From Sphingomicrobium lutaoense (GTDB taxonomy: Bacteria; Pseudomonadota; Alphaproteobacteria; Sphingomonadales; Sphingomonadaceae), in assembly GCF_014195685.1 (NCBI RefSeq), contig NZ_JACICF010000001.1, positions 1,125,317 to 1,189,316 on the forward strand: a stretch of 64,000 nt of DNA, read 5' to 3'. A program made the translations under genes and the position numbers. The number at the start of each line of letters is the position of its first letter. Position 1 is the stretch's first letter. Shown in pieces: positions 1 to 64,000 of the stretch. The notes beneath the pieces were generated by a model, which was given only the letters and a program-made list of their open reading frames with translations, was not told where the DNA came from and made no database searches.

Positions 1-272
1 AGCGGTCGCATCTCATCGAATATGCGGGGGTTGCCCTGTTGATGCGCGAGGCGCTGCGCGAGCGGGCGGCGCGGGGCCTGACGGTCGCGACCCCCGAACC
101 TCTGGTCTTCGCCGCAGTGCTGGCGGTGGGGATCGTCGATGAAACCTTTCAATGGATAATGCCGCATCGCAGCTTCGACCTGCGCGATATCATTGTCGAT
201 GCGGTGGCGGCGCTGCTCGGCCTCGCGATTTCGGCGGGGGTGCATCGCTTCGCCGCGCGGGGATCGGGCTGA
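1..272 (+). CDS. VanZ-like family membrane protein, 5'-truncated
   Basis: The frame is open from the left edge, so the N-terminus is outside the window; 89 residues are visible, ending at the TGA at 270-272. The visible part holds a hydrophobic segment followed by DETFQ, then a PHR and a DLRD motif, then a second hydrophobic helix. This is the C-terminal signature of the VanZ family (acidic-E-x-x-Q, P-x-R, D-x-x-x-N/D). The family contains small polytopic membrane proteins; VanZ itself gives low-level teicoplanin resistance, but most chromosomal members have no assigned role. A bidirectional terminator follows 30 bases downstream. Family assignment is fairly good; function is unknown. Confidence 0.65.
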   Translation, partial: RSHLIEYAGVALLMREALRERAARGLTVATPEPLVFAAVLAVGIVDETFQWIMPHRSFDLRDIIVDAVAALLGLAISAGVHRFAARGSG

Positions 273-301
273 CCCCTACCCTTTCTTACCTGTGACACAT
301 G

Positions 302-340
302 AAAAACCCCCGCCCGGCGAGTGCCGGACGGGGGCTTTTT
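302..340. terminator. Bidirectional rho-independent terminator
   Basis: A 12-bp stem (307-318 pairing with 323-334, one C-A mismatch, loop GAGT) is flanked by AAAAA on the left and CTTTTT on the right. It can therefore end transcription of the VanZ-like gene on the plus strand and of the TonB receptor on the minus strand. Confidence 0.85.
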
Positions 341-359
341 CCATCGGATCAAGCGAGGA

Positions 360-3300
360 TTAGAACTCGTATTTGATGCCGACCTGGGCGCGCCAGACCG
401 AGGCGCTTTCGAGGACGTCATTGTCATCATCCGGATTGAAGCCGGTGATTTCATAACGACCCTGGTCGTCGATCTCGACATCCACGACGTCAACGAGGCG
501 GTCGCGGGTGCGCAGGGCATTCCAGCTACCGTCGAGGAAGTTGAGGAAATTGTCGAAGTCGATGAACAGTTCGACACGGTCATTGACGCCGAACAGGCGC
601 GCCGGGCCCGGGATTTCCTGGCTCAAGCGCAGATCGAGGTCGAAGAACCAGTCGTTGCGGCAGCTATTGCCTTCGATCGACTTGCCGAACTCGAAGTCGC
701 AGCCCGAATTGGCGACATAGTCAACCAGCTGGGCGACCGCGTTGGGATCGCTGTTGGGCGACAGGTTTGGATCGTTGATGCCGAAGGGCACGTAGAGCAG
801 GGCATTATCGCTGCCCGACGAGCTGTCGTTGAACACGCCGCCACCATCGAAGGTCAGGCTGTACGGACGGCCCGAACGACCACGGAAGACCATGCCGAAG
901 CTGGTTTCGAAGTCGTCGAAGAACTCTTCCTTGAAGTTCACCGCAGCAGTGAAGTTGTGGGTGTTCTGGTAGGTCGAGGTCCGGATGGCCGGGTCCTGGC
1001 GATCGAACGCGGCGGTACGGTCATAGCCCGAGGTCGCGGTCGAATTGTCGTTGGTGCGGCGTTCGTCGGCGTCGGTATAGGCATAGCCGAGGTTGAGGAA
1101 CACGCGGCCGCCGTCGGTGAAGACGCCGCCGTTGAACCGCTTGCGCAGGATGACCGAGGCGGTGTGGCTGTCATAGCCATCGGCGTTGGTCAGCATGATC
1201 TCGTCGTCGCGACGCGTCCCGAAGCAGTCGTCGGTGACACCCGTCCAGACAGGCGGGGTGCCCGCCGAAACGAGCTGCGCATTACAGCCCGACTGGGTCG
1301 GGTCGATCGGACGATAGATCGGACGACCGTCGACGGTGAAGCCGCCGAGGCCTTCATCGGGATCGATGACCTGCGAGAGATCGACGAAGTTGTAGGGGTT
1401 CCGGAAGCGGCTATAGATATAGTCGAGGTTGACCGACCAATCGTCGAAGAAGCCGCCCGAACCGTCACCGAAGCGAGTCGAGAGACCGAGGTTCATGCGA
1501 AGAACCGTCGGGATCTTGATGTTCGGATCGGTCGACTGGGTATCGGCGAGGCCGCGAGCCGCGGAATCCGAACCATTGGCACGGATACAGTCGGGGAAGC
1601 CGGTGAACTGGCCGTTGGTGACCACGTCGATGCGGCCATCGACCATCGGTTCGCCCGAGCAATCGGCGAAACGTTCGGTGCCGAGACCGGTCGAGAAGCC
1701 GTTGTTCGAGAAGGCGTTCGAGAACCACACGGTCGGATCACCGCCCGAGAAGATGCCGACGCCGCCCTTGAGCTGAGTCGAATAGAAGGTGCCGTCATTG
1801 TCGAAATTGTAGGTGAAGGCGGCACGCGGCAGCCAGACGGCGTCGATGTCATCGAAGCTGGTGGCGTTCGAGAAGCCATAGCGCTCGACAAAGTTGGGAT
1901 TTTCCTTCGGACGGCTGCCCGAATAGAAATCGACGCGGGTGCCGAACAGCAGGTTGAGCTGGTCGTTGATCGCCCAGTCGTCTTGGATGTAGCCCGACCA
2001 GATGGTGCGGCTCCATTCGGCGGCGGCCTCATTGATGTCACCGGTCGGGGTGGCATTGATGTCCGCGCCGTAGCCCGAGCCGACAAAGGTTTCCTCGGCA
2101 TCCGGGAAGAAGTCGCGGCCGGTGTTCAACAGGCCTTCGCGAAGTGCATCGAAGTCGCGGAAGTAGAGCGTGCCCGTCGCGTTGATCGCGAAGAGGTTGA
2201 ACACGTCGAGCTTGTTGCGTTCGGCACCGATGGTGAAGAAGTGATTGCCGGCACGCAGGTTCGCCGCGGCCTTCCACTGTTCGACGACGGTGTCGAGCTG
2301 GTTGGCCGAGCGGAAGATGCCCGGGCCGTCCGTCAGATAGCCGATTTCACAGCCCGGTGCGTCGGGCGTCGGCGCGTCGGAAGTGCCGCATTCGGGCGTC
2401 GCGACCGCGACGGCAAGGCGCGGCTTGGGATTGTCGGACTGGGCTTCGCCGCCGCCGACAGGGCCCTGGACGTCACCGACCTCGGCGCGCGACCAGCGCA
2501 GTTCGGTCGAGAAATTGTCGGTCCAGTCGGAGAAGAAGCGGAGCGAATAATAGTCGCTGTTGGTGCCTTCGGCTTCGAAGCTGTTGTAGCCGGTGTAGGC
2601 GTTGCCGCCATAATCCGCTTCGACGTTAAGCTCTTCAAGCTTCTGGTAGGTGCCTTCGAGGCGGTGATCGTCGGTGATGTAGGCATCGACGCGAGCGAAA
2701 TAGCGCTCGTTCATTTCCGGGGTCGAACGAACGATACCGCCGGTTTCGCGGCCATAGACGTCGCGGACGATCTGGCTGAACTCGTTGAACTGGGCTTCGG
2801 TGACGAAGTTGAGTTCGTTCGGGAAGCCCGCGCCAACCGGACCTTCGTTGACGCTGTCGCCGGTGTCGGCTTCTTCATAACCGAGGAAGAAGAAGAGGCG
2901 ATCCTTGATGATCGGGCCGCCGAGAGTGGCGCCCCAGCGCTTTTCCTCGAATTCGGCGGGAATGAAGCTTTCGCCGCCGGCGGTGTCGCCGCGCAGGTCT
3001 TCGTTGCGGAAGGTGAAGAAGGCCGAGCCGTGGAACTCATTGGTGCCCGACTTGGTCACCACGTTGATGGCGCAGCCCGTGAAGTTGCCATATTCCACGT
3101 CGAAGGGCGCGAATTCGATCGCGGTTTCCTTCACCGCGTCGAAGGGCAGCGGAAGCGAGTTACGCGATGCAAAGGGGGTGCCATTGAGGCCGAACACGTC
3201 GGCCTGGGCGATGCCGTCGACGGTGAAGACGTTCGAACGGTCGTTGCCGCCGAGGCAGCTGATGCGATCGACTTCGTTGGCGCGGTCGAGGCTGACGCGC

Positions 3301-3803
3301 GGATCGATGCGGATGAAGTCGCGAATGTCGCGGGTGATGGTCGGGAGCGCTTCGAGCGTCTCGGTGCCGATCGACTGGCCCGGCCCGATGGCGAGCACGG
3401 TTTCACTGGCGCGGGCGCCGGTGATGATGATGGCTTCCGAGCTGACGTCGCCCGAAACGGCGGTCAGTTCGAAGGAGAGCGAGGTCGCACCCGAAAGATT
3501 GATGAAGAGGTCGTTGACCGTCTGGCCCTGGTAGCCGTCGGCGGTGACGGTGACCGTGTAAGGCCCGCCCGTCGGAAGGTTCGAGGCAGCGAAGCGGCCC
3601 TGGCCTTCGGTCCTCAGCGTGCTGGAGGCGCCGGTGCGCGTGTCGGTGACGACCACGGTGGCGCCCGAAATGACGCTGCCGTCTTCGGCGCGAACGTCAC
3701 CCTGGATGCCCGAGGTGGTCTGCTGCGCGGCGGCAGGCGCCGCCACGATCATCGAACCGGCGGAAAGCGCACTTGCCGCCAACAGGAAGCTAAACTTCTT
3801 CAT
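360..3803 (-). CDS. Oar-like TonB-dependent outer membrane receptor
   Basis: A 1147-residue outer-membrane beta-barrel protein. The N-terminus is a Sec signal peptide (MKKFSFLLAASALSAGSM, cleavage near the AAAQ at about 24-27). A carboxypeptidase-regulatory-like beta-sandwich follows (about 30-115; GDVRAEDGSVISGATV is typical), then a plug-like region (about 125-270) and a long barrel ending in YEF, the usual C-terminal aromatic of barrel proteins. Length and architecture match Oar-type TonB-dependent transporters (about 1000-1100 residues), which import large or unknown substrates. No transport partners or FecIR-type regulators adjoin it, so the substrate cannot be read from context. The ATG at 3803 is followed by a good signal peptide. 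It shares its terminator with the preceding convergent gene. Confidence 0.88.
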   Translation of the reverse strand: MKKFSFLLAASALSAGSMIVAAPAAAQQTTSGIQGDVRAEDGSVISGATVVVTDTRTGASSTLRTEGQGRFAASNLPTGGPYTVTVTADGYQGQTVNDLFINLSGATSLSFELTAVSGDVSSEAIIITGARASETVLAIGPGQSIGTETLEALPTITRDIRDFIRIDPRVSLDRANEVDRISCLGGNDRSNVFTVDGIAQADVFGLNGTPFASRNSLPLPFDAVKETAIEFAPFDVEYGNFTGCAINVVTKSGTNEFHGSAFFTFRNEDLRGDTAGGESFIPAEFEEKRWGATLGGPIIKDRLFFFLGYEEADTGDSVNEGPVGAGFPNELNFVTEAQFNEFSQIVRDVYGRETGGIVRSTPEMNERYFARVDAYITDDHRLEGTYQKLEELNVEADYGGNAYTGYNSFEAEGTNSDYYSLRFFSDWTDNFSTELRWSRAEVGDVQGPVGGGEAQSDNPKPRLAVAVATPECGTSDAPTPDAPGCEIGYLTDGPGIFRSANQLDTVVEQWKAAANLRAGNHFFTIGAERNKLDVFNLFAINATGTLYFRDFDALREGLLNTGRDFFPDAEETFVGSGYGADINATPTGDINEAAAEWSRTIWSGYIQDDWAINDQLNLLFGTRVDFYSGSRPKENPNFVERYGFSNATSFDDIDAVWLPRAAFTYNFDNDGTFYSTQLKGGVGIFSGGDPTVWFSNAFSNNGFSTGLGTERFADCSGEPMVDGRIDVVTNGQFTGFPDCIRANGSDSAARGLADTQSTDPNIKIPTVLRMNLGLSTRFGDGSGGFFDDWSVNLDYIYSRFRNPYNFVDLSQVIDPDEGLGGFTVDGRPIYRPIDPTQSGCNAQLVSAGTPPVWTGVTDDCFGTRRDDEIMLTNADGYDSHTASVILRKRFNGGVFTDGGRVFLNLGYAYTDADERRTNDNSTATSGYDRTAAFDRQDPAIRTSTYQNTHNFTAAVNFKEEFFDDFETSFGMVFRGRSGRPYSLTFDGGGVFNDSSSGSDNALLYVPFGINDPNLSPNSDPNAVAQLVDYVANSGCDFEFGKSIEGNSCRNDWFFDLDLRLSQEIPGPARLFGVNDRVELFIDFDNFLNFLDGSWNALRTRDRLVDVVDVEIDDQGRYEITGFNPDDDNDVLESASVWRAQVGIKYEF

Positions 3804-4045
3804 GGTTGAAAATTCCCCGCATAGAAAAATCGATATCCGCGCCCGTTTCGTTCGCGTCGCCGCGCCCGCTAGGCAGATTTTATGACATGCGTGTGAAACG
3901 TCGCCGCTTCATCATGCCAAACTGGGTTTTAGTGTGACCCCCACACATCATTGCCCTTTGCCCTTATGGACAAAGGAGTCAACCGCACGTCCCGCAAGAT
4001 GCACGGATAATCGGCAATTGATTCAGGGGTGTGGCCCAAATTAGT

Positions 4046-5239
4046 TCAGGCCTGTGGCCAATTCTCCATAATCTCGACGAATCGCGAGAGCCAAGCATTG
4101 GTCTGGTGACCATCGACGACGCGATGGTCGATCGTCAGCGTGACATAGGCCATCGGGCGGATCACCATCACGTCCTGCCCGTCGAGTTCGCGGACCACCA
4201 CGCGCTTTTCAAGCTTGCCCACGCCGAGGATCGCGGCCTGTCCCTGGTGGAGGATGATCGGCGCGGCGAGAAGGCTGCCCGAGACGCCGTGGTTAGAGAT
4301 AGTGAAGCTGCCGCCCGCCACGTCCTTGCGGTCAAGCCGGCCTTCGCGGGCGCGGGTCGTGAGATCGTCGAGGCGCGCGCCCACGTCCTTCAGCGAAAGC
4401 GAGTCTGCGTCCTTGACCACCGGGACCACCAGCCCCTTTTCGCCGAGCGCGGTGCCCACGCCGATGTCGATGGTGGGCGAAATGGCGATGCGATCCTCTT
4501 CCCAGCGACCGTTGATCGCGGGAGCGGCGGCCATCGCCTCGGCGGCGGCCTTCACGATATAGGCGGTGTAGGAGAGCTTGACGCCCTTGACCTTCATCGC
4601 CGCCTTGTGCTCGGCGACCGCCGAGAAATCGCATTCGAAGAGCGCGGTGACATGGGGAGCGTCGCTGACGGCGCGGACCATGTTTTCGGCAATGGTGCGG
4701 CGCATCCGGTCGTGCGGGATGTCCTCGGCGCTGAACGGAGCCGAGGAGACCGCGATGGCCGGGCCTTCGGCAATGACGCGCTTCACGTCCTCGAGCGTCA
4801 CCCTGCCCCCGCGTCCCGTGCCTTCGAGGCAGGACGGATCGAGGTCATGCTGGAGACAGGCGCGGCGCACCGCGGGCGAAAGGCGTGTTTCCTTCTGGAT
4901 CGCGGCCTTGTCCACCAAACCGCCGGTGGGAGCGGCAGGCGCGGGCTCGGGCGCTTCTTCCTTCGTTTCCGGCGAAGGCGCAGCCGCGGCGGCGGCCTTG
5001 CCCTCGGTGTCGATGCGGGCGAGCAGCGCGCCCGGTTCGGCCTCGGCATCGCTGTCGAGAAGGATTTCGGCGAGTATGCCTGCCGCCGGCGCAGGAACTT
5101 CCTGCGTGACCTTGTCGGTTTCCAGTTCGACCAGCGGGTCATTCTCTCTGACGCTGTCGCCGACCTGCTTGAGCCAGCCGCGGACGACCGCCTTGGTGCC
5201 TTCCTGTTCCTCGGGAACCAGAACGTCGATCATGCTCAT
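4046..5239 (-). CDS. 2-oxo acid dehydrogenase E2 (dihydrolipoamide acyltransferase)
   Basis: A 397-residue acyltransferase of a branched-chain-type 2-oxo acid dehydrogenase complex. It transfers the acyl group from E1 to CoA through a swinging lipoyl arm. Seen: an N-terminal lipoyl domain with the attachment lysine at about residue 43 (ETDKVTQEV), an Ala/Pro/Glu linker, an E3-binding domain (LSPAVRRACLQHDLD), and the CoA acyltransferase domain with the catalytic DHRVVDGH motif at 371-378. Only one lipoyl domain is present. The ATG overlaps the E1 stop by one base (TGATG), so translation is probably coupled. No E3 gene lies in the window, so a shared lipoamide dehydrogenase must be encoded elsewhere. 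Its position at the end of the paa-aminotransferase operon suggests an aryl-pyruvate substrate, but classical branched-chain oxo acids are equally possible. Confidence 0.9.
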   Translation of the reverse strand: MSMIDVLVPEEQEGTKAVVRGWLKQVGDSVRENDPLVELETDKVTQEVPAPAAGILAEILLDSDAEAEPGALLARIDTEGKAAAAAAPSPETKEEAPEPAPAAPTGGLVDKAAIQKETRLSPAVRRACLQHDLDPSCLEGTGRGGRVTLEDVKRVIAEGPAIAVSSAPFSAEDIPHDRMRRTIAENMVRAVSDAPHVTALFECDFSAVAEHKAAMKVKGVKLSYTAYIVKAAAEAMAAAPAINGRWEEDRIAISPTIDIGVGTALGEKGLVVPVVKDADSLSLKDVGARLDDLTTRAREGRLDRKDVAGGSFTISNHGVSGSLLAAPIILHQGQAAILGVGKLEKRVVVRELDGQDVMVIRPMAYVTLTIDHRVVDGHQTNAWLSRFVEIMENWPQA

Positions 5240-7287
5240 CAGAACTCCAGCATTTCTTCGATCCTGGCGCGAATATCCTCCACGCCCGGCACCGCGGCTT
5301 CGAGCAGCTTGGGATGATGCGGGCTGGGAATGTCGGGCATCGTCACCCGTTCGACCGGCGCGTCGAGATCGAGGAAGGCCTCGTCGGCGACCACCGCGGC
5401 GATCTCGGCGCCGAAGCCGCCGGTACGCAGGTCTTCATGGACGATCAGGCAGCGATGCGTCTTCGCGACGCTTTCGAGCACCATTTCCTTGTCCCAGGGC
5501 ATCAGCGTGCGAAGGTCGATGACTTCGCCGCCCATATCCTTGGCGGCGGCTTCGCAGCGCGGGACCATCGCACCCCAGCTGACGATGGTGATGCGGTCGC
5601 CTTCCATCGTCTTCTTCGCCCGCCCGAAAGGCAGGACATAATGATCGCCCGGCCAGGGACGGCGTGCCCAGCTGTCGTCGAGCATCGCGCGATGTTCGAA
5701 GAAGATGGTCGGATCGTTGCCGCGCAGCGCCATGCGCAGGAGCCCGACCGCATCTTCGGCATTGGACGGGACCGCGACGCGCCAGCCCGGATTGTGGACG
5801 AACTGCACCTCGTTGGTCTGGCTGTGCCAGGGATCGCCGCATTTGAAGAAGCCGCCGGGAATGCGCAGCACCATCGGCGCGGCGAAGCGGTTGTGGGTGC
5901 GCCAGCGGATCGTGCCGCAATCGTTAATCTGTTCGGTCGCGGGCTCGGCATATTTGCGAAACTGGATCTCGGGAACGGGAAGCAGCCCCGCCATCGCCAT
6001 CCCGACCGCGCGCCCGACGATGCCTTCCTCGTTTAATGAGGTGTCGAAGACGCGGTCATGGCCGAACTTTTCCTGGAGGCCGAGCGTCACCGCATGGACG
6101 CCGCCCTTGGGGCCGACATCCTCGCCGAAAACGCTCATCTTCGGATTGGCTTCCAATTCCTGGTCGAGCACCTTGCGGATGGCGGTGACCATGTTGATGC
6201 GCTGGCCCTCGGGGCGCGGATCCTCATGGGTGCCATCGAGGCCCAGGCCCGCCTGCCCGCCGACCTTGGCATGTTCGCCTTCGAAATAGACATGGCCGGT
6301 CACGTCTTCGGGGTCCGAGACGCCGCGCGCCTCCGCCTCTTCGCGGGCCTTGTCGACTTCGCTGGCGACCGATGCCTCGATCCGGTCCCAGTCGAGATTG
6401 TTGTTGAGGGCCTTGAGCTTGGGCAAGGGATCGCGTGCCCATTCGGCGGCGATTTCCTCTTCGCTCTTGTAGGTCTGGGTATCCTGCGCCGAATGGCCCT
6501 CGAGGCGCGGAACGGTAAGGCGAAGCAGCGCCGGACCCTTGCGACCGCGCACATGGGCGACCGCCTTGCCGATGAGGTCGGCGGCCTCTTCGGGCTCGGT
6601 CCCGTCGCCGTTGAAGATTTCGAGATTCCTGAAGCTGGCGAGGTTGGCGGCGATGTCCTGGCCCGGCGTCTGGTAGGTCGAGGGCACCGAGATGCCGTAG
6701 CCATTGTCCTCAATATAGAAGAGTAAGGGCAGTTTCTGCGTGGTGGCGATGGTGAGCGCCGACCAGAAGCCGCCGGTCGAGCAGCTGGCGTCGCCCCCGA
6801 GCACCACCGCGATCGCGCCATCATCCTCTTCGCCGAGCACGCGGGCCTTGTAGGTGATCGCCTGCGCCCAGCCGGCAGCGGGCGTATATTGCGCCCCTAC
6901 CCCGCCGCACATCGGCAGCGCGTGGCAGCCGCCGGGATTGGGATAGTTGAACACCACCCCGATATCGCGGCCATCCGAATAGCCACCTTCGCGGCCCATT
7001 CCGGAGCCAAGCGCGTCGGCAAGCTTCACGCCCAGGGCCAGCAGCATCGGGCGCGAGCGGTAATAGCCGCACGCCGCATCGCCGTCGCGAAGATGCAGGC
7101 CGAGGATGACCTGCGCCATGTCATGGCCGCGCGCCGAGAATTGGTAGAGGACCTTGCGGGCGGGAACGAGCTCCTCTTCCTCGAGCCGGTCCATCTCGCG
7201 GCTGGTGAGCACCAGCCGAGCGACATCTTCCCAGCTAAAGGCGGGTTCGCTTTTGGTGTCGGCGCCTTTCTCCATCACCTCAGCCAT
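5239..7287 (-). CDS. Fused E1 alpha/beta 2-oxo acid dehydrogenase
   Basis: A 682-residue thiamine-diphosphate-dependent E1 in which the alpha and beta chains form one polypeptide. It decarboxylates a 2-oxo acid and acylates the E2 lipoyl group. Residues 1 to about 340 are alpha-like, with the ThDP/metal motif GGDASCSTGG...EDNGYGIS. Residues from about 360 on are beta-like (FGEDVGPKGGVH, LNEEGIVGRAVGMAMAG, ending in a transketolase C-terminal domain). The start is the ATG at 7287: GGAGG lies 6 bases upstream and the alpha homology begins just after it. The open frame runs further upstream, but that part only shadows the aminotransferase gene. The start overlaps the aminotransferase stop by 8 bases. 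Such fusions are known among branched-chain-type E1 enzymes; the substrate here is not settled. Confidence 0.9.
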   Translation of the reverse strand: MAEVMEKGADTKSEPAFSWEDVARLVLTSREMDRLEEEELVPARKVLYQFSARGHDMAQVILGLHLRDGDAACGYYRSRPMLLALGVKLADALGSGMGREGGYSDGRDIGVVFNYPNPGGCHALPMCGGVGAQYTPAAGWAQAITYKARVLGEEDDGAIAVVLGGDASCSTGGFWSALTIATTQKLPLLFYIEDNGYGISVPSTYQTPGQDIAANLASFRNLEIFNGDGTEPEEAADLIGKAVAHVRGRKGPALLRLTVPRLEGHSAQDTQTYKSEEEIAAEWARDPLPKLKALNNNLDWDRIEASVASEVDKAREEAEARGVSDPEDVTGHVYFEGEHAKVGGQAGLGLDGTHEDPRPEGQRINMVTAIRKVLDQELEANPKMSVFGEDVGPKGGVHAVTLGLQEKFGHDRVFDTSLNEEGIVGRAVGMAMAGLLPVPEIQFRKYAEPATEQINDCGTIRWRTHNRFAAPMVLRIPGGFFKCGDPWHSQTNEVQFVHNPGWRVAVPSNAEDAVGLLRMALRGNDPTIFFEHRAMLDDSWARRPWPGDHYVLPFGRAKKTMEGDRITIVSWGAMVPRCEAAAKDMGGEVIDLRTLMPWDKEMVLESVAKTHRCLIVHEDLRTGGFGAEIAAVVADEAFLDLDAPVERVTMPDIPSPHHPKLLEAAVPGVEDIRARIEEMLEF

Positions 7288-8479
7288 CCATTGCCTCCAG
7301 AACCGCCTTGCAGAAGCGGTCGACGTCGTCGTCCGAGAGGCCGACCACGTTGAAGCGGCCGCTGTCGGCCATGTAGATGGCATGGTCCTCGCGCAGCTTG
7401 TCGACTTGCGCGGGAGTGAGCGGAAGCATCGAGAACATCCCCTTCTGATCCTCGATATAGGCGAGCCGCGAATCGCAGGCGGCGATGCGGCGGCGAAGCT
7501 GGTTGATGCGGGCGCGCATGCTGGCGACTTCGTCGAGCCATTCCTGGCGAAGATCGTCATTTTCCAGGACGATGCGCACCGCCGCCGCGCCATGATCGGG
7601 CGGCATCGACCACATTTCGCGGGCGAGCTGCATGACATGGTCCATCGCCCGGGCCGAGGCCTCGGGACTGCCGGCCTTGAAGAAGAGGCAGCCGACGCGG
7701 TCGCGATAGACGCCGAAATTCTTGTCGCAGCTTTGCGAGACGATGATTTCGTCGACCGCACCCATCAGCCCCTGAAGCCCCGCGCCATCTTCCTCGAAAC
7801 CGTCGCCAAGGCCCTGGTAGGCGATATCGACGAAAGGCAGGATGCCCTTGTCGGCGATGATCGCGCGCACCTTGGCCCATTGGCCGTGGTCGAAATCGGC
7901 ACCGGTCGGATTGTGGCAGCAGCCATGGAGCAGCGCGACATCGCCGGGCCGGGCATTTTCGAACGCCTCGACCATCGCGTCGAAGTCGATCCGCGTCTCT
8001 TCCTTGCGATAATAGGGATAGGTGACGATCTCGAGCCCGGCGCCGCGGATGAGCGGTTCGTGATTGGCCCAGGTCGGCGTGCCGACGAGGACGCGGGCGT
8101 CGGGGCGCGCGGCCTTCACCAGCTTGAAGCCCAGGGTGAGTGCGCCGCAGCCGCCCGGCGTCTGGAGGCCCATCAGCGCGGGATCGTCGGCATGGCTGCC
8201 GAACACCACGGGTTTCAAGAGTTCGGGGAAGAGCTTGTCGCCCTTCATGCCAAGATAGCCCTTGCTCTCTTGGCTTTCCCAGAGGCGCTTCTCGGCCTTC
8301 TTGACTGCCGAGAGAATGGGCGTGGCGCCGTCGCTGGTGCGATAGACCCCGACCCCGACGTCGATCTTCTCGGGGCGTTCGTCCTCCATCGCCATCGCGA
8401 TGAGGCGCAGCAAGGCGTCGGTTTCGATCTCGGGAAGGCTGCCCAGCATCGGGGCGCGCGTGTCAGGTTCGCTCAGCAT
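7280..8479 (-). CDS. Aromatic/aspartate aminotransferase (class I, TyrB/AspC type)
   Basis: A 399-residue PLP-dependent aminotransferase of the AspC/TyrB subgroup. Seen: the PLP lysine in SQSCDKNFGVYRDRVG, the cofactor-binding aspartate and tyrosine in VDIAYQGLGDG, the substrate-loop asparagine in HNPTGADF and the carboxylate-binding arginine in SGRFNVVGL. Length is normal for the family. It would transaminate phenylalanine or tyrosine to the aryl-pyruvate with 2-oxoglutarate; sequence alone does not separate this from aspartate use. It lies 40 bases downstream of paaE and overlaps the fused E1 by 8 bases, so it sits between the phenylacetyl-CoA epoxidase and a 2-oxo acid dehydrogenase. That context favours an aromatic substrate. 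Confidence 0.87.
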   Translation of the reverse strand: MLSEPDTRAPMLGSLPEIETDALLRLIAMAMEDERPEKIDVGVGVYRTSDGATPILSAVKKAEKRLWESQESKGYLGMKGDKLFPELLKPVVFGSHADDPALMGLQTPGGCGALTLGFKLVKAARPDARVLVGTPTWANHEPLIRGAGLEIVTYPYYRKEETRIDFDAMVEAFENARPGDVALLHGCCHNPTGADFDHGQWAKVRAIIADKGILPFVDIAYQGLGDGFEEDGAGLQGLMGAVDEIIVSQSCDKNFGVYRDRVGCLFFKAGSPEASARAMDHVMQLAREMWSMPPDHGAAAVRIVLENDDLRQEWLDEVASMRARINQLRRRIAACDSRLAYIEDQKGMFSMLPLTPAQVDKLREDHAIYMADSGRFNVVGLSDDDVDRFCKAVLEAMDG

Positions 8480-8519
8480 GGGCGGGGCTTAGCCGGAAAT
8501 TGGCCGATCCGCAAAGCCC

Positions 8520-9596
8520 TCACGCGTCGTAATCGACCTTGACCCCGTCTCCCTTCGGGACGGATTGGCAGGTGAGAATATAGCCCGCGGCGATTTCCTC
8601 GTCGGTGAGGCCGTAGCGCGCGCCCATCTCGACATCGCCTTCGGTGACGCGGGCGCGGCAGGTGGCGCAGACCCCGGCCTTGCAGGCGAAGGGCGCGGGC
8701 AGACCCGCTTCGCGAGCGCTGTCGAGGATATTGTCGCCGTTGAATTCGACCTTGCGCGCGCGGCCGTCGAGCGTGACCCACATGTGGGTGCCCGAGGCCT
8801 GTTGCTTGGCCTGCGCCAATTGGGCGGCGACCGCCGCCGAAGGACGGCCCGCGGTGAATCGTTCGATATGGATGCGCGGCTTGTCCACCCCGGCATCGAG
8901 GAGCGCGGCTTCGGCGGCGTCCATCATCGGGCCCGGGCCGCAGATGAAATAGGATTCGACCGCCTTGGGGTCGCGGACGAGATCCTCGATCACCGCATCG
9001 CAGGTCTCGCGGTCGAGCATGCCGTTGAACAGGTCGACATCGCCCGCTTCCTCCGAGAGGAAGTGGAACAGTTCGAACCGGCCCATGTAGCGGTCCTTGA
9101 GGTCGCTCAATTGGTCGAGGAAAATGACGCTCGAGGAATCGCGGTTGCCGTAGAAGAGCGTGAAGCGCGCCTCGGGCTCGCGGGCGAGCGCGGTGCGCAG
9201 GAGGCTCATGATCGGGGTGATGCCCGAACCGCCGGCGAAGGCAACATAATGGCGCGGCGGCGCGGACTCGTCGAAATCATAAGTGAAGGAGCCGTGCGGG
9301 GGCAGGACGTCGAGACGGTCACCTTCCTTCAGATGGTCGCCCACCCAGTTGGAAAAGACCCCGCCAGCGATCCGTTTCACCGTGACCTTCAGCTGGCCTT
9401 CGTGCGGCGCGACGCAGAGCGAATAGTTGCGGCGGACTTCCTCGCCGTCGATCGTCGCCTTCAGCGTGAGATGCTGGCCCGCCTTGAAGGCGAAGGTCTC
9501 GGCCAATTCCTCGGGCACGGCGAAGCGGACCGAATTGGCGTCCTCGGTCTCGGGAGTGATCTCCGCGACCGTAAGTTCGTGGAAATGTTCGCTCAT
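8520..9596 (-). CDS. paaE: Phenylacetyl-CoA epoxidase reductase subunit PaaE
   Basis: A 358-residue flavin/iron-sulfur reductase that passes electrons from NAD(P)H to the diiron oxygenase PaaAC. Domains in order: an FAD-binding ferredoxin-reductase barrel (about 1-105, RRNYSLCVAP), an NAD(P)-binding domain (GGSGITPIMSLL; FICGPGPMMDAAE), and a C-terminal plant-type 2Fe-2S ferredoxin domain with cysteines in FACKAGVCATCRARV and a fourth in ILTCQS. The length matches known PaaE proteins. It starts one base after the paaC stop, so the usual paaD position between paaC and paaE is empty. Confidence 0.95.
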   Translation of the reverse strand: MSEHFHELTVAEITPETEDANSVRFAVPEELAETFAFKAGQHLTLKATIDGEEVRRNYSLCVAPHEGQLKVTVKRIAGGVFSNWVGDHLKEGDRLDVLPPHGSFTYDFDESAPPRHYVAFAGGSGITPIMSLLRTALAREPEARFTLFYGNRDSSSVIFLDQLSDLKDRYMGRFELFHFLSEEAGDVDLFNGMLDRETCDAVIEDLVRDPKAVESYFICGPGPMMDAAEAALLDAGVDKPRIHIERFTAGRPSAAVAAQLAQAKQQASGTHMWVTLDGRARKVEFNGDNILDSAREAGLPAPFACKAGVCATCRARVTEGDVEMGARYGLTDEEIAAGYILTCQSVPKGDGVKVDYDA

Positions 9597-9597
9597 G

Positions 9598-10446
9598 CTA
9601 CCACTTGGCGTCCGGATAGGTGCGCGGCAGGAACTGCATTACCGCGAGAAGATGGCCGAGATGTTCGCTGTGATGGCCGCGGCGGCCGCCGAGGATCGGG
9701 CGCTGGTCGGCGGGAGCTTCGAGCTGCGCTTCGGCGAGAATGTTCGCGAGCGCGGCGCGATAGTCGTCCTCGAACTCGCGCGGGTCGGCCGCGATGCCGC
9801 GTTCGATGAGTTCCTCGCGCTCCTTCGTGACTTCGAACAGTTCGGGGATGAAGCGCCAGTTCCAGTCGAGGCCGTCGGCCATTCGGCGGGCGCTTTCCTC
9901 GGTGCCGTCGCCGAGACGGATCACCCAGTCCGATGCCAGTTCGCGATGGTAGGCGACTTCCTTGACGCTCTTGGCGGCGATTTCGCGGACCTGCTGGTCG
10001 CTCGAGCCGGTGAGCCGTTCGAGGAGCATATGCTGCCAGGTCGAGAAGAGGAATTGGCGCGCCATCGTCTGGGCGAAATCGCCATTGGGCTGTTCGACCA
10101 TCAGGCAGTTCTTGAAGTCGAGCACGTCGCGGTGGAAGGCCAGCGCGTCGGCATCCTTGCCGTCGAGGCACTCGGCGGCCGCGCCGAGCCAATTGGTGGC
10201 CTGTCCGATGAGGTCGAGGCCCATGTTGGCGAGGCTGAGATCGACTTCGACGCTGGGCGCGTGGCCGCACCATTCGCCGAGCCGTTGTCCGAGGATCAGC
10301 GCATCGTCGCCCAGTTCGAGGAGATAGTCGACGCTGGCCTGGTCGCGTTCGCGGGTGACGGGCGCGTCGAAGGCGCCTTCGTCCTTGCCGTCACGCGCCT
10401 TGGCGGCGGCGACGTCCTTCTTGTCGATGATCGGCGGGCTGGACAT
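9598..10446 (-). CDS. paaC: Phenylacetyl-CoA epoxidase structural subunit PaaC
   Basis: A 282-residue ferritin-like subunit that partners PaaA in the 1,2-phenylacetyl-CoA epoxidase. Typical PaaC segments are DYLLELGDDALILGQRLGEWCGHAP, the helical core with MARQFLFSTWQ and VKEVAYHRELASDWVIRLGDGT, and a C-terminal GRRGHHSEHLGHLLAVMQFLPRTYP. About 30 hydrophilic residues precede the conserved start of the family; the E. coli protein is shorter, near 248 residues. The ATG overlaps the paaB stop by one base (TGATG). Confidence 0.94.
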   Translation of the reverse strand: MSSPPIIDKKDVAAAKARDGKDEGAFDAPVTRERDQASVDYLLELGDDALILGQRLGEWCGHAPSVEVDLSLANMGLDLIGQATNWLGAAAECLDGKDADALAFHRDVLDFKNCLMVEQPNGDFAQTMARQFLFSTWQHMLLERLTGSSDQQVREIAAKSVKEVAYHRELASDWVIRLGDGTEESARRMADGLDWNWRFIPELFEVTKEREELIERGIAADPREFEDDYRAALANILAEAQLEAPADQRPILGGRRGHHSEHLGHLLAVMQFLPRTYPDAKW

Positions 10447-10733
10447 CAGATATGCTTCACCTCGTCAGGGATCTCGTAGAAGGTCGGGTGGCGATAGACC
10501 TTGTCGCGCGCGGGTTCGAAGGTCTGGCCCGCTTCGTCGGGATCGGAAGCGACGATGTCGTTCGACTTGACCACCCAGAGGCTGACGCCTTCCATGCGGC
10601 GGGTATAGGTGTCGCGGGCGTGGTGGAGCGCCATTTCCTCGTCCGGCGCGTGGACCGATCCGACATGGCGATGGGCCAATCCGCCCTTGGCGCGGACGAA
10701 AACTTCCCAGAGGGGCCAGTCATGGCCGGTCAT
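10446..10733 (-). CDS. paaB: Phenylacetyl-CoA epoxidase subunit PaaB
   Basis: A 95-residue small subunit of the phenylacetyl-CoA epoxidase, which bridges PaaAC units in the multicomponent complex. The start (WPLWEVFVRAKGGLAHRHVGSVHAPD) and the ARDTYTRRMEGVSLWVV segment are diagnostic, and the length is standard. An AGGGAG ribosome-binding site precedes the ATG. It is followed by paaC with a one-base overlap and lies 66 bases downstream of paaA. Confidence 0.96.
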   Translation of the reverse strand: MTGHDWPLWEVFVRAKGGLAHRHVGSVHAPDEEMALHHARDTYTRRMEGVSLWVVKSNDIVASDPDEAGQTFEPARDKVYRHPTFYEIPDEVKHI

Positions 10734-10799
10734 GCGCGTCTCCCTTGTGACCGTGGATGGCGCGGAGCTTTACGCCCCTGCCCGAAGCGAAGGCAAGTG

Positions 10800-11795
10800 T
10801 CAGGCGACCTTCGCGGCGCGTTTCCTGGCGGCATGGGCGTCGGCGGCCTCGCGGACCCAGGCATTCTTTTCCCAGGCATCGCGGCGGGCCTTCATCCGCT
10901 CCTTGGCGACGGGGCCTTCGCCGCGCACCACGGCATAGAATTCCTCCCAGTCGATCTCGCCGAAGTCGTAGCCGCCCTTTTCCTCGTTCCAGGCGAGGTC
11001 GGAATCGGGAACGGTGAGGCCGAGGAATTCGGCCTGCGGAACGGTGATGTCGACGAATTTCTGCCGCAGTTCGTCATTGGTCTCGCGCTTGATGCGCCAG
11101 CGCATCGAGCGTTCGGTATTGGGCGACTTGTCGTCGGGCGGGCCGAACATCATGAGGCTGGGCCACCACCAGCGATTGAGCGCGTCCTGCGCCATGCGGC
11201 GCTGTTCCCCGGTGCCGTTGGCGAGCGCGATCATCGCTTCATAGCCCTGGCGCTGGTGGAAGCTTTCCTCCTTGCAGACGCGGACCATCGCGCGGGCATA
11301 GGGGCCGTAGCTGGTGCGCTGCAGGGGAACCTGGTTCATGATCGCCGCGCCGTCGACCAGCCAGCCGATCGCGGCGATATCCGCCCAGGTGAGCGTAGGA
11401 TAGTTGAAGATGGTGCTGTACTTCGCCTTGCCCGAATGGAGAGCCTCGACCATCTCCTCGCGGCTGGTGCCGAGCGTCTCGGCGGCGCAATAGAGATAGA
11501 GGCCGTGCCCGGCTTCGTCCTGCACCTTGGCGAGGAGGATCGCCTTGCGCCGCAGCGACGGCGCGCGGGTGATCCAGTTGCCTTCGGGAAGCATGCCGAC
11601 GATTTCCGAATGGGCGTGCTGCGAAATCTGGCGGACGAGGGTCTTTCGATAGGCCTCGGGCATCCAGTCCTTGGGTTCGATGAATTCGTCGGCGGCGACG
11701 CGCCGTTCGAATTCCTCCACCAGCGCGGGATCCTCGGCGCCGTCGATGGCGGTGACGTTGCGCTTGGGCTGCTTGTCCAGTTCGGTCGTGTACAT
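10800..11795 (-). CDS. paaA: Phenylacetyl-CoA epoxidase catalytic subunit PaaA
   Basis: A 331-residue diiron oxygenase subunit that converts phenylacetyl-CoA to ring-1,2-epoxyphenylacetyl-CoA. Metal-ligand helices are visible as [14 protein letters not shown] and [13 protein letters not shown], the paired E-x-x-H motifs of the bacterial multicomponent monooxygenase fold. Length and collinearity match PaaA throughout ([30 protein letters not shown]). It is the first gene of the minus-strand operon paaA-B-C-E, aminotransferase, E1, E2. The ribosome-binding site before the ATG at 11795 is weak. No PaaX- or PaaR-type regulator is visible beside it. Confidence 0.96.
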
Positions 11796-11868
11796 GGCGC
11801 CTAGATAGGCATGAAACGGGGGATTTTCAATCCGATCCGAAGGCCCCCTTCAGCCCATGCGGGACGGG

Positions 11869-12375
11869 TCATTCATAATCCACGACGACTTCGATCGTGC
11901 CCTCATAGTCGCCCGAGGAATCGGGTTCGATGCGGATCGCGCCGCCGACCGCGAAGTCGAGGCCCTTGTTGCCATTGTTGGGCAATTGGATCCGGTCGGG
12001 ACCGTCGGGCGTGAACGCGAGCCGCGAGCCGTCGATCGGATTGACGAGATCATTGGCGACGATGGTGACGATGACCGCGGCCTCCTTCGAGCCTTTGACA
12101 TTATAGAGCGCGGGCATCGCCACCCCGCTGCAGGCAAGCGGAGCCGGACAATCGAGCGTTCCGTCCTGCCCGATGCTGATGGTGACCGGCGAAGCGATCG
12201 TGGGCACCGCGACCGTGCCGAAATCCAGGTCCTGCAGCGAAGTGAGCGAAAGCGGCTTGAGGACCTTCACCTTGACCTTGGCGCCCTGCGACTTGCCCTG
12301 CGCGCTCGCTTCGCCCGGCGCAGCGAAAAGCGCGCCTGCGAGTGAGAGTGTGGCAAATAGGTTCCGAAGCTGCAT
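11869..12375 (-). CDS. Secreted DUF4402-domain protein
   Basis: A 168-residue exported protein with a clear signal peptide (LRNLFATLSLAGALF, cleavage near ASAQ). It is followed by a DUF4402-type beta-rich domain: the LDFGTVAVP opening, a lone disulfide-capable pair in LDCPAPLACSG, and the closing GGAIRIEPDSSGDYEGTIEVVVDYE. Members are surface or periplasmic proteins of unknown function, sometimes near pili. The start at 12375 is chosen because an AAAGG site lies a suitable distance upstream; an ATG at 12393 is also possible. The C-terminus lies 73 bases from the start of paaA, in the same direction, so this gene could be read into the paa operon. Confidence 0.75.
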   Translation of the reverse strand: MQLRNLFATLSLAGALFAAPGEASAQGKSQGAKVKVKVLKPLSLTSLQDLDFGTVAVPTIASPVTISIGQDGTLDCPAPLACSGVAMPALYNVKGSKEAAVIVTIVANDLVNPIDGSRLAFTPDGPDRIQLPNNGNKGLDFAVGGAIRIEPDSSGDYEGTIEVVVDYE

Positions 12376-12457
12376 GGCCGCCTTTTCGAGCATCTGAGCA
12401 TTTCGCTTGCCTGCCCTTTTGGCGATGCGTGGTAAAAAAGGCGTTAACCATGCGCCC

Positions 12458-13054
12458 TCAGCGCTGGGCGAGCGCCTCCTCGACCTGGCCGAGCCGGTCC
12501 TTGCCGAAATAGAGATCATCGCCGAGCAGGAAGGCGGGCACGCCAAAGGCGCCTTTTTCATAAGCCGCCTCGGTATGGGCGCGCAGCCGGTCCTTCACCG
12601 CCTGGTCGGCGGTCGCTTCGATCAGGCGGTCGGCATCGAGCCCGGCCTCGGCGAGCGAAGCGTGGAGCCGTTCGGGATCGTCGAGCTTGCGCGGCTCTTC
12701 CCACATGAAATGGAACAGCGCCTCGGCGAGGTCGGCCCGCTCCTCCTCTTTCGCGGCGCAGACGGTGCGCATCGCCATCACGCTGTTCACGGGAAAGTCG
12801 GGGTTCCAGCGGAAATTGTCGATGCCGTGCCGGTCCATGAAGCGGTGGAATTCCAGCCGTTCATAATCGAGCTTCTTCGGCACCTCAGCAAAGGCGACCA
12901 TCGGTGCGCGGTTTCCGCTCAATTTGAACAGCCCGCCAAGAAGCACCGGGACATAGTCGAACCAGCGTCCGCTGCGCGCCTCCACCTCGGGCAGGACGCG
13001 GTGAACGAGATAGGCATTTGGACTGGCGACATCGAAGAGAAATTGGGGCGTCAT
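12458..13054 (-). CDS. DsbA-family / 2-hydroxychromene-2-carboxylate isomerase-like protein
   Basis: A 198-residue thioredoxin-fold protein of the kappa-GST / HCCA isomerase group. It begins FLFDVASPNAYLVHRVLPEVEAR, where the redox CxxC is replaced by SPNAY as in the isomerases. Internal NPDFPVNSVMAMR and the C-terminal GAFGVPAFLLGDDLYFGKDRL are typical. HCCA isomerases act in naphthalene catabolism with glutathione; many sphingomonad members have no proven substrate. Three consecutive ATGs lie at 13060, 13057 and 13054; GGAAGG sits 1, 4 and 7 bases before them respectively, so the third is preferred. It lies between the two paa blocks, divergent from paaG. Confidence 0.78.
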   Translation of the reverse strand: MTPQFLFDVASPNAYLVHRVLPEVEARSGRWFDYVPVLLGGLFKLSGNRAPMVAFAEVPKKLDYERLEFHRFMDRHGIDNFRWNPDFPVNSVMAMRTVCAAKEEERADLAEALFHFMWEEPRKLDDPERLHASLAEAGLDADRLIEATADQAVKDRLRAHTEAAYEKGAFGVPAFLLGDDLYFGKDRLGQVEEALAQR

Positions 13055-13210
13055 CATCATGCCTTCCAAACCGGCGGGAGGACCCCGGACGAGCCCCCTG
13101 CCCGTCCCCTCGCCTCCGCCCTTTTTGGAGGATCGACACTAGACGCGGGCGCGCATGGTCGGCAAATCGCCCGCAAGACGTAGCGACCGATGGACGAGGG
13201 GGAGCCGAGG

Positions 13211-13984
13211 ATGGAGACGATTCGCACCGAGAGAGACGGTCATGTGGTGACCATCACCTTGAACCGGCCCGACCGGCTCAACAGCTTTACCCGCGACATG
13301 CATGGCGAGTTGCAGGCGGCATTCGGGTCGCTCGGCGATGCCCGGGTGGTGATCCTGACCGGCGAGGGTCGCGGTTTCTGCGCGGGGCAGGATCTCAACG
13401 ATCGCAATGTCGCGCCCGGCGAAGCGGTCGACCTGGGCGAGACGGTCGAGCAATGCTGGAACCCGCTCATCCGCCTACTCGCGACGATCGAGCAGCCGGT
13501 AATCGCCAAGGTCAATGGCGTGGCAGCGGGCGCGGGCGCAAATATCGCGCTGGCGTGCGACATAATCTTCGCGGCGCGTTCGGCCAAGTTCATCCAGAGT
13601 TTCTCGGCGCTGGGTCTCATTCCCGACAGCGGGGGCAGCTGGCACCTGCCGCGCCTTGTCGGCCAGCAGCGCGCGCTTGGTCTTGCGCTGACCGGCCAGC
13701 CGCTGATGGCCGAGGATGCCGAGCGCTGGGGCCTTATCTGGAAAGCGGTCGATGACGAACAGCTCGACGGGGAAGTCGAGAAGGTCGCGAAGAAGCTCGC
13801 CTCGTTGCCGCCGCTGGGGCTGGCGGCGATCAAGAAGATGATCCGCACCAGCTGGAGCCGGACGCTCGACGAGGAACTCGACCTTCAGCGCGACGAGATG
13901 CGGCGGCTCGGTTTCACCGAGGATTATCGCGAGGGCGTGGCCGCCTTCCTTGAAAAGCGCGAGCCGAGTTTCAGCGGACGCTAG
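13211..13984 (+). CDS. paaG: PaaG: 1,2-epoxyphenylacetyl-CoA isomerase (crotonase fold)
   Basis: A 257-residue enoyl-CoA hydratase/isomerase-superfamily enzyme. PaaG converts ring-1,2-epoxyphenylacetyl-CoA to the seven-membered oxepin-CoA. Seen: the N-terminal VVTITLNRPDRLNSF, the oxyanion-hole segments RGFCAGQDLNDR and GVAAGAGANIALACD, and the catalytic-region LGLIPDSGGSW with the aspartate characteristic of PaaG/PaaB-type isomerases. The ATG at 13211 is preferred over one at 13190 because GGGGAG lies 6 bases upstream of it. It ends in a 14-base tail-to-tail overlap with the PilZ gene. The metabolic partners paaABCE and paaZ lie on either side. Confidence 0.88.
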   Translation: METIRTERDGHVVTITLNRPDRLNSFTRDMHGELQAAFGSLGDARVVILTGEGRGFCAGQDLNDRNVAPGEAVDLGETVEQCWNPLIRLLATIEQPVIAKVNGVAAGAGANIALACDIIFAARSAKFIQSFSALGLIPDSGGSWHLPRLVGQQRALGLALTGQPLMAEDAERWGLIWKAVDDEQLDGEVEKVAKKLASLPPLGLAAIKKMIRTSWSRTLDEELDLQRDEMRRLGFTEDYREGVAAFLEKREPSFSGR

Positions 13985-14447
13985 CCAGCGCGGCCTCGAT
14001 CCGGCTGACCGGCGAAGCGAAGAATTGCTGGACCATCGTGAAGGCGGCGACCGAGGCCGTCACGGCGAGAAGGCCCGCGACCGCATATTCGAACATCCGC
14101 GCCTGCTGACGGCTGCGCTCACCGCTGGGCGGGCGCCGTTCGTGGCGGCGATCGACCGCCAGGCCGAAGCTGCGCCGCCGCGCCGGGCGGTCGTTGATGA
14201 TCGCGAAGACTTCCAGTTCGTCCTGCGTGCGGGCGCCGACCTTGCCCGCCTCGCTCCACATCACCTGCGCGACGATGACGTGGCGACCTCGGCGGATCTC
14301 GAGGAAATGCCCGCGCGAATAGGGTTCCTGGCAATGGAACATGAGGCCGTTGGCCGAGAGGTTGAGGATCGTGGCGTCATGCCAGTCCGTGCCCTTTCGC
14401 AATCGCGCCGGTACCATCGTGGGTACGCGCTCTTCACGAGCTTTCAT
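13971..14447 (-). CDS. PilZ-domain protein with C-terminal membrane helix
   Basis: A 158-residue protein. An N-terminal PilZ-like domain (about 1-75) starts with an Arg-rich segment (REERVPTMVPARLRK) and continues DATILNLSANGLMFHC, the D/N-x-S-x-x-G motif used with the arginines to bind cyclic-di-GMP. A basic linker follows (about 90-115), then a single hydrophobic helix (EYAVAGLLAVTASVAAFTMV) and a short tail. The order PilZ then membrane anchor would place the sensor in the cytoplasm. The canonical RxxxR is imperfect here, so ligand binding is uncertain. An ATG at 14456 is an alternative start. No c-di-GMP enzymes adjoin it. Confidence 0.72.
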   Translation of the reverse strand: MKAREERVPTMVPARLRKGTDWHDATILNLSANGLMFHCQEPYSRGHFLEIRRGRHVIVAQVMWSEAGKVGARTQDELEVFAIINDRPARRRSFGLAVDRRHERRPPSGERSRQQARMFEYAVAGLLAVTASVAAFTMVQQFFASPVSRIEAALASVR

Positions 14448-14614
14448 CGGCAACATTCTCCCATCCGAGCATTGGATTGCGGGTGCCCGAGGGGTTAGGT
14501 CGCCATGCTGTCCGGAAGATTACCTCTCCGTCCGAAACGGTCCCTTCCGCGAAGGCGGTTGCCCCTGCCCCCGCCCGTTGGCTAGGGCATTCGGGCAGTC
14601 AGAAAGGCCAAGTG

Positions 14615-16636
14615 ATGAAAACGATCGAACTGATGAATTATGCGCGCGGCGAATGGGTGTGCGGTGCGGGCGATCTGCGCCCGATCCCCAGCGCCATCGA
14701 CGGAAGCGAAGTCGCGCGGACCGGTTCGGACGGCCTGGATTTCAAGGCCATGCTCGACCATGCGCGCAAGGTCGGCGGACCGGCGCTGCGGGCGATGACT
14801 TTCCATGAGCGGGCCTGGATGCTGAAGTCGCTCGGTCTCGCCATCATGGAGCGAAAAGAGGAGCTATATGCGCTCAATCCCCATTCGGGCGCGACGCGCA
14901 AGGACGGCTGGATCGACATCGACGGGGGTGCGCTGACGCTGCTCAGCTATTCGTCGAAGGGTCGCAAGGAACTCCCGGATGCCAAGGTCCTGCTCGACGG
15001 GGCGCTCGAACCCCTGTCGAAGGAAGGCAATTTCGTCGGCCAGCACATCCTTAGCCCGATGCAGGGCGCGGCGGTACATATCAACGCCTTCAACTTCCCC
15101 GTCTGGGGGATGCTCGAGAAGATGGCGCCGACGCTGCTTGCGGGAATGCCGTGCATCGTGAAGCCCGCGACCGCGACCAGCTATCTCACCGAAGCGGCGT
15201 TCCGCATCCTCATCGAGACGGGCGTGCTTCCCGACGGGGCGGTGCAGCTGATCGTCGGCGGGGTCGGCGACCTGTTCGAACATCTGAATGGTCAGGACAT
15301 CGTCAGCTTCACCGGCTCGGCGCAGACCGCGGGCAAGCTCAAGAACCATCCTACCGTGCTGCGCGAGAGCGTGCGCTTCATCGCCGAGCAGGACAGCCTC
15401 AATGCCTCGATGCTGGGGCTCGATGCTGCGCCCGGCACGCCGGAGTTCGACCTGTTCATCCGCGAGGTCGTCACCGAGATGACGGTTAAGGCGGGGCAGA
15501 AATGCACCGCGATCCGCCGCGTGATGGCGCCCGCCGAGCATCTCGACGCGGTCGAGAAGGCGATCCGCGAGAAATTGGCGGCGATGACCATCGGCGATCC
15601 GCGCGAGAAGGAAACGCAGCTGGGCTGCCTTGTCAGCCGGTCACAGCGCGACGATGTGCGCGCCAAGGTGGCCGAACTGGTCGCGGGCGGTGCGCGGATC
15701 GTGCATGGCGATCCCGAGGCCGAGGTCGGCCCCGAGGGCGGCGCCGCGATTTCGCCCGTGCTGTTGCGCGCCGACGATCCCTGGAGCGCCGATGCTGTGC
15801 ATGATGTCGAGGCCTTCGGGCCGGTCGCCACCGTGATGCCCTACCAGGACGTCGAGGATGCGATCGCGCTCGCCAATCGCGGCCAGGGGAGCCTGGCGCT
15901 TTCGCTGTTCAGCAATGACCGCGAACTGGCGGGACGCTTCATTCGCGGCGCGGCGGCCTTTCACGGGCGGATGCTGGTGATCAACCGTCACAATGGCCGC
16001 GAATCGACCGGTCATGGTTCTCCGCTTCCGGTACTCGTCCATGGCGGGCCGGGCCGTGCGGGCGGGTCGGAGGAAATGGGCGGGATCCGCGGAGTGAAAC
16101 ATTACATGCAGCGCACCGCGATCCAGTCGACGCCCGACATGATCGCGGCGATCAGCGATCAATATGTGCCCGGCGGACCCAAGCGGCTGATCGACACCCA
16201 TCCCTTCAGGCTCAAGATGAGCGAATTGGAAATCGGCGACACGCTCAAGACCGAGAGCCGGACGGTGACGGTCGAGGATATCGAGCATTTCGCCGAGTTC
16301 ACGGGCGACAATTTCTACGCCCATATGGACGAGGAAGCCGCCAAGGCCTCGCCCATATTCGAGGGGCGGGTCGCACATGGCTATCTTATCCTCAGCTTTG
16401 CCGCCGGGCTGTTCGTCCATCCCGACCCCGGCCCCGTGCTGGCCAATACGGGCCTCGAGAACCTGCGCTTCCTCACTCCGCTCTATCCCGGCGATAGCAT
16501 GCGGGTCGAGCTGACCGTGCGGTCCAAGTCGATCAAGTCGGACGAAACCGGCGTGGTCAAATGGGCGGTCGAGATCTTCAACCAGAAGGACGAGATGGTC
16601 GCGACCTACGACCTTCTCACCGAGAACACTCCCTAG
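14615..16636 (+). CDS. paaZ: PaaZ: oxepin-CoA hydrolase / semialdehyde dehydrogenase fusion
   Basis: A 673-residue bifunctional enzyme that opens oxepin-CoA and oxidises the resulting aldehyde in the phenylacetyl-CoA pathway. Residues 1 to about 520 form an aldehyde dehydrogenase domain with the catalytic cysteine in AGQKCTAIRR and the general base in FIAEQDSLNA. The C-terminal part (about 530-673) is a MaoC-like hydratase with the paired catalytic Asp/His in FTGDNFYAHMDEEAA. Length and order match PaaZ (about 680 residues). The ATG at 14615 follows an AGAAAGG site; the open frame extends upstream without homology. A bidirectional terminator follows. Confidence 0.95.
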   Translation: MKTIELMNYARGEWVCGAGDLRPIPSAIDGSEVARTGSDGLDFKAMLDHARKVGGPALRAMTFHERAWMLKSLGLAIMERKEELYALNPHSGATRKDGWIDIDGGALTLLSYSSKGRKELPDAKVLLDGALEPLSKEGNFVGQHILSPMQGAAVHINAFNFPVWGMLEKMAPTLLAGMPCIVKPATATSYLTEAAFRILIETGVLPDGAVQLIVGGVGDLFEHLNGQDIVSFTGSAQTAGKLKNHPTVLRESVRFIAEQDSLNASMLGLDAAPGTPEFDLFIREVVTEMTVKAGQKCTAIRRVMAPAEHLDAVEKAIREKLAAMTIGDPREKETQLGCLVSRSQRDDVRAKVAELVAGGARIVHGDPEAEVGPEGGAAISPVLLRADDPWSADAVHDVEAFGPVATVMPYQDVEDAIALANRGQGSLALSLFSNDRELAGRFIRGAAAFHGRMLVINRHNGRESTGHGSPLPVLVHGGPGRAGGSEEMGGIRGVKHYMQRTAIQSTPDMIAAISDQYVPGGPKRLIDTHPFRLKMSELEIGDTLKTESRTVTVEDIEHFAEFTGDNFYAHMDEEAAKASPIFEGRVAHGYLILSFAAGLFVHPDPGPVLANTGLENLRFLTPLYPGDSMRVELTVRSKSIKSDETGVVKWAVEIFNQKDEMVATYDLLTENTP

Positions 16637-16658
16637 GCGAGATATCGTTGGCCGAATC

Positions 16659-16690
16659 AAAAGAGGCCCGGCGTGATGCCGGGCCTTTTC
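16659..16690. terminator. Bidirectional terminator between paaZ and atpF
   Basis: An 8-bp perfect stem (GGCCCGGC at 16665-16672, GCCGGGCC at 16678-16685) has A-rich sequence on its left and TTTTC on its right. It serves paaZ on the plus strand and the ATP synthase F0 operon on the minus strand. Confidence 0.8.
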
Positions 16691-16712
16691 CGTTGGTGAT
16701 GCAGTGAAGCCG

Positions 16713-17219
16713 TCAGAGCTTGGCGATGGCGTCTTCAACCAGCGCGGCGTCAGCCTTCTCGTCGTTCTTTTCGGCGATGATGCGCGCGGCTGCCGCGGTG
16801 GCCGCGTTGGCGGTGATCGCCTTCAGTTCGGCAATCGCCGCGCGCTGTTCGGACGCGATCTTGGCTTCGGCCATCGCCTTCTTGCGGGCGACCATGTCCT
16901 TGGCGTCGGCAGCAGCCTTGGCGACGATCGCGTCGGCATCCTGCTCGGCGCGGGCGACGATCGCGGCGGCATCCTTTTCGGCGGCCTTGGCCTTGGCTTC
17001 ATATTCGGCCTTGAGCGCCTCGGCTTCCTCGCGGAGCTTTTTCGCTTCGTCGAGCTGCGCCTTGATCTCCTCGATCTTGACGTCGAGTGCCTTGCCGACC
17101 GCGCTCGGCACTTTCTTCCAGATCATCAGGCCGATGACGACTGCCATCGACAAGGCGACCCAGACCGCGCCGTCGGTGAAATAGCCGGCGCCTTCGGCGG
17201 CGAGCATCAGCTCAACCAT
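16713..17219 (-). CDS. atpF: ATP synthase F0 subunit b
   Basis: A 168-residue stator subunit: one N-terminal membrane helix (VWVALSMAVVIGLMIW) and a long charged Ala/Glu/Lys coiled coil to the C-terminus. It is the last gene of the F0 operon and overlaps the preceding b' gene by 8 bases. Two different b-type subunits (b and b') are usual in alphaproteobacteria, where they form a heterodimeric stalk linking F0 to F1. The F1 genes are not in this window. Confidence 0.92.
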   Translation of the reverse strand: MVELMLAAEGAGYFTDGAVWVALSMAVVIGLMIWKKVPSAVGKALDVKIEEIKAQLDEAKKLREEAEALKAEYEAKAKAAEKDAAAIVARAEQDADAIVAKAAADAKDMVARKKAMAEAKIASEQRAAIAELKAITANAATAAAARIIAEKNDEKADAALVEDAIAKL

Positions 17220-17706
17220 GGTTCAGCTCCTTGGCCACCGCCTGGCGGGCGGCCTTTTCGTCGACGGCGAGCGGCGTAACCTTGCCGACCATGTCCGCCG
17301 CGGCCTGCGCTGCGACATCCTCGATCTCGGCCATCGCCGCGGCACGGGCCGCCGCGAGCGCCTCGGCGGCCTCGTCCAGCTTCTTGTTGATGCTGGTCTC
17401 GGCGCGCTTGAGGCTGGCCTCGGTCTTCTTGGCGGCGGTTGCCTTGGCTTCGGCCGTCAGGCGGCTCGCTTCGGCGCGGCTCCGGTCCATCGCTTCGCGA
17501 TAGCCGTCTTCCAGCGCGTCGGCGCGTGCCTGAGCGGCCTCTGCCTCCTTGAGGTCAGCGGCGATCTGGCTGTCGCGCATTTCCACCGTCGACAGCACCT
17601 TGGGCAGCATGCCGTAGCCGATGACGATGACGGACAGCCCGAAGAAGATCGCCAGCCAGAACAGCTGCGATGCGTAGATTTCGCCGATTTGGGCAATCTG
17701 CGGCAT
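17212..17706 (-). CDS. atpF': ATP synthase F0 subunit b'
   Basis: A 164-residue second stator subunit with an N-terminal membrane helix (LFWLAIFFGLSVIVIGYGMLP), the conserved VEMRDSQIAADLKEAE start of the coiled coil, and an Ala-rich helical tail. It lies between atpE and atpF, the standard alphaproteobacterial order. Confidence 0.92.
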   Translation of the reverse strand: MPQIAQIGEIYASQLFWLAIFFGLSVIVIGYGMLPKVLSTVEMRDSQIAADLKEAEAAQARADALEDGYREAMDRSRAEASRLTAEAKATAAKKTEASLKRAETSINKKLDEAAEALAAARAAAMAEIEDVAAQAAADMVGKVTPLAVDEKAARQAVAKELNHG

Positions 17707-17737
17707 GTGCCGACCCCTTGTATCCAGTTCGTAGTGG

Positions 17738-17965
17738 TTAGACGACGAAGAGGAGGATCATCGCAACGACGAACGCCAGCAGGCCGAGAAGTTCGGTCAC
17801 GGCGAAGCCGATGAGGAGGCGGCCCTGCTGGCCGTCGGCGGCTGCCGGGTTGCGCAGCGCGCTCGAGAGGAAGCTGCCCCAGATGTTACCCACACCCAGC
17901 GCGGCCATGCCAACACCGATGGCGGCCAGACCGGCACCGATCAATTTTGCGGCTTCTGCGTCCAT
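17738..17965 (-). CDS. atpE: ATP synthase F0 subunit c
   Basis: A 75-residue proteolipid with two membrane helices. The first carries the glycine-rich GAGLAAIGVGMAALGVGNIWG packing motif; the polar loop is ALRNPAA. The second helix holds the proton-binding glutamate (GFAVTELLGLLAFVVAMIL). It forms the rotating c-ring. Confidence 0.96.
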   Translation of the reverse strand: MDAEAAKLIGAGLAAIGVGMAALGVGNIWGSFLSSALRNPAAADGQQGRLLIGFAVTELLGLLAFVVAMILLFVV

Positions 17966-17993
17966 GTTGAAAAACTCCTAGTTGAAAATTCGA

Positions 17994-18779
17994 TTAGTGA
18001 AGATTGATCGCATCGTTGAGATAGGAAGATGCGAGCAGAGCGAAAACATAGGCCTGGATGAAGGCGATCAGCACCTCGAGGAGGCTGATGCCGATCATCA
18101 GGATGAAACTGGGCACCGAGACGAAAGCCGCAGTGGCCGCGCCGGCCGCGCCGGCATTGATCACGAAGCCGGCCAGCACCTTCAGTAGCACATGGCCCGC
18201 GGTCATCGCCACGAACAGACGAACCGCGAGGCTGAAGGGGCGCACGAGGAAGCTGATCAGTTCGATGACGAAGATGATCGGGATCATCACGAGCGGCGTG
18301 CCGTGCGGCACGAACAGGCCGAAGAACTTGATGCCATGCGTTCCGAAGCCGACCACCAGGACGATGAGGAAGGTCGCCATGGCGAGGATCGCGGTGACGG
18401 TGAGGTGACTGGTGACCGTGAAGGCATGGACGCCGACCAGCGCGGTGGGCAGCATGCCGAGCATGTTGGCGAACAGGATGAACATGAACAGCGAGAAGAT
18501 GTAGGGCACATATTTCCTGCCCTTTTCGCCGATATTGCTGTCGACCATGTCGCTGATGAAGCCGGTCACCCCTTCGACCGCCATCTGCCAGCGGCCGGGG
18601 ATCAGTTCGCGCTTCATCCCGCCGAGCATGAACAGCCAGAGGACGAGCAGCGTGAGCGCCATCCACAATGCACTGTTGGTGAAGGGGATGGCGTAGCCCG
18701 CGATCTCCCACTCCTGGCCAAACAGGGGCGTCACCTCGAACTGGTGCATCGGATCGATTTTGCCCGATTCTTCTGCCAC
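17994..18779 (-). CDS. atpB: ATP synthase F0 subunit a
   Basis: A 261-residue polytopic subunit that forms the proton half-channels beside the c-ring. Seen: five to six hydrophobic segments, the essential arginine in the LVRPFSLAVRLFVAMTAGHVLL helix and the conserved GVHAFTVTSHLTVTAILAM region. The start is the GTG at 18779, which gives the expected N-terminus MAEESGKIDPMHQF; an in-frame ATG lies at 18749. It is followed after 28 bases by atpE. Confidence 0.93.
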   Translation of the reverse strand: MAEESGKIDPMHQFEVTPLFGQEWEIAGYAIPFTNSALWMALTLLVLWLFMLGGMKRELIPGRWQMAVEGVTGFISDMVDSNIGEKGRKYVPYIFSLFMFILFANMLGMLPTALVGVHAFTVTSHLTVTAILAMATFLIVLVVGFGTHGIKFFGLFVPHGTPLVMIPIIFVIELISFLVRPFSLAVRLFVAMTAGHVLLKVLAGFVINAGAAGAATAAFVSVPSFILMIGISLLEVLIAFIQAYVFALLASSYLNDAINLH

Positions 18780-18815
18780 TTTGTCGTCCCGCGCTAAAAA
18801 ACCATGTCCGACCAG

Positions 18816-19130
18816 CTATTTGCTGGCCACTCTGATGATGCTGTAAAAGCCGCCGAGGATCCCGAGGACCATCCCGACGACCAGCAGCAAATTGCCCGTG
18901 CCGAAGATGCGGTCCGCCGCATATCCGATCACCGTGCCGCCTATCAGGCCACCGATCAGCAGCGAGAAGACCCGATTGCCCAGCCGTTCGTTCTCGTCGG
19001 GCTTGGGCTGTTTCGATCCCGTCCGCTCCATCTCCCGCGCCTGCGCGCTTCGAAGCCGCTCTTCGAGCGAATCGATGCGTTCATCCTCGGGAGTCTTCAC
19101 CGGTGCCGTATCGGGCTTTTTCTCGTCCAT
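18816..19130 (-). CDS. atpI: AtpI, F0 assembly protein
   Basis: A 104-residue protein with a charged N-terminal half and two C-terminal membrane helices (RVFSLLIGGLIGGTVIGYAAD and LLLVVGMVLGILGGFYSIIRV). This is the AtpI/AtpQ-type family that helps assemble the c-ring and sits first in F0 operons. The ATG at 19130 is set by a perfect AAGGAGG six bases upstream; the longer frame lacks such a site. It lies 36 bases before atpB. Confidence 0.88.
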   Translation of the reverse strand: MDEKKPDTAPVKTPEDERIDSLEERLRSAQAREMERTGSKQPKPDENERLGNRVFSLLIGGLIGGTVIGYAADRIFGTGNLLLVVGMVLGILGGFYSIIRVASK

Positions 19131-19217
19131 GTCCGCCTCCTTGAGAGATGCGCCAACCCTTGCGAAAAAGGCTGGCGCGGGGAGCATGGCTTCGAACAAG
19201 CCCGCCTAGGCGCCGCC

Positions 19218-19246
19218 CCTTTATGAAGGGGGCATGAGAGTGTCAA
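19218..19246 (-). promoter_or_regulatory. Predicted sigma-70-type promoter of the F0 operon
   Basis: On the minus strand a perfect TTGACA (19246-19241) is followed after 17 bases by TAAAGG (19223-19218); CATAAA at 15 bases is the other possible -10. It lies about 90 bases upstream of the atpI ATG. Confidence 0.55.
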
Positions 19247-19314
19247 CCGTCTGGACGGCCCTATCATGGCGCGGGCGCACCGTCATGCCGCACCGCAAGG
19301 CCGAGTGCGGGCGC

Positions 19315-19683
19315 CTAGCGCGCTCCGCCCGCCACCGCGCCGCAATAGTCGGGCAATGCGACAGGCTGGCCGGGAGCGCGGCGCTGCCAGCCTTCGGGAA
19401 GCTGGTACCAGCCTTTTTCGGGCGTGCGCGCCATGAGGTTGCATCCCGCGGTAATCCCGACTTCGCGCGGAGCGACCGAGCGGCGCTCGGCAAGCTGGCC
19501 GTAGAGCAGGCGGCGACGGATGTTGATGTCGCGCACCGCACGGCGCAGCGCATCCTCGGGCGTGGCGACGAAATCGAGATAGCCGTCATAGCGCTCGCCC
19601 ACCTGGCCCTTGGCGATCGCTTCCCCGACCAGCCCGGCGGGCGTGGCGGACTGGGCGGCAAGGAGGAAGAGAGCGCCGATCAC
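19315..19683 (-). CDS. ydbL: YdbL-family periplasmic protein (DUF1318)
   Basis: A 122-residue protein with a short N-terminal signal (MIGALFLLAAQSATPAG). A DUF1318-type domain follows: KGQVGERYDGYLDFVA, RRAVRDINIRRRLLYGQLA and a C-terminal GCNLMARTPEKGWYQLPEGW. In E. coli YdbL modulates the YdbH-YnbE bridge that moves phospholipids to the outer membrane. The start is a GTG overlapping the ynbE stop (GTGA), so translation is coupled. The C-terminus keeps one further cysteine. Confidence 0.85.
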   Translation of the reverse strand: MIGALFLLAAQSATPAGLVGEAIAKGQVGERYDGYLDFVATPEDALRRAVRDINIRRRLLYGQLAERRSVAPREVGITAGCNLMARTPEKGWYQLPEGWQRRAPGQPVALPDYCGAVAGGAR

Positions 19684-19904
19684 TCGGGCGTCTCCCGCGG
19701 TTCGTCGGGTACCTGCTCGGGCGCGGTCGGGAAGGCGTCGGGATTATCGGTGATGAGCGTATCGACCTCGCGGTCGAGACGCACGAGCACTTCCTGTTCG
19801 ACGCGGACATTCAGATTGATGTCGATCGGCTTGTCGGGGGGATCGACGGTGATGCAGCCTCCCAGGGCAAGCGCAGGGCCTGCCAGCAATAGGTGTTTCT
19901 TCAT
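19680..19904 (-). CDS. ynbE: YnbE-like outer membrane lipoprotein
   Basis: A 74-residue lipoprotein: a signal ending in the lipobox LALGGC, then VDPPDKPIDINLNVRVEQEVLVRLDRE, the YnbE core whose beta strand pairs with the C-terminus of YdbH. An acidic Pro-rich tail of about 20 residues follows. AAGGAGG lies 8 bases before the ATG. It overlaps ydbH and ydbL by 4 bases each, giving a strictly coupled three-gene operon. Confidence 0.88.
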   Translation of the reverse strand: MKKHLLLAGPALALGGCITVDPPDKPIDINLNVRVEQEVLVRLDREVDTLITDNPDAFPTAPEQVPDEPRETPE

Positions 19905-22900
19905 GGCATGTCCTCCTTACGGACGTCGGGCAATGGTTGGTCTTCGGCGCGATCGGGCGCGGGTTCGCTATCCTTTTCGTGCCGCAGACGGCGGGTCTCG
20001 ATGAGCGCATCCGGAATATTCTCGAGCGGCCCGGGCAGCACGTCGGCGATGAGCGGCTTGGGATCATCGAAGCTGCGCATGGTGGCGATGAGCGCGCGGA
20101 AGGGACCGCTGATCGTGACGTTGAGATTGACCGGGATGTTGCTGACCTGGCGAACGATGCGCGCGGCCGTGGTTTCGCCCAGCCGCACCCCGTCGATGTC
20201 CATGCGGGTTGCGAATTCGCCATCGAGATCGCCGTCGAGGCGGACGATCATCTTTTCATAGGCGATCGAGCGCAGCACGCTGGCGGCAAGGCGCGGGCCG
20301 AGGCTCAGCTTGCCGAGCGATCCGACATATTCGATCGTGCCGCCGCCTTCGCGCGCATCGAGGCGCCCGCCGACCAGCCGCCCGCCATCCTCGTCGAAGA
20401 TGGTCGGAATGACGCCGTCGAAGATGCCGGTCATCCTGACCGTATTGTCGAATTCGAGCCGTTCGACGAACAAGGCGCTGTCGAAGGCGATGAGTTCGAA
20501 GGTCAGCCGCTTGTCGGCGGGCGCGCCGAAGTTGAGGATGGTTTCGCGCAGGATGAGCTGGCCGCCCATGAAGGGCCAGAGCCCGCGCTCCACCTTCACC
20601 AACTGGCCCGGGAGAAGCTGGTAGGTGACCACCCCGTCATTGACGGGAATACCGGGGTTGACGAGATCGACGGTGAGGCGCTGGCCGGGGCCGGTGACGA
20701 GATTGAGGAGATCGGTGAACACGATCCGCGTGTCGAGCCCTTCGACCGGGCCGAAGCTGGCCGCGAAATCGGCATCACTTATGTCGAAGGTACCGGTCGA
20801 GACGACTTCGGGGCCGCCCCAGGCGATGCGCCCCACGCCTTCGACATCGGCGGTGACGAGCGCGATCACGCCCTGCGTGAGCGGCGTGAGTTCCTCGGGC
20901 TGGAGCCCTTCGTCGAAACGGATGCCCGGCACCTTCAAATCGGCTTCGCCGAGGCCGGTGTCGAGCGAATGGTGGATGGCGACATCCATGATGTGCCGCC
21001 CGCTATAGGGATGCAGCAGGCTCCCCGTCGCCTCGATCTGGTCGTCGATGAGGGTGAAGACAACATCCTCGCTGATGAGCGGGTAGAAACGCACTTCCTC
21101 GGCACGGTCGCTGACCGTGAGGTCGCCGACAATCGACAGTTCGCCGTCGATCACCTGCCAGATGCCGAGGATCTCGCTCAATTCGAGCGGCACGTCGCCG
21201 ATGATCGCGGTGCCGCCCGCGATGGTGCCATTGACGCCGGGGCCGTCGAAGGTGCCTTTCACTTCCTCGCCCGTCAGGCGGACGGGGCTGGTCGCGCTTC
21301 CCATCACCGCATTGACATTGGCCAAGCGGAAATATTCGCCGCCGACCAGTTCGCCCCGCTCGGCATCGAGCGCAAAGGGATTGCCCCCCAGCTGGCCGCG
21401 GAGGCGGATATTGCCGCTGGTGAAGCCGATATCGACTCCGCGACCGCTGCCACGCACGATTGCGCCGTTCTTCGCGCAGAGCGACATCCGGCCCGGCCCC
21501 AGGCGCAAGCCGCTGGCGCGCAGGCTGCGGAAGGCGACCGGGGTGCAGCCCTCGGCAATGCGGAAGCTGCCGTCGGGGGCGATGCGTCCGGCGAGCGGCA
21601 GTTCGACACCTTCGATACGCCCGCCCGAGAAGGGGCCGGACAGGCGGGCCCGCCCATTGAAGAGGATCGTTCCCGATGCCTGCTGGCGGAAACGCAGCCG
21701 GTCGAGGTCGATGCTGGCATTGCCCGCGGTGTAGGGCGCGGTTTCGAGGATGCCGCTGGGACCATCGGGGCCCGGCGGGTCATCGAGGATGAGGCGCATC
21801 TGGGGAAGATCGCCCCCCGAGAGGCGCAGCGGTCCGGTCATGCGCAGCGCGCGCCCGTCCCACATCGCGATGCCGTCGAGCGCGAGGCGGGCGCCCGCGT
21901 CGGCGCGCGCCTCGAAGCGCGTGAGCCTTGCGTTGAAGGCATCCTCGCCCTGCTCGACGCGGAAAGCGAGATCGGCGTCGAAGCCCGCGAGATTGCGCTG
22001 AAGGGCGCGGGCGAGCTTGGCGCCGATGGGTTCGAGCGGGGTTTTGCGAAGACCGCTCACCGCATCGACCATATTGCCGAGCAGCGCGGCATCGACCGCG
22101 GCGTCGCTTGCGGCGGCGCGTCCTTCGAACAGATAGGTGCCCTTTTTCAGATTGGCGCGCCATGCGCCCGAGGAGGTCAGGCGCCGGACCGTGGCGAGAT
22201 CCTCGCGGCTGGCCTGGCCGCGCAGGCGATACTGGCCCTTGAGTTCATCGAGCGGGCCTTCGGCAGTCAGCCGGGCGCGCACGTCCCCTGCCGCGATGCC
22301 GCCTGTAGCAAGGCGCCGTGCCGAGAGAAGCGCACGCGAATCGTAGAAGCGGTCGAAGCCTTCGCTGACCGTGGCGTCGAGTTCGACGATGGGCGCGGCG
22401 AGCGAGAAGGCCTTGCCGCAGGCCAGTTGCGCGGCGCGCACGGGGCCATCCAGGCTGATCCGGCGCGCCGCGATCGCGACGTCGAGAAGCGCGCGGGCAC
22501 CGTCGCTTTCGCAGGCGCCGAATTCCATGTCGGGCGCCGAGGCGGCGAGCTTGCCCTTGAAGCCGCCGCTCAAATTGCCGACGCCGTGCGCGGCGATGCC
22601 CACCGGACCGTAAGGTGTGATGAGCGCGAGGCGCGAATCGGCAAGATCGACCGAGAGGTCCGGGAGGGTGAAGGGCTTGCCGCTGGGTTCGGGCAGCAAG
22701 CGGTCGATCGCGCCGAAAGTGAGCGTGCCATCCTCGAGCAGCCGTGCGCGGGCGCGCACGCCGCGGGCCTTGACGCGATAGACGCTGACTTCGCCGAACA
22801 GGCTGATGCGGGTCTTCAGTTCGACGAAATCGGCAACGAGGTCGGGATCGGCGGGATCGCCGAGCCGGAGGTTGCGGATGCGCTGGGTGCGCAGGCCCAC

Positions 22901-23098
22901 CCGTTCGAGATCGTAGCTGGCGGGAACGTCCTTGTTGGCGAGCTGGTCGGCGATGAGATCGTCGACGATCGGGCGGCGCTGGGTCCAGGCGACGAGCGCG
23001 GCAATGAGCATGACGAGTAGGAGCACGACCGCCGTTCGTTTGGCGGCGCGCCTTTTGCGGCCGCGCCGGCGCGGCTGGATTTCACCCTCGTCACTCAC
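19901..23098 (-). CDS. ydbH: YdbH-family AsmA-like intermembrane phospholipid transporter
   Basis: A 1065-residue protein. A basic N-terminus and one membrane helix (about 19-41, VVLLLVMLIAALVAW) anchor it in the inner membrane. The rest is a long periplasmic repeat of beta strands rich in Gly, Leu and Asp, as in the YdbH/TamB/YhdP bridge proteins, and it closes with a DUF2125-like segment (NLNVTISGPFRALIATMRSFDDPKPLI). The family forms hydrophobic grooves that carry phospholipids across the periplasm; YdbH works with YnbE. The start is a GTG at 23098 with a weak ribosome-binding site. Gene order and overlaps with ynbE and ydbL support the assignment strongly. Confidence 0.86.
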   Translation of the reverse strand: MSDEGEIQPRRRGRKRRAAKRTAVVLLLVMLIAALVAWTQRRPIVDDLIADQLANKDVPASYDLERVGLRTQRIRNLRLGDPADPDLVADFVELKTRISLFGEVSVYRVKARGVRARARLLEDGTLTFGAIDRLLPEPSGKPFTLPDLSVDLADSRLALITPYGPVGIAAHGVGNLSGGFKGKLAASAPDMEFGACESDGARALLDVAIAARRISLDGPVRAAQLACGKAFSLAAPIVELDATVSEGFDRFYDSRALLSARRLATGGIAAGDVRARLTAEGPLDELKGQYRLRGQASREDLATVRRLTSSGAWRANLKKGTYLFEGRAAASDAAVDAALLGNMVDAVSGLRKTPLEPIGAKLARALQRNLAGFDADLAFRVEQGEDAFNARLTRFEARADAGARLALDGIAMWDGRALRMTGPLRLSGGDLPQMRLILDDPPGPDGPSGILETAPYTAGNASIDLDRLRFRQQASGTILFNGRARLSGPFSGGRIEGVELPLAGRIAPDGSFRIAEGCTPVAFRSLRASGLRLGPGRMSLCAKNGAIVRGSGRGVDIGFTSGNIRLRGQLGGNPFALDAERGELVGGEYFRLANVNAVMGSATSPVRLTGEEVKGTFDGPGVNGTIAGGTAIIGDVPLELSEILGIWQVIDGELSIVGDLTVSDRAEEVRFYPLISEDVVFTLIDDQIEATGSLLHPYSGRHIMDVAIHHSLDTGLGEADLKVPGIRFDEGLQPEELTPLTQGVIALVTADVEGVGRIAWGGPEVVSTGTFDISDADFAASFGPVEGLDTRIVFTDLLNLVTGPGQRLTVDLVNPGIPVNDGVVTYQLLPGQLVKVERGLWPFMGGQLILRETILNFGAPADKRLTFELIAFDSALFVERLEFDNTVRMTGIFDGVIPTIFDEDGGRLVGGRLDAREGGGTIEYVGSLGKLSLGPRLAASVLRSIAYEKMIVRLDGDLDGEFATRMDIDGVRLGETTAARIVRQVSNIPVNLNVTISGPFRALIATMRSFDDPKPLIADVLPGPLENIPDALIETRRLRHEKDSEPAPDRAEDQPLPDVRKEDMP

Positions 23099-23177
23099 AA
23101 AAGGCTTAAATCCCGCCTGTCCGTTCCGTTCCCGAAGCGAACTTGATTGGCACCCGTCCCGTCCCTAAGCAATCGAA

Positions 23178-23852
23178 ATGGCTGACAACCCCAACAAGGG
23201 GCATCGCGCCCGATTGCGTATGCGTCTGTTCGAGGGGGGCGAAAAGGCTCTCCACGACCATGAACTCGTCGAATATCTCCTCGCGCTCGCGATTCCGCGG
23301 CGCGATACCAAGGGGCTCGCCAAGGAACTGCTGGCCAAGTTCGGGGATATCGGGCGCCTCCTGGGCGCCGATGCCGACACGCTTCGCCGCGAGGGACTGT
23401 CCGAGGGGGTGATCGGCACGCTCAAGATCGCCGAAGCGAGCGCGCGGCGGCTGCTCGAGACCAAAATCGAGGGGCGGCCGCTCCTTACCAATTTCGATGC
23501 ACTGGGCGATTATCTGCAGGCGACCATGGCGCACCGCGCGACCGAGGAAGTGCGCGTCCTCTTTCTCAACGCCAAGAACATGCTCATCGCCAACGAGGCG
23601 ATGTGGACCGGCTCGGTCGATGAAAGTTCGGTCCATGTGCGCGAGATCATTGCCCGCGCGATTGCCTTGGGCGCGACCGGCCTCATCCTCGTCCACAACC
23701 ATCCGTCGGGCGATCCCCAGCCCAGCCCGCAGGATATCTGCCTCACCCGAGAGCTGACCGACGCGGCGCGGCACATGAAGATCGCGGTGCATGACCATGT
23801 CATCGTCGCGGGCGGCGGGCGCGTGTCGCTGCGCGCCGAGGGGCTGATCTGA
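23178..23852 (+). CDS. radC: RadC/JAB-domain protein
   Basis: A 224-residue protein of the RadC family. The N-terminal UPF0758 helix-hairpin-helix part runs to about residue 95 (GHRARLRMRLFEGGEKAL). The JAB/MPN domain that follows carries the metal motif HNHPSGDPQPSPQD and the upstream catalytic glutamate region. Despite its name, a direct role in recombination repair is not supported for the family, and its activity is unknown. It is divergent from ydbH across a 79-base gap. Confidence 0.9.
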   Translation: MADNPNKGHRARLRMRLFEGGEKALHDHELVEYLLALAIPRRDTKGLAKELLAKFGDIGRLLGADADTLRREGLSEGVIGTLKIAEASARRLLETKIEGRPLLTNFDALGDYLQATMAHRATEEVRVLFLNAKNMLIANEAMWTGSVDESSVHVREIIARAIALGATGLILVHNHPSGDPQPSPQDICLTRELTDAARHMKIAVHDHVIVAGGGRVSLRAEGLI

Positions 23853-23914
23853 TTGTAAGCGGAGGCTGGCGCTGCTAGGCGCGCGGCGAACCCACAGCCA
23901 GAACGAGGATTCGC

Positions 23915-25249
23915 ATGGTCCCCCGCTACGCCCGCCCCGAGATGACCGCCATCTGGGAGGCCAAGAACCGCTTTTTCATCTGGTGGCAGATCGAGGTTTT
24001 CGCCGCCGAGGCGATGGGGAAAATCGGGATGATCCCCGCCGAGGACGCGGCGACGATCCGCAAGGCCTATGACGACAATGCAATCGGCGAGATCGATGTC
24101 GAGGCGATCGACGAGATCGAGAAGGTCACCAAGCATGACGTCATCGCCTTCCTGACCTGGGCGGGCGAAAAGCTGGGTCCCGAGCGGCGCTGGCTGCACC
24201 AGGGGATGACCTCTTCGGACGTTCTCGACACCAGCCTTGCGGTGCAGCTGACGCAGGCCGCCGACATCCTCATCGCCGATCTCGAACAATTGCTCGAGGT
24301 GCTCAAGCGGCGGGCGTTCGAGCACAAGCTAACCCCGACGATCGGGCGCAGCCATGGCATCCATGCCGAGCCGGTGACCTTCGGGCTGAAGATGGCGCAG
24401 GCCTATGCCGAGTTCGACCGCAACCTTTCCCGCCTCAAGGCGGCGCGCGAGGAAATCGCCACCTGCGCGATTTCGGGCGCGGTCGGCACCTTTGCCAATG
24501 TCGACCCGCGGGTCGAGGAGCATGTCGCGAAGGAATTGGGACTGACCCCCGAGCCGACCTCGACGCAGGTCATTCCGCGCGACCGCCACGCCGCCTTCTT
24601 CGCCACGCTGGGCGTGATCGCCTCGTCGATCGAGCGGCTTGCGGTCGAGGTTCGCCATCTCCAGCGCACCGAAGTGCTCGAGGCCGAGGAATATTTCTCC
24701 AAGGGGCAGAAGGGCTCCTCGGCGATGCCGCACAAGCGCAATCCCATCCTCACCGAAAATCTCACCGGGCTGGCGCGCATGGTACGCTCCGCCGTGGTGC
24801 CCGCGATGGAGAATGTCGCACTTTGGCACGAGCGGGACATCTCGCATTCCTCGGTCGAGCGTTTCATCGGTCCCGATGCCACCATCACGCTGGATTTCGC
24901 GCTCGCGCGGCTGACCGGGGTGATGGACAAACTGCTCGTCTACCCCGAGCGGATGATGAAGAATATGGACCGCATGGGCGGGCTCATCCATTCTCAGCGG
25001 GTGCTGCTGGCGCTGACGCAGGCGGGGCTGAGCCGCGAGGATGCCTATGCGATCGTCCAGCGAAACGCGATGAAGGTGTGGCAGTCGGATGGCGAGCTGC
25101 AACTGCTTGACCTGCTCAAGGCCGATCGCGACGTGACCGAGCGCATCGCGCCCGAAAAGCTCGAGGAAAGTTTCGACCTCGACTATCACCTTCGCCGGGT
25201 CGACACGATCTTCGAGCGGGTGTTCGGCGAAGGGGCGACGGCGGATTGA
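23915..25249 (+). CDS. purB: Adenylosuccinate lyase
   Basis: A 444-residue fumarase/aspartase-superfamily lyase that acts twice in purine synthesis, on SAICAR and on adenylosuccinate. The signature loop GSSAMPHKRNPI is present, with the catalytic histidine region GRSHGIHAEPVTFG and the TSSDVLDT substrate motif. Length is close to the usual 430-460. It is the first gene of a coupled set: the heme oxygenase TTG overlaps its stop (TTGA). The pairing of a purine gene with a light-sensor operon looks positional rather than functional. Confidence 0.96.
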   Translation: MVPRYARPEMTAIWEAKNRFFIWWQIEVFAAEAMGKIGMIPAEDAATIRKAYDDNAIGEIDVEAIDEIEKVTKHDVIAFLTWAGEKLGPERRWLHQGMTSSDVLDTSLAVQLTQAADILIADLEQLLEVLKRRAFEHKLTPTIGRSHGIHAEPVTFGLKMAQAYAEFDRNLSRLKAAREEIATCAISGAVGTFANVDPRVEEHVAKELGLTPEPTSTQVIPRDRHAAFFATLGVIASSIERLAVEVRHLQRTEVLEAEEYFSKGQKGSSAMPHKRNPILTENLTGLARMVRSAVVPAMENVALWHERDISHSSVERFIGPDATITLDFALARLTGVMDKLLVYPERMMKNMDRMGGLIHSQRVLLALTQAGLSREDAYAIVQRNAMKVWQSDGELQLLDLLKADRDVTERIAPEKLEESFDLDYHLRRVDTIFERVFGEGATAD

Positions 25250-25785
25250 GCGCGCGCGCAGCCCTCAAGTCCGCGACGCGGTCGGCCCATGAGCGGCTCG
25301 ACGCGCATTTTTCCCGCTACGACCTGTCCTCGAAAGGGGGTTATGCCGCTTTCCTGAGCGCGCATGCCGCCGCTTATCTGCCTGTCGAGCAGGCGTTGAC
25401 CCGAAGCGGGATCGGGCGGCTCCTTCCCTGCTGGGAAGAGATGCGGCGCGGACATCTCCTGGTCGAGGACGTGCGGGAAATGGGCATGGCGTTGCCCTCG
25501 CCCGTGCCCGCGCCCGAACTTGACGGCGATGCCGCGCTTCTGGGAGCGGCCTATGTGCTCGAAGGGTCGCGGCTGGGCGGCAAGCTGCTCGGTCCGGCGG
25601 TGGGCGCGGGCTTTCCCGCCCGGTTCCTTTCACACCGCTCTCCCATGCGCTGGGGCGAATTCGTTGCGATTCTCGAGGACAATCTCTATCCATCGGGACG
25701 AATGGACCTGGCAGTCGATGCGGCGCGCGCGACTTTCGGGGCGTTTTTCGATGCGGCCCGGGTTTGCGCAAGCGGGGACGAATGA
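25246..25785 (+). CDS. bphO: Heme oxygenase (biliverdin-producing, BphO type)
   Basis: A 179-residue heme oxygenase-like protein. It has the N-terminal proximal-histidine region (KSATRSAHERLDAHFSRYDL), the central YVLEGSRLGGKLL helix with the flexible distal glycines, and a C-terminal helix ending FGAFFDAARV. These enzymes open heme to biliverdin, the chromophore of bacteriophytochromes. The start is a TTG (25246) whose codon overlaps the purB stop. The gene's own stop overlaps the phytochrome ATG (ATGA). This pairing makes the biliverdin-supply role convincing. Confidence 0.87.
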   Translation: MSARAALKSATRSAHERLDAHFSRYDLSSKGGYAAFLSAHAAAYLPVEQALTRSGIGRLLPCWEEMRRGHLLVEDVREMGMALPSPVPAPELDGDAALLGAAYVLEGSRLGGKLLGPAVGAGFPARFLSHRSPMRWGEFVAILEDNLYPSGRMDLAVDAARATFGAFFDAARVCASGDE

Positions 25786-28364
25786 ACAAGGCGGAAGAGT
25801 TCGGTACGGTCGATCTGACCAATTGCGATCGCGAGCCCATTCACCTGCTGGGCGCGATCCAGCCGGTGGGCTTTCTGCTGGCGCTGTCCACGGACTGGAT
25901 GGTTGCCCGCTGTTCGGCCAATATCGGCGAATTCTTCGACACCAGCCCCGATGATTTGATCGGCAGTCCTGCAAGCCAGATCCTCAGCGGCGATGCGATC
26001 CACAGCCTTCGCAACCGGCTGGCCCTGCTGCGCAGCGAGAATGCAATCGAACGGCTGTTCAACAAGCAGCTTTCCGAAGCGAGCGAACAAAGGTTCGATG
26101 TCGCCATCCACATGTCCGACGGGCAGATCATCGTCGAGGGCGAGCCGTCGAGCGAGAAGGATTATGGCGACGCCACCGGCACCGTACGGTCGATGATGGT
26201 GCGGCTCGACGATGCCGAGGACATGGATGCCTTTTTCCGCGAAGGCGCACGGCAGATCCGCGCCCTCACCGGCTTCGACCGGGTGATGGTCTATCGCTTC
26301 GACGAGGACGGATCGGGCGAAGTGGTCGCCGAAGCGGCGCGAAACGGGATCGGCAGCTTTCTTGGCCTCCATTATCCGCCTTCGGACATTCCCAAGCAGG
26401 CGCGTGCACTCTACTTGCGCTCGCTCCTGCGGGTGATCACCGACATCGATGCCGAGCCGGTGCCGATCCTTCCCGAACAGGGACCGGGCGGCAAGCCGCT
26501 CGACCTGTCGCTGTCGGTGCTGCGCGCGGTCTCGCCCATTCATATCGAATATCTGCGGAACATGGGGGTCTCCTCCTCCATGTCGATTTCGATCGTGGTC
26601 GAGGGGGAATTGTGGGGGCTGATTGCCTGCCACCATTATACGCCGCGCTGCCCGAGCTTCGAGCGGCGGTCGGTGGCCGAACTGTTCGCCCAATTGTTCG
26701 CGATGCGGATCGAGACCCGCGAACGCAAGGAAATCGCCGCCTACGAACGGCGCGCGCGCGACGTCTCCGACCGGCTGTTGGGCGCCGTGGCCTCCGACGA
26801 GGGAATGCTCAAGGATCCTGACTGGCTCGCCGACATCATCACCGATGCCATTCCCGCCGACGGCGTGGGTGTATGGATCAACGGCAGCTATGCCTTTTCG
26901 GGCCAGACCCCCGATACCGAGCAGTTCGCGCGGATCATCCGCACCTTGAATACGACTGCCGCGGGCGAGGTTTTCGCAACCGACCATATCGCTTCGATCC
27001 TGCCTTCGGCCAGGGAGGAGAGCATGGCGGCGAGCGGGCTCTTGTCGATCCCGATCAGCCGGGTGCCGCGCGATTATGTCGTGCTGTTCCGGGGCGAGCG
27101 TGTGCGCTCGATGCGCTGGGCAGGCAATCCCGAAAAACCGATCGAATATGGCCCCAACGGCGCGCGCTTGACGCCGCGCGAAAGCTTTGCCGAATGGAAG
27201 CAGCTGGTCGAGGGGCGCAGCATACCTTGGACCGATAGCGAATTGCGGGTCGCCGACACCCTTCGCGCCACGCTGATCGAAGTGGTGCTGCGCATGTCGG
27301 ACGAAGCCAATCAGGAGCGCAAGGCGGCTTCGGACCGGCAGGAAGTGCTGATCGCCGAACTCAATCACCGCGTGCGCAATATCCTGTCGCTCATCCGCGG
27401 GCTCATCCGCCAGTCGAAGCCCGAGAAGGGTACCAGCGTCGAGGAGTTCGTTTCGCTGATCGACGGGCGCGTCCATGCGCTGGCGCGCGCGCACAACCAG
27501 ATCACCGACGAGGTCTGGGGTCCGGCGCGCTTCCGCCAGCTGATCGATGCCGAGATCGCGGCCTTTCTCGACAAGCAGAAAGACCAGGTTGATGTGCATG
27601 GCGAACCGGTCCTTCTGAAGCCGCAGGCCTATTCGACCATGGCGCTGGTCATCCACGAACTGGTCACCAACAGCGCCAAATATGGCAGCCTGTCGACCAA
27701 GGGCCGTGTCGATATCAGCTGGCAGCGCGACGATGAGGGCAATCTTCTTATCGACTGGATCGAGAAGGACGGGCCCAAGGTTACCCCGCCCAAGCGCAAG
27801 GGGTTCGGCACCACCATCATCGGGCATAGCGTTCCCTACGACCTCGGCGGGAAGGCCGCGCTCAACTATCACCAAGATGGATTGCAGGCGCATTTCGTCA
27901 TTCCCGCGCACCATGTCTCGATCCCGACCGAAGCCGAACGGGATGCGCCGCTGCCGCCGATGACCTCCTCGCGGCCAGGCGCGCCGAAGGAGCCGGTGGA
28001 TTCGACCTTGCTCAACGGAAAGGACGTGCTGCTGGTCGAGGACAGCCTCATCATCGCGCTCGATGCCGAGGACATTCTCGAGCGGCTGGGCGCGCGCAGC
28101 GTGGTGACCGAGGCGACGGTCGATGGCGCGCTTGCGGCGATCGACCGCAAGCTTCCGAGCTTCGCCTTGCTCGACATCAACCTTGGCGACCGCTTCAGCT
28201 TTGCCATTGCCGACGTACTCGAGAAGAAGGGCGTGCCCTTCCTCTTTGCCACCGGATATGGCGCGCAGGCCAAGATGCCCGAGAAGCATGCCGGCCGGAC
28301 CGTGATGCAGAAACCCTATACGCTCGAATCGATGAGCCGGCGGTTGAAGGAATTCCTTCGCTAA
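25782..28364 (+). CDS. bphP: Bacteriophytochrome hybrid histidine kinase (PAS-GAF-PHY-HWE-REC)
   Basis: An 860-residue red/far-red light sensor. Biliverdin attaches to Cys15 (DLTNCDREPIHLLGAIQP), in the N-terminal segment before the PAS domain. The GAF domain shows YPPSDIPKQAR and CHHYTP, and the PHY tongue shows TPRESF. The kinase is of the HWE type: phospho-acceptor in ELNHRVRNIL, N-box HELVTNSAKYGSLS, then DWIEKDG with the W-x-E that names the group. A C-terminal receiver follows (about 745-860; DVLLVEDS, phospho-acceptor in LLDINLGD, final lysine in MQKPYT). The ATG at 25782 overlaps the heme oxygenase stop by 4 bases. No separate response regulator adjoins, so output may pass through the fused receiver or a distant partner. 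Confidence 0.93.
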   Translation: MNKAEEFGTVDLTNCDREPIHLLGAIQPVGFLLALSTDWMVARCSANIGEFFDTSPDDLIGSPASQILSGDAIHSLRNRLALLRSENAIERLFNKQLSEASEQRFDVAIHMSDGQIIVEGEPSSEKDYGDATGTVRSMMVRLDDAEDMDAFFREGARQIRALTGFDRVMVYRFDEDGSGEVVAEAARNGIGSFLGLHYPPSDIPKQARALYLRSLLRVITDIDAEPVPILPEQGPGGKPLDLSLSVLRAVSPIHIEYLRNMGVSSSMSISIVVEGELWGLIACHHYTPRCPSFERRSVAELFAQLFAMRIETRERKEIAAYERRARDVSDRLLGAVASDEGMLKDPDWLADIITDAIPADGVGVWINGSYAFSGQTPDTEQFARIIRTLNTTAAGEVFATDHIASILPSAREESMAASGLLSIPISRVPRDYVVLFRGERVRSMRWAGNPEKPIEYGPNGARLTPRESFAEWKQLVEGRSIPWTDSELRVADTLRATLIEVVLRMSDEANQERKAASDRQEVLIAELNHRVRNILSLIRGLIRQSKPEKGTSVEEFVSLIDGRVHALARAHNQITDEVWGPARFRQLIDAEIAAFLDKQKDQVDVHGEPVLLKPQAYSTMALVIHELVTNSAKYGSLSTKGRVDISWQRDDEGNLLIDWIEKDGPKVTPPKRKGFGTTIIGHSVPYDLGGKAALNYHQDGLQAHFVIPAHHVSIPTEAERDAPLPPMTSSRPGAPKEPVDSTLLNGKDVLLVEDSLIIALDAEDILERLGARSVVTEATVDGALAAIDRKLPSFALLDINLGDRFSFAIADVLEKKGVPFLFATGYGAQAKMPEKHAGRTVMQKPYTLESMSRRLKEFLR

Positions 28365-28373
28365 GGCTGATCC

Positions 28374-29261
28374 TCAGCGCGGCTTGTAGTCGGTGCTTCC
28401 GGTGAGGCTTTTGTAGACCGCCTCGATGAACTTGGGGCCGGTGATAAAGCCTTCGCCCACTTCGTATCCGGCGGTGAGATTGCGCGCCTGCAACTCATCG
28501 AGCGTCTCGCCATTGTCCACGCCCTGCTGCACCCGGTCGCGCAGCGCGACGAGCATGTCGTGATAGGCGGCAAGATCGGCGCGGTCGGCGAGCGGGCCGT
28601 GGCCCGGGATAATCACGGTTTCGGCATCGCTATGGTCGAGGACGCGCTTGGCGGTGGCGATGAGGCCGTCGATCGATCCGCCCGCGGTCAAGTCGATATA
28701 GGGCCAGGTGACCTTGTTGAAGAAAGTGTCGCCCATGTGGACGACATTGGCGTTTCGGAAACCAACGATGCTGTCGCCGTCGGTATGGGCATGGTGGACG
28801 TGGAAGATGTGGATTTCCTCGCCATTCCAGTGGAGATTGACCCCCGAGGCGAAGGTGAGCACCGGTAGGCCGCCCGTCCCCTCGCCTTCTTCCAGTGCTT
28901 CGGCGAGGCGCGCGCGGACATTGTGGTGCGCCATGATGATCGCACCCGCCTTGCCGAGATTCTCGTTCCCGCCGGTGTGATCGCCATGATAATGGGTGTT
29001 GAGGACGAAGCGCACCGGGCCATGGCCGAGGTCGTCCACCGCGGCGAGGATCTTGTCGGTGAGGCCCGCGAACTGGTCGTCGATGAGCACCACGCCATCC
29101 TCGCCATGGCTGACCCCGATATTGCCGCCCTGCCCGAACATCACCGCGACGCCGGGCGCGACTTCGCGCACCTCGATAACCCTGTCGGCGAAACGGTCCT
29201 GCGCCCCGGCGGGCGCGGACAGCATGGCAAGAGCGGCGAGAGCCGGAGCGATATGACGCAT
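28374..29261 (-). CDS. Secreted MBL-fold metallohydrolase
   Basis: A 295-residue protein with a signal peptide (PALAALAMLSAPAGAQ). The metallo-beta-lactamase fold shows the zinc motif THYHGDHTGG, then HHAHTDGDS, HMGDTFFN and IIPGHGPLADRADL. The spacing is that of the quinoprotein-relay/SoxH-like and lactonase-like branches rather than of antibiotic-hydrolysing class B enzymes. The substrate cannot be told from sequence. It is convergent with the phytochrome gene (9 bases apart), and dnaJ lies upstream on the same strand. Confidence 0.85.
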   Translation of the reverse strand: MRHIAPALAALAMLSAPAGAQDRFADRVIEVREVAPGVAVMFGQGGNIGVSHGEDGVVLIDDQFAGLTDKILAAVDDLGHGPVRFVLNTHYHGDHTGGNENLGKAGAIIMAHHNVRARLAEALEEGEGTGGLPVLTFASGVNLHWNGEEIHIFHVHHAHTDGDSIVGFRNANVVHMGDTFFNKVTWPYIDLTAGGSIDGLIATAKRVLDHSDAETVIIPGHGPLADRADLAAYHDMLVALRDRVQQGVDNGETLDELQARNLTAGYEVGEGFITGPKFIEAVYKSLTGSTDYKPR

Positions 29262-29318
29262 GATCGAAGTCCCCTGTTTTTTACAGGAGCGTAACGATGT
29301 CGGAACGCGGCCTGTTCC

Positions 29319-30446
29319 CTATTTGTCGAAGAGGCCCGCGATGCGGCTGAAGAAGCTCTTCGCCTGCGGGCATTCGTCGCCCGTCTCGGTCTCGCGGAAC
29401 TGGCAGAGAAGGTCCTTCTGCTCCTTCGACAGCTTGGTCGGGGTCTCGACGAGGATGCGGGCGACCATGTCGCCGCGCCCGCGTCCCTGCAGGACGCTCA
29501 TCCCCGCGCCGCGGCGGCGGATCGTCTCGCCCGACTGGGTTCCGGCGGGAATCCTGATTTCGATCTTCTCGCCATCGACGCCCGGCACGCTGATCTCTCC
29601 GCCCAGCGCCGCGGTGGTGAAGCTGACCGGGCATTCGGCGATCAGCGTGGTGCCGTCGCGGTGGAAGATCGGGTGCCGCTTCATGTGGATGAAGAGATAA
29701 AGGTCGCCGCTGGGCGAGCCGCGCACGCCCGCTTCACCTTCGCCCGCGACGCGGATGCGGGTGCCCTCGTCGACGCCCGCTGGAATGTTGACGTTGATCT
29801 TGCGCTTCTTGAGCGAGCGGCCCTCGCCGTCGCAGGCGGGACAGGGATCGGAGACCGTCTGGCCCGAGCCCTGGCAAGTCGCGCAGGTGCGTTCGACGAG
29901 GAAGAAGCCTTGCTGCGCGCGCACGCGACCCGCGCCGCCGCAGCTCTGGCACGTCTGGGGCACCGAGGAACCGCGCGAGCCATTGCCTTCGCACGGCTCG
30001 CAGGTCGCGAGCGCATTGACGGTGATGGTCTTCTCGCTGCCTGCGAAGGCCTCTTCGAGCGTGAGGTCGAGATCGTAGCGCAGGTCCGAACCGCGGCCGA
30101 CATTGCCGCCGCGCCCGCGCCCGCCGCGCTGACCATCCATGAAATCGCCGAAGATCGACGAGAAAATGTCGGAAAAGTCGGGATTTCCTCCGCCGAAGGG
30201 ATCGTGGCCGGGGCCGCCATTTTCGAAGGCCGCCTTGCCAAAACGGTCGTAGGCCGCGCGCTTCTGCGGGTCCTTCAGGCAGTCATAGGCCTCATTGACG
30301 GCCTTGAACTTGGCCTCGTTTTCCTTGCAGCCGCCGTGGCGGTCGGGATGATATTGCTTCGCCAGCCGCCGATAGGCGCTCTTGATCGTCGCGCCGTCGG
30401 CATCGCGCGACACGCCCAGCAGTTCATAATAATCGGTCTGGACCAT
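29319..30446 (-). CDS. dnaJ: Chaperone DnaJ (Hsp40)
   Basis: A 375-residue type I Hsp40. The J-domain has HPD in AKQYHPDRHGG. A Gly/Phe linker follows (GHDPFGGGNPDFSDIF), then four CxxCxGxG-type zinc repeats (CEPCEGNG, CQSCGGAG, CATCQGSG, CPACDGEG) and the substrate-binding C-terminal domains. It stimulates DnaK ATPase and delivers unfolded clients. It lies 73 bases downstream of dnaK, separated by a strong perfect hairpin that could set the DnaK:DnaJ ratio. Confidence 0.97.
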   Translation of the reverse strand: MVQTDYYELLGVSRDADGATIKSAYRRLAKQYHPDRHGGCKENEAKFKAVNEAYDCLKDPQKRAAYDRFGKAAFENGGPGHDPFGGGNPDFSDIFSSIFGDFMDGQRGGRGRGGNVGRGSDLRYDLDLTLEEAFAGSEKTITVNALATCEPCEGNGSRGSSVPQTCQSCGGAGRVRAQQGFFLVERTCATCQGSGQTVSDPCPACDGEGRSLKKRKINVNIPAGVDEGTRIRVAGEGEAGVRGSPSGDLYLFIHMKRHPIFHRDGTTLIAECPVSFTTAALGGEISVPGVDGEKIEIRIPAGTQSGETIRRRGAGMSVLQGRGRGDMVARILVETPTKLSKEQKDLLCQFRETETGDECPQAKSFFSRIAGLFDK

Positions 30447-30477
30447 GGCCCGCTAATCCCCCGCCCCCGAAGGGCAT

Positions 30478-30509
30478 GCGGCGCCGGGCGCGAAATCGCC
30501 CGGCGCCGC
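30478..30509. other. Perfect 13-bp hairpin in the dnaK-dnaJ gap
   Basis: GCGGCGCCGGGCG (30478-30490) pairs perfectly with 30497-30509 around the 6-base loop CGAAAT. No T-tract follows on either strand, so it is not a canonical terminator. In the dnaK-dnaJ message it could act as an attenuator, processing site or mRNA-stabilising end for dnaK. Confidence 0.7.
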
Positions 30510-30519
30510 CTTCACCACA

Positions 30520-32460
<1,941 letters not shown>

Positions 32461-32533
32461 ATTTCCATTCCCTCTCTTACACCCCTGTTGGGCACCCACC
32501 GGACAGGCGAGCCCCAAGCATTGTTCAGGGGCG

Positions 32534-32561
32534 ATATAGGTGGCCCTTTGCGAACGACAAG
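32534..32561 (-). promoter_or_regulatory. Predicted sigma-32 heat-shock promoter of dnaK
   Basis: On the minus strand CTTG (32561-32558) is followed after 17 bases by CCTATAT (32540-32534). This fits the alphaproteobacterial RpoH consensus CTTG-N17/18-CYTATNT. The position, about 74 bases before the dnaK ATG, is suitable. Confidence 0.7.
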
Positions 32562-32605
32562 GCCGGGGGACCGTGCTAGGGTCGATCCATCGTTGGGGGG
32601 ACGAA

Positions 32606-33802
32606 ATGATCGAGGCTTTGCGCAGCGGATCATGGCTGACAGCCGAGCGGACGGCGCGGATCGCCTGGCTGTTGCTGGCCGCGCAGGCGCTTGTCCTCCT
32701 GGCCATTTTCCTGACCGCCCGGGGCACGATCGACTGGATGGGCAGGCCGCTCGGCACCGATTTCAGCCAGCTGTACGCGGCGGGCCGGATGGTCCTCGAC
32801 GGACAGGCGGCGGAAGTGTGGGACTGGACCGCGCACGGCCTCGTCCAGCAGGCGGTGCATGGCTCGGACAGGGTCGATCTTTATGGGTGGCACTATCCCC
32901 CGCCCTTCCTTCTCGTCGCGCTGATGATCGGGGCGCTGCCCTATCTGCCCGCATTGTTCCTGTGGCAGGGAATGACGCTCGGCGGGCTTGGCCTCCTTTT
33001 GCGCCGCACGACCCAAAGGCGTGGAGCGTGGCTTTATCTCGTCGCCGCTCCGGCGACTTTCATCTGCATCGCGCATGGGCATAACGGCTTTCTCACCGCG
33101 CTGCTGATGGGAGGCGGACTGCTGTTGCTAGACCGTCGTCCGTTCGTCGCGGGGCTTTTGTTCGGAGCATTGGTCTACAAGCCGCAATTCGCGCTCATCC
33201 TTCCCCCTCTCCTCCTTGCTCTTGGAGCGTGGCGGGCGATCGCGGGAGCGGCGCTGTCGAGCCTGCTTCTCATCGCGGTGACGCTGCTTGTCTGGGGATG
33301 GCCCGTCTGGCAGGCCTTCGTCGACAGCCTGCCGGTCACGCGCGCGATCATCCTCGAGGAAGGGCGCACCGGATGGTTCAAGATCATGTCGGCCTTCGCC
33401 GGGGTGCGCATGCTCGGCGGGCCGGTCTGGCTGGCCTATGGCGTGCAGGCGCTCGTGACGCTCATCGCCATCGTCGCGGTCGTCTGGCTGGCGCGACGGG
33501 CGCGACCCGATCTGACCGCAGCGGGCACGGCGATCGCATCGCTGCTCGCGACGCCTTATCTCCTCGATTATGACCTGGTGCTACTGCTGGTCGCGACCTT
33601 TTTCCTGTGGCGCGATGTCGAGCGGCAGGGTGCCCTGCCCTATGACCGGAGCTTCATCGCGCTCCTGTGGGCAGCGCCCCTGTTCGCCCGGCCGCTGGCC
33701 ATCGCCGCGTCCTTGCCGCTCGGTCAGATCACGCTCCTGGCGGCGCTCGCCATGACGCTTCGCCGAGCCGAAATGCGACGAAACGATAATCCAGCAAGTT
33801 AA
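32606..33802 (+). CDS. GT87 / DUF2029-type membrane glycosyltransferase
   Basis: A 398-residue polytopic protein with about ten hydrophobic segments. The first periplasmic loop carries [17 protein letters not shown], where the acidic residue after the first helix is typical of GT-C enzymes. Further on are [16 protein letters not shown] and [19 protein letters not shown], characteristic of the GT87/DUF2029 family of polyprenyl-phosphate-sugar-dependent transferases. The acceptor is unknown. The start at 32606 is chosen for the run GGGGGG five bases upstream. It is divergent from dnaK and its 5' region overlaps none of the dnaK promoter. Confidence 0.8.
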
Positions 33803-33808
33803 CGCAGA

Positions 33809-33837
33809 TTGTGTTTTTTATCATTTTCGGCTATAGG
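33809..33837 (+). promoter_or_regulatory. Predicted promoter of the cold-shock-like gene
   Basis: TTGTGT (33809-33814), a 17-base AT-rich spacer and TATAGG (33832-33837) lie about 78 bases upstream of the small gene at 33915. A short inverted repeat (TTCGGC at 33826-33831, GCCGAA at 33837-33842) straddles the -10. Confidence 0.45.
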
Positions 33838-33914
33838 CCGAACTGTCAGCTAGACGCTGTAATTCGTTGCTTTCTCCGCCTAGCGCATTGCCCCCAGCCA
33901 AGGAGATGGCCGTC

Positions 33915-34205
33915 ATGATCGAATATGGATTTATCACCGCCTACAACAGCAAGCACCATGTCGGGATCATCAAGCCTGACGAGGGTGGCGAGGAATTGCT
34001 CGTCACGGTGAACGATCTGAAAAGCAGCGGACTGGAAAATCTCGCTCGAAAGCACCGGGTCGCCTTCGAACGGGTCAAGGACGATCGCGGCCGCGAACAT
34101 GCAGCGCATATCACGGTGCTGCAGTATCCGCCGGTGTCAACCGAGGAACGGGAACGGTTCGATTACCAGCGTTGCCTCGAACATTCGATCAAGCTGGGAT
34201 TCTGA
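33915..34205 (+). CDS. Small cold-shock-domain-like protein
   Basis: A 96-residue protein. Its first about 70 residues follow the layout of a cold-shock domain: IEYGFITAYNSKHHVGIIKPDEGGEELLVTVNDL, then SGLENLARKHRVAFE and DRGREHAAHITVL. This parallels the canonical GxVKWFN...GFIxPxxGxxDVFVH...VxFE...G..A series. The aromatic RNA-binding residues of the usual RNP motifs are mostly replaced (HVGIIKP instead of FGFI), so nucleic-acid binding may be weak or altered. An extra C-terminal tail of about 25 residues ends KLGF. The ATG at 33915 is preferred because AAGGAG lies 9 bases before it; one at 33906 is too close to that site. Confidence 0.65.
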   Translation: MIEYGFITAYNSKHHVGIIKPDEGGEELLVTVNDLKSSGLENLARKHRVAFERVKDDRGREHAAHITVLQYPPVSTEERERFDYQRCLEHSIKLGF

Positions 34206-34220
34206 TACGCTCCCCCTCGA

Positions 34221-34958
34221 TCAGGGCATGGCCATGCCGCCGTTGACGTGGATCGTCTGGCCGGTGACATATCCTGCCTCGTCCGAAGCGAGGTAGGCGA
34301 CCGCCGCGCCGATATCCTCGCCGCTGCCCATGGCACCCATCGGGATTTTCGAAAGGATCGCTTCGCGCTGCTTGTCATCGAGCGCGTCGGTCATCGCCGA
34401 GGTCATGAAGCCCGGCGCGACGCAATTTACCGTGATGTTGCGGCTGGCGACTTCCTGCGCGAGCGCCTTCGACATGCCGACGAGGCCCGCCTTGGAGGCG
34501 ACATAGTTCATCTGGCCCGGATTGCCGGTCTGTCCGACCACCGAGGAGATGTTGACGATGCGGCCGCCGCGGGCGCGCATCATCGGCTTCACCGCGGCGC
34601 GCATCAGGCGGAAGCTGGCTTCCAGATTGACCTTGATGACGTCCTGCCATTCCTCGTCCTTCATCCGCATCGCCAGATTGTCGCGGGTGATGCCGGCATT
34701 GTTGACGAGGATGTCGAGCTTGCCGAGCGCTTCGACGGCGCGCGGGACGAGTCCGTCCACCTCTTCGGCATCCGACAGGTTGGCGACGAGGGTGACATGG
34801 TCGCCGCCCAATTCCTTCGCGAATTTCTCGAGCTTTTCGGCATTGGAGCCCGACAGAGCGAGGCGTGCGCCCTGATTGGCAAGCGCCTTGGCGATGGCCG
34901 ATCCGAGGCCGCCCGATGCGCCGGTGACGAGAGCGGTCTTACCTTCGAGTGAAAACAT
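34221..34958 (-). CDS. fabG: 3-oxoacyl-ACP reductase FabG
   Basis: A 245-residue short-chain dehydrogenase that reduces 3-oxoacyl-ACP with NADPH in fatty-acid elongation. Seen: TGASGGLGSAIA (cofactor loop), NNAGIT, the catalytic Ser/Tyr/Lys in ISSVVGQTGNPGQMNYVASKAG, and the C-terminal GAAVAYLASDEAGYVTGQTIHVNGGMAM typical of FabG. It lies 4 bases downstream of fabD. No acpP follows; the next gene is on the other strand. Confidence 0.93.
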   Translation of the reverse strand: MFSLEGKTALVTGASGGLGSAIAKALANQGARLALSGSNAEKLEKFAKELGGDHVTLVANLSDAEEVDGLVPRAVEALGKLDILVNNAGITRDNLAMRMKDEEWQDVIKVNLEASFRLMRAAVKPMMRARGGRIVNISSVVGQTGNPGQMNYVASKAGLVGMSKALAQEVASRNITVNCVAPGFMTSAMTDALDDKQREAILSKIPMGAMGSGEDIGAAVAYLASDEAGYVTGQTIHVNGGMAMP

Positions 34959-34962
34959 CTTC

Positions 34963-35886
34963 CTAAAGCTCCTTCGCGAACGCTTCGATATCGTCCATGC
35001 TCACGATGCTGACCGTTTCGGCGTCGGGGACGATCTTCTTGACCATCGGCCCGAGCACCTTGCCGCCCAGTTCGACGAATTGGGTGACGCCCGCATCGGC
35101 CATCGCGGCGACGCTTTCGCGCCAGCGTACGCGGCCCGTGACCTGGCGCACCAGATTGTCGCGGATGACATCCACTTCGCGCACCGGTTCGGCGGTGACA
35201 TTGGCATAGAGCGCCGCCGAGGGCGGGCGCATTCCCGCCTCGGAAAGCGCGACCGCCATGCGATCGGCAGCGGGCTTCATCAGGCTGCAATGGAAAGGCG
35301 CCGAAACGGGCAGCTTGATCGCGCGCTTGGCGCCCATTTCCCTGGCCCGTTCGACCACCCGGTCGATTGCCCCGGCATGGCCCGAGAGCACCACCTGCCC
35401 TGGGTCATTGTCGTTTGCGACTTCGCAGACTTCGCCTTCCGAGCAGGCTGCGGCGATTTCCTCTGCCTTGGCGATGTCGACGCCGAGCAGCGCGGCCATC
35501 GCGCCCATGCCCACGGGCACCGCTTCCTGCATCGCGTTGCCGCGGATGCGAAGAAGGCGGGCGGTGTCGGCAAGGTCGAACGTATCGGCGCCGCACAGCG
35601 CCGAATATTCGCCGAGGCTGTGGCCCGCGACGAAATCGCCCTTGTCGGCCAGGTCGATGCCCATCGTGCGCAGGACGGCGATCGAATGGGCCATGATCGC
35701 GGGTTGGGCGTTGGCGGTCATGGTCAGCTCGTCGGCGGGACCTTCGGCCATCAGCTTGAAGAGATGCTGGCCCAGTGCCTCGTCGACTTCGCCGAAGGTG
35801 TCGCGGGCGGCGCTGCTGGCACCGACCAGTTCGACACCCATGCCGACTTTCTGGCTGCCCTGACCCGGAAAGATGAATGCACGCAT
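34963..35886 (-). CDS. fabD: Malonyl-CoA:ACP transacylase FabD
   Basis: A 307-residue acyltransferase that loads malonyl groups onto ACP. The N-terminal FPGQGSQKVGMG, the nucleophile elbow VAGHSLGEYSAL, and the downstream catalytic histidine in SAPFHCSLM are present. Length is standard. It is followed by fabG with a 4-base gap and is the upstream member of a two-gene fatty-acid unit. Confidence 0.96.
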   Translation of the reverse strand: MRAFIFPGQGSQKVGMGVELVGASSAARDTFGEVDEALGQHLFKLMAEGPADELTMTANAQPAIMAHSIAVLRTMGIDLADKGDFVAGHSLGEYSALCGADTFDLADTARLLRIRGNAMQEAVPVGMGAMAALLGVDIAKAEEIAAACSEGEVCEVANDNDPGQVVLSGHAGAIDRVVERAREMGAKRAIKLPVSAPFHCSLMKPAADRMAVALSEAGMRPPSAALYANVTAEPVREVDVIRDNLVRQVTGRVRWRESVAAMADAGVTQFVELGGKVLGPMVKKIVPDAETVSIVSMDDIEAFAKEL

Positions 35887-35943
35887 AGTGGCTCCCCTAG
35901 TTCGGGCGGGGAGCTAGACCGGAGCGCAGCCGAGCGCAAGGCA

Positions 35944-36708
35944 TCAGCGCATCGTCATGCCGCCATCGACCATATATTCGCTGCCCGTGACATAGGAGGC
36001 CTCGTCGGAGAGCAGGAATGCGGCGACCGCCGCGACCTCGTCGGGCTTGCCCCAGCGAGCGAGCGGGACCGAGCCGAGGATCCATTCGGCGACGCCCTCC
36101 ATATCCTCCTCGCCCATCCCGCTTTCCTCGGCATAGCGGTCGAAGAAGCCGGTTTCGATGGGGCCGGGCGCGACCGCGTTGACGCGGATTCCGCGCGGCG
36201 CCAGTTCGCGCGCCCAGTTGCGCGCCATCGAGGCGTTGCTGGCCTTGGTGGCGGCATAGACCGAGCCAGCCGCCATGCCCGCGTGGGGCGCGACCGAACT
36301 GGTCATCAGCACCGCGCCGCCATCCTTCATGAGAGGCGAGAGCTCGTTCATCTGGAGAACGGGGCCGCGGACATTGACGTTCATCATATGGTCGAAATCC
36401 TCGGCGCTGGTGTCGCCGACCGGGGTCTGGCCGCCATAGCCGGCATTGAGATAGACCGCGTCGAGCGTGCCGAAGCGTTCCTTCATCTCGCTGGCAAGCG
36501 CGCCGGCGGCGGCAGGATCGGCGGCATCGTTGACGATGAGCAGCGCATCGTCGGGCAGATGCGGCCGTGCGCGGTCGAGGCTGGCTTCGCTGGTGCCGGT
36601 CACCGCGACCTTGCCCCCTTCGCTCGCGATCCGCGCGGCGGTGGCGAGGCCGATGCCGTTGGTACCCCCGGTGACCAGCACGTTCTTGCCTTCGAAGCGG
36701 TTGCTCAT
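35944..36708 (-). CDS. SDR-family oxidoreductase
   Basis: A 254-residue classical short-chain dehydrogenase: [12 protein letters not shown] dinucleotide loop, NAGYGG, catalytic [22 protein letters not shown], and [13 protein letters not shown]. An arginine-free but polar region follows the second strand ([11 protein letters not shown]), which suggests NADP or NAD use without clear preference. The ATG overlaps the stop of the upstream Rieske oxygenase by 4 bases, so the two probably act on one substrate, the SDR perhaps oxidising the hydroxylated product. The substrate is unknown. Confidence 0.85.
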
Positions 36709-37871
36709 GGTCCATTCTCCTTCAGTTTCGGGGGCTCCGGCAGGCGGGCCTGCGGCAGGAGGCGGCGCAGGCGGGTCGCGAAACTGCGCAGGCAGACTTC
36801 GCTTTTCCCCAGCGGGCCCGGCTCATAGGCATCATCTTCCATGCCCGCCTGCACGCGCTCGATGAGCAAAGTGTCCTCGGCATTGACCTGCCGGTTGATG
36901 CGCCAGTTGAGATAGCGCGCGGCCTTCATCTCGCGCCGCTCGTCGGGAAGCGCATAGCTGATTTCGCGGATCACCGTTTCGGTCGCGCTGACGGGGAGGA
37001 ACTGCATGAAATCGACCTGGTCGGGGTAGATGTCGAAGGCCACGTTGGGAAACAGCTTGAAGTAGAGCCATTTGCGCCGGTGGCTGGTCGGGAGGTGCGG
37101 CGTGTCGGGCAGGAAATGCTGATAGGCGCGTTCGGAGAGATTGGCCGAGGGCGTGTCGCGCAGATCGCCTTCCATCTTGTCGACAAGATCGTTCGCTTCG
37201 ATCGCATAGCTCTTGCCGAAAAGACGGGTGAGGCCCGGATGGCCGACCGGGATGTGCAGACCGTCCGAATAATTGTCGGCGATGGTCTTCCAGTTGAGGC
37301 GGCGCGGGCGCAGCGTGACGCGGCCGATCGGTTCCAGGTCGGCAAGGCGGTAGGGCGCGATCTCCTGTTTGTATGGTGCCATCATCTCGGCAACGCCCGG
37401 CGCGCCGGGTTCGAGCGTTACGAAGAAAAAGCCGTGCCACTCTTCGAGCGCGACGGGCTTCAACGCCAACCCGTCCGCGTCGAGATCGGGATAGTCGTCG
37501 CGATGGGGCACTCCGCGCAGCGCGCCGTCGCGGCCATAGCTCCAGCCATGATAGGGGCAGGTCAGGACGCGCGCGCAACCGCCTTCGTCATCGACGAGGC
37601 GCGATCCGCGATGGCGGCAGAGATTGTGAAAGGCGCGCACCTTTCCATCGTCGCCGCGCATGACGATGATGCTGGCGCCGAGATAATCGAGCTTTCGCCA
37701 GTCGCCGGGATGCGCGATCTCGCTTTCGTGGCAGACGATCTGCGGCGCGACGCGGAGGAAAGCGGCCTTTTCCGCCTCGAAGAAGCGTTCGTCATGATAG
37801 ACCCAGCCGGGAAGGCTGAGATCTTCGAACGGATCGCGCTCGATCGCCCTGTTGCCGCGCAGGCTTTCCAT
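36705..37871 (-). CDS. Rieske non-heme iron oxygenase, alpha subunit
   Basis: A 388-residue ring-hydroxylating or demethylating oxygenase subunit. The Rieske 2Fe-2S ligands are in [10 protein letters not shown] and [10 protein letters not shown] (C-x-H...C-x2-H). The mononuclear iron site is in [16 protein letters not shown], with the third ligand in the conserved acidic segment near the C-terminus. The start at 37871 is chosen by homology ([10 protein letters not shown] early in the family); its ribosome-binding site is weak, and an open frame continues upstream into the rpsF leader. It overlaps the SDR gene by 4 bases. No ferredoxin or reductase component adjoins it, so electrons must come from elsewhere. 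Substrate not predictable. Confidence 0.87.
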
Positions 37872-38031
37872 TCCAAGGACTTGCCATTTCTCGGCAATTC
37901 CGGCAATGGCGCGCCTGCAGATCACCGCGGGAGCGATTCCGCGGGGACTTTCTGCATGAAGTGAAGACGACAGCCGGAGGGGCGTTTCGCATGGTGCGGC
38001 GTCAGCGATCGGCCAAAAAGAGAGAATGTTC

Positions 38032-38388
38032 ATGCCGTTTTACGAGCATGTCTTCCTCGCGCGTCAGGACCTTGCCCAGGCACAGGTCGACACGCTGACG
38101 GAAGACGCTTCCAAGATCATCGCCGACAATGGCGGCAAGGTAGTCGAAACCGAGAGCTGGGGCCTCAAGAGCCTCGCCTACAAGATCCAGAAGAACCGCA
38201 AGGCGCACTTCGTGATGATGCGTCTGGACACTCCGGCCGAGGCGATTGCCGAGCTGGAACGCCAAACCCGCATCAACGAGGACATCGTCCGTTACATGAC
38301 CATCAAGGTCGACGCCCATGAAGAAGGCCCGTCGGCGATGATGCGCAAGAACGACCGTGACGGACGTCGCGGCAAGCGGGGGAATTAA
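38032..38388 (+). CDS. rpsF: 30S ribosomal protein S6
   Basis: A 118-residue ribosomal protein of the central domain of the 30S subunit, pairing with S18. The start [19 protein letters not shown] is typical of alphaproteobacterial S6, which supports the ATG at 38032 over one at 38026. It is followed by rpsR and rplI in the standard order. Its leader from the Rieske gene is 160 bases and could carry an S6:S18 control element. Confidence 0.97.
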
Positions 38389-38390
38389 TC

Positions 38391-38615
38391 ATGGCACGAC
38401 CCTTTTTCCGTCGTCGCAAGAGCTGCCCCTTCTCGGGCAACGAAGCGCCGGTCATCGACTATAAGGACGTCCGCCTGCTCCAAGGGTTCATCTCCGAGCG
38501 TGGCAAGATCGTCCCGTCGCGCATCACCGCAGTTTCGGCCAAGAAGCAGCGCGAACTCGCCAAGGCGATCAAGCGCGCGCGTCACATCGGCCTCCTGCCC
38601 TACATCGTGAAGTAA
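38391..38615 (+). CDS. rpsR: 30S ribosomal protein S18
   Basis: A 74-residue S18 with the conserved [16 protein letters not shown] start and the C-terminal [14 protein letters not shown] cysteine at the N-terminus is retained but the zinc-ribbon set is incomplete, as in many proteobacteria. It starts 2 bases after rpsF. Confidence 0.98.
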
Positions 38616-38628
38616 GGAGGACTGACCC

Positions 38629-39327
38629 ATGGATGTGATCCTGCTTGAACGCGTCGAGAAGCTGGGCGCCATCGGTGACGTCGTCACCGTCAAGAATGGC
38701 TATGCCCGCAACTATCTCCTGCCCAACAAGAAGGCCCTTCGCGCCAATGCCGCGAACAAGGCCATCTTCGAAGCCAACCGCGAGCGTATCGAAGCCGAAA
38801 ATGCCGAGAAGCGCACCGCTGCCGAAGCCGAAGCCAAGAAGATGGAAGGCACCACGCTGATCCTGATTCGCCAGGCTTCGAACACCGGCCAGCTCTACGG
38901 TTCGGTCTCGACCCGCGACATGGTCGCCGGGATGGCCGACAAGGGCTTTTCCATCGAGAAGAGCCAGGTCCAGCTCGTGCGTCCGATCAAGTCGATCGGC
39001 ATGCACGACGTGACCATCGTCCTGCACCCCGAAGTGCAGGTGACGGTCAAGGCCAATGTCGCCCGTTCGCCCGAGGAAGCCGAACTGCAGGCGCAGGGCG
39101 TCGATATCCTCGCGCAGATGTTCGAGGAAGAACAGGCTGCCATCATCGGCAGCGAAGGCGAAGAGCCCGTGCTCGAGCCCGGCCAGGTCGTGACCGAGGA
39201 AGGCGAGATCGAGCCTGCCGAAGGTCCGGCGGCCGAGGAAGTCGAAATGGTCGAAGCCGCTCCCGAAGGCGAAACTGCCGAGGAAGCTGGCGAAACCGGC
39301 GACGAGGAAGGCAAGGAAGAAGCCTAA
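38629..39327 (+). CDS. rplI: 50S ribosomal protein L9 with acidic C-terminal extension
   Basis: A 232-residue L9. The N-terminal domain (MDVILLERVEKLGAIGD, VKNGYARNYLLPNKKA) and the central helix and C-terminal domain to about residue 150 are normal. From about 160 on the protein is a Glu/Ala/Gly-rich tail of about 70 residues with almost no positive charge. Standard L9 has about 150 residues; longer acidic tails occur in alphaproteobacteria but this one is long. AGGAGG lies upstream of the ATG. Confidence 0.95.
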   Translation: MDVILLERVEKLGAIGDVVTVKNGYARNYLLPNKKALRANAANKAIFEANRERIEAENAEKRTAAEAEAKKMEGTTLILIRQASNTGQLYGSVSTRDMVAGMADKGFSIEKSQVQLVRPIKSIGMHDVTIVLHPEVQVTVKANVARSPEEAELQAQGVDILAQMFEEEQAAIIGSEGEEPVLEPGQVVTEEGEIEPAEGPAAEEVEMVEAAPEGETAEEAGETGDEEGKEEA

Positions 39328-39353
39328 GCGCTTCTTTCGCCGACTGGAAAAGA

Positions 39354-39385
39354 GGCCGTCCGGGACCATCCCGGGCGGCCTTTTT
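39354..39385 (+). terminator. Terminator of the rpsF-rpsR-rplI operon
   Basis: An 11-bp stem (39354-39364 with 39370-39380, one G-T pair) is followed by TTTTTC. It lies 27 bases after the rplI stop. Confidence 0.9.
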
Positions 39386-39440
39386 CGTTCGGAACATGGC
39401 GCGCGTCTGGCCGGTTGGTGATGCGAAAGGAGTTTTTCAC

Positions 39441-39626
39441 ATGACCGACACGGACAAGAAGAGCGACAAAAAGGGCGATACCGCCAACGAAGAAGCCCCT
39501 GCCCTTCTCAACAAGGATCGCATCGACGCGCTCGACACCGAGAATTTCGATGCCGTCGATTACCAGGAAGACGGCCAGGGTGGCCCCAAGAAGGGCCTCG
39601 AGAAGGAATATAAGAAGGAAAGCTAA
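39441..39626 (+). CDS. Small charged protein, unknown
   Basis: A 61-residue hydrophilic protein, rich in Lys, Asp and Glu and without cysteine or a membrane segment (TDKKSDKKGDTANEEAPALL; tail GPKKGLEKEYKKES). I do not recognise a family. AAAGGAG lies 9 bases before the ATG, and the gene sits between the rplI terminator and a convergent regulator with which it shares a 4-base stop overlap (CTAA). The composition suggests an unstructured or nucleic-acid/ribosome-associated small protein, but that is a guess. Confidence 0.6.
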   Translation: MTDTDKKSDKKGDTANEEAPALLNKDRIDALDTENFDAVDYQEDGQGGPKKGLEKEYKKES

Positions 39627-40396
39627 CTGCGGGCGGGCTCAACCCGGTGGGCGGGCACCTGCCGGGCCAATGCCGCCATCAATTCGTCACGCAACTGGCG
39701 GGTCGCCCCCGAGGGCGATACCGCCAGTTCGCGTTCGAGCCGTGCGCAATAGTCGCGATAATCGCGTTCGACCTGCGCGCTTTGCCCCGCCTGATAGTGC
39801 GCGAGCATCGCATAGCGGACGAATTCCTCGTTAAGAGGCTCGAGGCGCTGGAGGCGGCGCACCAGCGCGACCATCCGTCCCCCCAGTCCTGCTGACAGCG
39901 CACCGCGCAGTTCACGCACCGCGGCGGCAACGACCATGTCGCGGATGCGCATCCGTTCATAGGAAAGCCAATCGTCGAATTCGGGACTGATGCCATCGAG
40001 ATCCTCGAAAGGCTGCCATTCGCTGTCGGCCCGTTCGGCATCATGCAGCCCGCCCATCCGGACATTGTGCTGGTCGAGGCGGACGTGGAAGCGGTCGGCG
40101 ACGATCGGGGCGGCCTCGCGGTCGGAGGCGCGGCGGATATCGAAGATCGCCTGGCGCAGGCTGGCGCGGGCCTGCGGCTCGGCACGGTCGCCCCATAGAA
40201 GCCCGGCAAGCCGTTCGCGGGCGATGGTTTCGCCCGGGCGGCTGGCGAGATAGGCGAGCACCGCGCAGGCCTTCCGGCTGCCCGGCGTAGCATCGCTTTG
40301 ATGGTGAAGATCGGTGAGGCGGAAACTGCCGATCAGGTGGACCTGCCAGCGTTCGCCGCGGGACGGCACGGACTTTCCTTGAACCAATGCGCCCAT
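39623..40396 (-). CDS. BTAD-containing (SARP-like) transcriptional activator
   Basis: A 257-residue regulator. The N-terminal region (about 15-95: QVHLIGSFRL, SRKACAVLAYLASRPGETIARERLAGLLWGD, ASLRQAIFDIRRA) is the winged-helix DNA-binding layout of the SARP/OmpR type. The C-terminal part (about 125-245) is a bacterial transcriptional activator domain of TPR-like helices (LQRLEPLNEEFVRYAMLAHYQAG). It lacks the large ATPase or sensor domains of longer family members. The ATG at 40396 has AGGGAG 5 bases upstream. Target genes are unknown; the UrcA gene lies upstream on the same strand. Confidence 0.75.
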   Translation of the reverse strand: MGALVQGKSVPSRGERWQVHLIGSFRLTDLHHQSDATPGSRKACAVLAYLASRPGETIARERLAGLLWGDRAEPQARASLRQAIFDIRRASDREAAPIVADRFHVRLDQHNVRMGGLHDAERADSEWQPFEDLDGISPEFDDWLSYERMRIRDMVVAAAVRELRGALSAGLGGRMVALVRRLQRLEPLNEEFVRYAMLAHYQAGQSAQVERDYRDYCARLERELAVSPSGATRQLRDELMAALARQVPAHRVEPARS

Positions 40397-40540
40397 GTGA
40401 CTCCCTGTCTTCGGGCCCGCCGATCCAGCGGGAAAAGCGGGCAAGGAAAGGAGAGATAGCGGCTCGGCGAGCCCAAGGCCGCACTTCTTCGACGAAGCGG
40501 CGCGATGCTCCTGCGATCATCGTCAGCCCGGTGGGATTCA

Positions 40541-40581
40541 AAGAAAAGCCGGGAGGCGGATCCGGAGACCCGCCTCCCGGC
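40541..40581 (-). terminator. Terminator of the UrcA gene
   Basis: GCCGGGAGGCGG (40548-40559) pairs perfectly with 40570-40581. Read on the minus strand the stem is followed by TTTTCTTT, so it ends transcripts of the UrcA-family gene whose stop is at 40608. Confidence 0.85.
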
Positions 40582-40607
40582 CGCGCTCTTCCGCAGCGAG
40601 CGGGAAG

Positions 40608-40964
40608 TCAGCGCGCGCGAAGAACGATGGCGGCCTTGGCGGCAATGACATTGCCGGCCAAACGGGCTTCCTGGAGCCGGTCGAGCTGTCCGAGGCCGTC
40701 ATTCTTGGCATGGTTGTAGCAGACGCGCTGGGCGGCCTTCATGCCCATCGGTTCGACATTGCCGCTGATGCAGAGATCGCGCGCCGCGCTCTTGATGCGC
40801 CACTTCAGAAGCGAGACATCCTCGCTACTCGACAGGTCGAGATCATAGTGAAACACCTCGGCAGTCGGCAGGCCTTCGTCGCCATAGATGGTGACCTCGT
40901 CCTGTGCGGCGGCAGGCACGGCCATGAAGGCGGCGGCGCCCAGCATCGGAATCAACTTGTTCAT
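40608..40964 (-). CDS. UrcA-family secreted protein
   Basis: A 118-residue exported protein with a signal peptide (LIPMLGAAAFMAVPAAAQ). The UrcA core follows: VFHYDLDLSSSEDVSLLKWRIKSAARDLC, with a second cysteine in QRVCYNHA that can pair with the first. UrcA proteins are small, periplasmic or secreted, common in sphingomonads and caulobacters, and of unknown function. The ATG at 40964 is preceded by GGAGAGAGGG. A strong terminator follows the gene. Confidence 0.82.
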   Translation of the reverse strand: MNKLIPMLGAAAFMAVPAAAQDEVTIYGDEGLPTAEVFHYDLDLSSSEDVSLLKWRIKSAARDLCISGNVEPMGMKAAQRVCYNHAKNDGLGQLDRLQEARLAGNVIAAKAAIVLRAR

Positions 40965-41099
40965 TTCCCTCTCTCCTTTGATCGCGGAACACCGGAACTG
41001 GGGAGAACCGGTCGCTTTCACGCCTAGGAGAGAGGGGTGAAACGCCCATCGGCGGGGCGTGGCGCCTGCGTCAAATCGCCGTCAATAAGGCGTTGGCGA

Positions 41100-41591
41100 T
41101 CACCGGATACGATAGAAATCGGCGACCCGGTCGAGCGCGAGGGTCAGTATTAGCTTGCCCGCGCGGGCGGGCCAGCCGAGCGCGGTCTCGGCCTCACGCA
41201 TCCCCTCGCCCGCGCAGACGATCCGCCAGAGGATATTCTTGAGGCCCGGTCCGGCGGCAGCGACCGCCTTTTCGAACCGGGCACGGGCATCGAGCGCGCT
41301 GTTCGACAGGTCGACGCCGCCGCCCGCACCGCCGCGACCGCGCGCGACCGGTGCGGCATCCCAGGCCATGGTGACACGCTGCGAAAGCTGGCTTCGCTCC
41401 CAGTCGGAACGCAGCCTTTCGCCCGCATCATATTGGCGATCGGAGATATGGCCGCGCGAATGGAGCCAGCCGAGCGGGCTTTCGAGCCGGTTGACCGTCA
41501 CGCTGCGCGCGCGGGCGCGGCGCCTGCCCCCGACGGTTTCACCTTCGATTGCGCGTTCCTCGAGCATCCGCACCGTCGATCCTTTTTGCAT
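41100..41591 (-). CDS. DUF6456-type protein
   Basis: A 163-residue basic protein. The conserved part runs from about residue 33: NRLESPLGWLHSRGHISDRQYDAGERLRSDWERSQL, then GPGLKNILWRIVCAGEGMREAETALGWPARAGKLILTLALDRVADFY. The GWPARAGKLIL helix resembles a helix-turn-helix, and this alphaproteobacterial family is usually annotated as a putative DNA-binding protein (DUF6456). The role is unknown. It is divergent from an XRE-type regulator across 114 bases. Confidence 0.68.
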   Translation of the reverse strand: MQKGSTVRMLEERAIEGETVGGRRRARARSVTVNRLESPLGWLHSRGHISDRQYDAGERLRSDWERSQLSQRVTMAWDAAPVARGRGGAGGGVDLSNSALDARARFEKAVAAAGPGLKNILWRIVCAGEGMREAETALGWPARAGKLILTLALDRVADFYRIR

Positions 41592-41705
41592 GGCCAGCCT
41601 TTCCTTCCCTCGAATTAGAGAAAGGGGCTTGCCATGTTGGCGCATCTGTAGGACAGAAGAAAAACCAAATCGGTTAATAGATATTCAACGGAAGGGGCTC
41701 GGGCG

Positions 41706-42269
41706 GTGATCAGTCGGATCAGGGAAGTGAGGAAAGCGAAGGGGATGACGCTGGATGACGTGGCACGCGCCTGCGAGCCGCCGACGACGCCGCAGACGGT
41801 GGGGCGGCTCGAGACCGGGATGCGCACGCTGTCGGTGGATTGGCTCAACCGCATTGCCGGTGCGCTGGGGGTCGATGCGAGCCTGTTGGTAGATCATCCC
41901 GAGCGCGAGGATGTCGCGGTGGCGGCGACGCTGGGCCCTTCGGGAGCGCAGGCGCCGCGCAAGGCGGGGATCGTGGTTCCGCCCAGCCCTTCGGGCGACA
42001 TCGTGGCGGTTACGGTGGATGCGGGGATCGGCGATTATCGGGCGGGCGATGCCATCTGGTGCCGCAAGCTTGCGCAGGAGGATTATGCCAGCGCGCTCAA
42101 CCGCGACGTGCTCGTCCCCCGTCCCGCGGGGCGGTTCATCTTCGGGCGGTTGATCGGGCGCGAGGGCGACCAGCTGCTCATCCTTCCGCCCGGCGCCGGC
42201 GCGCGGCAAAGCGTGGTCAAGGATCCGCCCTGGATGGCGGCGGCGGAGACGCTGGTGCGCGCGCTCTAG
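41706..42269 (+). CDS. XRE-type regulator with LexA/S24-like C-terminal domain
   Basis: A 187-residue regulator. The N-terminal helix-turn-helix is of Cro/CI type (REVRKAKGMTLDDVARACEPPTTPQTVGRLETGMR, about 5-60). The C-terminal half (about 90-175, GDIVAVTVDAGIGDYRAGDAIWCRKLA, RPAGRFIFGRLIG) has the beta-rich layout of the S24/signal-peptidase fold, but I see no clear Ser/Lys pair for self-cleavage. The start is a GTG at 41706 with GAAGGGG upstream. It ends in a CTAG overlap with the DUF421 gene. Confidence 0.72.
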   Translation: MISRIREVRKAKGMTLDDVARACEPPTTPQTVGRLETGMRTLSVDWLNRIAGALGVDASLLVDHPEREDVAVAATLGPSGAQAPRKAGIVVPPSPSGDIVAVTVDAGIGDYRAGDAIWCRKLAQEDYASALNRDVLVPRPAGRFIFGRLIGREGDQLLILPPGAGARQSVVKDPPWMAAAETLVRAL

Positions 42270-42808
42270 CGCGAACGGGTTTCGCCGTCGCTGACGCCCG
42301 CGCCGCGGACGTTGGACAGGGTTTCGAGTTCGCCGCGGCCGTCGCGCTTCGGGATGGTGTTGAAGGTGCCGTTCGTTTCGAGCACCACTGCCGCGACCTC
42401 GTCGAGCCGGCCATAGCCGCCCGAACGCAGCACCTGGAGCAGTTCGCCGCGCGTCAGCCTTTCTTCTCGCAATGCGTCTTCGTCGATCACGCCGTCGCGC
42501 AGGAGGACACGCGGACAGGCCCGGATCATCGTCTGGAACTTGTGCGAGCGCACCGAAAGCCAAGTCACGAGCGTCTGCATCGCGAGGAGGAAGACGAAAG
42601 CAGCGATGCCCTGCCCCAGCGAGAGGTTGGTGCCGGTGAGGATGCCCGCGAGCACCGAGCCGACCGCCACGGTCACGACCAGATCGAAGGCGTTGAGTTT
42701 GGCGAGGCTGCGTTTGCCGCCGAGGCGGAGAAAGAAGATGAGAAGCGCGTAGGAAGCGAGCCCGAAGGTGGCGACGCGCAGGAGATCCTGTGGATCAGGG
42801 ATGATCAT
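42266..42808 (-). CDS. DUF421 (YetF-type) membrane protein
   Basis: A 180-residue protein with three N-terminal membrane helices (about 10-85) and a cytosolic DUF421 domain with the family marks RLGGKRSLAKLNAFDLVVTVAVGS and RLTRGELLQVLRSGGYGRLDEVAAVVLETNG. YetF-type proteins have no established function beyond occasional links to stress and spore germination. The gene ends in a 4-base CTAG overlap with the XRE regulator. A hairpin separates it from hppD upstream. Confidence 0.88.
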   Translation of the reverse strand: MIIPDPQDLLRVATFGLASYALLIFFLRLGGKRSLAKLNAFDLVVTVAVGSVLAGILTGTNLSLGQGIAAFVFLLAMQTLVTWLSVRSHKFQTMIRACPRVLLRDGVIDEDALREERLTRGELLQVLRSGGYGRLDEVAAVVLETNGTFNTIPKRDGRGELETLSNVRGAGVSDGETRSR

Positions 42809-42820
42809 GCAAGCTCAACG

Positions 42821-42852
42821 ACCGGCGCCGCGAGAAGTGCCGCGGCGCCGGT
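42821..42852. other. Perfect 12-bp hairpin downstream of hppD
   Basis: ACCGGCGCCGCG (42821-42832) pairs perfectly with 42841-42852 around an 8-base loop. It lies 12 bases after the hppD stop on the minus strand, in the gap before the DUF421 gene. There is no T-tract, so it is a stable 3' stem or a weak terminator. It shares the GGCGCCG core with the dnaK-dnaJ hairpin. Confidence 0.6.
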
Positions 42853-42864
42853 GATGCCGTCGCC

Positions 42865-43968
42865 TCAGGCGGGCTGGTCTTCCTCGACCTTGAGCGCGCC
42901 GCGCTTGATCTGGTCGCGTTCCATCGATTCGAACAGCGCCTTGAAATTGCCTTCGCCGAAGCCTTCGTCGCCCTTGCGCTGGATGAATTCGAAGAAGACC
43001 GGGCCCACCTGCGCTTCGGCAAAGATTTGCAGAAGCAGGCGGGGCTGGCCATTCTCGATGGTGCCGTCGAGCAGGATGCCGCGCGTCTTGAGCGCCTCGA
43101 CATCCTCGCCATGGCCGGGAAGCCGTTCGTCGAGCATCTCGTAATAGGTTTCGGGCGGGGCGGTCATGAAGGGCACGCCAAATTCCTTGAGGCGGTCCCA
43201 GCAGGACACGAGATCGTCGCATATGAGCGCGATATGCTGGATCCCCTCGCCATTGAATTCGCGCAGATATTCCTCGATCTGACCCTTGCCCCCTTCGCCT
43301 TCCTCGTTGAGCGGGATGCGGATCTTGCCGTCGGGCGCGGTGAGCGCCTTCGAGGTCAGGCCGGTATATTCGCCCTTGATGTCGAAATAGCGGATTTCCT
43401 GGAAGTTGAAGAGCCGTTCGTAATAGTCGGCCCAAAAGGCCATACGGCCATTATAGACATTGTGGGTGAGGTGATCGATGCGCAGGAAGCCCGCGCCGAC
43501 GGGGTTACGATCGACCCCTTCGAGATAGTCGAAATCCACATCGTAGATGGTAAGGCCGTCGCGTTCCTCGTCGCGGTAGCGATCGACCAGATAGATATGC
43601 GCCCCGCCAATGCCCTTGATCGCCGGGATGTAGAGCTCCATCGGGCCCACTTCGCTTTCGACGGGCTGCGCGCCGCGTTCAATGAGTCCGGCATAGGCAG
43701 CCGCCGCGTCATGGACGCGAAATGCCATGGCGCAGGCACCCGGGCCATGTTCCTGCGCGAAGAAGGAGGCCGCGCTGCCCGGTTCGTAATTGGCGAGAAG
43801 GTTGATGCCGCCCTGCCGCCAGAGCTGCACGTCCTTGGAGCGATGGTCGGCGATGTGGGTGAAGCCCATGGCCTTGAAGACCGGTTCGAGCAGTCCCTTT
43901 TCCGGAGCGGTGAATTCCACGAATTCGAAGCCATTGAGCCCGATGGGATTGTCGAACAGATCTGCCAT
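42865..43968 (-). CDS. hppD: 4-hydroxyphenylpyruvate dioxygenase
   Basis: A 367-residue non-heme Fe(II) enzyme that converts 4-hydroxyphenylpyruvate to homogentisate in tyrosine and phenylalanine breakdown. The iron ligands are visible in the C-terminal vicinal-oxygen-chelate domain: His in RIDHLTHNV, His in [11 protein letters not shown] and Glu in [20 protein letters not shown]. Length is normal. The ATG at 43968 is preceded by AGGAGA. It is divergent from a MarR regulator with a clear palindromic operator between them. Homogentisate dioxygenase and the later genes are not in the window. Confidence 0.96.
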
Positions 43969-44022
43969 GTCTTTCTCCTGAATTGTCGAGGGGACTTGCC
44001 CTGAGGCGTCCGGCCTGTCACC

Positions 44023-44057
44023 TTGTTGCAAATTACAACAAGTTGTTTTGACAACTT
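44023..44057. promoter_or_regulatory. Predicted MarR operator in the hppD/marR gap
   Basis: AAGTTGTTTTGACAACTT at 44040-44057 is a perfect 7-bp inverted repeat with a 4-base spacer. It abuts TTGTTG (44023-44028) and CAACAA (44036-44041), a second inverted repeat with a 7-base spacer. The site lies 16 bases before the marR ATG and 55 bases before the hppD ATG, so it can control both. Confidence 0.75.
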
Positions 44058-44073
44058 TATAGAGGGACGGCCC

Positions 44074-44523
44074 ATGGGAGTCAATTCGAGCGGCGAGGTG
44101 ATCCGGCTGGATGGCTTCCTGCCCTACAAACTCATCCTCCTTGCCGACCGGCTATCGCGCCGCATTACCTCGATCGCGCGCGAGGAAGGCGATCTGACCC
44201 TGTCCGAATGGCGGGTCATGGCGGCGGTCGCCGACCGGCCGGGGCGGACCGCCAATGAAGTGGTCGCGATCACGCCGATGGACAAGGGCGTGGTCAGCCG
44301 GTCGGTGCGCACCCTGATCGATCGGGGGCTGCTGCGGCGCGAGGCCTCCGACGCCGACGGGCGGCTGGCGCATCTCTACCTCACCGATGCGGGAGGCAGC
44401 GCCTATGAAGCGGTGGCGTCGAAGATCCTGCTGGTCGATCGCCAAGTGCGCGAGGCGCTGCCCGAGGAGGGCTATGGCGCCATCGAGAAGGGCCTGGACG
44501 AAATGCTCCGCACATTGCGTTGA
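44074..44523 (+). CDS. MarR-family regulator, likely of hppD
   Basis: A 149-residue winged-helix repressor: [54 protein letters not shown] spans the DNA-binding helices and wing (about 45-100). The C-terminal helices form the dimer interface. The ATG at 44074 follows AGAGGGA; an upstream in-frame extension would cover the operator. By the usual logic of such divergent pairs it should respond to an aromatic such as 4-hydroxyphenylpyruvate or homogentisate; this is inferred from position only. Confidence 0.87.
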
Positions 44524-44544
44524 GCCGCAGATTATCGGGGAAAA

Positions 44545-44620
44545 TGGTGGGCGGTGACGGGCTCGAACCGCCGACCCTCTCGGTGTAAACGAGATGCTCT
44601 ACCAACTGAGCTAACCGCCC
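44545..44620 (-). tRNA. tRNA-Val(TAC)
   Basis: Read on the minus strand the 76 bases fold as a cloverleaf: acceptor GGGCGGT with ACCGCCC, D-arm GCTCAGTTGGTAGAGC, anticodon stem TCTCG/CGAGA around the loop TTTACAC, T-arm with GGTTCGAGCCC, and an encoded 3' ACCA. The anticodon TAC reads valine GUA codons. Confidence 0.95.
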
Positions 44621-44657
44621 TCCGGCGGCTGCCATTTGGCAGGTTCGTCCAGCGAGT

Positions 44658-45188
44658 TCAATGGGGCAATTGCCGCTCGTGCGGTATGCGGTCGGCATGG
44701 GGCGGTTCGGGCTGGGTGACGATGGCGAGGACCAGCCCGCTGGTCACCGCGTAGATGAAGGCGCCGTCCATCGAGGCCTGCCCCAGCGGGGTCTGCCACA
44801 TCTGGAACAGCGCCCCGCCAATGGCGAGGAAGAGGCCCAGCCAGATGAACAGCATCAGCCCCAAACCGATGATCGCCGGGCGTTTCGAGGCGTTGAACGC
44901 GCTCACCGTGCCATGGTGCGACATGCCCATGCGCACTGCGCCGATGAGCGCGAGGAGGCCGGCAGCGATTTCGAGGAAGATGATCGTGCCGAGCGCGATC
45001 CAGACGATCGTGGGGCTGGTGATCGGGGCGATGAGGCTGTCGGGATAGGCTTCATGGCCTTCCATCGCGAAGACCGCCGCGACATAGCCATAGGCCTCGT
45101 CGAGATTGACGATATTCTGTAGCCCGTAGAACAGGGCCTGCAGGCCAGCCGCGATGACAAGCAGCATCTTCATCAGGCGAATGCGCAT
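44658..45188 (-). CDS. DUF2165-family membrane protein
   Basis: A 176-residue inner-membrane protein with four predicted helices. A pair of conserved features, LQALFYGLQNIVNLDEAYGYVAAVFAMEGH in the first loop and AIIGLGLMLFIWLGLFLAIGGALFQMWQT in the third helix, matches DUF2165. No function is known. The ATG at 45188 is preceded by GGGGAGGGGAC. It lies 38 bases downstream of tRNA-Val with no sign of an integrated element. Confidence 0.8.
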   Translation of the reverse strand: MRIRLMKMLLVIAAGLQALFYGLQNIVNLDEAYGYVAAVFAMEGHEAYPDSLIAPITSPTIVWIALGTIIFLEIAAGLLALIGAVRMGMSHHGTVSAFNASKRPAIIGLGLMLFIWLGLFLAIGGALFQMWQTPLGQASMDGAFIYAVTSGLVLAIVTQPEPPHADRIPHERQLPH

Positions 45189-45286
45189 GTCCCCTCCCCC
45201 ATCGGCCGGCAGGATAATGCAATTCGCGCGATTCACAAAGTCGTTACGCAATCGCATTGAAGGCAATGCAAACGCTTTGGCAAAGA

Positions 45287-46168
45287 TCAGGCCGCGAGCT
45301 GACCGTCCAGGGCAGCGAAATAGCGGCGCATCGACGCGCTGGCCTCAGGGCTGAGTTCGATGAAGATGCGGCGACCGTCATGAGGATCGGCACGGCGCAC
45401 GAAGATGCCCTTGTCGGTCATCGCCTTCATCCAGCGGAGCGCGGTGGTCGCGGGCACCGATGCGGCGATGCACAGCGAGGATACGGGTACGCGGTGCTGC
45501 GCGATTTCCGCGGCGAGCAGGTCGAGCAGCATGTCCCAGGCCGGATCGGCGAACAGATCCTTGTCGAAAAACTCTTCGCGCAGGCGGCGCGCGCGGATCG
45601 CGGCGCGGACCTGTTCGGCTCGAACATCGGGCACGTTACCGCCGGGCGCGGGCGCCGAGAGGCCGCTGCGCGGCGAGGGAGGCTCGGTCATGCGCGAGAG
45701 CGTGGCGGCGATGCGGGCGACCTCTTCCGAAAGCTGGCGCAGCCGTTCGCCTTCGCCTTGGCGGCCCACGTCATGAACCGAGCTGTTCTCGCGTGCGGCC
45801 ATCAGGGCCAGTGCGACCAGCCTTTCCTCCCTTTCAGGGGCGATCGCCAGTTCGACATCGGGGGAATCGATGCGCGCGGCAAGAAGGTCGAGAAGCGGTT
45901 TGGGTGCGACGATGGTCGCGGGGCGAGCGGTGTCAGCCCTGTTGAAAGCGGTGACGAAGCGTTCCAGCCGGTCGGGATCCTCGCGCGTGATCTCGATCCA
46001 CACCGGCCCCGACAGCATGGCGGCATCGACATCGTCGAAACGATAGACCGGGCCAAGAGGATGACCGGCCTCGCGGATGAAACGGGCGACCTCGCGGCTT
46101 TGCCGGTCGTCGTCGGCAATCATCTGGATCGGACGGCGCGTGCCCGTGGCATAGGAAAGCTGGTTCAT
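45287..46168 (-). CDS. MarR-type winged-helix protein with N-terminal receiver-like domain
   Basis: A 293-residue protein. The C-terminal part (about 205-285, SLCIAASVPATTALRWMKAMTDKGIFVRRADPHDGRRIFIELS) is a MarR-like winged helix. The N-terminal 115 residues (MIADDDRQSREVARFI, PVWIEITRED, ARPATIVAPKPLLDLLAARI, ELAIAPEREERLVALALM) have the alternating strand-helix pattern of a receiver domain. The acidic DDD cluster is kept, but the expected phospho-acceptor at the end of strand 3 is displaced or missing. A coiled-coil-like linker lies between. Function unknown; regulator of unknown targets. Confidence 0.6.
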   Translation of the reverse strand: MNQLSYATGTRRPIQMIADDDRQSREVARFIREAGHPLGPVYRFDDVDAAMLSGPVWIEITREDPDRLERFVTAFNRADTARPATIVAPKPLLDLLAARIDSPDVELAIAPEREERLVALALMAARENSSVHDVGRQGEGERLRQLSEEVARIAATLSRMTEPPSPRSGLSAPAPGGNVPDVRAEQVRAAIRARRLREEFFDKDLFADPAWDMLLDLLAAEIAQHRVPVSSLCIAASVPATTALRWMKAMTDKGIFVRRADPHDGRRIFIELSPEASASMRRYFAALDGQLAA

Positions 46169-46329
46169 GGACCTGTTCCATATTGGTGAGGGACGCCAAG
46201 CAATTCGGGGCCCCTATGTGAACCGAGCGAGCGAACCCTAGGCAAATCGGATCGGCTTGCCCAGTGGGTGAGTCCGATATGGATGAATTAGCAAGGGAGC
46301 GGATACCGCGTCCCCCTAGCAGGGCGACG

Positions 46330-46602
46330 ATGAACATTCTTGACCCCATGATCTGCGGCGCCGAGCGGCGCGCGCGCTGGCTGGCCGAGCTGGAGACTGC
46401 GCTCGAGCAATGCCAGATTCTTTCCGACCAGCTGGCCCGCGAACATCCTTCTTCCGAGGAAGTGGCCGAAACCCGCCAGCGGATTGCGAGAGCCCGGGAA
46501 AGGGTCGAGGAAATCCGCCGCGCCCGGCCGACCGCGCGGCCATTGGCTGACGATGCGCGCATCTATGTCGAATTGGCGACCTGGCGCGGCAATCTGGACT
46601 GA
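46330..46602 (+). CDS. Small helical protein, unknown
   Basis: A 90-residue protein, almost entirely helical by pattern, with a Glu/Arg-rich coiled-coil centre (SSEEVAETRQRIARARERVEEIRRAR). Cysteines at residue positions near the N-terminus (MICGAERR, LEQCQIL) are its only notable residues. An AGGG six bases upstream supports the ATG at 46330; longer in-frame starts at 46264 and 46279 exist. No family recognised. Confidence 0.5.
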   Translation: MNILDPMICGAERRARWLAELETALEQCQILSDQLAREHPSSEEVAETRQRIARARERVEEIRRARPTARPLADDARIYVELATWRGNLD

Positions 46603-46608
46603 AGCCGC

Positions 46609-47460
46609 TCAGACCCCCTGCGGCAGATCGCCTCCGCCGCCAAAAGGCTCCATATAGGATGCAATAGGCGGGGCTTCCCAACCCGAGGTCGCGCAGAAAC
46701 CGGGGTTGAAATAGGATTTCTTGCCATATCGGAGCGGCTGGCCATCGGGGCCGTCGCACCGGCCGCCCGCGGCGATGAGGATGGCATGACCCGCGGCGGT
46801 ATCCCATTCCGAGGTCGGCCCGAGGCGGGGGTAGATATCGGCGTCGCCGCTGGCGAGGATGCCGAACTTCAAGCTGGAGCCCACTGCGCGCTGTTCGATC
46901 GCTTCGCCCGGGAAGGCGCGTTCGAGATAGTCGGCGGCGCCTTGGGTGAAATGGTTCTTGCTGGCGAGCGCGACCATCGGCGAAGCGCGCTCCCGCACAT
47001 GGACGGTGCGGCGGCCCGCCTCGTCCTCGCAGATCGCCTTTCCGCCATGATGCGCGATCCACAGCCGATCGGTAGCGGGCGCGTAGATCGCGCCGAGGCT
47101 GGGAATGCCGTCCTCGATGAGGCCGATGTTCACCGTATAATCGTCGCCGCCCTTGATGAAGCTCTTGGTGCCGTCGAGCGGATCGACGAGGAAGAAGCTG
47201 CTGCCATGATCGGGGACGATGCCCTTGGCGAACTGCTCCTCGGCGACCACCGGCACGCCAGGCGCGTGGCGGGCGAGCGCCGCCAGCACCACCGCCTCGG
47301 CGGCATGGTCGGCATCGGTGACGGGCGAGGCGTCGATCTTCTTTTGCGCGGTGAAGCCCTTGCGGACCACCTCGAGAATGGCGGCGCCCGCTTCACGCGC
47401 CGCTTCGCCCAACTGTTCGGCCAGCACGGCGCTGGCGATGTGGATGCGGGGCTCCGCCAC
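46609..47460 (-). CDS. cysQ: CysQ-like 3'(2'),5'-bisphosphate nucleotidase / inositol-phosphatase family
   Basis: About 283 residues of the lithium-sensitive phosphomonoesterase fold: metal ligands in VVAEEQF and LVDPLDGTKSFIKGGDDYTVNIGL, and the C-terminal EWDTAAGHAIL. CysQ hydrolyses 3'-phosphoadenosine 5'-phosphate from sulfate assimilation; inositol monophosphatases share the fold, so the substrate is not certain. No ATG suits the N-terminus: a GTG at 47460 (AAAGG directly upstream) gives the expected length, but a start a few codons later is possible. It is transcribed with the HSD10-like gene 16 bases upstream. Confidence 0.82.
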   Translation of the reverse strand: MAEPRIHIASAVLAEQLGEAAREAGAAILEVVRKGFTAQKKIDASPVTDADHAAEAVVLAALARHAPGVPVVAEEQFAKGIVPDHGSSFFLVDPLDGTKSFIKGGDDYTVNIGLIEDGIPSLGAIYAPATDRLWIAHHGGKAICEDEAGRRTVHVRERASPMVALASKNHFTQGAADYLERAFPGEAIEQRAVGSSLKFGILASGDADIYPRLGPTSEWDTAAGHAILIAAGGRCDGPDGQPLRYGKKSYFNPGFCATSGWEAPPIASYMEPFGGGGDLPQGV

Positions 47461-47476
47461 CCTTTGCGGCCGCGCC

Positions 47477-48256
47477 CTAGCGCGGGGCCATGCGGATGCC
47501 ACCGTCGAGCCGGATCGATTCCGCATTGAGATAAGGGGTTTCGCAGATGAAGGCGGCGAGATCGGCATATTCCTCGGCCTTGCCGAGGCGCTTGGGGAAA
47601 GGCACCTGCGCGCCCAGGGCGTCCTGCACCTTTTCGGGCATCATCGCGACCATCGGGGTCTTGAACACGCCTGGCAGGATGGTGTTCACGCGCACCCCGT
47701 CATTCATCAGGTCGCGCGCGATCGGCAGCGCCATCGCCAGTACGCCGCCCTTCGAAGCCGAATAGGCAGCCTGGCCGATCTGGCCGTCCTCGGCCGCGAC
47801 GCTGGCAGTATTGATGATGCAGCCGCGTTCACCGTCTTCCATCGGTTCGAGACCCACCATGCCCTGCGCCGAATGGGCGATACAGCGGAAGGAGCCGATG
47901 AGATTGATGTTGATCGCCAGTTCGAACTGCACCATCGGGTAGAGCAGCCGTTCGCCGGTCTCCTTGTTGGTGCCGACCGTCTTGGCAGCATTGGCGACGC
48001 CCGCGCAATTGACGAGGATGCGTTCCTGTCCGTTGGCGGCGCGGGCCTTTTCGAAGCCCGCCTTCACGCTGTCGTCGCTGGTCACATCGACTTCGCAGAA
48101 AGTGCCGCCGATATCGTCGGCGACTTTCTGTCCGGCGTCGGCGTTGCGATCGAAGATCGCGACCTTCGCTCCCTTCGCGGCCAATTTGCGGGCGGTGGCT
48201 TCACCGAGGCCCGACGCGCCTCCCGTTACGACTGCTGCGACACCTTCGACATTCAT
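47477..48256 (-). CDS. HSD10-like short-chain dehydrogenase (3-hydroxyacyl-CoA dehydrogenase type II)
   Basis: A 259-residue SDR: VTGGASGLGEATA, NCAGVANAAKTVG, the long insertion LYPMVQFELAININLIGSF seen in the type II 3-hydroxyacyl-CoA dehydrogenases, and catalytic NTASVAAEDGQIGQAAYSASKGG. The family oxidises (2-methyl-)3-hydroxyacyl-CoA in isoleucine and fatty-acid breakdown. The ATG overlaps the stop of the biotin carboxylase subunit (ATGA), which puts it in the same branched-chain acyl-CoA operon. Confidence 0.85.
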   Translation of the reverse strand: MNVEGVAAVVTGGASGLGEATARKLAAKGAKVAIFDRNADAGQKVADDIGGTFCEVDVTSDDSVKAGFEKARAANGQERILVNCAGVANAAKTVGTNKETGERLLYPMVQFELAININLIGSFRCIAHSAQGMVGLEPMEDGERGCIINTASVAAEDGQIGQAAYSASKGGVLAMALPIARDLMNDGVRVNTILPGVFKTPMVAMMPEKVQDALGAQVPFPKRLGKAEEYADLAAFICETPYLNAESIRLDGGIRMAPR

Positions 48257-50112
48257 GCCTGTTTCTCCACTTTTGCGAGCAGCGCATCGACCTGGACCTG
48301 TTGTCCTTCGCTGGCGCTCAATTCGCTGACGACGCCGTCGAACGGCGCGGTCAACCCATGTTCCATCTTCATCGCTTCGAGGGTCAGCAAGCGCTGCCCC
48401 TTCTCGACCTTGTCGCCTTCGGCGACGTCGACGCTGGTGACCTTGCCCGGCATCGGTGCGACGATCGCGCCGTCACCCGCCGCCGCAGCGCCCGATCCCC
48501 GGATGCCCAATGCGAATTCGGTCGCTTCGCCTTCGTAGAAGACCACGACCCGCGCGTCATCGCGAAATCCCGAGGCCGCGGCGAAATGGTCGCCTTCGCG
48601 CAAGGTGATATTTCGCGTGTCGCCCCGGTGCGTCAGCGCCACCCGCGAAGCGGCGTCGCGATTGAGCCGGAAACCCGCGAGCGGCGAAGGCTCTTCCTCG
48701 GCGAGCGCGATCATCGCGGCGGCTTTCCAGACGAGATGGTCCGGCGCGCTGCCCGGAATGAGGTCATCCTCATGATCGGCGATGAAGCTGGTGTCGAGGT
48801 CGGCCTCGACGAATTGAGGATGAGTCACCGCGCGCGAGAGAAACGCCGCGTTGGTGCGCACCGGCCAGACCTCGAGATTGTCGAGGATGGTCGCGAGGCC
48901 CTCGATGGCATCGCTCCGCGTTTCGCCATGATGGATGAGCTTGGCGATCATGGGGTCGTAATGGGGGCTGACTTCATCGCCTTCCTCGACCCCGGTTTCG
49001 ATCCGGCCCATTTCGCCCAGGTCGAAATGGTCGAGCCGCCCGGTCGAGGGAAGGAAACCCGTCGAGGGATCCTCGGCATAGAGCCGCGCCTCGATGGCAT
49101 GACCGTTGATCGACAGTTCCTCCTGTGCGAGCGGAACCTTCTCGCCCGCGGCAGCGCGCAGCTGCCATTCGACAAGATCGACGCCGGTGATTTCCTCGGT
49201 GACGGGATGTTCGACCTGCAGGCGGGTGTTCATTTCCATGAACCAGATGCGGTCGGCGCGCAGCCCTTCGGAGGCATCGGCGATGAATTCGACCGTTCCC
49301 GCGCCTTCATAGTCGACGGCCTGGCCCGCGCGGACCGCCGCGGCGCAGACGGCCTGACGCGTTTCCTCGTCCATGCCGGGCGCGGGCGCTTCCTCGATCA
49401 CTTTCTGGTGGCGGCGCTGGAGCGAGCAGTCGCGTTCGAACAGGTGGACGACATTGCCATGACTGTCGCCGAACAGTTGCACCTCGATATGGCGCGGGCT
49501 TTCGATCCATTTTTCCAGAATGACGACATCATTGCCGAAGCTGCTGGTGGCTTCGCGCTTCACGCTGGCGAGCGCGTCCTTGAAGGCCTTGGGATCGTCG
49601 ACCTTGCGCATCCCCTTGCCGCCGCCGCCCGCGACCGCCTTGATGAGGACGGGGTAGCCGATCTTGTCGGCTTGCTTTGCCAGATGGTCGGGGGACTGGT
49701 CCTCGCCCATATAGCCCGGCGTCACCGGGACGCCGGCGTCGGCCATGAGTTTTTTCGCAGCATCCTTGAGGCCCATGGCGCGGATGCTTTCGGGCTTCGG
49801 GCCGACCCAGATCAGCCCTGCGTCGATGACCGCCTGCGCGAAATCGGCATTTTCCGAGAGAAAGCCATAGCCGGGATGGATGGCTTCTGCGCCCGCTTCC
49901 TTCGCCGCCGCGATGATCCTGTCGCCCTTGAGATAGCTTTGCGCGCTGGGCGCGGGGCCGATGCAGACCGCTTCGTCGGCCATGCGGACATGGAGCGCCT
50001 TGGCATCGGCTTCCGAATAGACAGCGACCGTGGCGATCCCCATGGCGTGCGCGGTGCGCATGACCCGGCAGGCGATCTCGCCGCGATTGGCAATCAGGAG
50101 CTTTTCAAACAT
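48253..50112 (-). CDS. mccA: Acyl-CoA carboxylase biotin-carboxylase/carrier subunit (methylcrotonyl-CoA type)
   Basis: A 619-residue alpha subunit. The N-terminal 450 residues are a biotin carboxylase (LIANRGEIACRVMRTA, the ATP-grasp GGGGKGMRKV, MNTRLQVEHPVTEEITG). The C-terminal biotin-carrier domain holds the attachment lysine in LEAMKMEHGLTAPF. Together with the carboxyltransferase gene at 51856-53460 it forms an acyl-CoA carboxylase. The neighbouring isovaleryl-CoA dehydrogenase points to 3-methylcrotonyl-CoA, but propionyl- or geranyl-CoA use cannot be excluded. The subunit genes are separated by two other genes, which is unusual. Confidence 0.9.
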   Translation of the reverse strand: MFEKLLIANRGEIACRVMRTAHAMGIATVAVYSEADAKALHVRMADEAVCIGPAPSAQSYLKGDRIIAAAKEAGAEAIHPGYGFLSENADFAQAVIDAGLIWVGPKPESIRAMGLKDAAKKLMADAGVPVTPGYMGEDQSPDHLAKQADKIGYPVLIKAVAGGGGKGMRKVDDPKAFKDALASVKREATSSFGNDVVILEKWIESPRHIEVQLFGDSHGNVVHLFERDCSLQRRHQKVIEEAPAPGMDEETRQAVCAAAVRAGQAVDYEGAGTVEFIADASEGLRADRIWFMEMNTRLQVEHPVTEEITGVDLVEWQLRAAAGEKVPLAQEELSINGHAIEARLYAEDPSTGFLPSTGRLDHFDLGEMGRIETGVEEGDEVSPHYDPMIAKLIHHGETRSDAIEGLATILDNLEVWPVRTNAAFLSRAVTHPQFVEADLDTSFIADHEDDLIPGSAPDHLVWKAAAMIALAEEEPSPLAGFRLNRDAASRVALTHRGDTRNITLREGDHFAAASGFRDDARVVVFYEGEATEFALGIRGSGAAAAGDGAIVAPMPGKVTSVDVAEGDKVEKGQRLLTLEAMKMEHGLTAPFDGVVSELSASEGQQVQVDALLAKVEKQA

Positions 50113-50144
50113 GGGCCTCGCTTATCGGGCGCAGCGCCCGCGGT

Positions 50145-51359
50145 CTAGGGGGCGCAGCTTTCGGGGAAGATGTCGCCGCGAACGGTCACTCCGCCGCGCA
50201 TTCCGCCGAGCGGGTTCGACCAACTGTACCAGCTTTCGGCGGGGTTGAAGCCCATCACGATGAAGCTCGCTTCCTGCCCGGGTCCGAGCCGACCGACCTC
50301 GCGGTCGGGCAGCGCAATCTCGATCCCGTTGGTGGTGGCGATTTCGACCAGTTCCTCGCCCGAGAAAAGGCCGGTGGAGTGAAGCACCGCCAGTTCGGAT
50401 AGCGCGGTGGCACCGCCGCGATCCGCGCCCGCGCCGAAACGCACACCAGCGTCCTTCATCAGCTTCAGATTATGCCGCCAGATGTCCCTCGCGGCTTCCA
50501 GATCCTCGCCGAACAGCGCGTTAAAGCCGACCGCCAGCGTGGGGATGACGAACACGCCATTGTCCGCCGCGATGCGCGCATCCTCGGGCGTGAGCATCAG
50601 CCGTTCCTCGGCTTCGCCGCGCGGCCAGGCGCCGGGCATATGGACGAGCGCGAAGACATCTTCCTCAACCGCGAGGCGGAAGTCCGCGCGGCTGTTGACA
50701 TGGACGATGGGGTGAAGACCCGCTGCCTTGGCATGACGCACCGCCGAGCGGAAATTGTCGGGGGTCAGACCGTCGCTGTCGGGCTGGTCATGGTGAGTGA
50801 GGTAGAGCTTGATATGGCTTGCGCCCTGCCGCTTGACCTCGGCGACCGCGGCCCTGGCATCGGCATCGCTGGCGACCTCATGATAGGCCTTTCCGGCGAG
50901 ATCTTCCTTTTTCATCCGGTAGACGCCCCAATCGACCAGGTTTTCATACAGGGGACGCGGGTGGCCGCCGGGGCCGGTCAGTCCGCCGCCCGTATAGCTG
51001 CCGTCAACGGTTGCGGCACTGGCGGGAAGAGCGTCGTCGAAACGGATATTGTTGGGGTTGAGGACATAATAGATGCCCTGGTCGAGATAGTCCGAATGGC
51101 CGCGTGCGCCGCCGGGGCGCGGCTGGTCGATCATGTGGGTATGCACATCGGCGATCGGCGGGAGGAGGGTCCAGCGTGCGGCGTCGATCCGCTCGGCATC
51201 CTGGGGGACGTCGGCGACGAAGCGCCCGCCGGACAGGGCGAGATCGCGCTTTACAAAGCCTGAACCGGTGAAGACATTGGCCCCTTCGAGGACGAGTTCG
51301 CATCGGGACGGTTGGGCCTGCGTGGCGGCGGTCAGCGCGATCAATGCGGTCGTCAACAT
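50145..51359 (-). CDS. Secreted amidohydrolase-superfamily protein
   Basis: A 404-residue protein with a signal peptide (LTTALIALTAATQAQP). The metal-dependent hydrolase fold shows the first ligands in PIADVHTHMIDQP, a carbamylation-type lysine candidate in SHIKLYLTHHD, a histidine in LHPIVHVNSRAD and the final aspartate in GAGADRGGA. The flanking strands (VLEGANVFTG; VGRLGPGQEASFIVM) are the small beta-sandwich of amidohydrolases. Substrate unknown. It sits inside the acyl-CoA carboxylase operon between the two subunit genes. Confidence 0.82.
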   Translation of the reverse strand: MLTTALIALTAATQAQPSRCELVLEGANVFTGSGFVKRDLALSGGRFVADVPQDAERIDAARWTLLPPIADVHTHMIDQPRPGGARGHSDYLDQGIYYVLNPNNIRFDDALPASAATVDGSYTGGGLTGPGGHPRPLYENLVDWGVYRMKKEDLAGKAYHEVASDADARAAVAEVKRQGASHIKLYLTHHDQPDSDGLTPDNFRSAVRHAKAAGLHPIVHVNSRADFRLAVEEDVFALVHMPGAWPRGEAEERLMLTPEDARIAADNGVFVIPTLAVGFNALFGEDLEAARDIWRHNLKLMKDAGVRFGAGADRGGATALSELAVLHSTGLFSGEELVEIATTNGIEIALPDREVGRLGPGQEASFIVMGFNPAESWYSWSNPLGGMRGGVTVRGDIFPESCAP

Positions 51360-51392
51360 GGCTTTCGTCTCCTATCGGTTGCGGGCTGAGGA

Positions 51393-51851
51393 TCAGCGCT
51401 CCTCCCTGGCGATATCGGCGCAGCGGTCGGGCGGGACCATGGTCATGCTGATGGTCGCGACCTTCCAGGTCATGCCGCGCTGGACGAGCGTGAGATTGTT
51501 GGTACCGCAATGGCGGCGCTCGCCCCCGACGTAGAAGGCATAGGGCACCCAGACCTGCGCCAGCCCGCCGTCCTGCAGCACCTTGGGCATGCCGAGCGGT
51601 TCATGATGGTCGGGCGCGGGTTCGAGATGGTCGAGCAGCGCGGTCATCGTGCGGATGCGTACGCGCGGCTGCCCCGCTTCCCGCTCGTCGACGACGATGA
51701 GCTGCGCATCTTCCTCCATGAGCGCCGAGGCGGTGACGGCATCGCCCGTCGCGACCGCTTCGATGACGACCTTCGCCGTATCGAGGATGGCGTAGGGATA
51801 GGCCCCCTCGGCGGGGGGTGGCATCGATGCGATCAAGAGGCTGGCGATCAT
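51393..51851 (-). CDS. Exported NTF2/SnoaL-like protein
   Basis: A 152-residue protein. A short N-terminal hydrophobic stretch (MIASLLIASMPPPAEGAYP) suggests export. The rest follows the NTF2-like pattern: an early helix (ILDTAKVVIEAVATGDAVTASALM), a short acidic strand, and C-terminal beta strands with AQVWVPYAFYVGGERRHCGTNNLTLVQRGMTWKVATISMTMV. Enzymic residues are not evident. The ATG at 51851 follows the carboxyltransferase stop by 4 bases. Confidence 0.65.
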   Translation of the reverse strand: MIASLLIASMPPPAEGAYPYAILDTAKVVIEAVATGDAVTASALMEEDAQLIVVDEREAGQPRVRIRTMTALLDHLEPAPDHHEPLGMPKVLQDGGLAQVWVPYAFYVGGERRHCGTNNLTLVQRGMTWKVATISMTMVPPDRCADIAREER

Positions 51852-51855
51852 TTTG

Positions 51856-53460
51856 CTACATCCTGAAAATGCCGAACTTCGGCTGGTCGGGAACGGGCGC
51901 GTTGAGGCAGGCGGCAAAGGCGAGGCCGAGCACGTCGCGGGTCTGCGCCGGGTCGATGATGCCATCGTCCCAGAGCCGCGCGGTGGCGTGCCAGGGATTG
52001 CCTTCATCCTCATATTTCTGGCGGATGGGGTTCTTGAATTCCTCGGCCTCCTCGGGCGTCCACTTGTCGGCGTCGCGATGGACCGTGGCGAGCACCGAGG
52101 CGGCCTGTTCGCCGCCCATCACCGAGATGCGGCTGTTAGGCCAGGTGAAGAGGAAATTGGGGCTGTAGGCGCGTCCCGCCATGCCATAATTGCCCGCGCC
52201 GAAGCTGCCGCCGATGAGGACGGTGATCTTGGGCACCTGCGCGGTCGCCACCGCCGTGACCAGCTTGGCGCCATGCTTGGCGATGCCTTCGGCTTCATAT
52301 TTGCCGCCGACCATGAAGCCCGAGATGTTTTGGAGGAAAAGCAGCGGGATCTTGCGGTGCGCCGCCAGCTCGATGAAGTGCGCGCCCTTGCGCGCGCTTT
52401 CGGAGAAAAGCACGCCATTGTTGGCGAGGATCGCGACCGGCAACCCGTGGATATGGGCAAAGCCGCAGACCAGTGAGGGGCCGTAAAGAGCCTTGAACTC
52501 GTTGAACTCGCTGCCGTCGACCAGCCGGGCGATCACCTCATGCACGTCATAGGGCGCGCGCACGTCCTCGGGGATGATCGAATAGAGTTCCTCGGGGTCA
52601 TATTTGGGCGGGCGCGGTTCGCGATAGTTGAGATCGTCGTTCTTCGCGCCCTGGGGCACGGTCGAGAGGATGTCGCGAACGATGGTCAGCGCATGTTCGT
52701 CATTCTCGGCAAGATGGTCGACCACGCCCGATTTCTTCGCGTGGAGCGCGCCGCCGCCGAGATCCTCGGCCGAAATTTCCTCGCCAGTCGCGGCCTTCAC
52801 GAGCGGCGGGCCCGCGAGGAAGATGGTGCCCTGTTCCTTCACGATGACGCTTTCATCGCTCATCGCCGGCACATAGGCGCCGCCCGCGGTGCAGCTGCCC
52901 ATCACGCAGGCGACCTGGGCGATGCCCTGCGCCGAAAGATTGGCCTGGTTGTAGAAGATCCGCCCGAAATGGTCGCGGTCGGGAAAGACCTCGGCCTGGT
53001 GCGGCAGGTTCGCACCGCCGGAATCGACGAGATAGATGCAGGGCAAGCGGTTCTGCATCGCGATTTCCTGCGCGCGCAGATGCTTCTTCACCGTCATCGG
53101 ATAATAGGTGCCGCCCTTCACGGTGGCATCGTTGCAGACGATCATCGCCTGCCGTCCCGACACGCGGCCGATGCCCGCAATCATCCCCGCGCCCGGCACT
53201 TCGCCGCCATACATGTCGCAGGCCGCGAGCTGACCGATCTCGAGGAAAGGCGAGCCCGGGTCGAGGAGCCGTTCGACGCGCTCCCTCGGGAGGAGCTTGC
53301 CGCGCGAGACATGGCGTTCGCGATGCCGTTCGGGACCGCCCTTGGCGGCCTCGGCGACATCGGCGCGCAGCCGCTCGGCGAGTTCACGGTTATGTTTGGC
53401 CCGCGCGACGGCGTCGGGCGCGGAAAGATCGATCTTGCTGTCCAGCGTCGGTGCACTCAT
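51856..53460 (-). CDS. mccB: Acyl-CoA carboxylase carboxyltransferase subunit (methylcrotonyl-CoA type)
   Basis: A 534-residue beta subunit with two crotonase-like carboxyltransferase halves. Typical segments are [33 protein letters not shown] and [24 protein letters not shown] in the first half, and [27 protein letters not shown] and [36 protein letters not shown] in the second; the NYGM/AYSP features favour the methylcrotonyl-CoA branch. It pairs with mccA downstream. The start at 53460 is the first ATG with the conserved N-terminus. Confidence 0.92.
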
Positions 53461-53498
53461 GGCCAAGCTGACTAGCGGCTCGGCAAGGGCTTTCCAAG

Positions 53499-54314
53499 CT
53501 ATTCGCTGACCCGCGCGTCGCCGAGCGTCATCAGATAGTCGAGCAGCGCCTCATTTTCACGCTCGGTGAGCGCGGAGAGGTTGCGCGCCGCGACATAGCG
53601 CATCACGCCATGCGCGCTGCCATCGGGACGGGTGCCGGTGCGCAGGACCATCGCCAGTTGCTCGCGCCCCTTCTCAGCGATGCGGTCGATGGGAGGCGCC
53701 GCTGTCCCGCCGCCCAGAGCCGCGCCATGGCATTCGGCGCAGGTCACCGCGGCGATGTAACGGCCCTTGGCAAGCGCGGCGCCCCGGTCGGGAGGCATAT
53801 GCTCGGCATAGCGTTTCACCTGCGCCGGCCCCTTGTCGAGAATGCCATAGCCGAGCAGCGCTTCGGTCGCCGGGCCGTCGGCGGGCAAGGGCCAGTCGCG
53901 ACCTGCCGGGCGGAGCGTGCGCAGGAAGGCAATGAGCGCCTTCATGTCGCGGTCGGACAGCCGTTGAAGGGTGCGAGCGGGCATGTACCAGAGCGCGTCG
54001 CGGCGCGGATGGACACCTTCACGGAGCAAGGCTTCGAGTTCGCGGTCGCCGAGTGCCGAAACCCGGCGCGTGAGGTTGGAGGCGAAGATGAACCCGCCGT
54101 CGGGATCGTCCGAATAGGAGCCGCCCTGATAATCGGCGCCATGGCAGCTGTTGCAGCCGAGCACGGTGCCGAGCCGTTCGCCGTGGCGGACCGGATTGCC
54201 CGACGCTCCGTCGAAACTGGCCTGCGCCAAGGGGATGGCGCGGTCCTCGAGTGCATAGTTGCATCCGGCGGCGGCCAGGCCGACCGCGACGATGATGGCG
54301 ATCCCATTCTTCAT
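53499..54314 (-). CDS. Diheme cytochrome c lipoprotein (first of a tandem pair)
   Basis: A 271-residue protein with a lipobox signal (VGLAAAGC) and two heme-c motifs: [10 protein letters not shown] (about 53-57) and [10 protein letters not shown] (about 192-196). Methionines suitable as distal ligands occur after each ([18 protein letters not shown]). It resembles its downstream-to-upstream neighbour in overall plan: the Cys-lipobox, GxxxGCxxCHxxxxxGG, SNLT, RExGVHPxRxxxWxMP, [13 protein letters not shown]. A role in periplasmic electron transfer is likely; the donor or acceptor is unknown. Confidence 0.88.
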
Positions 54315-54385
54315 TTTCCACCTCCCCTTCGTGCCCGCGACCCTAGCCTTGGCGCAGCCCTACGGGCATTGACGGGGATCAAGCC

Positions 54386-55255
54386 TTATTGCGGCGCGGT
54401 GGCGGTGCGCGGCGGTTCGCCGGCGCGAGCGGCGCGGGCCTTCACATAGGCGATGATCGCATCGCGTTCGCGCTCGGTAAGGTGCGAGAAATGCTCGACC
54501 CCGACGAAGCTCATCAGCCCGAGGTCGCGGCCATCCTTGCCTACCCCTTCGGTGAGGAGCTTGCGCAATTCATCGTCCGAATAGGCCGCCGCGATCGCGA
54601 GGTCGGGCGCGAAGTCGCCGGTCCCTTCGAGCGAGGGGCCGTGACATTCGGCGCAGGTAGTGGATGTGAGGTAGCGGCCCCAGCGATGCTCGGACCCGAG
54701 GTCGGGCATCTGCGCCTCGGCGAACTGGCGCACTTGCGCGCTGCTGCGTGACAGTTCGCCGGTTTCCACCATTTCGCGCGTGATGTCGGTGAGGCGCGTG
54801 GGCGGCGTCGGCTTGCCCGCTTCCTCGAGCGTGCGCAAATAGGCGATGAGCGCATCGAGATCGGGGTCGCTCACGCGGCTGATGACCCCCGAGGGCATGA
54901 GCCACATTTCCCCGCGCATCGGGTGGATGCCCTTGACCAGCAGGCGGCGTAACGCGCGGTCGTCCATCTTGGGCAATTCGGTGGTGAGGTTGGAGGCGTA
55001 GATGCCGTCGAGTTCGGCCTCGAATTCGCCCATGTTGCCGCCTTGCAGATTGGGCCGGTGACATCCCTTGCAGCCGAGCACCGATGCCAATCTTTCGCCA
55101 TGAGCGATCCGTGCCGCTTCGCCAGTGGCATCGGCACCGTCGAACTTGAGCGCCGCTTCGCGAAGCGAGGCATCGCCGCCGCCCGCGCCAATGTCGTTTT
55201 CGGCCGAACAGGCAAACAGGCTGGTGGAGGCCAGCAGACAAAGAAAATGCCGCAT
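54386..55255 (-). CDS. Diheme cytochrome c lipoprotein (second of a tandem pair)
   Basis: A 289-residue paralogue of the neighbouring cytochrome. The lipobox is LFAC at residue 16; the heme motifs are LGCKGCHRPNLQGG (about 56) and TTCAECHGPSLEG (about 198). The shared blocks NLTTELPKMDDRALRRLLVKGIHPMRGEMWLMPSGV and LDALIAYLRTLEEAG show that the pair arose by duplication. A hydrophilic stretch rich in Gly/Asp follows the lipid anchor. It is transcribed first, 71 bases upstream of its sister. Confidence 0.88.
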   Translation of the reverse strand: MRHFLCLLASTSLFACSAENDIGAGGGDASLREAALKFDGADATGEAARIAHGERLASVLGCKGCHRPNLQGGNMGEFEAELDGIYASNLTTELPKMDDRALRRLLVKGIHPMRGEMWLMPSGVISRVSDPDLDALIAYLRTLEEAGKPTPPTRLTDITREMVETGELSRSSAQVRQFAEAQMPDLGSEHRWGRYLTSTTCAECHGPSLEGTGDFAPDLAIAAAYSDDELRKLLTEGVGKDGRDLGLMSFVGVEHFSHLTERERDAIIAYVKARAARAGEPPRTATAPQ

Positions 55256-55423
55256 CGCGCTGCTCCTTCATCGGAAGCGCGGAAAATAACACAGGTTAAT
55301 CCCGCTCGCCATCGGATTCGCTTCGGGCACGATGCGCCGTGCACCGCCCGGGCATTGCCAAGAAAGCTGATCCATGTTTAATTCCATTCCCTCTTCGATT
55401 GTCGAAGAAGGGAGCATCTGATC

Positions 55424-56038
55424 ATGCACAAGATGGTGTTGATCGGCGCCCTCGGCGCCCTGTCCTGCGTCTCCCCTGCCCTGGCCGATCCCGGCGAACC
55501 CAGCCTGGAAGCGGTGAAGGCAGCGACCGAACGGTTCAAGGATATCAATGTCGCGCTGGCCGAGGGCTATGTTCCGGATCCGATGAACATGTGCGAGACC
55601 GCCGTGCACATGGGCCGCGACCCCGCGCTCGGCGCGATGGGCATCCATTATTTCCGGCCCGACCTCCTCGGCATTTCCGAACCGCCCAATCCGCGGGTCA
55701 ACGGCAACGGCACCCACACCGATTTCCTGAACCCGTCGATCCTGATCTACGAACCTCAGGCGGACGGGAGCCTCGAACTGGTGGCGGTGGAAAATCTCGT
55801 CTTCCAGGAAGCCTGGCATGCGCTGGGACATGACGGCCCGCCGTCATTCCACGGCGTTGCGTGGGACGCGATGGCGGACGATCCCGAGACCGAGATCGAC
55901 GAAGCGCACATGTTCGAGCCGCATTACGACCGCCATGTCTGGATCTATCGCGAAAATCCCAACGGGGTCTTCGCGCCCTTCAATCCGGCGGTGCGGTGCG
56001 ACTTGCAGCAGGCCGAGGAAGTGGCCGCGGGCGACTAG
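55424..56038 (+). CDS. Exported histidine-rich protein, unknown
   Basis: A 204-residue protein with a signal peptide (VLIGALGALSCVSPALA). The mature part has two cysteines (MNMCETAVHMG; VRCDLQQ) and a conspicuous set of histidines: AVHMGRD, MGIHYFRPD, NGTHTDF, AWHALGHDGPPSFHG, EAHMFEPHYDRHVWIY. That spacing could make a metal or heme site, but I do not recognise the family. AGGGAG lies 9 bases upstream of the ATG. It stands divergent from the cytochrome pair and ends in a CTAG overlap with isovaleryl-CoA dehydrogenase. Confidence 0.7.
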   Translation: MHKMVLIGALGALSCVSPALADPGEPSLEAVKAATERFKDINVALAEGYVPDPMNMCETAVHMGRDPALGAMGIHYFRPDLLGISEPPNPRVNGNGTHTDFLNPSILIYEPQADGSLELVAVENLVFQEAWHALGHDGPPSFHGVAWDAMADDPETEIDEAHMFEPHYDRHVWIYRENPNGVFAPFNPAVRCDLQQAEEVAAGD

Positions 56039-57195
56039 TTGCCCGCGCCGACCAGTTCGCGCCCGATCAACATGCGGCGGATCTCGTTGGTCCCCGCACC
56101 GATGTCGAGCAGCTTGGCGTCGCGCATATAGCGTTCGACGGGCCAATCCTTGGTGTAGCCAGCGCCGCCCAAAGCCTGCACCGCTTCGCCCGCGACCTTG
56201 AAGGCGCTTTCGGACGCGAGAAGGATCGCGCCCGCCGCGTCGAAGCGCGTGGTCTTGCCCGCGTCGCAATTCCGGGCGACCGTATAGACATAGGCGCGCG
56301 CCGAATTGAGCGCGACATACATGTCGGCGATCTTGGCCTGGATAAGCTGGAAGCTGCCGATCGGCTGGCCGAACTGCTTGCGCTCCCGGACATAGGGAAG
56401 CACAACATCGAGGCAGGCTTGCATGATGCCGAGCTGGATGCCCGAGAGCACCGTGCGCTCATAGTCGAGGCCGCTCATGAGCACCGCGACGCCGCCGTTG
56501 AGCGGGCCCATCACTCGATCTTCAGGCAGGAAGCAGTCGTCGAACACCAGTTCGGCGGTCGGACTGCCGCGCATGCCGACCTTGTCGATCTTCTGGCCGA
56601 TCGAGAAGCCTTCATCGCCCTTTTCGACGAGGAAGGTGGTGATGCCCCGTGAGCCGTCGCCGGTCTTGGCATAGACCACCAGCGTGTCGGCATGGGTGGC
56701 ATTGGTGATCCAGAACTTCGTGCCGTTGAGGCGGTAGCCGCCATCGACCTTTTCGGCCTTGAGCTTCATGCCGACGACGTCGGAGCCCGCACCCGCTTCG
56801 CTCATCGCGAGGCTGCCGACATGTTCGCCCGAGATGAGCTTGGGCAGATATTTGGCCTTCTGCTCGGGGCTGGCCCATTTGGCGATCTGGTTGATGCACA
56901 GATTGGTGTGCGCGCCGTAGGAAAGTCCCACCGAGGCCGAGGCCCGCGCGATTTCTTCCTGTGCGATGACATGTTCGAGATAGCCGAGACCCAGCCCGCC
57001 GTCTTCCTCGCTGACGGTGATGCCGTGGAGACCCAGTTCGCCCAGTTGGGGCCAGAGCTCGACCGGGAAACGGTCGTTCTCGTCGATTTCGGCGCCGATG
57101 GGTTCGATCCTGTCCATCGCGAAACGGCGCGTGGTGTCGCGAATGGTTTCGGCCATTTCGCCAAGCTGGAAATCGAGGCCGGGCATGTCGTTCAT
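56035..57195 (-). CDS. ivd: Isovaleryl-CoA dehydrogenase
   Basis: A 386-residue acyl-CoA dehydrogenase. The FAD and substrate segments LAMSEAGAGSDVVGMKLKAE and FWITNATHADTLVVYAKTG are standard. The catalytic glutamate sits in GLDYERTVLSGIQLGIM, in the helix position used by isovaleryl-CoA dehydrogenase rather than the C-terminal position of most acyl-CoA dehydrogenases. The C-terminal GGAGYTKDWPVERYMRDAKLLDIGAGTNEIRR is typical. It feeds 3-methylcrotonyl-CoA to the carboxylase encoded nearby. AGGAG precedes the ATG by 10 bases. It is divergent from the thiolase gene. Confidence 0.92.
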   Translation of the reverse strand: MNDMPGLDFQLGEMAETIRDTTRRFAMDRIEPIGAEIDENDRFPVELWPQLGELGLHGITVSEEDGGLGLGYLEHVIAQEEIARASASVGLSYGAHTNLCINQIAKWASPEQKAKYLPKLISGEHVGSLAMSEAGAGSDVVGMKLKAEKVDGGYRLNGTKFWITNATHADTLVVYAKTGDGSRGITTFLVEKGDEGFSIGQKIDKVGMRGSPTAELVFDDCFLPEDRVMGPLNGGVAVLMSGLDYERTVLSGIQLGIMQACLDVVLPYVRERKQFGQPIGSFQLIQAKIADMYVALNSARAYVYTVARNCDAGKTTRFDAAGAILLASESAFKVAGEAVQALGGAGYTKDWPVERYMRDAKLLDIGAGTNEIRRMLIGRELVGAGN

Positions 57196-57348
57196 GGTGC
57201 AAATTCTCCTGTTCGCTGCGCCGCCTAGCACCGCTTGGCTCGCGGCGACAAGACGTTGGCTAGACCCCTGCCCGCCCGACCGGCAATTGAACCTCGGCGG
57301 CCTCGGGCCTATGTGCACTGCAACACGATTTAGCGGAGACCCGATTCC

Positions 57349-58527
57349 ATGACCCAGACCGTCATCCTTTCCTATGCGCGCACCCCGATGGGCTCGATGC
57401 AGGGCGTCCTTGCCGATGTCAGTGCGACCGACCTTGGTGCCACGGCGGTCAAGGCCGCGGTCGAGCGGGCCGGGGTCGAGGGCGATGAGATCGACCGCAT
57501 CTACATGGGCTGCGTGCTTCCCGCGGGCCTCGGACAGGCACCGGCTCGGCAGGCGGCGCTGAAGGCCGGACTACCCAAGTCGGTGCAGGCCACCACGGTG
57601 AACAAGGTGTGCGGTTCGGGAATGCAGACCGTCATCCAGGCCGACGAGGCGATCCGCGCCGGCAATGCCACGACCATCGTCGCGGGCGGCATGGAATCGA
57701 TGACCAACGCGCCCTACCTCCTCAAGAAGCATCGCTCGGGCGCGCGGCTCGGCCATGATACCGCTTATGACCATATGTTCCTCGACGGGCTCGAGGATGC
57801 CTACGAGGAAGGCCGGGCAATGGGCAGCTTCGCCCAGTGCACCGCCGACGAATATCAGCTCACCCGCGAGGAAATGGACGCCTATTCGATCGAAAGCCTC
57901 GCCCGCGCCAACCGTGCGATCGCCGAAGGCGATTTCGAAGGCGAAGTCGTTCCGGTGACGATCAGCACCCGCAAGGGCGATGTGGTGGTCGATACCGACG
58001 AAGCGCCGGGTCGCGGCAAGCCCGACAAGATCCCCACCCTGCGCCCCGCCTTTGCCAAGGACGGCACGATCACCGCGGCGACCTCCTCCTCGATTTCCGA
58101 CGGGGCGGCGGCCGTGGTCGTGACCTCGAGCGAAGCGGCCAAGGCCGCGGGCAAGGAGCCCGTTGCGACCATCGTCGCCACTGCGGCCCATGCGCAGGAG
58201 CCGAGCCAGTTCACCGTCGCGCCGATCGGTGCCATCGAGAAGGTGCTCAAGAAGGCTGGCTGGGGCGTGGACGAAGTCGAGCTTTGGGAAGTCAACGAGG
58301 CCTTTGCCTGCGTCGCCATGTTCGCGATGCGCGACCTCGGCATTCCGCATGAGAAGATCAACGTGAACGGCGGCGGCACCGCGCTCGGCCACCCGATCGG
58401 TGCGAGCGGTACGCGCATTCTCGTCACCCTGCTCAACGCCATGAAGAAGCGCGGCCTCAAGAAGGGTGTCGCGAGCCTGTGCATCGGCGGCGGCGAAGCC
58501 ACCGCGATCGCGGTCGAGATGGCCTAG
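57349..58527 (+). CDS. Acetyl-CoA C-acetyltransferase (thiolase)
   Basis: A 392-residue thiolase. The acylated cysteine is in VNKVCGSGMQTVI, the general-base histidine in GGGTALGHPIGASG, and the second cysteine in SLCIGGGEATAI. It is of the biosynthetic/degradative acetoacetyl-CoA type. It could serve leucine or ketone-body metabolism or polyhydroxybutyrate; PaaJ-like 3-oxoadipyl-CoA activity cannot be excluded from sequence. Its promoter region is shared with the divergent isovaleryl-CoA dehydrogenase gene, and its stop overlaps the MerR gene (CTAG). Confidence 0.92.
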   Translation: MTQTVILSYARTPMGSMQGVLADVSATDLGATAVKAAVERAGVEGDEIDRIYMGCVLPAGLGQAPARQAALKAGLPKSVQATTVNKVCGSGMQTVIQADEAIRAGNATTIVAGGMESMTNAPYLLKKHRSGARLGHDTAYDHMFLDGLEDAYEEGRAMGSFAQCTADEYQLTREEMDAYSIESLARANRAIAEGDFEGEVVPVTISTRKGDVVVDTDEAPGRGKPDKIPTLRPAFAKDGTITAATSSSISDGAAAVVVTSSEAAKAAGKEPVATIVATAAHAQEPSQFTVAPIGAIEKVLKKAGWGVDEVELWEVNEAFACVAMFAMRDLGIPHEKINVNGGGTALGHPIGASGTRILVTLLNAMKKRGLKKGVASLCIGGGEATAIAVEMA

Positions 58528-58907
58528 AGAAAGGCCTCGATGATCGGGCAGGGTCCGGCCCTGCCCGAGCCGCATTCGGAAGAAAGGTCCGCGAGGCGAT
58601 CGCGGGCCTTTATCTTTTGCGCGATCTCGGCATCGAGCGCGGCGACCCTTTCGCTGGCCAGTTCGAGGATGCGCGCACGGTCGCGGCTGCGGTCGAGCGC
58701 GATCAGTTCGCCGATCTGGCCCAGCGTGAAGCCGGCTTCCTTGGCGCGGCGGATGAAGCGCAGCCGGTCGAGATGGTCGGCGCCATAGCGGCGGATCGAG
58801 CCTGCGCGCGGGGGAACATCGAGAAGCCCCTTGCGCTGGTAGAAGCGAACGGTCTCGACCCCGATGCCTGCCGCGCGGGCAAGAGAACCGATGCTGTGAT
58901 TTTCCAT
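58524..58907 (-). CDS. MerR-family metal- or redox-type regulator
   Basis: A 127-residue regulator. The MerR helix-turn-helix and wing occupy residues 1-75 (IGSLARAAGIGVETVRFYQRKGLL, GSIRRYGADHLDRLRFIRRAKEAGFTL), followed by the dimer helix and a C-terminal SSECGSGRAGPCPIIEAFL. The C-x6-C pair matches the metal loop of the Hg/Pb/Zn/Cu branch, but the third cysteine that Hg-type MerR places at the start of the dimer helix is not seen (LIALDRSRDR). The inducer is therefore uncertain. It is divergent from the glutaredoxin-MauE gene, with its own start 3 bases from the operator. Confidence 0.88.
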   Translation of the reverse strand: MENHSIGSLARAAGIGVETVRFYQRKGLLDVPPRAGSIRRYGADHLDRLRFIRRAKEAGFTLGQIGELIALDRSRDRARILELASERVAALDAEIAQKIKARDRLADLSSECGSGRAGPCPIIEAFL

Positions 58908-58909
58908 TC

Positions 58910-58940
58910 TTGACTCCGTACCATGGTACCGGAGTTATGG
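58910..58940 (+). promoter_or_regulatory. MerR-type promoter with 19-bp spacer
   Basis: TTGACT (58910-58915) and TTATGG (58935-58940) are separated by 19 bases that contain the 12-bp palindrome GTACCATGGTAC (58918-58929) flanked by ACTCC and GGAGT. An over-long spacer with a central dyad is the hallmark of promoters that MerR proteins activate by twisting the DNA. It drives the glutaredoxin-MauE gene and overlaps the start region of the MerR gene. Confidence 0.82.
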
Positions 58941-58983
58941 CGATGGACAGCCTGAAGTCTTTTTCGAAAGGGACCCGACTGTC

Positions 58984-59742
58984 ATGACGCACCATGAACT
59001 CATCAGCGCACGGACCGCGCGCATCTACCGGATGGTCAAGCCCGGCCATGTCTGCCCCTATGGCCTCAAGGCGCTGCACCTTCTTAAATCCAAGGGGTAC
59101 CAGGTCGAGGATCACCCCCTCACCACCGCCGAACAAACCGATGCCTTCAAGGCCGAACATGGCGTCCGGACGACGCCGCAGATCTTCATCGGCGGGGCGC
59201 GCATCGGGGGTTATGAGGATTTGCGCCGCCACCTGGGGCTCAAGGTCCGCGAAGCGGGCAAGACCAGCTATCGGCCGGTGATTGCATTGTTCGCGATGAC
59301 CGGGCTGGCGGCGCTGTCGCTTTCGACCTTCGTCTATGGCAATCCCCTGACCATCCGTGCCGCCGAATGGTTCATTTCGCTGTCGATGGTGGTGCTGGCG
59401 CTCCTCAAGTTGCAGGATGTCGAGAAGTTCTCCTCGATGTTCCTCAACTACGACCTGCTGGCCAAGCGCTGGGTGCCCTATGCGACGCTCTATCCCTTTC
59501 TCGAAGGGTTCGCGGGGCTGCTGATGGTCGGCCATCTTCTCAACTGGCTGTCGGTGCCCATCGCATTGTTCATCGGCACGATTGGCGCAATCAGCGTCTT
59601 CAAGGCGGTCTATGTCGAGAAGCGCGAGCTCAAATGCGCATGCGTCGGCGGGTCGTCGAACGTACCGCTCGGCTTCATCAGCCTGACGGAAAATCTGATG
59701 ATGGTCGGCATGGCGCTGTGGATGGCCCGGATGCTCTTCTGA
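58984..59742 (+). CDS. Glutaredoxin-MauE fusion membrane protein
   Basis: A 252-residue fusion. Residues about 12-88 form a glutaredoxin domain with the active site VCPYGLKAL and the cis-proline region TTPQIFIGG. The C-terminal about 155 residues contain four membrane helices of MauE/DoxX type, and the segment KCACVGGSSNVPLGF carries a Cys-x-Cys at the end of the third helix. MauE-type domains handle disulfides or electrons across the membrane; the glutaredoxin domain would supply or accept reducing equivalents from the cytoplasm. Control by a MerR protein suggests a role in metal or thiol stress. Exact function not established. Confidence 0.8.
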   Translation: MTHHELISARTARIYRMVKPGHVCPYGLKALHLLKSKGYQVEDHPLTTAEQTDAFKAEHGVRTTPQIFIGGARIGGYEDLRRHLGLKVREAGKTSYRPVIALFAMTGLAALSLSTFVYGNPLTIRAAEWFISLSMVVLALLKLQDVEKFSSMFLNYDLLAKRWVPYATLYPFLEGFAGLLMVGHLLNWLSVPIALFIGTIGAISVFKAVYVEKRELKCACVGGSSNVPLGFISLTENLMMVGMALWMARMLF

Positions 59743-59810
59743 ACCGTCGACTCCCCGACAGAGCCATTTTCTGCTAGAGCCGCCGCTTCACTGAAGCAGG
59801 GGAGCATGAC

Positions 59811-60233
59811 ATGAAGAAGTGGATCATCCTGGCCGGCGCGGCCACATTGGCGGCCTGTGCCGAGAGCAGCGACGTGACGGTCGAAGAGGAAAATGTCCTC
59901 AACGAAGCGGCGGCCACGACCGAGACCGAGATGATGTCGCTGGCAGGCACGACCTGGGAATTCACGCGTGACGATGTCAGCTATATCGAATCGATCGACA
60001 ACGACGGCAATTACATCGCCGAGACCGCCGATGGCGAACATGCCGATCACGGGACCTATGAAATGGTCGACGACAAGGCCTGCTTCACCAGCGCGATGAC
60101 CGAGGAGGGCACCGTCTGCTGGACCGTCAGCGATGTCGCGGTCGGCGAGAGCATGGTGACGACGAGCGACAAGGGCGAGGAAATCAGCGTCAAGCGCGTC
60201 GAATATCGCGAAATGTCGATGCCGTCGTCCTGA
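59811..60233 (+). CDS. Small lipoprotein, unknown
   Basis: A 140-residue lipoprotein: signal with the lipobox TLAAC at residue 16, then an acidic linker (DVTVEEENVLNEAAATTETE) and a compact beta-rich domain with LAGTTWEFTRDDVSYIESIDNDGNYIAETADG and two cysteines (KACFTSAM, TVCWTVSD) likely to form a disulfide. The layout resembles small outer-membrane-associated domains with a lipocalin-like or META-like pattern, but I cannot name the family. Terminated by the hairpin at 60257-60282. Confidence 0.65.
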   Translation: MKKWIILAGAATLAACAESSDVTVEEENVLNEAAATTETEMMSLAGTTWEFTRDDVSYIESIDNDGNYIAETADGEHADHGTYEMVDDKACFTSAMTEEGTVCWTVSDVAVGESMVTTSDKGEEISVKRVEYREMSMPSS

Positions 60234-60256
60234 ACGCGGCACCGATGACATGAGGG

Positions 60257-60282
60257 GGGCGGCCTTTCACGGCCGCCCTTTT
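60257..60282 (+). terminator. Terminator after the lipoprotein gene
   Basis: GGGCGGCC (60257-60264) pairs perfectly with GGCCGCCC (60271-60278) around a 6-base loop and is followed by TTTT. It lies 24 bases after the lipoprotein stop and just before the convergent SH3 gene. Confidence 0.85.
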
Positions 60283-60287
60283 CATTT

Positions 60288-60767
60288 TCAGTCGAAACGT
60301 TCGCCCTTGTCGACGCCCCACAGAGCGTCTTGCGCGATCCAGCCTTCCTTGTCGCCCAGTTCGATCCGGCAGGAAGAACCATCGCATTCGCCAAGAATGC
60401 CCACCACCCCCGGCTCGGCGCGGTAGCGCACGGGACTGCCCGCCTCGGCATCGAGACGGATGTTCACGGGCGCATCGCCGATCACCATGCCGGTTCGGCG
60501 GTCCGCGAGCAGCGACACCGCCATCCAGCCGACCGCGCCTTCGGGGCCTTCGATCTTGCGCCAATTGTCGTGACGCTGGAGCACCCGCACCGGCAGGTTG
60601 CGCCGCTGGTAGATCCAGACGCCGGGATAGGTGCGGCCCGGACCGGTTCGCATCATGGCCTTGCCGCTCGAGATCGAGGCCCAATAGGGCACCGTCCGGT
60701 CCTGCGCGGAAGCCGGAAGCGCGAGCGACAGAACCGCCGCGACGAGAAGGGCAAGAGCGCGCATCAT
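60288..60767 (-). CDS. Exported SH3-domain protein
   Basis: A 159-residue protein with a signal peptide (ALALLVAAVLSLALPASAQ) and two bacterial SH3-like repeats: WASISSGKAMMRTGPGRTYPGVWIYQRRNLPVRVLQRHDNWRKI and then VNIRLDAEAGSPVRYRAEPGVVGILGECDGSSCRIEL, the second with a cysteine pair. Such proteins often bind peptidoglycan in the periplasm. The ATG overlaps the stop of the upstream nitronate-monooxygenase-like gene by 4 bases, so they share a transcript. Confidence 0.82.
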   Translation of the reverse strand: MMRALALLVAAVLSLALPASAQDRTVPYWASISSGKAMMRTGPGRTYPGVWIYQRRNLPVRVLQRHDNWRKIEGPEGAVGWMAVSLLADRRTGMVIGDAPVNIRLDAEAGSPVRYRAEPGVVGILGECDGSSCRIELGDKEGWIAQDALWGVDKGERFD

Positions 60768-62170
60768 GCGCCGGTCAGGATCCGGTCCACGAGCTGCTTC
60801 ACGGTCGGCACGAACCCGTTCGAATAGAAGGGATCGGTCTTGAAGCGGAAGGCCGAGTGGCCCGCGAACATGAGGTTCTGATCGACCGGACCGCCATGAG
60901 CGATGTCCTGCAGCGTCTTCTGGATGCAGAAGGAGCGCGGATCGGCGAGACGACCCGTCGAATTCTTCTCATTGTCGGCCCAGCTCGAGAAGCTGCACTG
61001 CGACAGGCAGCCCATGCAATCGGCCTGGTCCTTGCGGATTTCCTTCATTTCCTCGGGCGTGACGAAAACGAGCGTGTCCTCGGGGGTCTTCATCGCCTCG
61101 GTATAGCCCGCGCCATACCATTCGCGGGCATGCTGGAGGTCGCCCTTGGTGACGAAGAAGTTCTTGCGGTTGCCCACGCCCACGTCGAGCGCGAACTTGT
61201 GGTCGCCCACCTCTTCCTTGGTGAAGGCGATCTGGCGCTGCGAGCGCGCTTCCAGATTGCGCAGGAAGCTGTTGCGAACCGCCGAGGAATAGAAACCCGT
61301 CGGCGAGAATTTGTGCAACAGCACGTCGCCTTCCTCGAGCGTCATCAGCTTGGCCTTCCACTCGGGCGGAATGGGGCTTTCCTGCGTGAGGAGCGGCCGG
61401 GTACCGAACTGGAAGGCGATGCTGCCCAGTTCCTCATTGTCGATCCAGTCGTTCCACTCGTCGAGCCGCCAGACGCCGCCTGCCATGATGATCGGCACGT
61501 CTTCGGAAACGCCTTCGGCGCGCATCATCTTGCGCAGTTCAGCGACGCGCGGATAGGGATCCTGCGGCTTCTTGGGGTCTTCGGCGTTGGACAGGCCGTT
61601 ATGGCCGCCCGCCAGCCAGGGATCTTCATAGACCACCCCGGCCAGACCCTCGGAAAATTTGGAATAGGCGCGTTTCCACAGCGCACGGAAAGCGCGGCCC
61701 GAGGAAACGATCGGCAGATATTTCACGCCATATTGCTGTGCGATCTCGGACAATTTGTAGGGCATGCCCGCGCCGCAGGTGACGCCGTCGATCAGCCCCT
61801 TGCACCGTTCGAGAACGCCGTGGAGCACGCGCTGCGCGCCGCCCATTTCCCACAGCACGTTGATGTTGATCGCACCGCGGCCCGAGGCGATGTCATAGGC
61901 GCGTTCGACCTGCGCGGTGGCGCCGTCGATGGCATATTTGAGCAATTCCTCATGCCGACCGCGGCGCGTCATTTCCTCATAGACCTGCGGAATGATGCGC
62001 CCTTCGGCATCATAGCTGTCGGCATTGACCGCGCTGACCGTGCCGATGCCACCGGCGGCAGCCCAGGCACCCGAACTGGCATGATTGGTGGCGCTGACGC
62101 CCTTGCCGCCCTCGATCAGTGGCCACACCTCGCGGCCATTGTACATGATGGGCTTGAGACCCTTGAACAA
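60764..62170 (-). CDS. Nitronate-monooxygenase-family flavoprotein with C-terminal cysteine cluster
   Basis: A 468-residue TIM-barrel flavoprotein of the 2-nitropropane dioxygenase / FabK-like family. The barrel holds GVTCGAGMPYKLSEIA, PIVSSGRAF, the glycine motif EDPWLAGGHNGL and VPIIMAGGVWRLDE...GTRPLLTQESP, typical of FMN binding. It is longer than usual nitronate monooxygenases (about 320-360): the last about 110 residues contain DCMGCLSQCSFSSWADNEKN and a further SFCIQKTL, four cysteines in C-x2-C-x3-C spacing plus one. The start is a TTG at 62170 with AGGAG six bases upstream. Substrate unknown. Confidence 0.8.
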   Translation of the reverse strand: MFKGLKPIMYNGREVWPLIEGGKGVSATNHASSGAWAAAGGIGTVSAVNADSYDAEGRIIPQVYEEMTRRGRHEELLKYAIDGATAQVERAYDIASGRGAININVLWEMGGAQRVLHGVLERCKGLIDGVTCGAGMPYKLSEIAQQYGVKYLPIVSSGRAFRALWKRAYSKFSEGLAGVVYEDPWLAGGHNGLSNAEDPKKPQDPYPRVAELRKMMRAEGVSEDVPIIMAGGVWRLDEWNDWIDNEELGSIAFQFGTRPLLTQESPIPPEWKAKLMTLEEGDVLLHKFSPTGFYSSAVRNSFLRNLEARSQRQIAFTKEEVGDHKFALDVGVGNRKNFFVTKGDLQHAREWYGAGYTEAMKTPEDTLVFVTPEEMKEIRKDQADCMGCLSQCSFSSWADNEKNSTGRLADPRSFCIQKTLQDIAHGGPVDQNLMFAGHSAFRFKTDPFYSNGFVPTVKQLVDRILTGA

Positions 62171-62215
62171 AACACTCTCCTGAATTCTTCGCCTCGCTAT
62201 AAGGCCGTGACTTTC

Positions 62216-63070
62216 CTACGGCAATTGCTGAAGCGCGTAATCGAGACCGATATCGACGGCCGGAGCCGACTGGGTGATCCGCCCCACCGAAATATAGTCC
62301 ACGCCGCTTTCGGCGATGGCGCGGATCGTGTCGAGCCGCACGCCGCCCGAGGCTTCGAGCGGCACCCGTCCCGCGACCAGGGCAACCGCCTCTTTCAGCG
62401 TCTCGGGCCCCATATTGTCGAGCAGTAGCCGGTCGGCGCCCGCCTTCAGCGCGGGTTCGATCTGGTCGATGCGGTCCACCTCGACCTGGACTTCGAGACC
62501 ATGGTCGGCGGCCTTGGCGCGCCGGACGGTGACGGCGACGTCGCCGCCGTTCACCGCGATATGGTTGTCCTTGACGAGGAGGCCATCGTCCATGCGCATC
62601 CGGTGATTGGAAGCGCCGCCCATGCGCGAGGCATATTTGTCGAGGAGGCGCATGCCGGGAAGCGTCTTGCGCGTATCGAGAAGCGTCGCGCCCGTCCCGG
62701 CGATCGCATCGACATATTGGCGCGTGACGGTGGCGATACCCGACATATGCTGCATGGTGTTGAGCGCTGATCGTTCGGCGGCGAGCATTGCCCGGGCATT
62801 GCCCGCGAGCCGCATCAGGTCCTGCCCCGCCGGAACCGCGTCGCCATCCTCGACCAGTTTCTCGATCCGCACCTCGGGGTCGAGCTTGCGGAAGAAGGCG
62901 ATGGCGATGTCGATGCCCGCGACGACGATGGCTTCACGGCTATCCATGATCGCCTCGAAACGCGCATCGCGGTCGATGGTGCTTGCCGAGGTCACGTCGC
63001 CGCCCGACCCCAGATCCTCGGCCAGGACCCGATCGACGAAGTCGGCCAGGTCGAATTGCGCCATGCCCAT
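62216..63070 (-). CDS. nadC: Nicotinate-nucleotide pyrophosphorylase (carboxylating)
   Basis: A 284-residue quinolinate phosphoribosyltransferase of NAD synthesis. Seen: LAEDLGSGGDVTSAS near the start, LDTRKTLPGMRLLDKYASRMGGASNHRMRMDDGLLVKDNH with the PRPP/quinolinate-binding Arg, His and Lys, and the C-terminal barrel segment SGGVRLDTIRAIAESGVDYISVG. Length is normal. The ATG at 63070 follows GGGGAG by 5 bases. nadA and nadB are not in view. Confidence 0.95.
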   Translation of the reverse strand: MGMAQFDLADFVDRVLAEDLGSGGDVTSASTIDRDARFEAIMDSREAIVVAGIDIAIAFFRKLDPEVRIEKLVEDGDAVPAGQDLMRLAGNARAMLAAERSALNTMQHMSGIATVTRQYVDAIAGTGATLLDTRKTLPGMRLLDKYASRMGGASNHRMRMDDGLLVKDNHIAVNGGDVAVTVRRAKAADHGLEVQVEVDRIDQIEPALKAGADRLLLDNMGPETLKEAVALVAGRVPLEASGGVRLDTIRAIAESGVDYISVGRITQSAPAVDIGLDYALQQLP

Positions 63071-63140
63071 ATGCTCTCCCCGATGATTCACGGGCCGTCC
63101 CTAGGGCTTCCACACCGGTAGTGACAAGCGGGCGCAGCGA

Positions 63141-64000
63141 TCATTCGGCTTCCTGCGCCAATTGGGCGATCACGCTCGCCGCACTGGCCTCGGTAGGCTG
63201 CCAATGCGCTTCGTCATGCTCGCGCACATAGCGGTGCTGGCGCCGCTCGACATAATGGTCGCCATCCCAGCCCATCACGCGGATCGCGCAGTCGAGGCGA
63301 TTGGCGTGGATGATGTTGAAGCTGGGCGGCTCGGTCCGGATGCGGGTGGAAAAGGCCGTACCCGCCTGGATGGCAAGCGCGCTGCCGTCGCCGCGCGGCA
63401 GGTCGAGGGTGCGATGGACGCTCGAAGTATGGTTGTGGCCGGTGAGGATGAGGTCGATGCCTGCATCGTCGGTCGCGGCCACCGCTGCCGCCTGGTTCTG
63501 AATGGCGTCGCCGCGCTCGTCGCCGCGCGGGAGCTTCCACAGGGGATGATGGCAGACGAGGACGCGTAAAGCGTCGGCGGATGCCGTCGCGAAACGTTCG
63601 CGCATCAGGGCGATCTGGTCATCGGAAATCTTGCCATTCTTCACCACCAGCCCGCGCGCGGTGTTGAGCCCGAGGATCGCAAGGCCATCGCGTTCGAGCC
63701 AGGGATTGCGGTCCTCGCCCATGAATCTGTCCCAGCGCGAATGCGGCTTGATGAAGCGCTGGACGAGGTCGCTCGAGGGAACGTCGTGATTGCCGGGAAC
63801 GACGAGGACTTCGTGGCCCCAGCCCTCGATCTTGTCGATCCAGGAGCGTGCCATCTCGAACTCCTCGGGGTCGGCCCACTGGGTGAGATCGCCCGCGCAG
63901 ATCACCATGTCCGCCTCGGTTTTCTCGATGAGGCCTTCGACCGCTTCGACGATCGGCTGTTCGTGAATCCCGAAATGGACGTCGGAAAGATGGATGAATG
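63141..64000 (-). CDS. Metallophosphoesterase, 5'-truncated by the window edge
   Basis: The reading frame is open through the right edge, so the N-terminus lies beyond the window; 286 residues are visible. The calcineurin-like metal motifs are in order: HLSDVHFG, VICAGDLTQWADPEEF, VVPGNHDVPSSDL, LVCHHPLWKLPRG and LTGHNHTSSVHRTLD. Such enzymes hydrolyse cyclic nucleotides, UDP-sugars or nucleic acids; which of these applies here is not evident. It lies 70 bases upstream of nadC's start region on the same strand. Confidence 0.88.
   Translation of the reverse strand, partial: FIHLSDVHFGIHEQPIVEAVEGLIEKTEADMVICAGDLTQWADPEEFEMARSWIDKIEGWGHEVLVVPGNHDVPSSDLVQRFIKPHSRWDRFMGEDRNPWLERDGLAILGLNTARGLVVKNGKISDDQIALMRERFATASADALRVLVCHHPLWKLPRGDERGDAIQNQAAAVAATDDAGIDLILTGHNHTSSVHRTLDLPRGDGSALAIQAGTAFSTRIRTEPPSFNIIHANRLDCAIRVMGWDGDHYVERRQHRYVREHDEAHWQPTEASAASVIAQLAQEAE

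Follow-up and report, generated by a model that had tools for sequence, protein, structure and literature searches.

A paa operon of Sphingomicrobium lutaoense with a candidate phenylpyruvate dehydrogenase, a probable ligase-free link from phenylalanine to phenylacetyl-CoA

An operon of Sphingomicrobium lutaoense that joins the genes of the phenylacetyl-CoA epoxidase PaaABCE to those of an aminotransferase and of the E1 and E2 components of a 2-oxo acid dehydrogenase very probably encodes a catabolic route from L-phenylalanine to phenylacetyl-CoA that requires neither phenylacetate nor the ligase PaaK. The operon lies within a 64,000-nucleotide stretch of the genome (the window). The initial annotation had read E1/E2 as a phenylpyruvate dehydrogenase, an interpretation now supported by genome-wide searches that did not turn up the usual alternatives, a separate branched-chain copy, co-occurrence with the epoxidase and a repeated gene neighbourhood.

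In the proposed route, the aminotransferase would convert L-phenylalanine to phenylpyruvate, which the fused E1 would decarboxylate with thiamine diphosphate. The lipoyl arm of E2 would receive the phenylacetyl group from E1, and E2 would pass it on to CoA. Lipoamide would be reoxidised with NAD+ by a dihydrolipoyl dehydrogenase (E3) encoded elsewhere and probably common to other complexes. From phenylacetyl-CoA, PaaABCE would form the epoxide, PaaG would isomerise it, and PaaZ would carry out ring opening and oxidation. Both phenylpyruvate as the substrate and the sharing of E3 are what we infer from this arrangement; we know of no step in the downstream Paa pathway that needs a 2-oxo acid dehydrogenase.

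The operon and its products

The genes of the operon and of the divergent unit are listed in the table. On recomputed coordinates, the minus-strand order paaA-B-C-E-aminotransferase-E1-E2, with spacings of 66, -1, 1, 40, -8 and -1 bases, exactly matched the initial annotation. The genes are presumably co-transcribed. A scan of positions 3700-13300 found no promoter-like site (1.1 in shuffles) and one terminator-like site (7.2 in shuffles), numbers that carry no information on this point. We took the ATG as the start of the fused E1, the longest frame opening at a GTG (position 7761) inside the aminotransferase gene. The start codon of PaaZ was likewise chosen within an open frame, the TIGR02278 scan having run from 14621.

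Table. Genes of the operon and of the divergent unit (window positions, stop codons included)
Product	Position	Strand	Evidence
PaaA, phenylacetyl-CoA epoxidase subunit	10800-11795	-	TIGR02156 527.1 bits, cut-off 280; PF05138
PaaB, epoxidase subunit	10446-10733	-	TIGR02157 148.3 bits, cut-off 85.45
PaaC, epoxidase subunit	9598-10446	-	TIGR02158 278 bits, cut-off 133.35
PaaE, epoxidase reductase subunit	8520-9596	-	TIGR02160 414.1 bits, full length, just under cut-off 420.8; FAD, NAD, 2Fe-2S domains
Aromatic amino acid aminotransferase (proposed L-Phe to phenylpyruvate)	7280-8479	-	NF006719 465.4 bits, cut-off 377; best solved relative 1ay4
Fused E1 alpha-beta, 2-oxo acid dehydrogenase (proposed phenylpyruvate dehydrogenase)	5239-7287	-	PF00676 + PF02779 + PF02780, one 682-aa chain
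E2 dihydrolipoyl acyltransferase (proposed phenylacetyl transfer to CoA)	4046-5239	-	PF00364, PF02817, PF00198
PaaG, epoxide isomerase, next pathway step, divergent unit	13190-13984	+	TIGR02280 365.5 bits, cut-off 345.15
PaaZ, hydratase + aldehyde dehydrogenase	14615-16636	+	TIGR02278 987.5 bits, cut-off 562.8

NCBIfam and Pfam bore out the family first given to each of the seven minus-strand genes. Subunits A, B and C of the epoxidase scored above their NCBIfam cut-offs, and PaaE matched its model over the full length. The aminotransferase belongs to the family named 'aromatic amino acid transaminase'; among solved structures, its best relative is an aromatic amino acid aminotransferase, followed closely by aspartate aminotransferases (315.6 and 312.2 bits). 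E1 carries E1_dh, Transket_pyr and Transketolase_C in a single chain and E2 carries lipoyl, E3-binding and 2-oxoacid_dh domains, all above Pfam cut-offs, so that both domain sets of a 2-oxo acid dehydrogenase complex are present. The translation of E2 also contains ETDKV and DHRVVDG, which we take to be E2 motifs.

Neither E1 nor E2 scored above the cut-off of a named E1/E2 model (pyruvate, oxoglutarate) of NCBIfam. Aligned with the genome's own pyruvate and branched-chain dehydrogenase chains, E1 retains the catalytic positions; its pocket positions were compared with the same chains, the relevant ones being those that we presume to be so, and the comparison is no proof of aryl specificity. 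Among solved structures, the alpha half was closest to 1um9_A (92 bits) and scored merely 32.5 bits against the branched-chain enzyme 2bp7/1qs0, which we take to come from P. putida. The beta half scored 249 bits against 1ik6, 232.5 against 1um9 and 227.5 against 2bp7/1qs0, and by these scores is about as close to pyruvate dehydrogenase as to branched-chain chains, so that this half does not settle the family.

Entry routes elsewhere in the genome

We searched the whole 2.08-Mb genome for the usual routes into the pathway, as the initial annotation had proposed. No PaaK-family ligase was found (best score 29.4 bits, cut-off 646.3); the sole match is a fatty acyl-AMP ligase. The same model does detect PaaK in 16 of 249 genomes of the family. 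The CoA ligases considered are those of the PaaK family, and other subfamilies might act on phenylacetate. Within the window, where paaK had been noted as missing, tblastn with E. coli PaaD, F, H, I, J, K, X and Y (E 1e-5) agreed: apart from PaaF hitting the PaaG gene and PaaJ hitting a thiolase (57349-58518), no query gave a match, PaaK and PaaD included. Nor did the genome yield an indolepyruvate-type oxidoreductase (IOR), its single POR-domain protein being KorA-type and above the cut-off of TIGR03710 (2-oxoacid:acceptor oxidoreductase subunit alpha). A TPP_enzyme_N search of the genome recognised no phenylpyruvate decarboxylase; the only protein above cut-off is PRK08199/acetolactate-synthase-like (top family NF006052 with 781.5 bits, among the best 25 of 49 families).

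Common annotation would name such an E1/E2 pair a branched-chain (or pyruvate) dehydrogenase, and the initial annotation had held that the lack of a separate branched-chain enzyme, combined with a preference of this E1/E2 for isovaleryl precursors, would refute its reading. A separate branched-chain enzyme is encoded elsewhere in the genome: its E1 alpha scores 502 bits against 2bp7/1qs0, compared with 32.5 bits for the alpha half of the fused E1, which by this measure is not closest to known branched-chain alpha chains. At a threshold of 1e-120, branched-chain E1 alpha is present in 22 of the 24 family genomes with the fused E1 and in 181 of the 225 without it, indicating that the fused E1 is not its stand-in. 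In the two exceptions (G338 and G342), the absence of branched-chain E1 alpha means that a double role of the fused E1 is possible. We therefore reject branched-chain oxidation as the main role of E1/E2, given the separate copy and its distribution. That the pair is a second branched-chain (or pyruvate) dehydrogenase located in a paa operon by chance agrees with the homology of E1 and E2 to those complexes, including the score of the beta half, and we nevertheless judge it very unlikely in view of the separate P. putida-like E1, here and in nearly all the genomes with the fused E1, and of the E1-paa association recurring across lineages.

Association with the epoxidase across genomes

The initial annotation had named a gene order unique to this strain as grounds for refutation. 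The order is not unique: among 80 named loci holding E1 relatives at 68-90% identity, PaaE, the aminotransferase and E1 are contiguous in 27, which is more adjacency than expected by chance. Core paa genes flank E1 at 51 of the 80, in several arrangements, and at 32 of the 49 loci where each side extends for 9 kb or more. Proximity to paa genes changes at least seven times on the E1 tree. At the other 29 loci, some of which sit on short contigs, the flank is free of core paa genes; PaaB is encoded in 26 of the genomes of 28 such loci, compared with 33 of 289 genomes class-wide. Choosing neighbours by ORF length had included antisense frames, the genomes being GC-rich (Pfam matched only 5 of 10 representatives), and neighbour genes were then found by tblastn and a codon-position score. 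Among the roughly 20 scanned of the 182 proteins listed for 17 loci that lack core paa genes, neighbours were mostly unrelated, some of putrescine type. In Bosea and Martelella, E1, E2 and E3 are contiguous.

Linkage of E1 to the epoxidase also holds at the level of whole genomes. In the family sample (249 genomes), E1 is found in 24, PaaB in 27 and both in 23 (Fisher p 2e-27, kinship ignored). The 27 genomes with PaaB comprise 13 with E1 and PaaK, 10 with E1 only, 3 with PaaK only and 1 with neither. PaaK at threshold is thus lacking in 10 of the 23 genomes with E1 and PaaB, and in 11 of all 27, 10 of which have E1. Since PaaK accompanies E1 and PaaB in the remaining 13 of 23, the complex is not always the sole entry. 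The genome with neither at threshold (G474) has a paa cluster, indicating that absence of PaaK does not require E1. A class-wide co-occurrence table was of little use, as just 3 of 289 genomes have E1 (E 1e-100), all three with PaaB.

These neighbourhoods bear on how broad the substrate range may be. The enzyme might be a general aryl-2-oxo acid dehydrogenase, for which phenylpyruvate is one of several substrates (4-hydroxyphenylpyruvate, indolepyruvate), with the product of phenylpyruvate passing to PaaABCE. An aromatic aminotransferase adjoins E1; one Pseudomonas copy lies within a homogentisate cluster (hmgA-fahA-E1-E2-maiA-HPPD); and a divergent Lrp/AsnC-type gene (Pfam identity checked on the gene of locus L091 and a second one in L055), which suggests amino-acid control, stands at 36 of the 80 loci. 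The recurrent partner, however, is the phenylacetyl-CoA pathway, and no indole or hydroxyphenylacetate pathway genes were noticed alongside in the small part of the neighbours scanned. We hold this broader reading to be possible and rather doubtful; it overlaps with the preferred one, so that their confidences need not sum to one. Least likely, to the point of being remote, is that the complex feeds phenylacetyl-CoA into a tropone-like or phenylglycine-like product instead of growth. The presence of PaaG, and of a PaaZ in which the aldehyde dehydrogenase and the hydratase domain are both intact, indicates that ring opening is complete, and the few flanking genes scanned include no biosynthetic gene, even though PglB/PglC of Streptomyces are described as performing the same step for phenylglycine (PMC7089894) and tropones as branching off the paa pathway (PMC7497051).

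Relation to known systems and meaning

The preferred route from phenylalanine to phenylacetyl-CoA shares PaaABCE, PaaG and PaaZ with the paa catabolon of E. coli K-12, whose cluster includes paaK and paaD, whereas here the genome has no PaaK and no PaaD was detected in the window. E1 and E2 resemble the branched-chain dehydrogenase (2bp7/1qs0) in domain plan and chemistry; that enzyme acts on other substrates, and its alpha and beta parts are separate chains. Phaeobacter inhibens uses an indolepyruvate ferredoxin oxidoreductase, in contrast to the genome here, in which no IOR-type enzyme was found and which has the E1/E2 pair instead. The direct route of P. inhibens from phenylalanine through phenylpyruvate to phenylacetyl-CoA, as described in PMC7497051, likewise bypasses free phenylacetate and PaaK. 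In Streptomyces pristinaespiralis, the pyruvate dehydrogenase-like PglB/PglC, which are E1-type alpha and beta proteins, are proposed to convert phenylpyruvate to phenylacetyl-CoA (PMC7089894); as described there, they form two distinct subunits and are encoded in an operon for an antibiotic precursor, compared with a fused E1 plus E2 in a paa operon, and the likeness is one of description. The direct conversion is thus not new, having been reported or proposed in both organisms. The open-licence literature searched, a body that leaves out most subscription papers, gave no description of a paa operon with a 2-oxo acid dehydrogenase of its own.

If correct, this reading would fill a gap in phenylalanine catabolism for the epoxidase genomes without PaaK, put right what is probably a wrong annotation of E1/E2 as a branched-chain dehydrogenase, and provide an enzyme that makes phenylacetyl-CoA from phenylpyruvate without ATP. 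It would also suggest that surveys anchored on PaaK (for example PMC13186573) undercount the pathway by missing such genomes. On balance, we think it probable that a widespread, unnamed phenylpyruvate dehydrogenase complex is a main amino-acid entry to the catabolon in sphingomonads and has been retained by rhizobia, acetic acid bacteria, Caulobacterales and pseudomonads. Certain lineages would have it as their sole entry, so that there the catabolon would run from phenylalanine alone, with ATP saved, NADH gained and free phenylacetate never made.

Organization of the operon and its dehydrogenase

The gaps between successive genes from PaaA to the acyltransferase E2 (66, -1, 1, 40, -8 and -1 bases) were identical to those of the initial annotation when recomputed. 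We set the start of the fused E1, the alpha-beta chain of the 2-oxo acid dehydrogenase, at ATG 7287; the nearest relatives (loci L012-L015) align from residue 1 of that start, and the longest frame opens at GTG 7761, within the aminotransferase gene. No named NCBIfam E1 or E2 model scored over its cut-off with the E1 or E2 of the window. Among solved structures the aminotransferase came closest to the aromatic aminotransferase 1ay4 (315.6 bits), with aspartate aminotransferases close behind (312.2 bits at most).

Genes of the paa operon and adjoining paa genes (coordinates include stop codons)
Gene	Position	Strand	Match
PaaA	10800-11795	minus	over NCBIfam/Pfam cut-off
PaaB	10446-10733	minus	over NCBIfam/Pfam cut-off
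PaaC	9598-10446	minus	over NCBIfam/Pfam cut-off
PaaE	8520-9596	minus	slightly under cut-off (414.1 vs 420.8)
Aromatic aminotransferase	7280-8479	minus	over cut-off
Fused E1	5239-7287	minus	complete E1 domain set
E2	4046-5239	minus	complete E2 domain set
PaaG	from 13190	plus	over cut-off
PaaZ	from 14615	plus	over cut-off

Between the paaABCE unit and paaG lies a DsbA-like thioredoxin-fold protein (12461-13069, PF01323). Downstream of the operon, on the same strand, 360-3803 encodes a large beta-barrel protein of the outer membrane that carries a carboxypeptidase-regulatory domain (PF25183, PF13620), similar genes being present in L013 and L014. A possible enzyme of the lower pathway is the thiolase at 57349-58518 (PF00108, PF02803; 34% to E. 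coli PaaJ).

We aligned the fused E1 with the PDH-like and branched-chain chains of the same genome. It retains the YR pair, the GD...N thiamine motif, the GHS loop histidine and the glutamate of (N/S)EEGI; it also has HSQ, in common with both of those chains, and EIQF, in common with the branched-chain one, and departs from both at LYQFSARGHD and FNYPNP...LPMCG. The alignment carries no claim on specificity.

Alternative routes and the branched-chain dehydrogenase

The whole-genome search proposed in the initial annotation did not find the usual routes to phenylacetyl-CoA in this genome (2,079,099 bases, completeness rated 100%). For the phenylacetate-CoA ligase PaaK (TIGR02155) the top score, 29.4 bits, fell short of the cut-off of 646.3, and the protein concerned is a fatty acyl-AMP ligase (874.6 bits). 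The search is judged to work, because the same model detects PaaK in 16 of 249 genomes of the family. CoA ligases of other subfamilies may, by a side activity, provide an alternative entry. The direct phenylalanine route of Phaeobacter inhibens reportedly uses indolepyruvate ferredoxin oxidoreductase; no indolepyruvate oxidoreductase was found here, the single POR-domain protein of the genome being of the KorA-like TIGR03710 type. Only one protein exceeded the TPP_enzyme_N cut-off, a second stretch, inside the KorA-like protein, falling below it. The best family of the one protein (G000:C1:1260660, locus L010) is NF006052, and it is otherwise acetolactate-synthase-like. Among the matches listed, each acetolactate synthase model had a cut-off that it did not reach; the organism may therefore be unable to make branched-chain amino acids.

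The genome has a separate branched-chain dehydrogenase. The E1_dh domain occurs at five places, the fused E1 among them, and one is an alpha/beta gene pair whose alpha chain matches branched-chain 2bp7/1qs0 with 502 bits. By eye and frame length only, the others were taken as a PDH-like alpha adjoining a beta chain that opens with a lipoyl-like stretch, a 935-residue oxoglutarate dehydrogenase and a DXS-like protein. Across the family, branched-chain E1 alpha (E ≤1e-120) is present in 203 of the 249 genomes, in 22 of the 24 with the fused E1 and in 181 of the 225 without it, so the fused E1 does not take its place. Two findings count against a phenylpyruvate dehydrogenase: two genomes (G338 and G342) have the fused E1 and no branched-chain E1 alpha at that threshold, and the beta half of the fused E1 is about equally near to the different kinds of solved enzyme. 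No branched-chain catabolic genes were seen among that part of the E1 neighbours that was scanned.

Association of E1 with phenylacetate genes

In the family sample, E1 (E ≤1e-150) was found in 24 genomes from 11 genera (five genomes in the window's genus), the epoxidase subunit PaaB (E ≤1e-20) in 27, and PaaK at E ≤1e-150 in the 16 above, 15 of them over the model cut-off. Comparing genome handles by hand, we found E1 and PaaB together in 23 genomes, PaaB without E1 in four, and E1 without PaaB in one (G409), whose assembly has 180 contigs and whose E1 runs up to the edge of a contig of 5,031 bases. Fisher's test of E1 against PaaB over the 249 genomes gives p = 2e-27, ignoring kinship. All 16 PaaK genomes have PaaB. 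Among the 27 PaaB genomes, 13 have E1 and PaaK, ten E1 only, three PaaK only (G307, G357, G449) and one neither (G474). The two genes share a contig and are no more than 15 kb apart in 10/10 PaaK-less genomes with E1 and PaaB versus 5/13 with PaaK (p = 0.003, ignoring kinship); in five of the other eight the two are on different contigs, and some could be linked.

Against the reading of E1/E2 as a phenylpyruvate dehydrogenase we counted that 13 of the 23 genomes with E1 and PaaB also have PaaK, and that G474 has a paa cluster (locus L093: paaF, E, D, C, B, A, J, I, H, G and Z) and neither E1 nor PaaK at the thresholds used; L093 shows no E1, E2 or PaaK within 19.9 kb. The three PaaK-only genomes carry PaaK within or near the paa cluster and no E1 (L098-L100), and in three others (G330, G341, G339; L095-L097) E1/E2 adjoins paa genes, in three more arrangements and with no PaaK in the stretch. 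In a sample of 289 genomes of the class, E1 (E ≤1e-100) occurs in three, all with PaaB, and PaaB in 33; the 30 PaaB genomes without E1 therefore make the complex one entry among others.

A scan of named genomes for E1 relatives gave 487 stretches, of which the best 80 (L012-L091, 68-90% identity) were retained; neighbours were called by tblastn with the window's proteins and E. coli Paa proteins, core paa genes by set identity limits. E2 follows E1 in 76 loci, and the other four stretches end less than 140 bases from E1. An aminotransferase stands immediately upstream of E1 on the same strand in 41/80, and in 27 the order PaaE-aminotransferase-E1 is contiguous, so that the gene order is not unique to this strain. 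PaaD, missing in the window between PaaC and PaaE (9596-9598), was undetected in these 27 (L012-L036, L038, L040; tblastn, E. coli PaaD, E 1e-8) and is present in many loci outside that arrangement. At least two core paa genes, counted among PaaA, B, C, D, G, Z and K, flank E1 in 51/80 loci (32 of the 49 in which each flank reaches 9 kb or more), and a divergent Lrp/AsnC-type gene occurs in 36/80 (tblastn; Pfam was run on that of L091 and a further one in L055). The Lrp gene of L091 has a PaaX-like regulator beside it (259.0 bits, cut-off 264.55). Of the 29 loci without a core paa flank, 28 (L070 left out) were checked for PaaB in their genomes; 26 were positive, and the two negatives, L037 and L055, are both MAGs. 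L044 and L045, checked along with these 28, were positive too.

On a quick E1 tree (80 rows, 12 in no group; changes counted for 79 loci or fewer, only where the flank allows) the contiguous arrangement forms a single clade, in which the window and 26 loci make up the 27 rows. Proximity to paa genes changes at least seven times, and the link has therefore survived or formed anew in several lineages, among them Acetobacteraceae (L062, L088), Ensifer (L071), Marinicaulis (L049, L073), Caulobacteraceae (L056, L087) and one Pseudomonas (L052); four arrangement classes require 12 changes.

Other gene contexts and the probable substrate

At one locus, L048 of a Pseudomonas MAG (6635-15223), E1/E2 is set in an aromatic amino acid cluster. 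The two genes share a strand, with homogentisate dioxygenase (hmgA) and fumarylacetoacetase (fahA) on one side, across a divergent Lrp-type gene, and maleylacetoacetate isomerase (maiA) and 4-hydroxyphenylpyruvate dioxygenase on the other; each of the four enzymes scores over its cut-off. The flank has no paa genes, and none of the remaining 79 loci showed a maiA of this type. Dihydrolipoyl dehydrogenase (E3, over cut-off) directly follows E2 in only two of the 80 loci, L051 (Bosea) and L086 (Martelella); a weaker match stands some 3 kb upstream of E1 in L087. Other scanned neighbours are unrelated or point elsewhere: xylulokinase-like, PotF-like, siderophore receptor, antiporter, diguanylate cyclase, class-III aminotransferase, alcohol dehydrogenase and others, with the putrescine regulator PtrR over cut-off in L057.

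The pyruvate dehydrogenase-like PglB/PglC complex of Streptomyces pristinaespiralis is proposed to form phenylacetyl-CoA from phenylpyruvate (PMC7089894). In the parts available of the sources, phenylalanine can pass directly via phenylpyruvate to phenylacetyl-CoA in Phaeobacter inhibens (PMC7497051), PaaK is reported absent in two Sphingopyxis strains (PMC7273453), a survey of the pathway takes PaaK as anchor (PMC13186573), and PaaK or a phenylacetate-CoA ligase is named in PMC9007349, PMC9281055 and PMC9493321. No description of an E1/E2 complex in a paa operon was found in the portions available of a literature mostly outside subscription journals. The reaction is therefore known from elsewhere, and, as far as could be seen, a dedicated complex in a paa operon with PaaK absent is new.

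A wider range of aryl-oxo acids is quite possible for E1/E2, and is compatible with phenylpyruvate as a main substrate. The initial reading of the complex as a phenylpyruvate dehydrogenase is supported by the failure to find the usual routes, the co-occurrence of E1 with PaaB and the repeated neighbourhood. On this genomic evidence, phenylpyruvate would very probably be a main physiological substrate of the complex.
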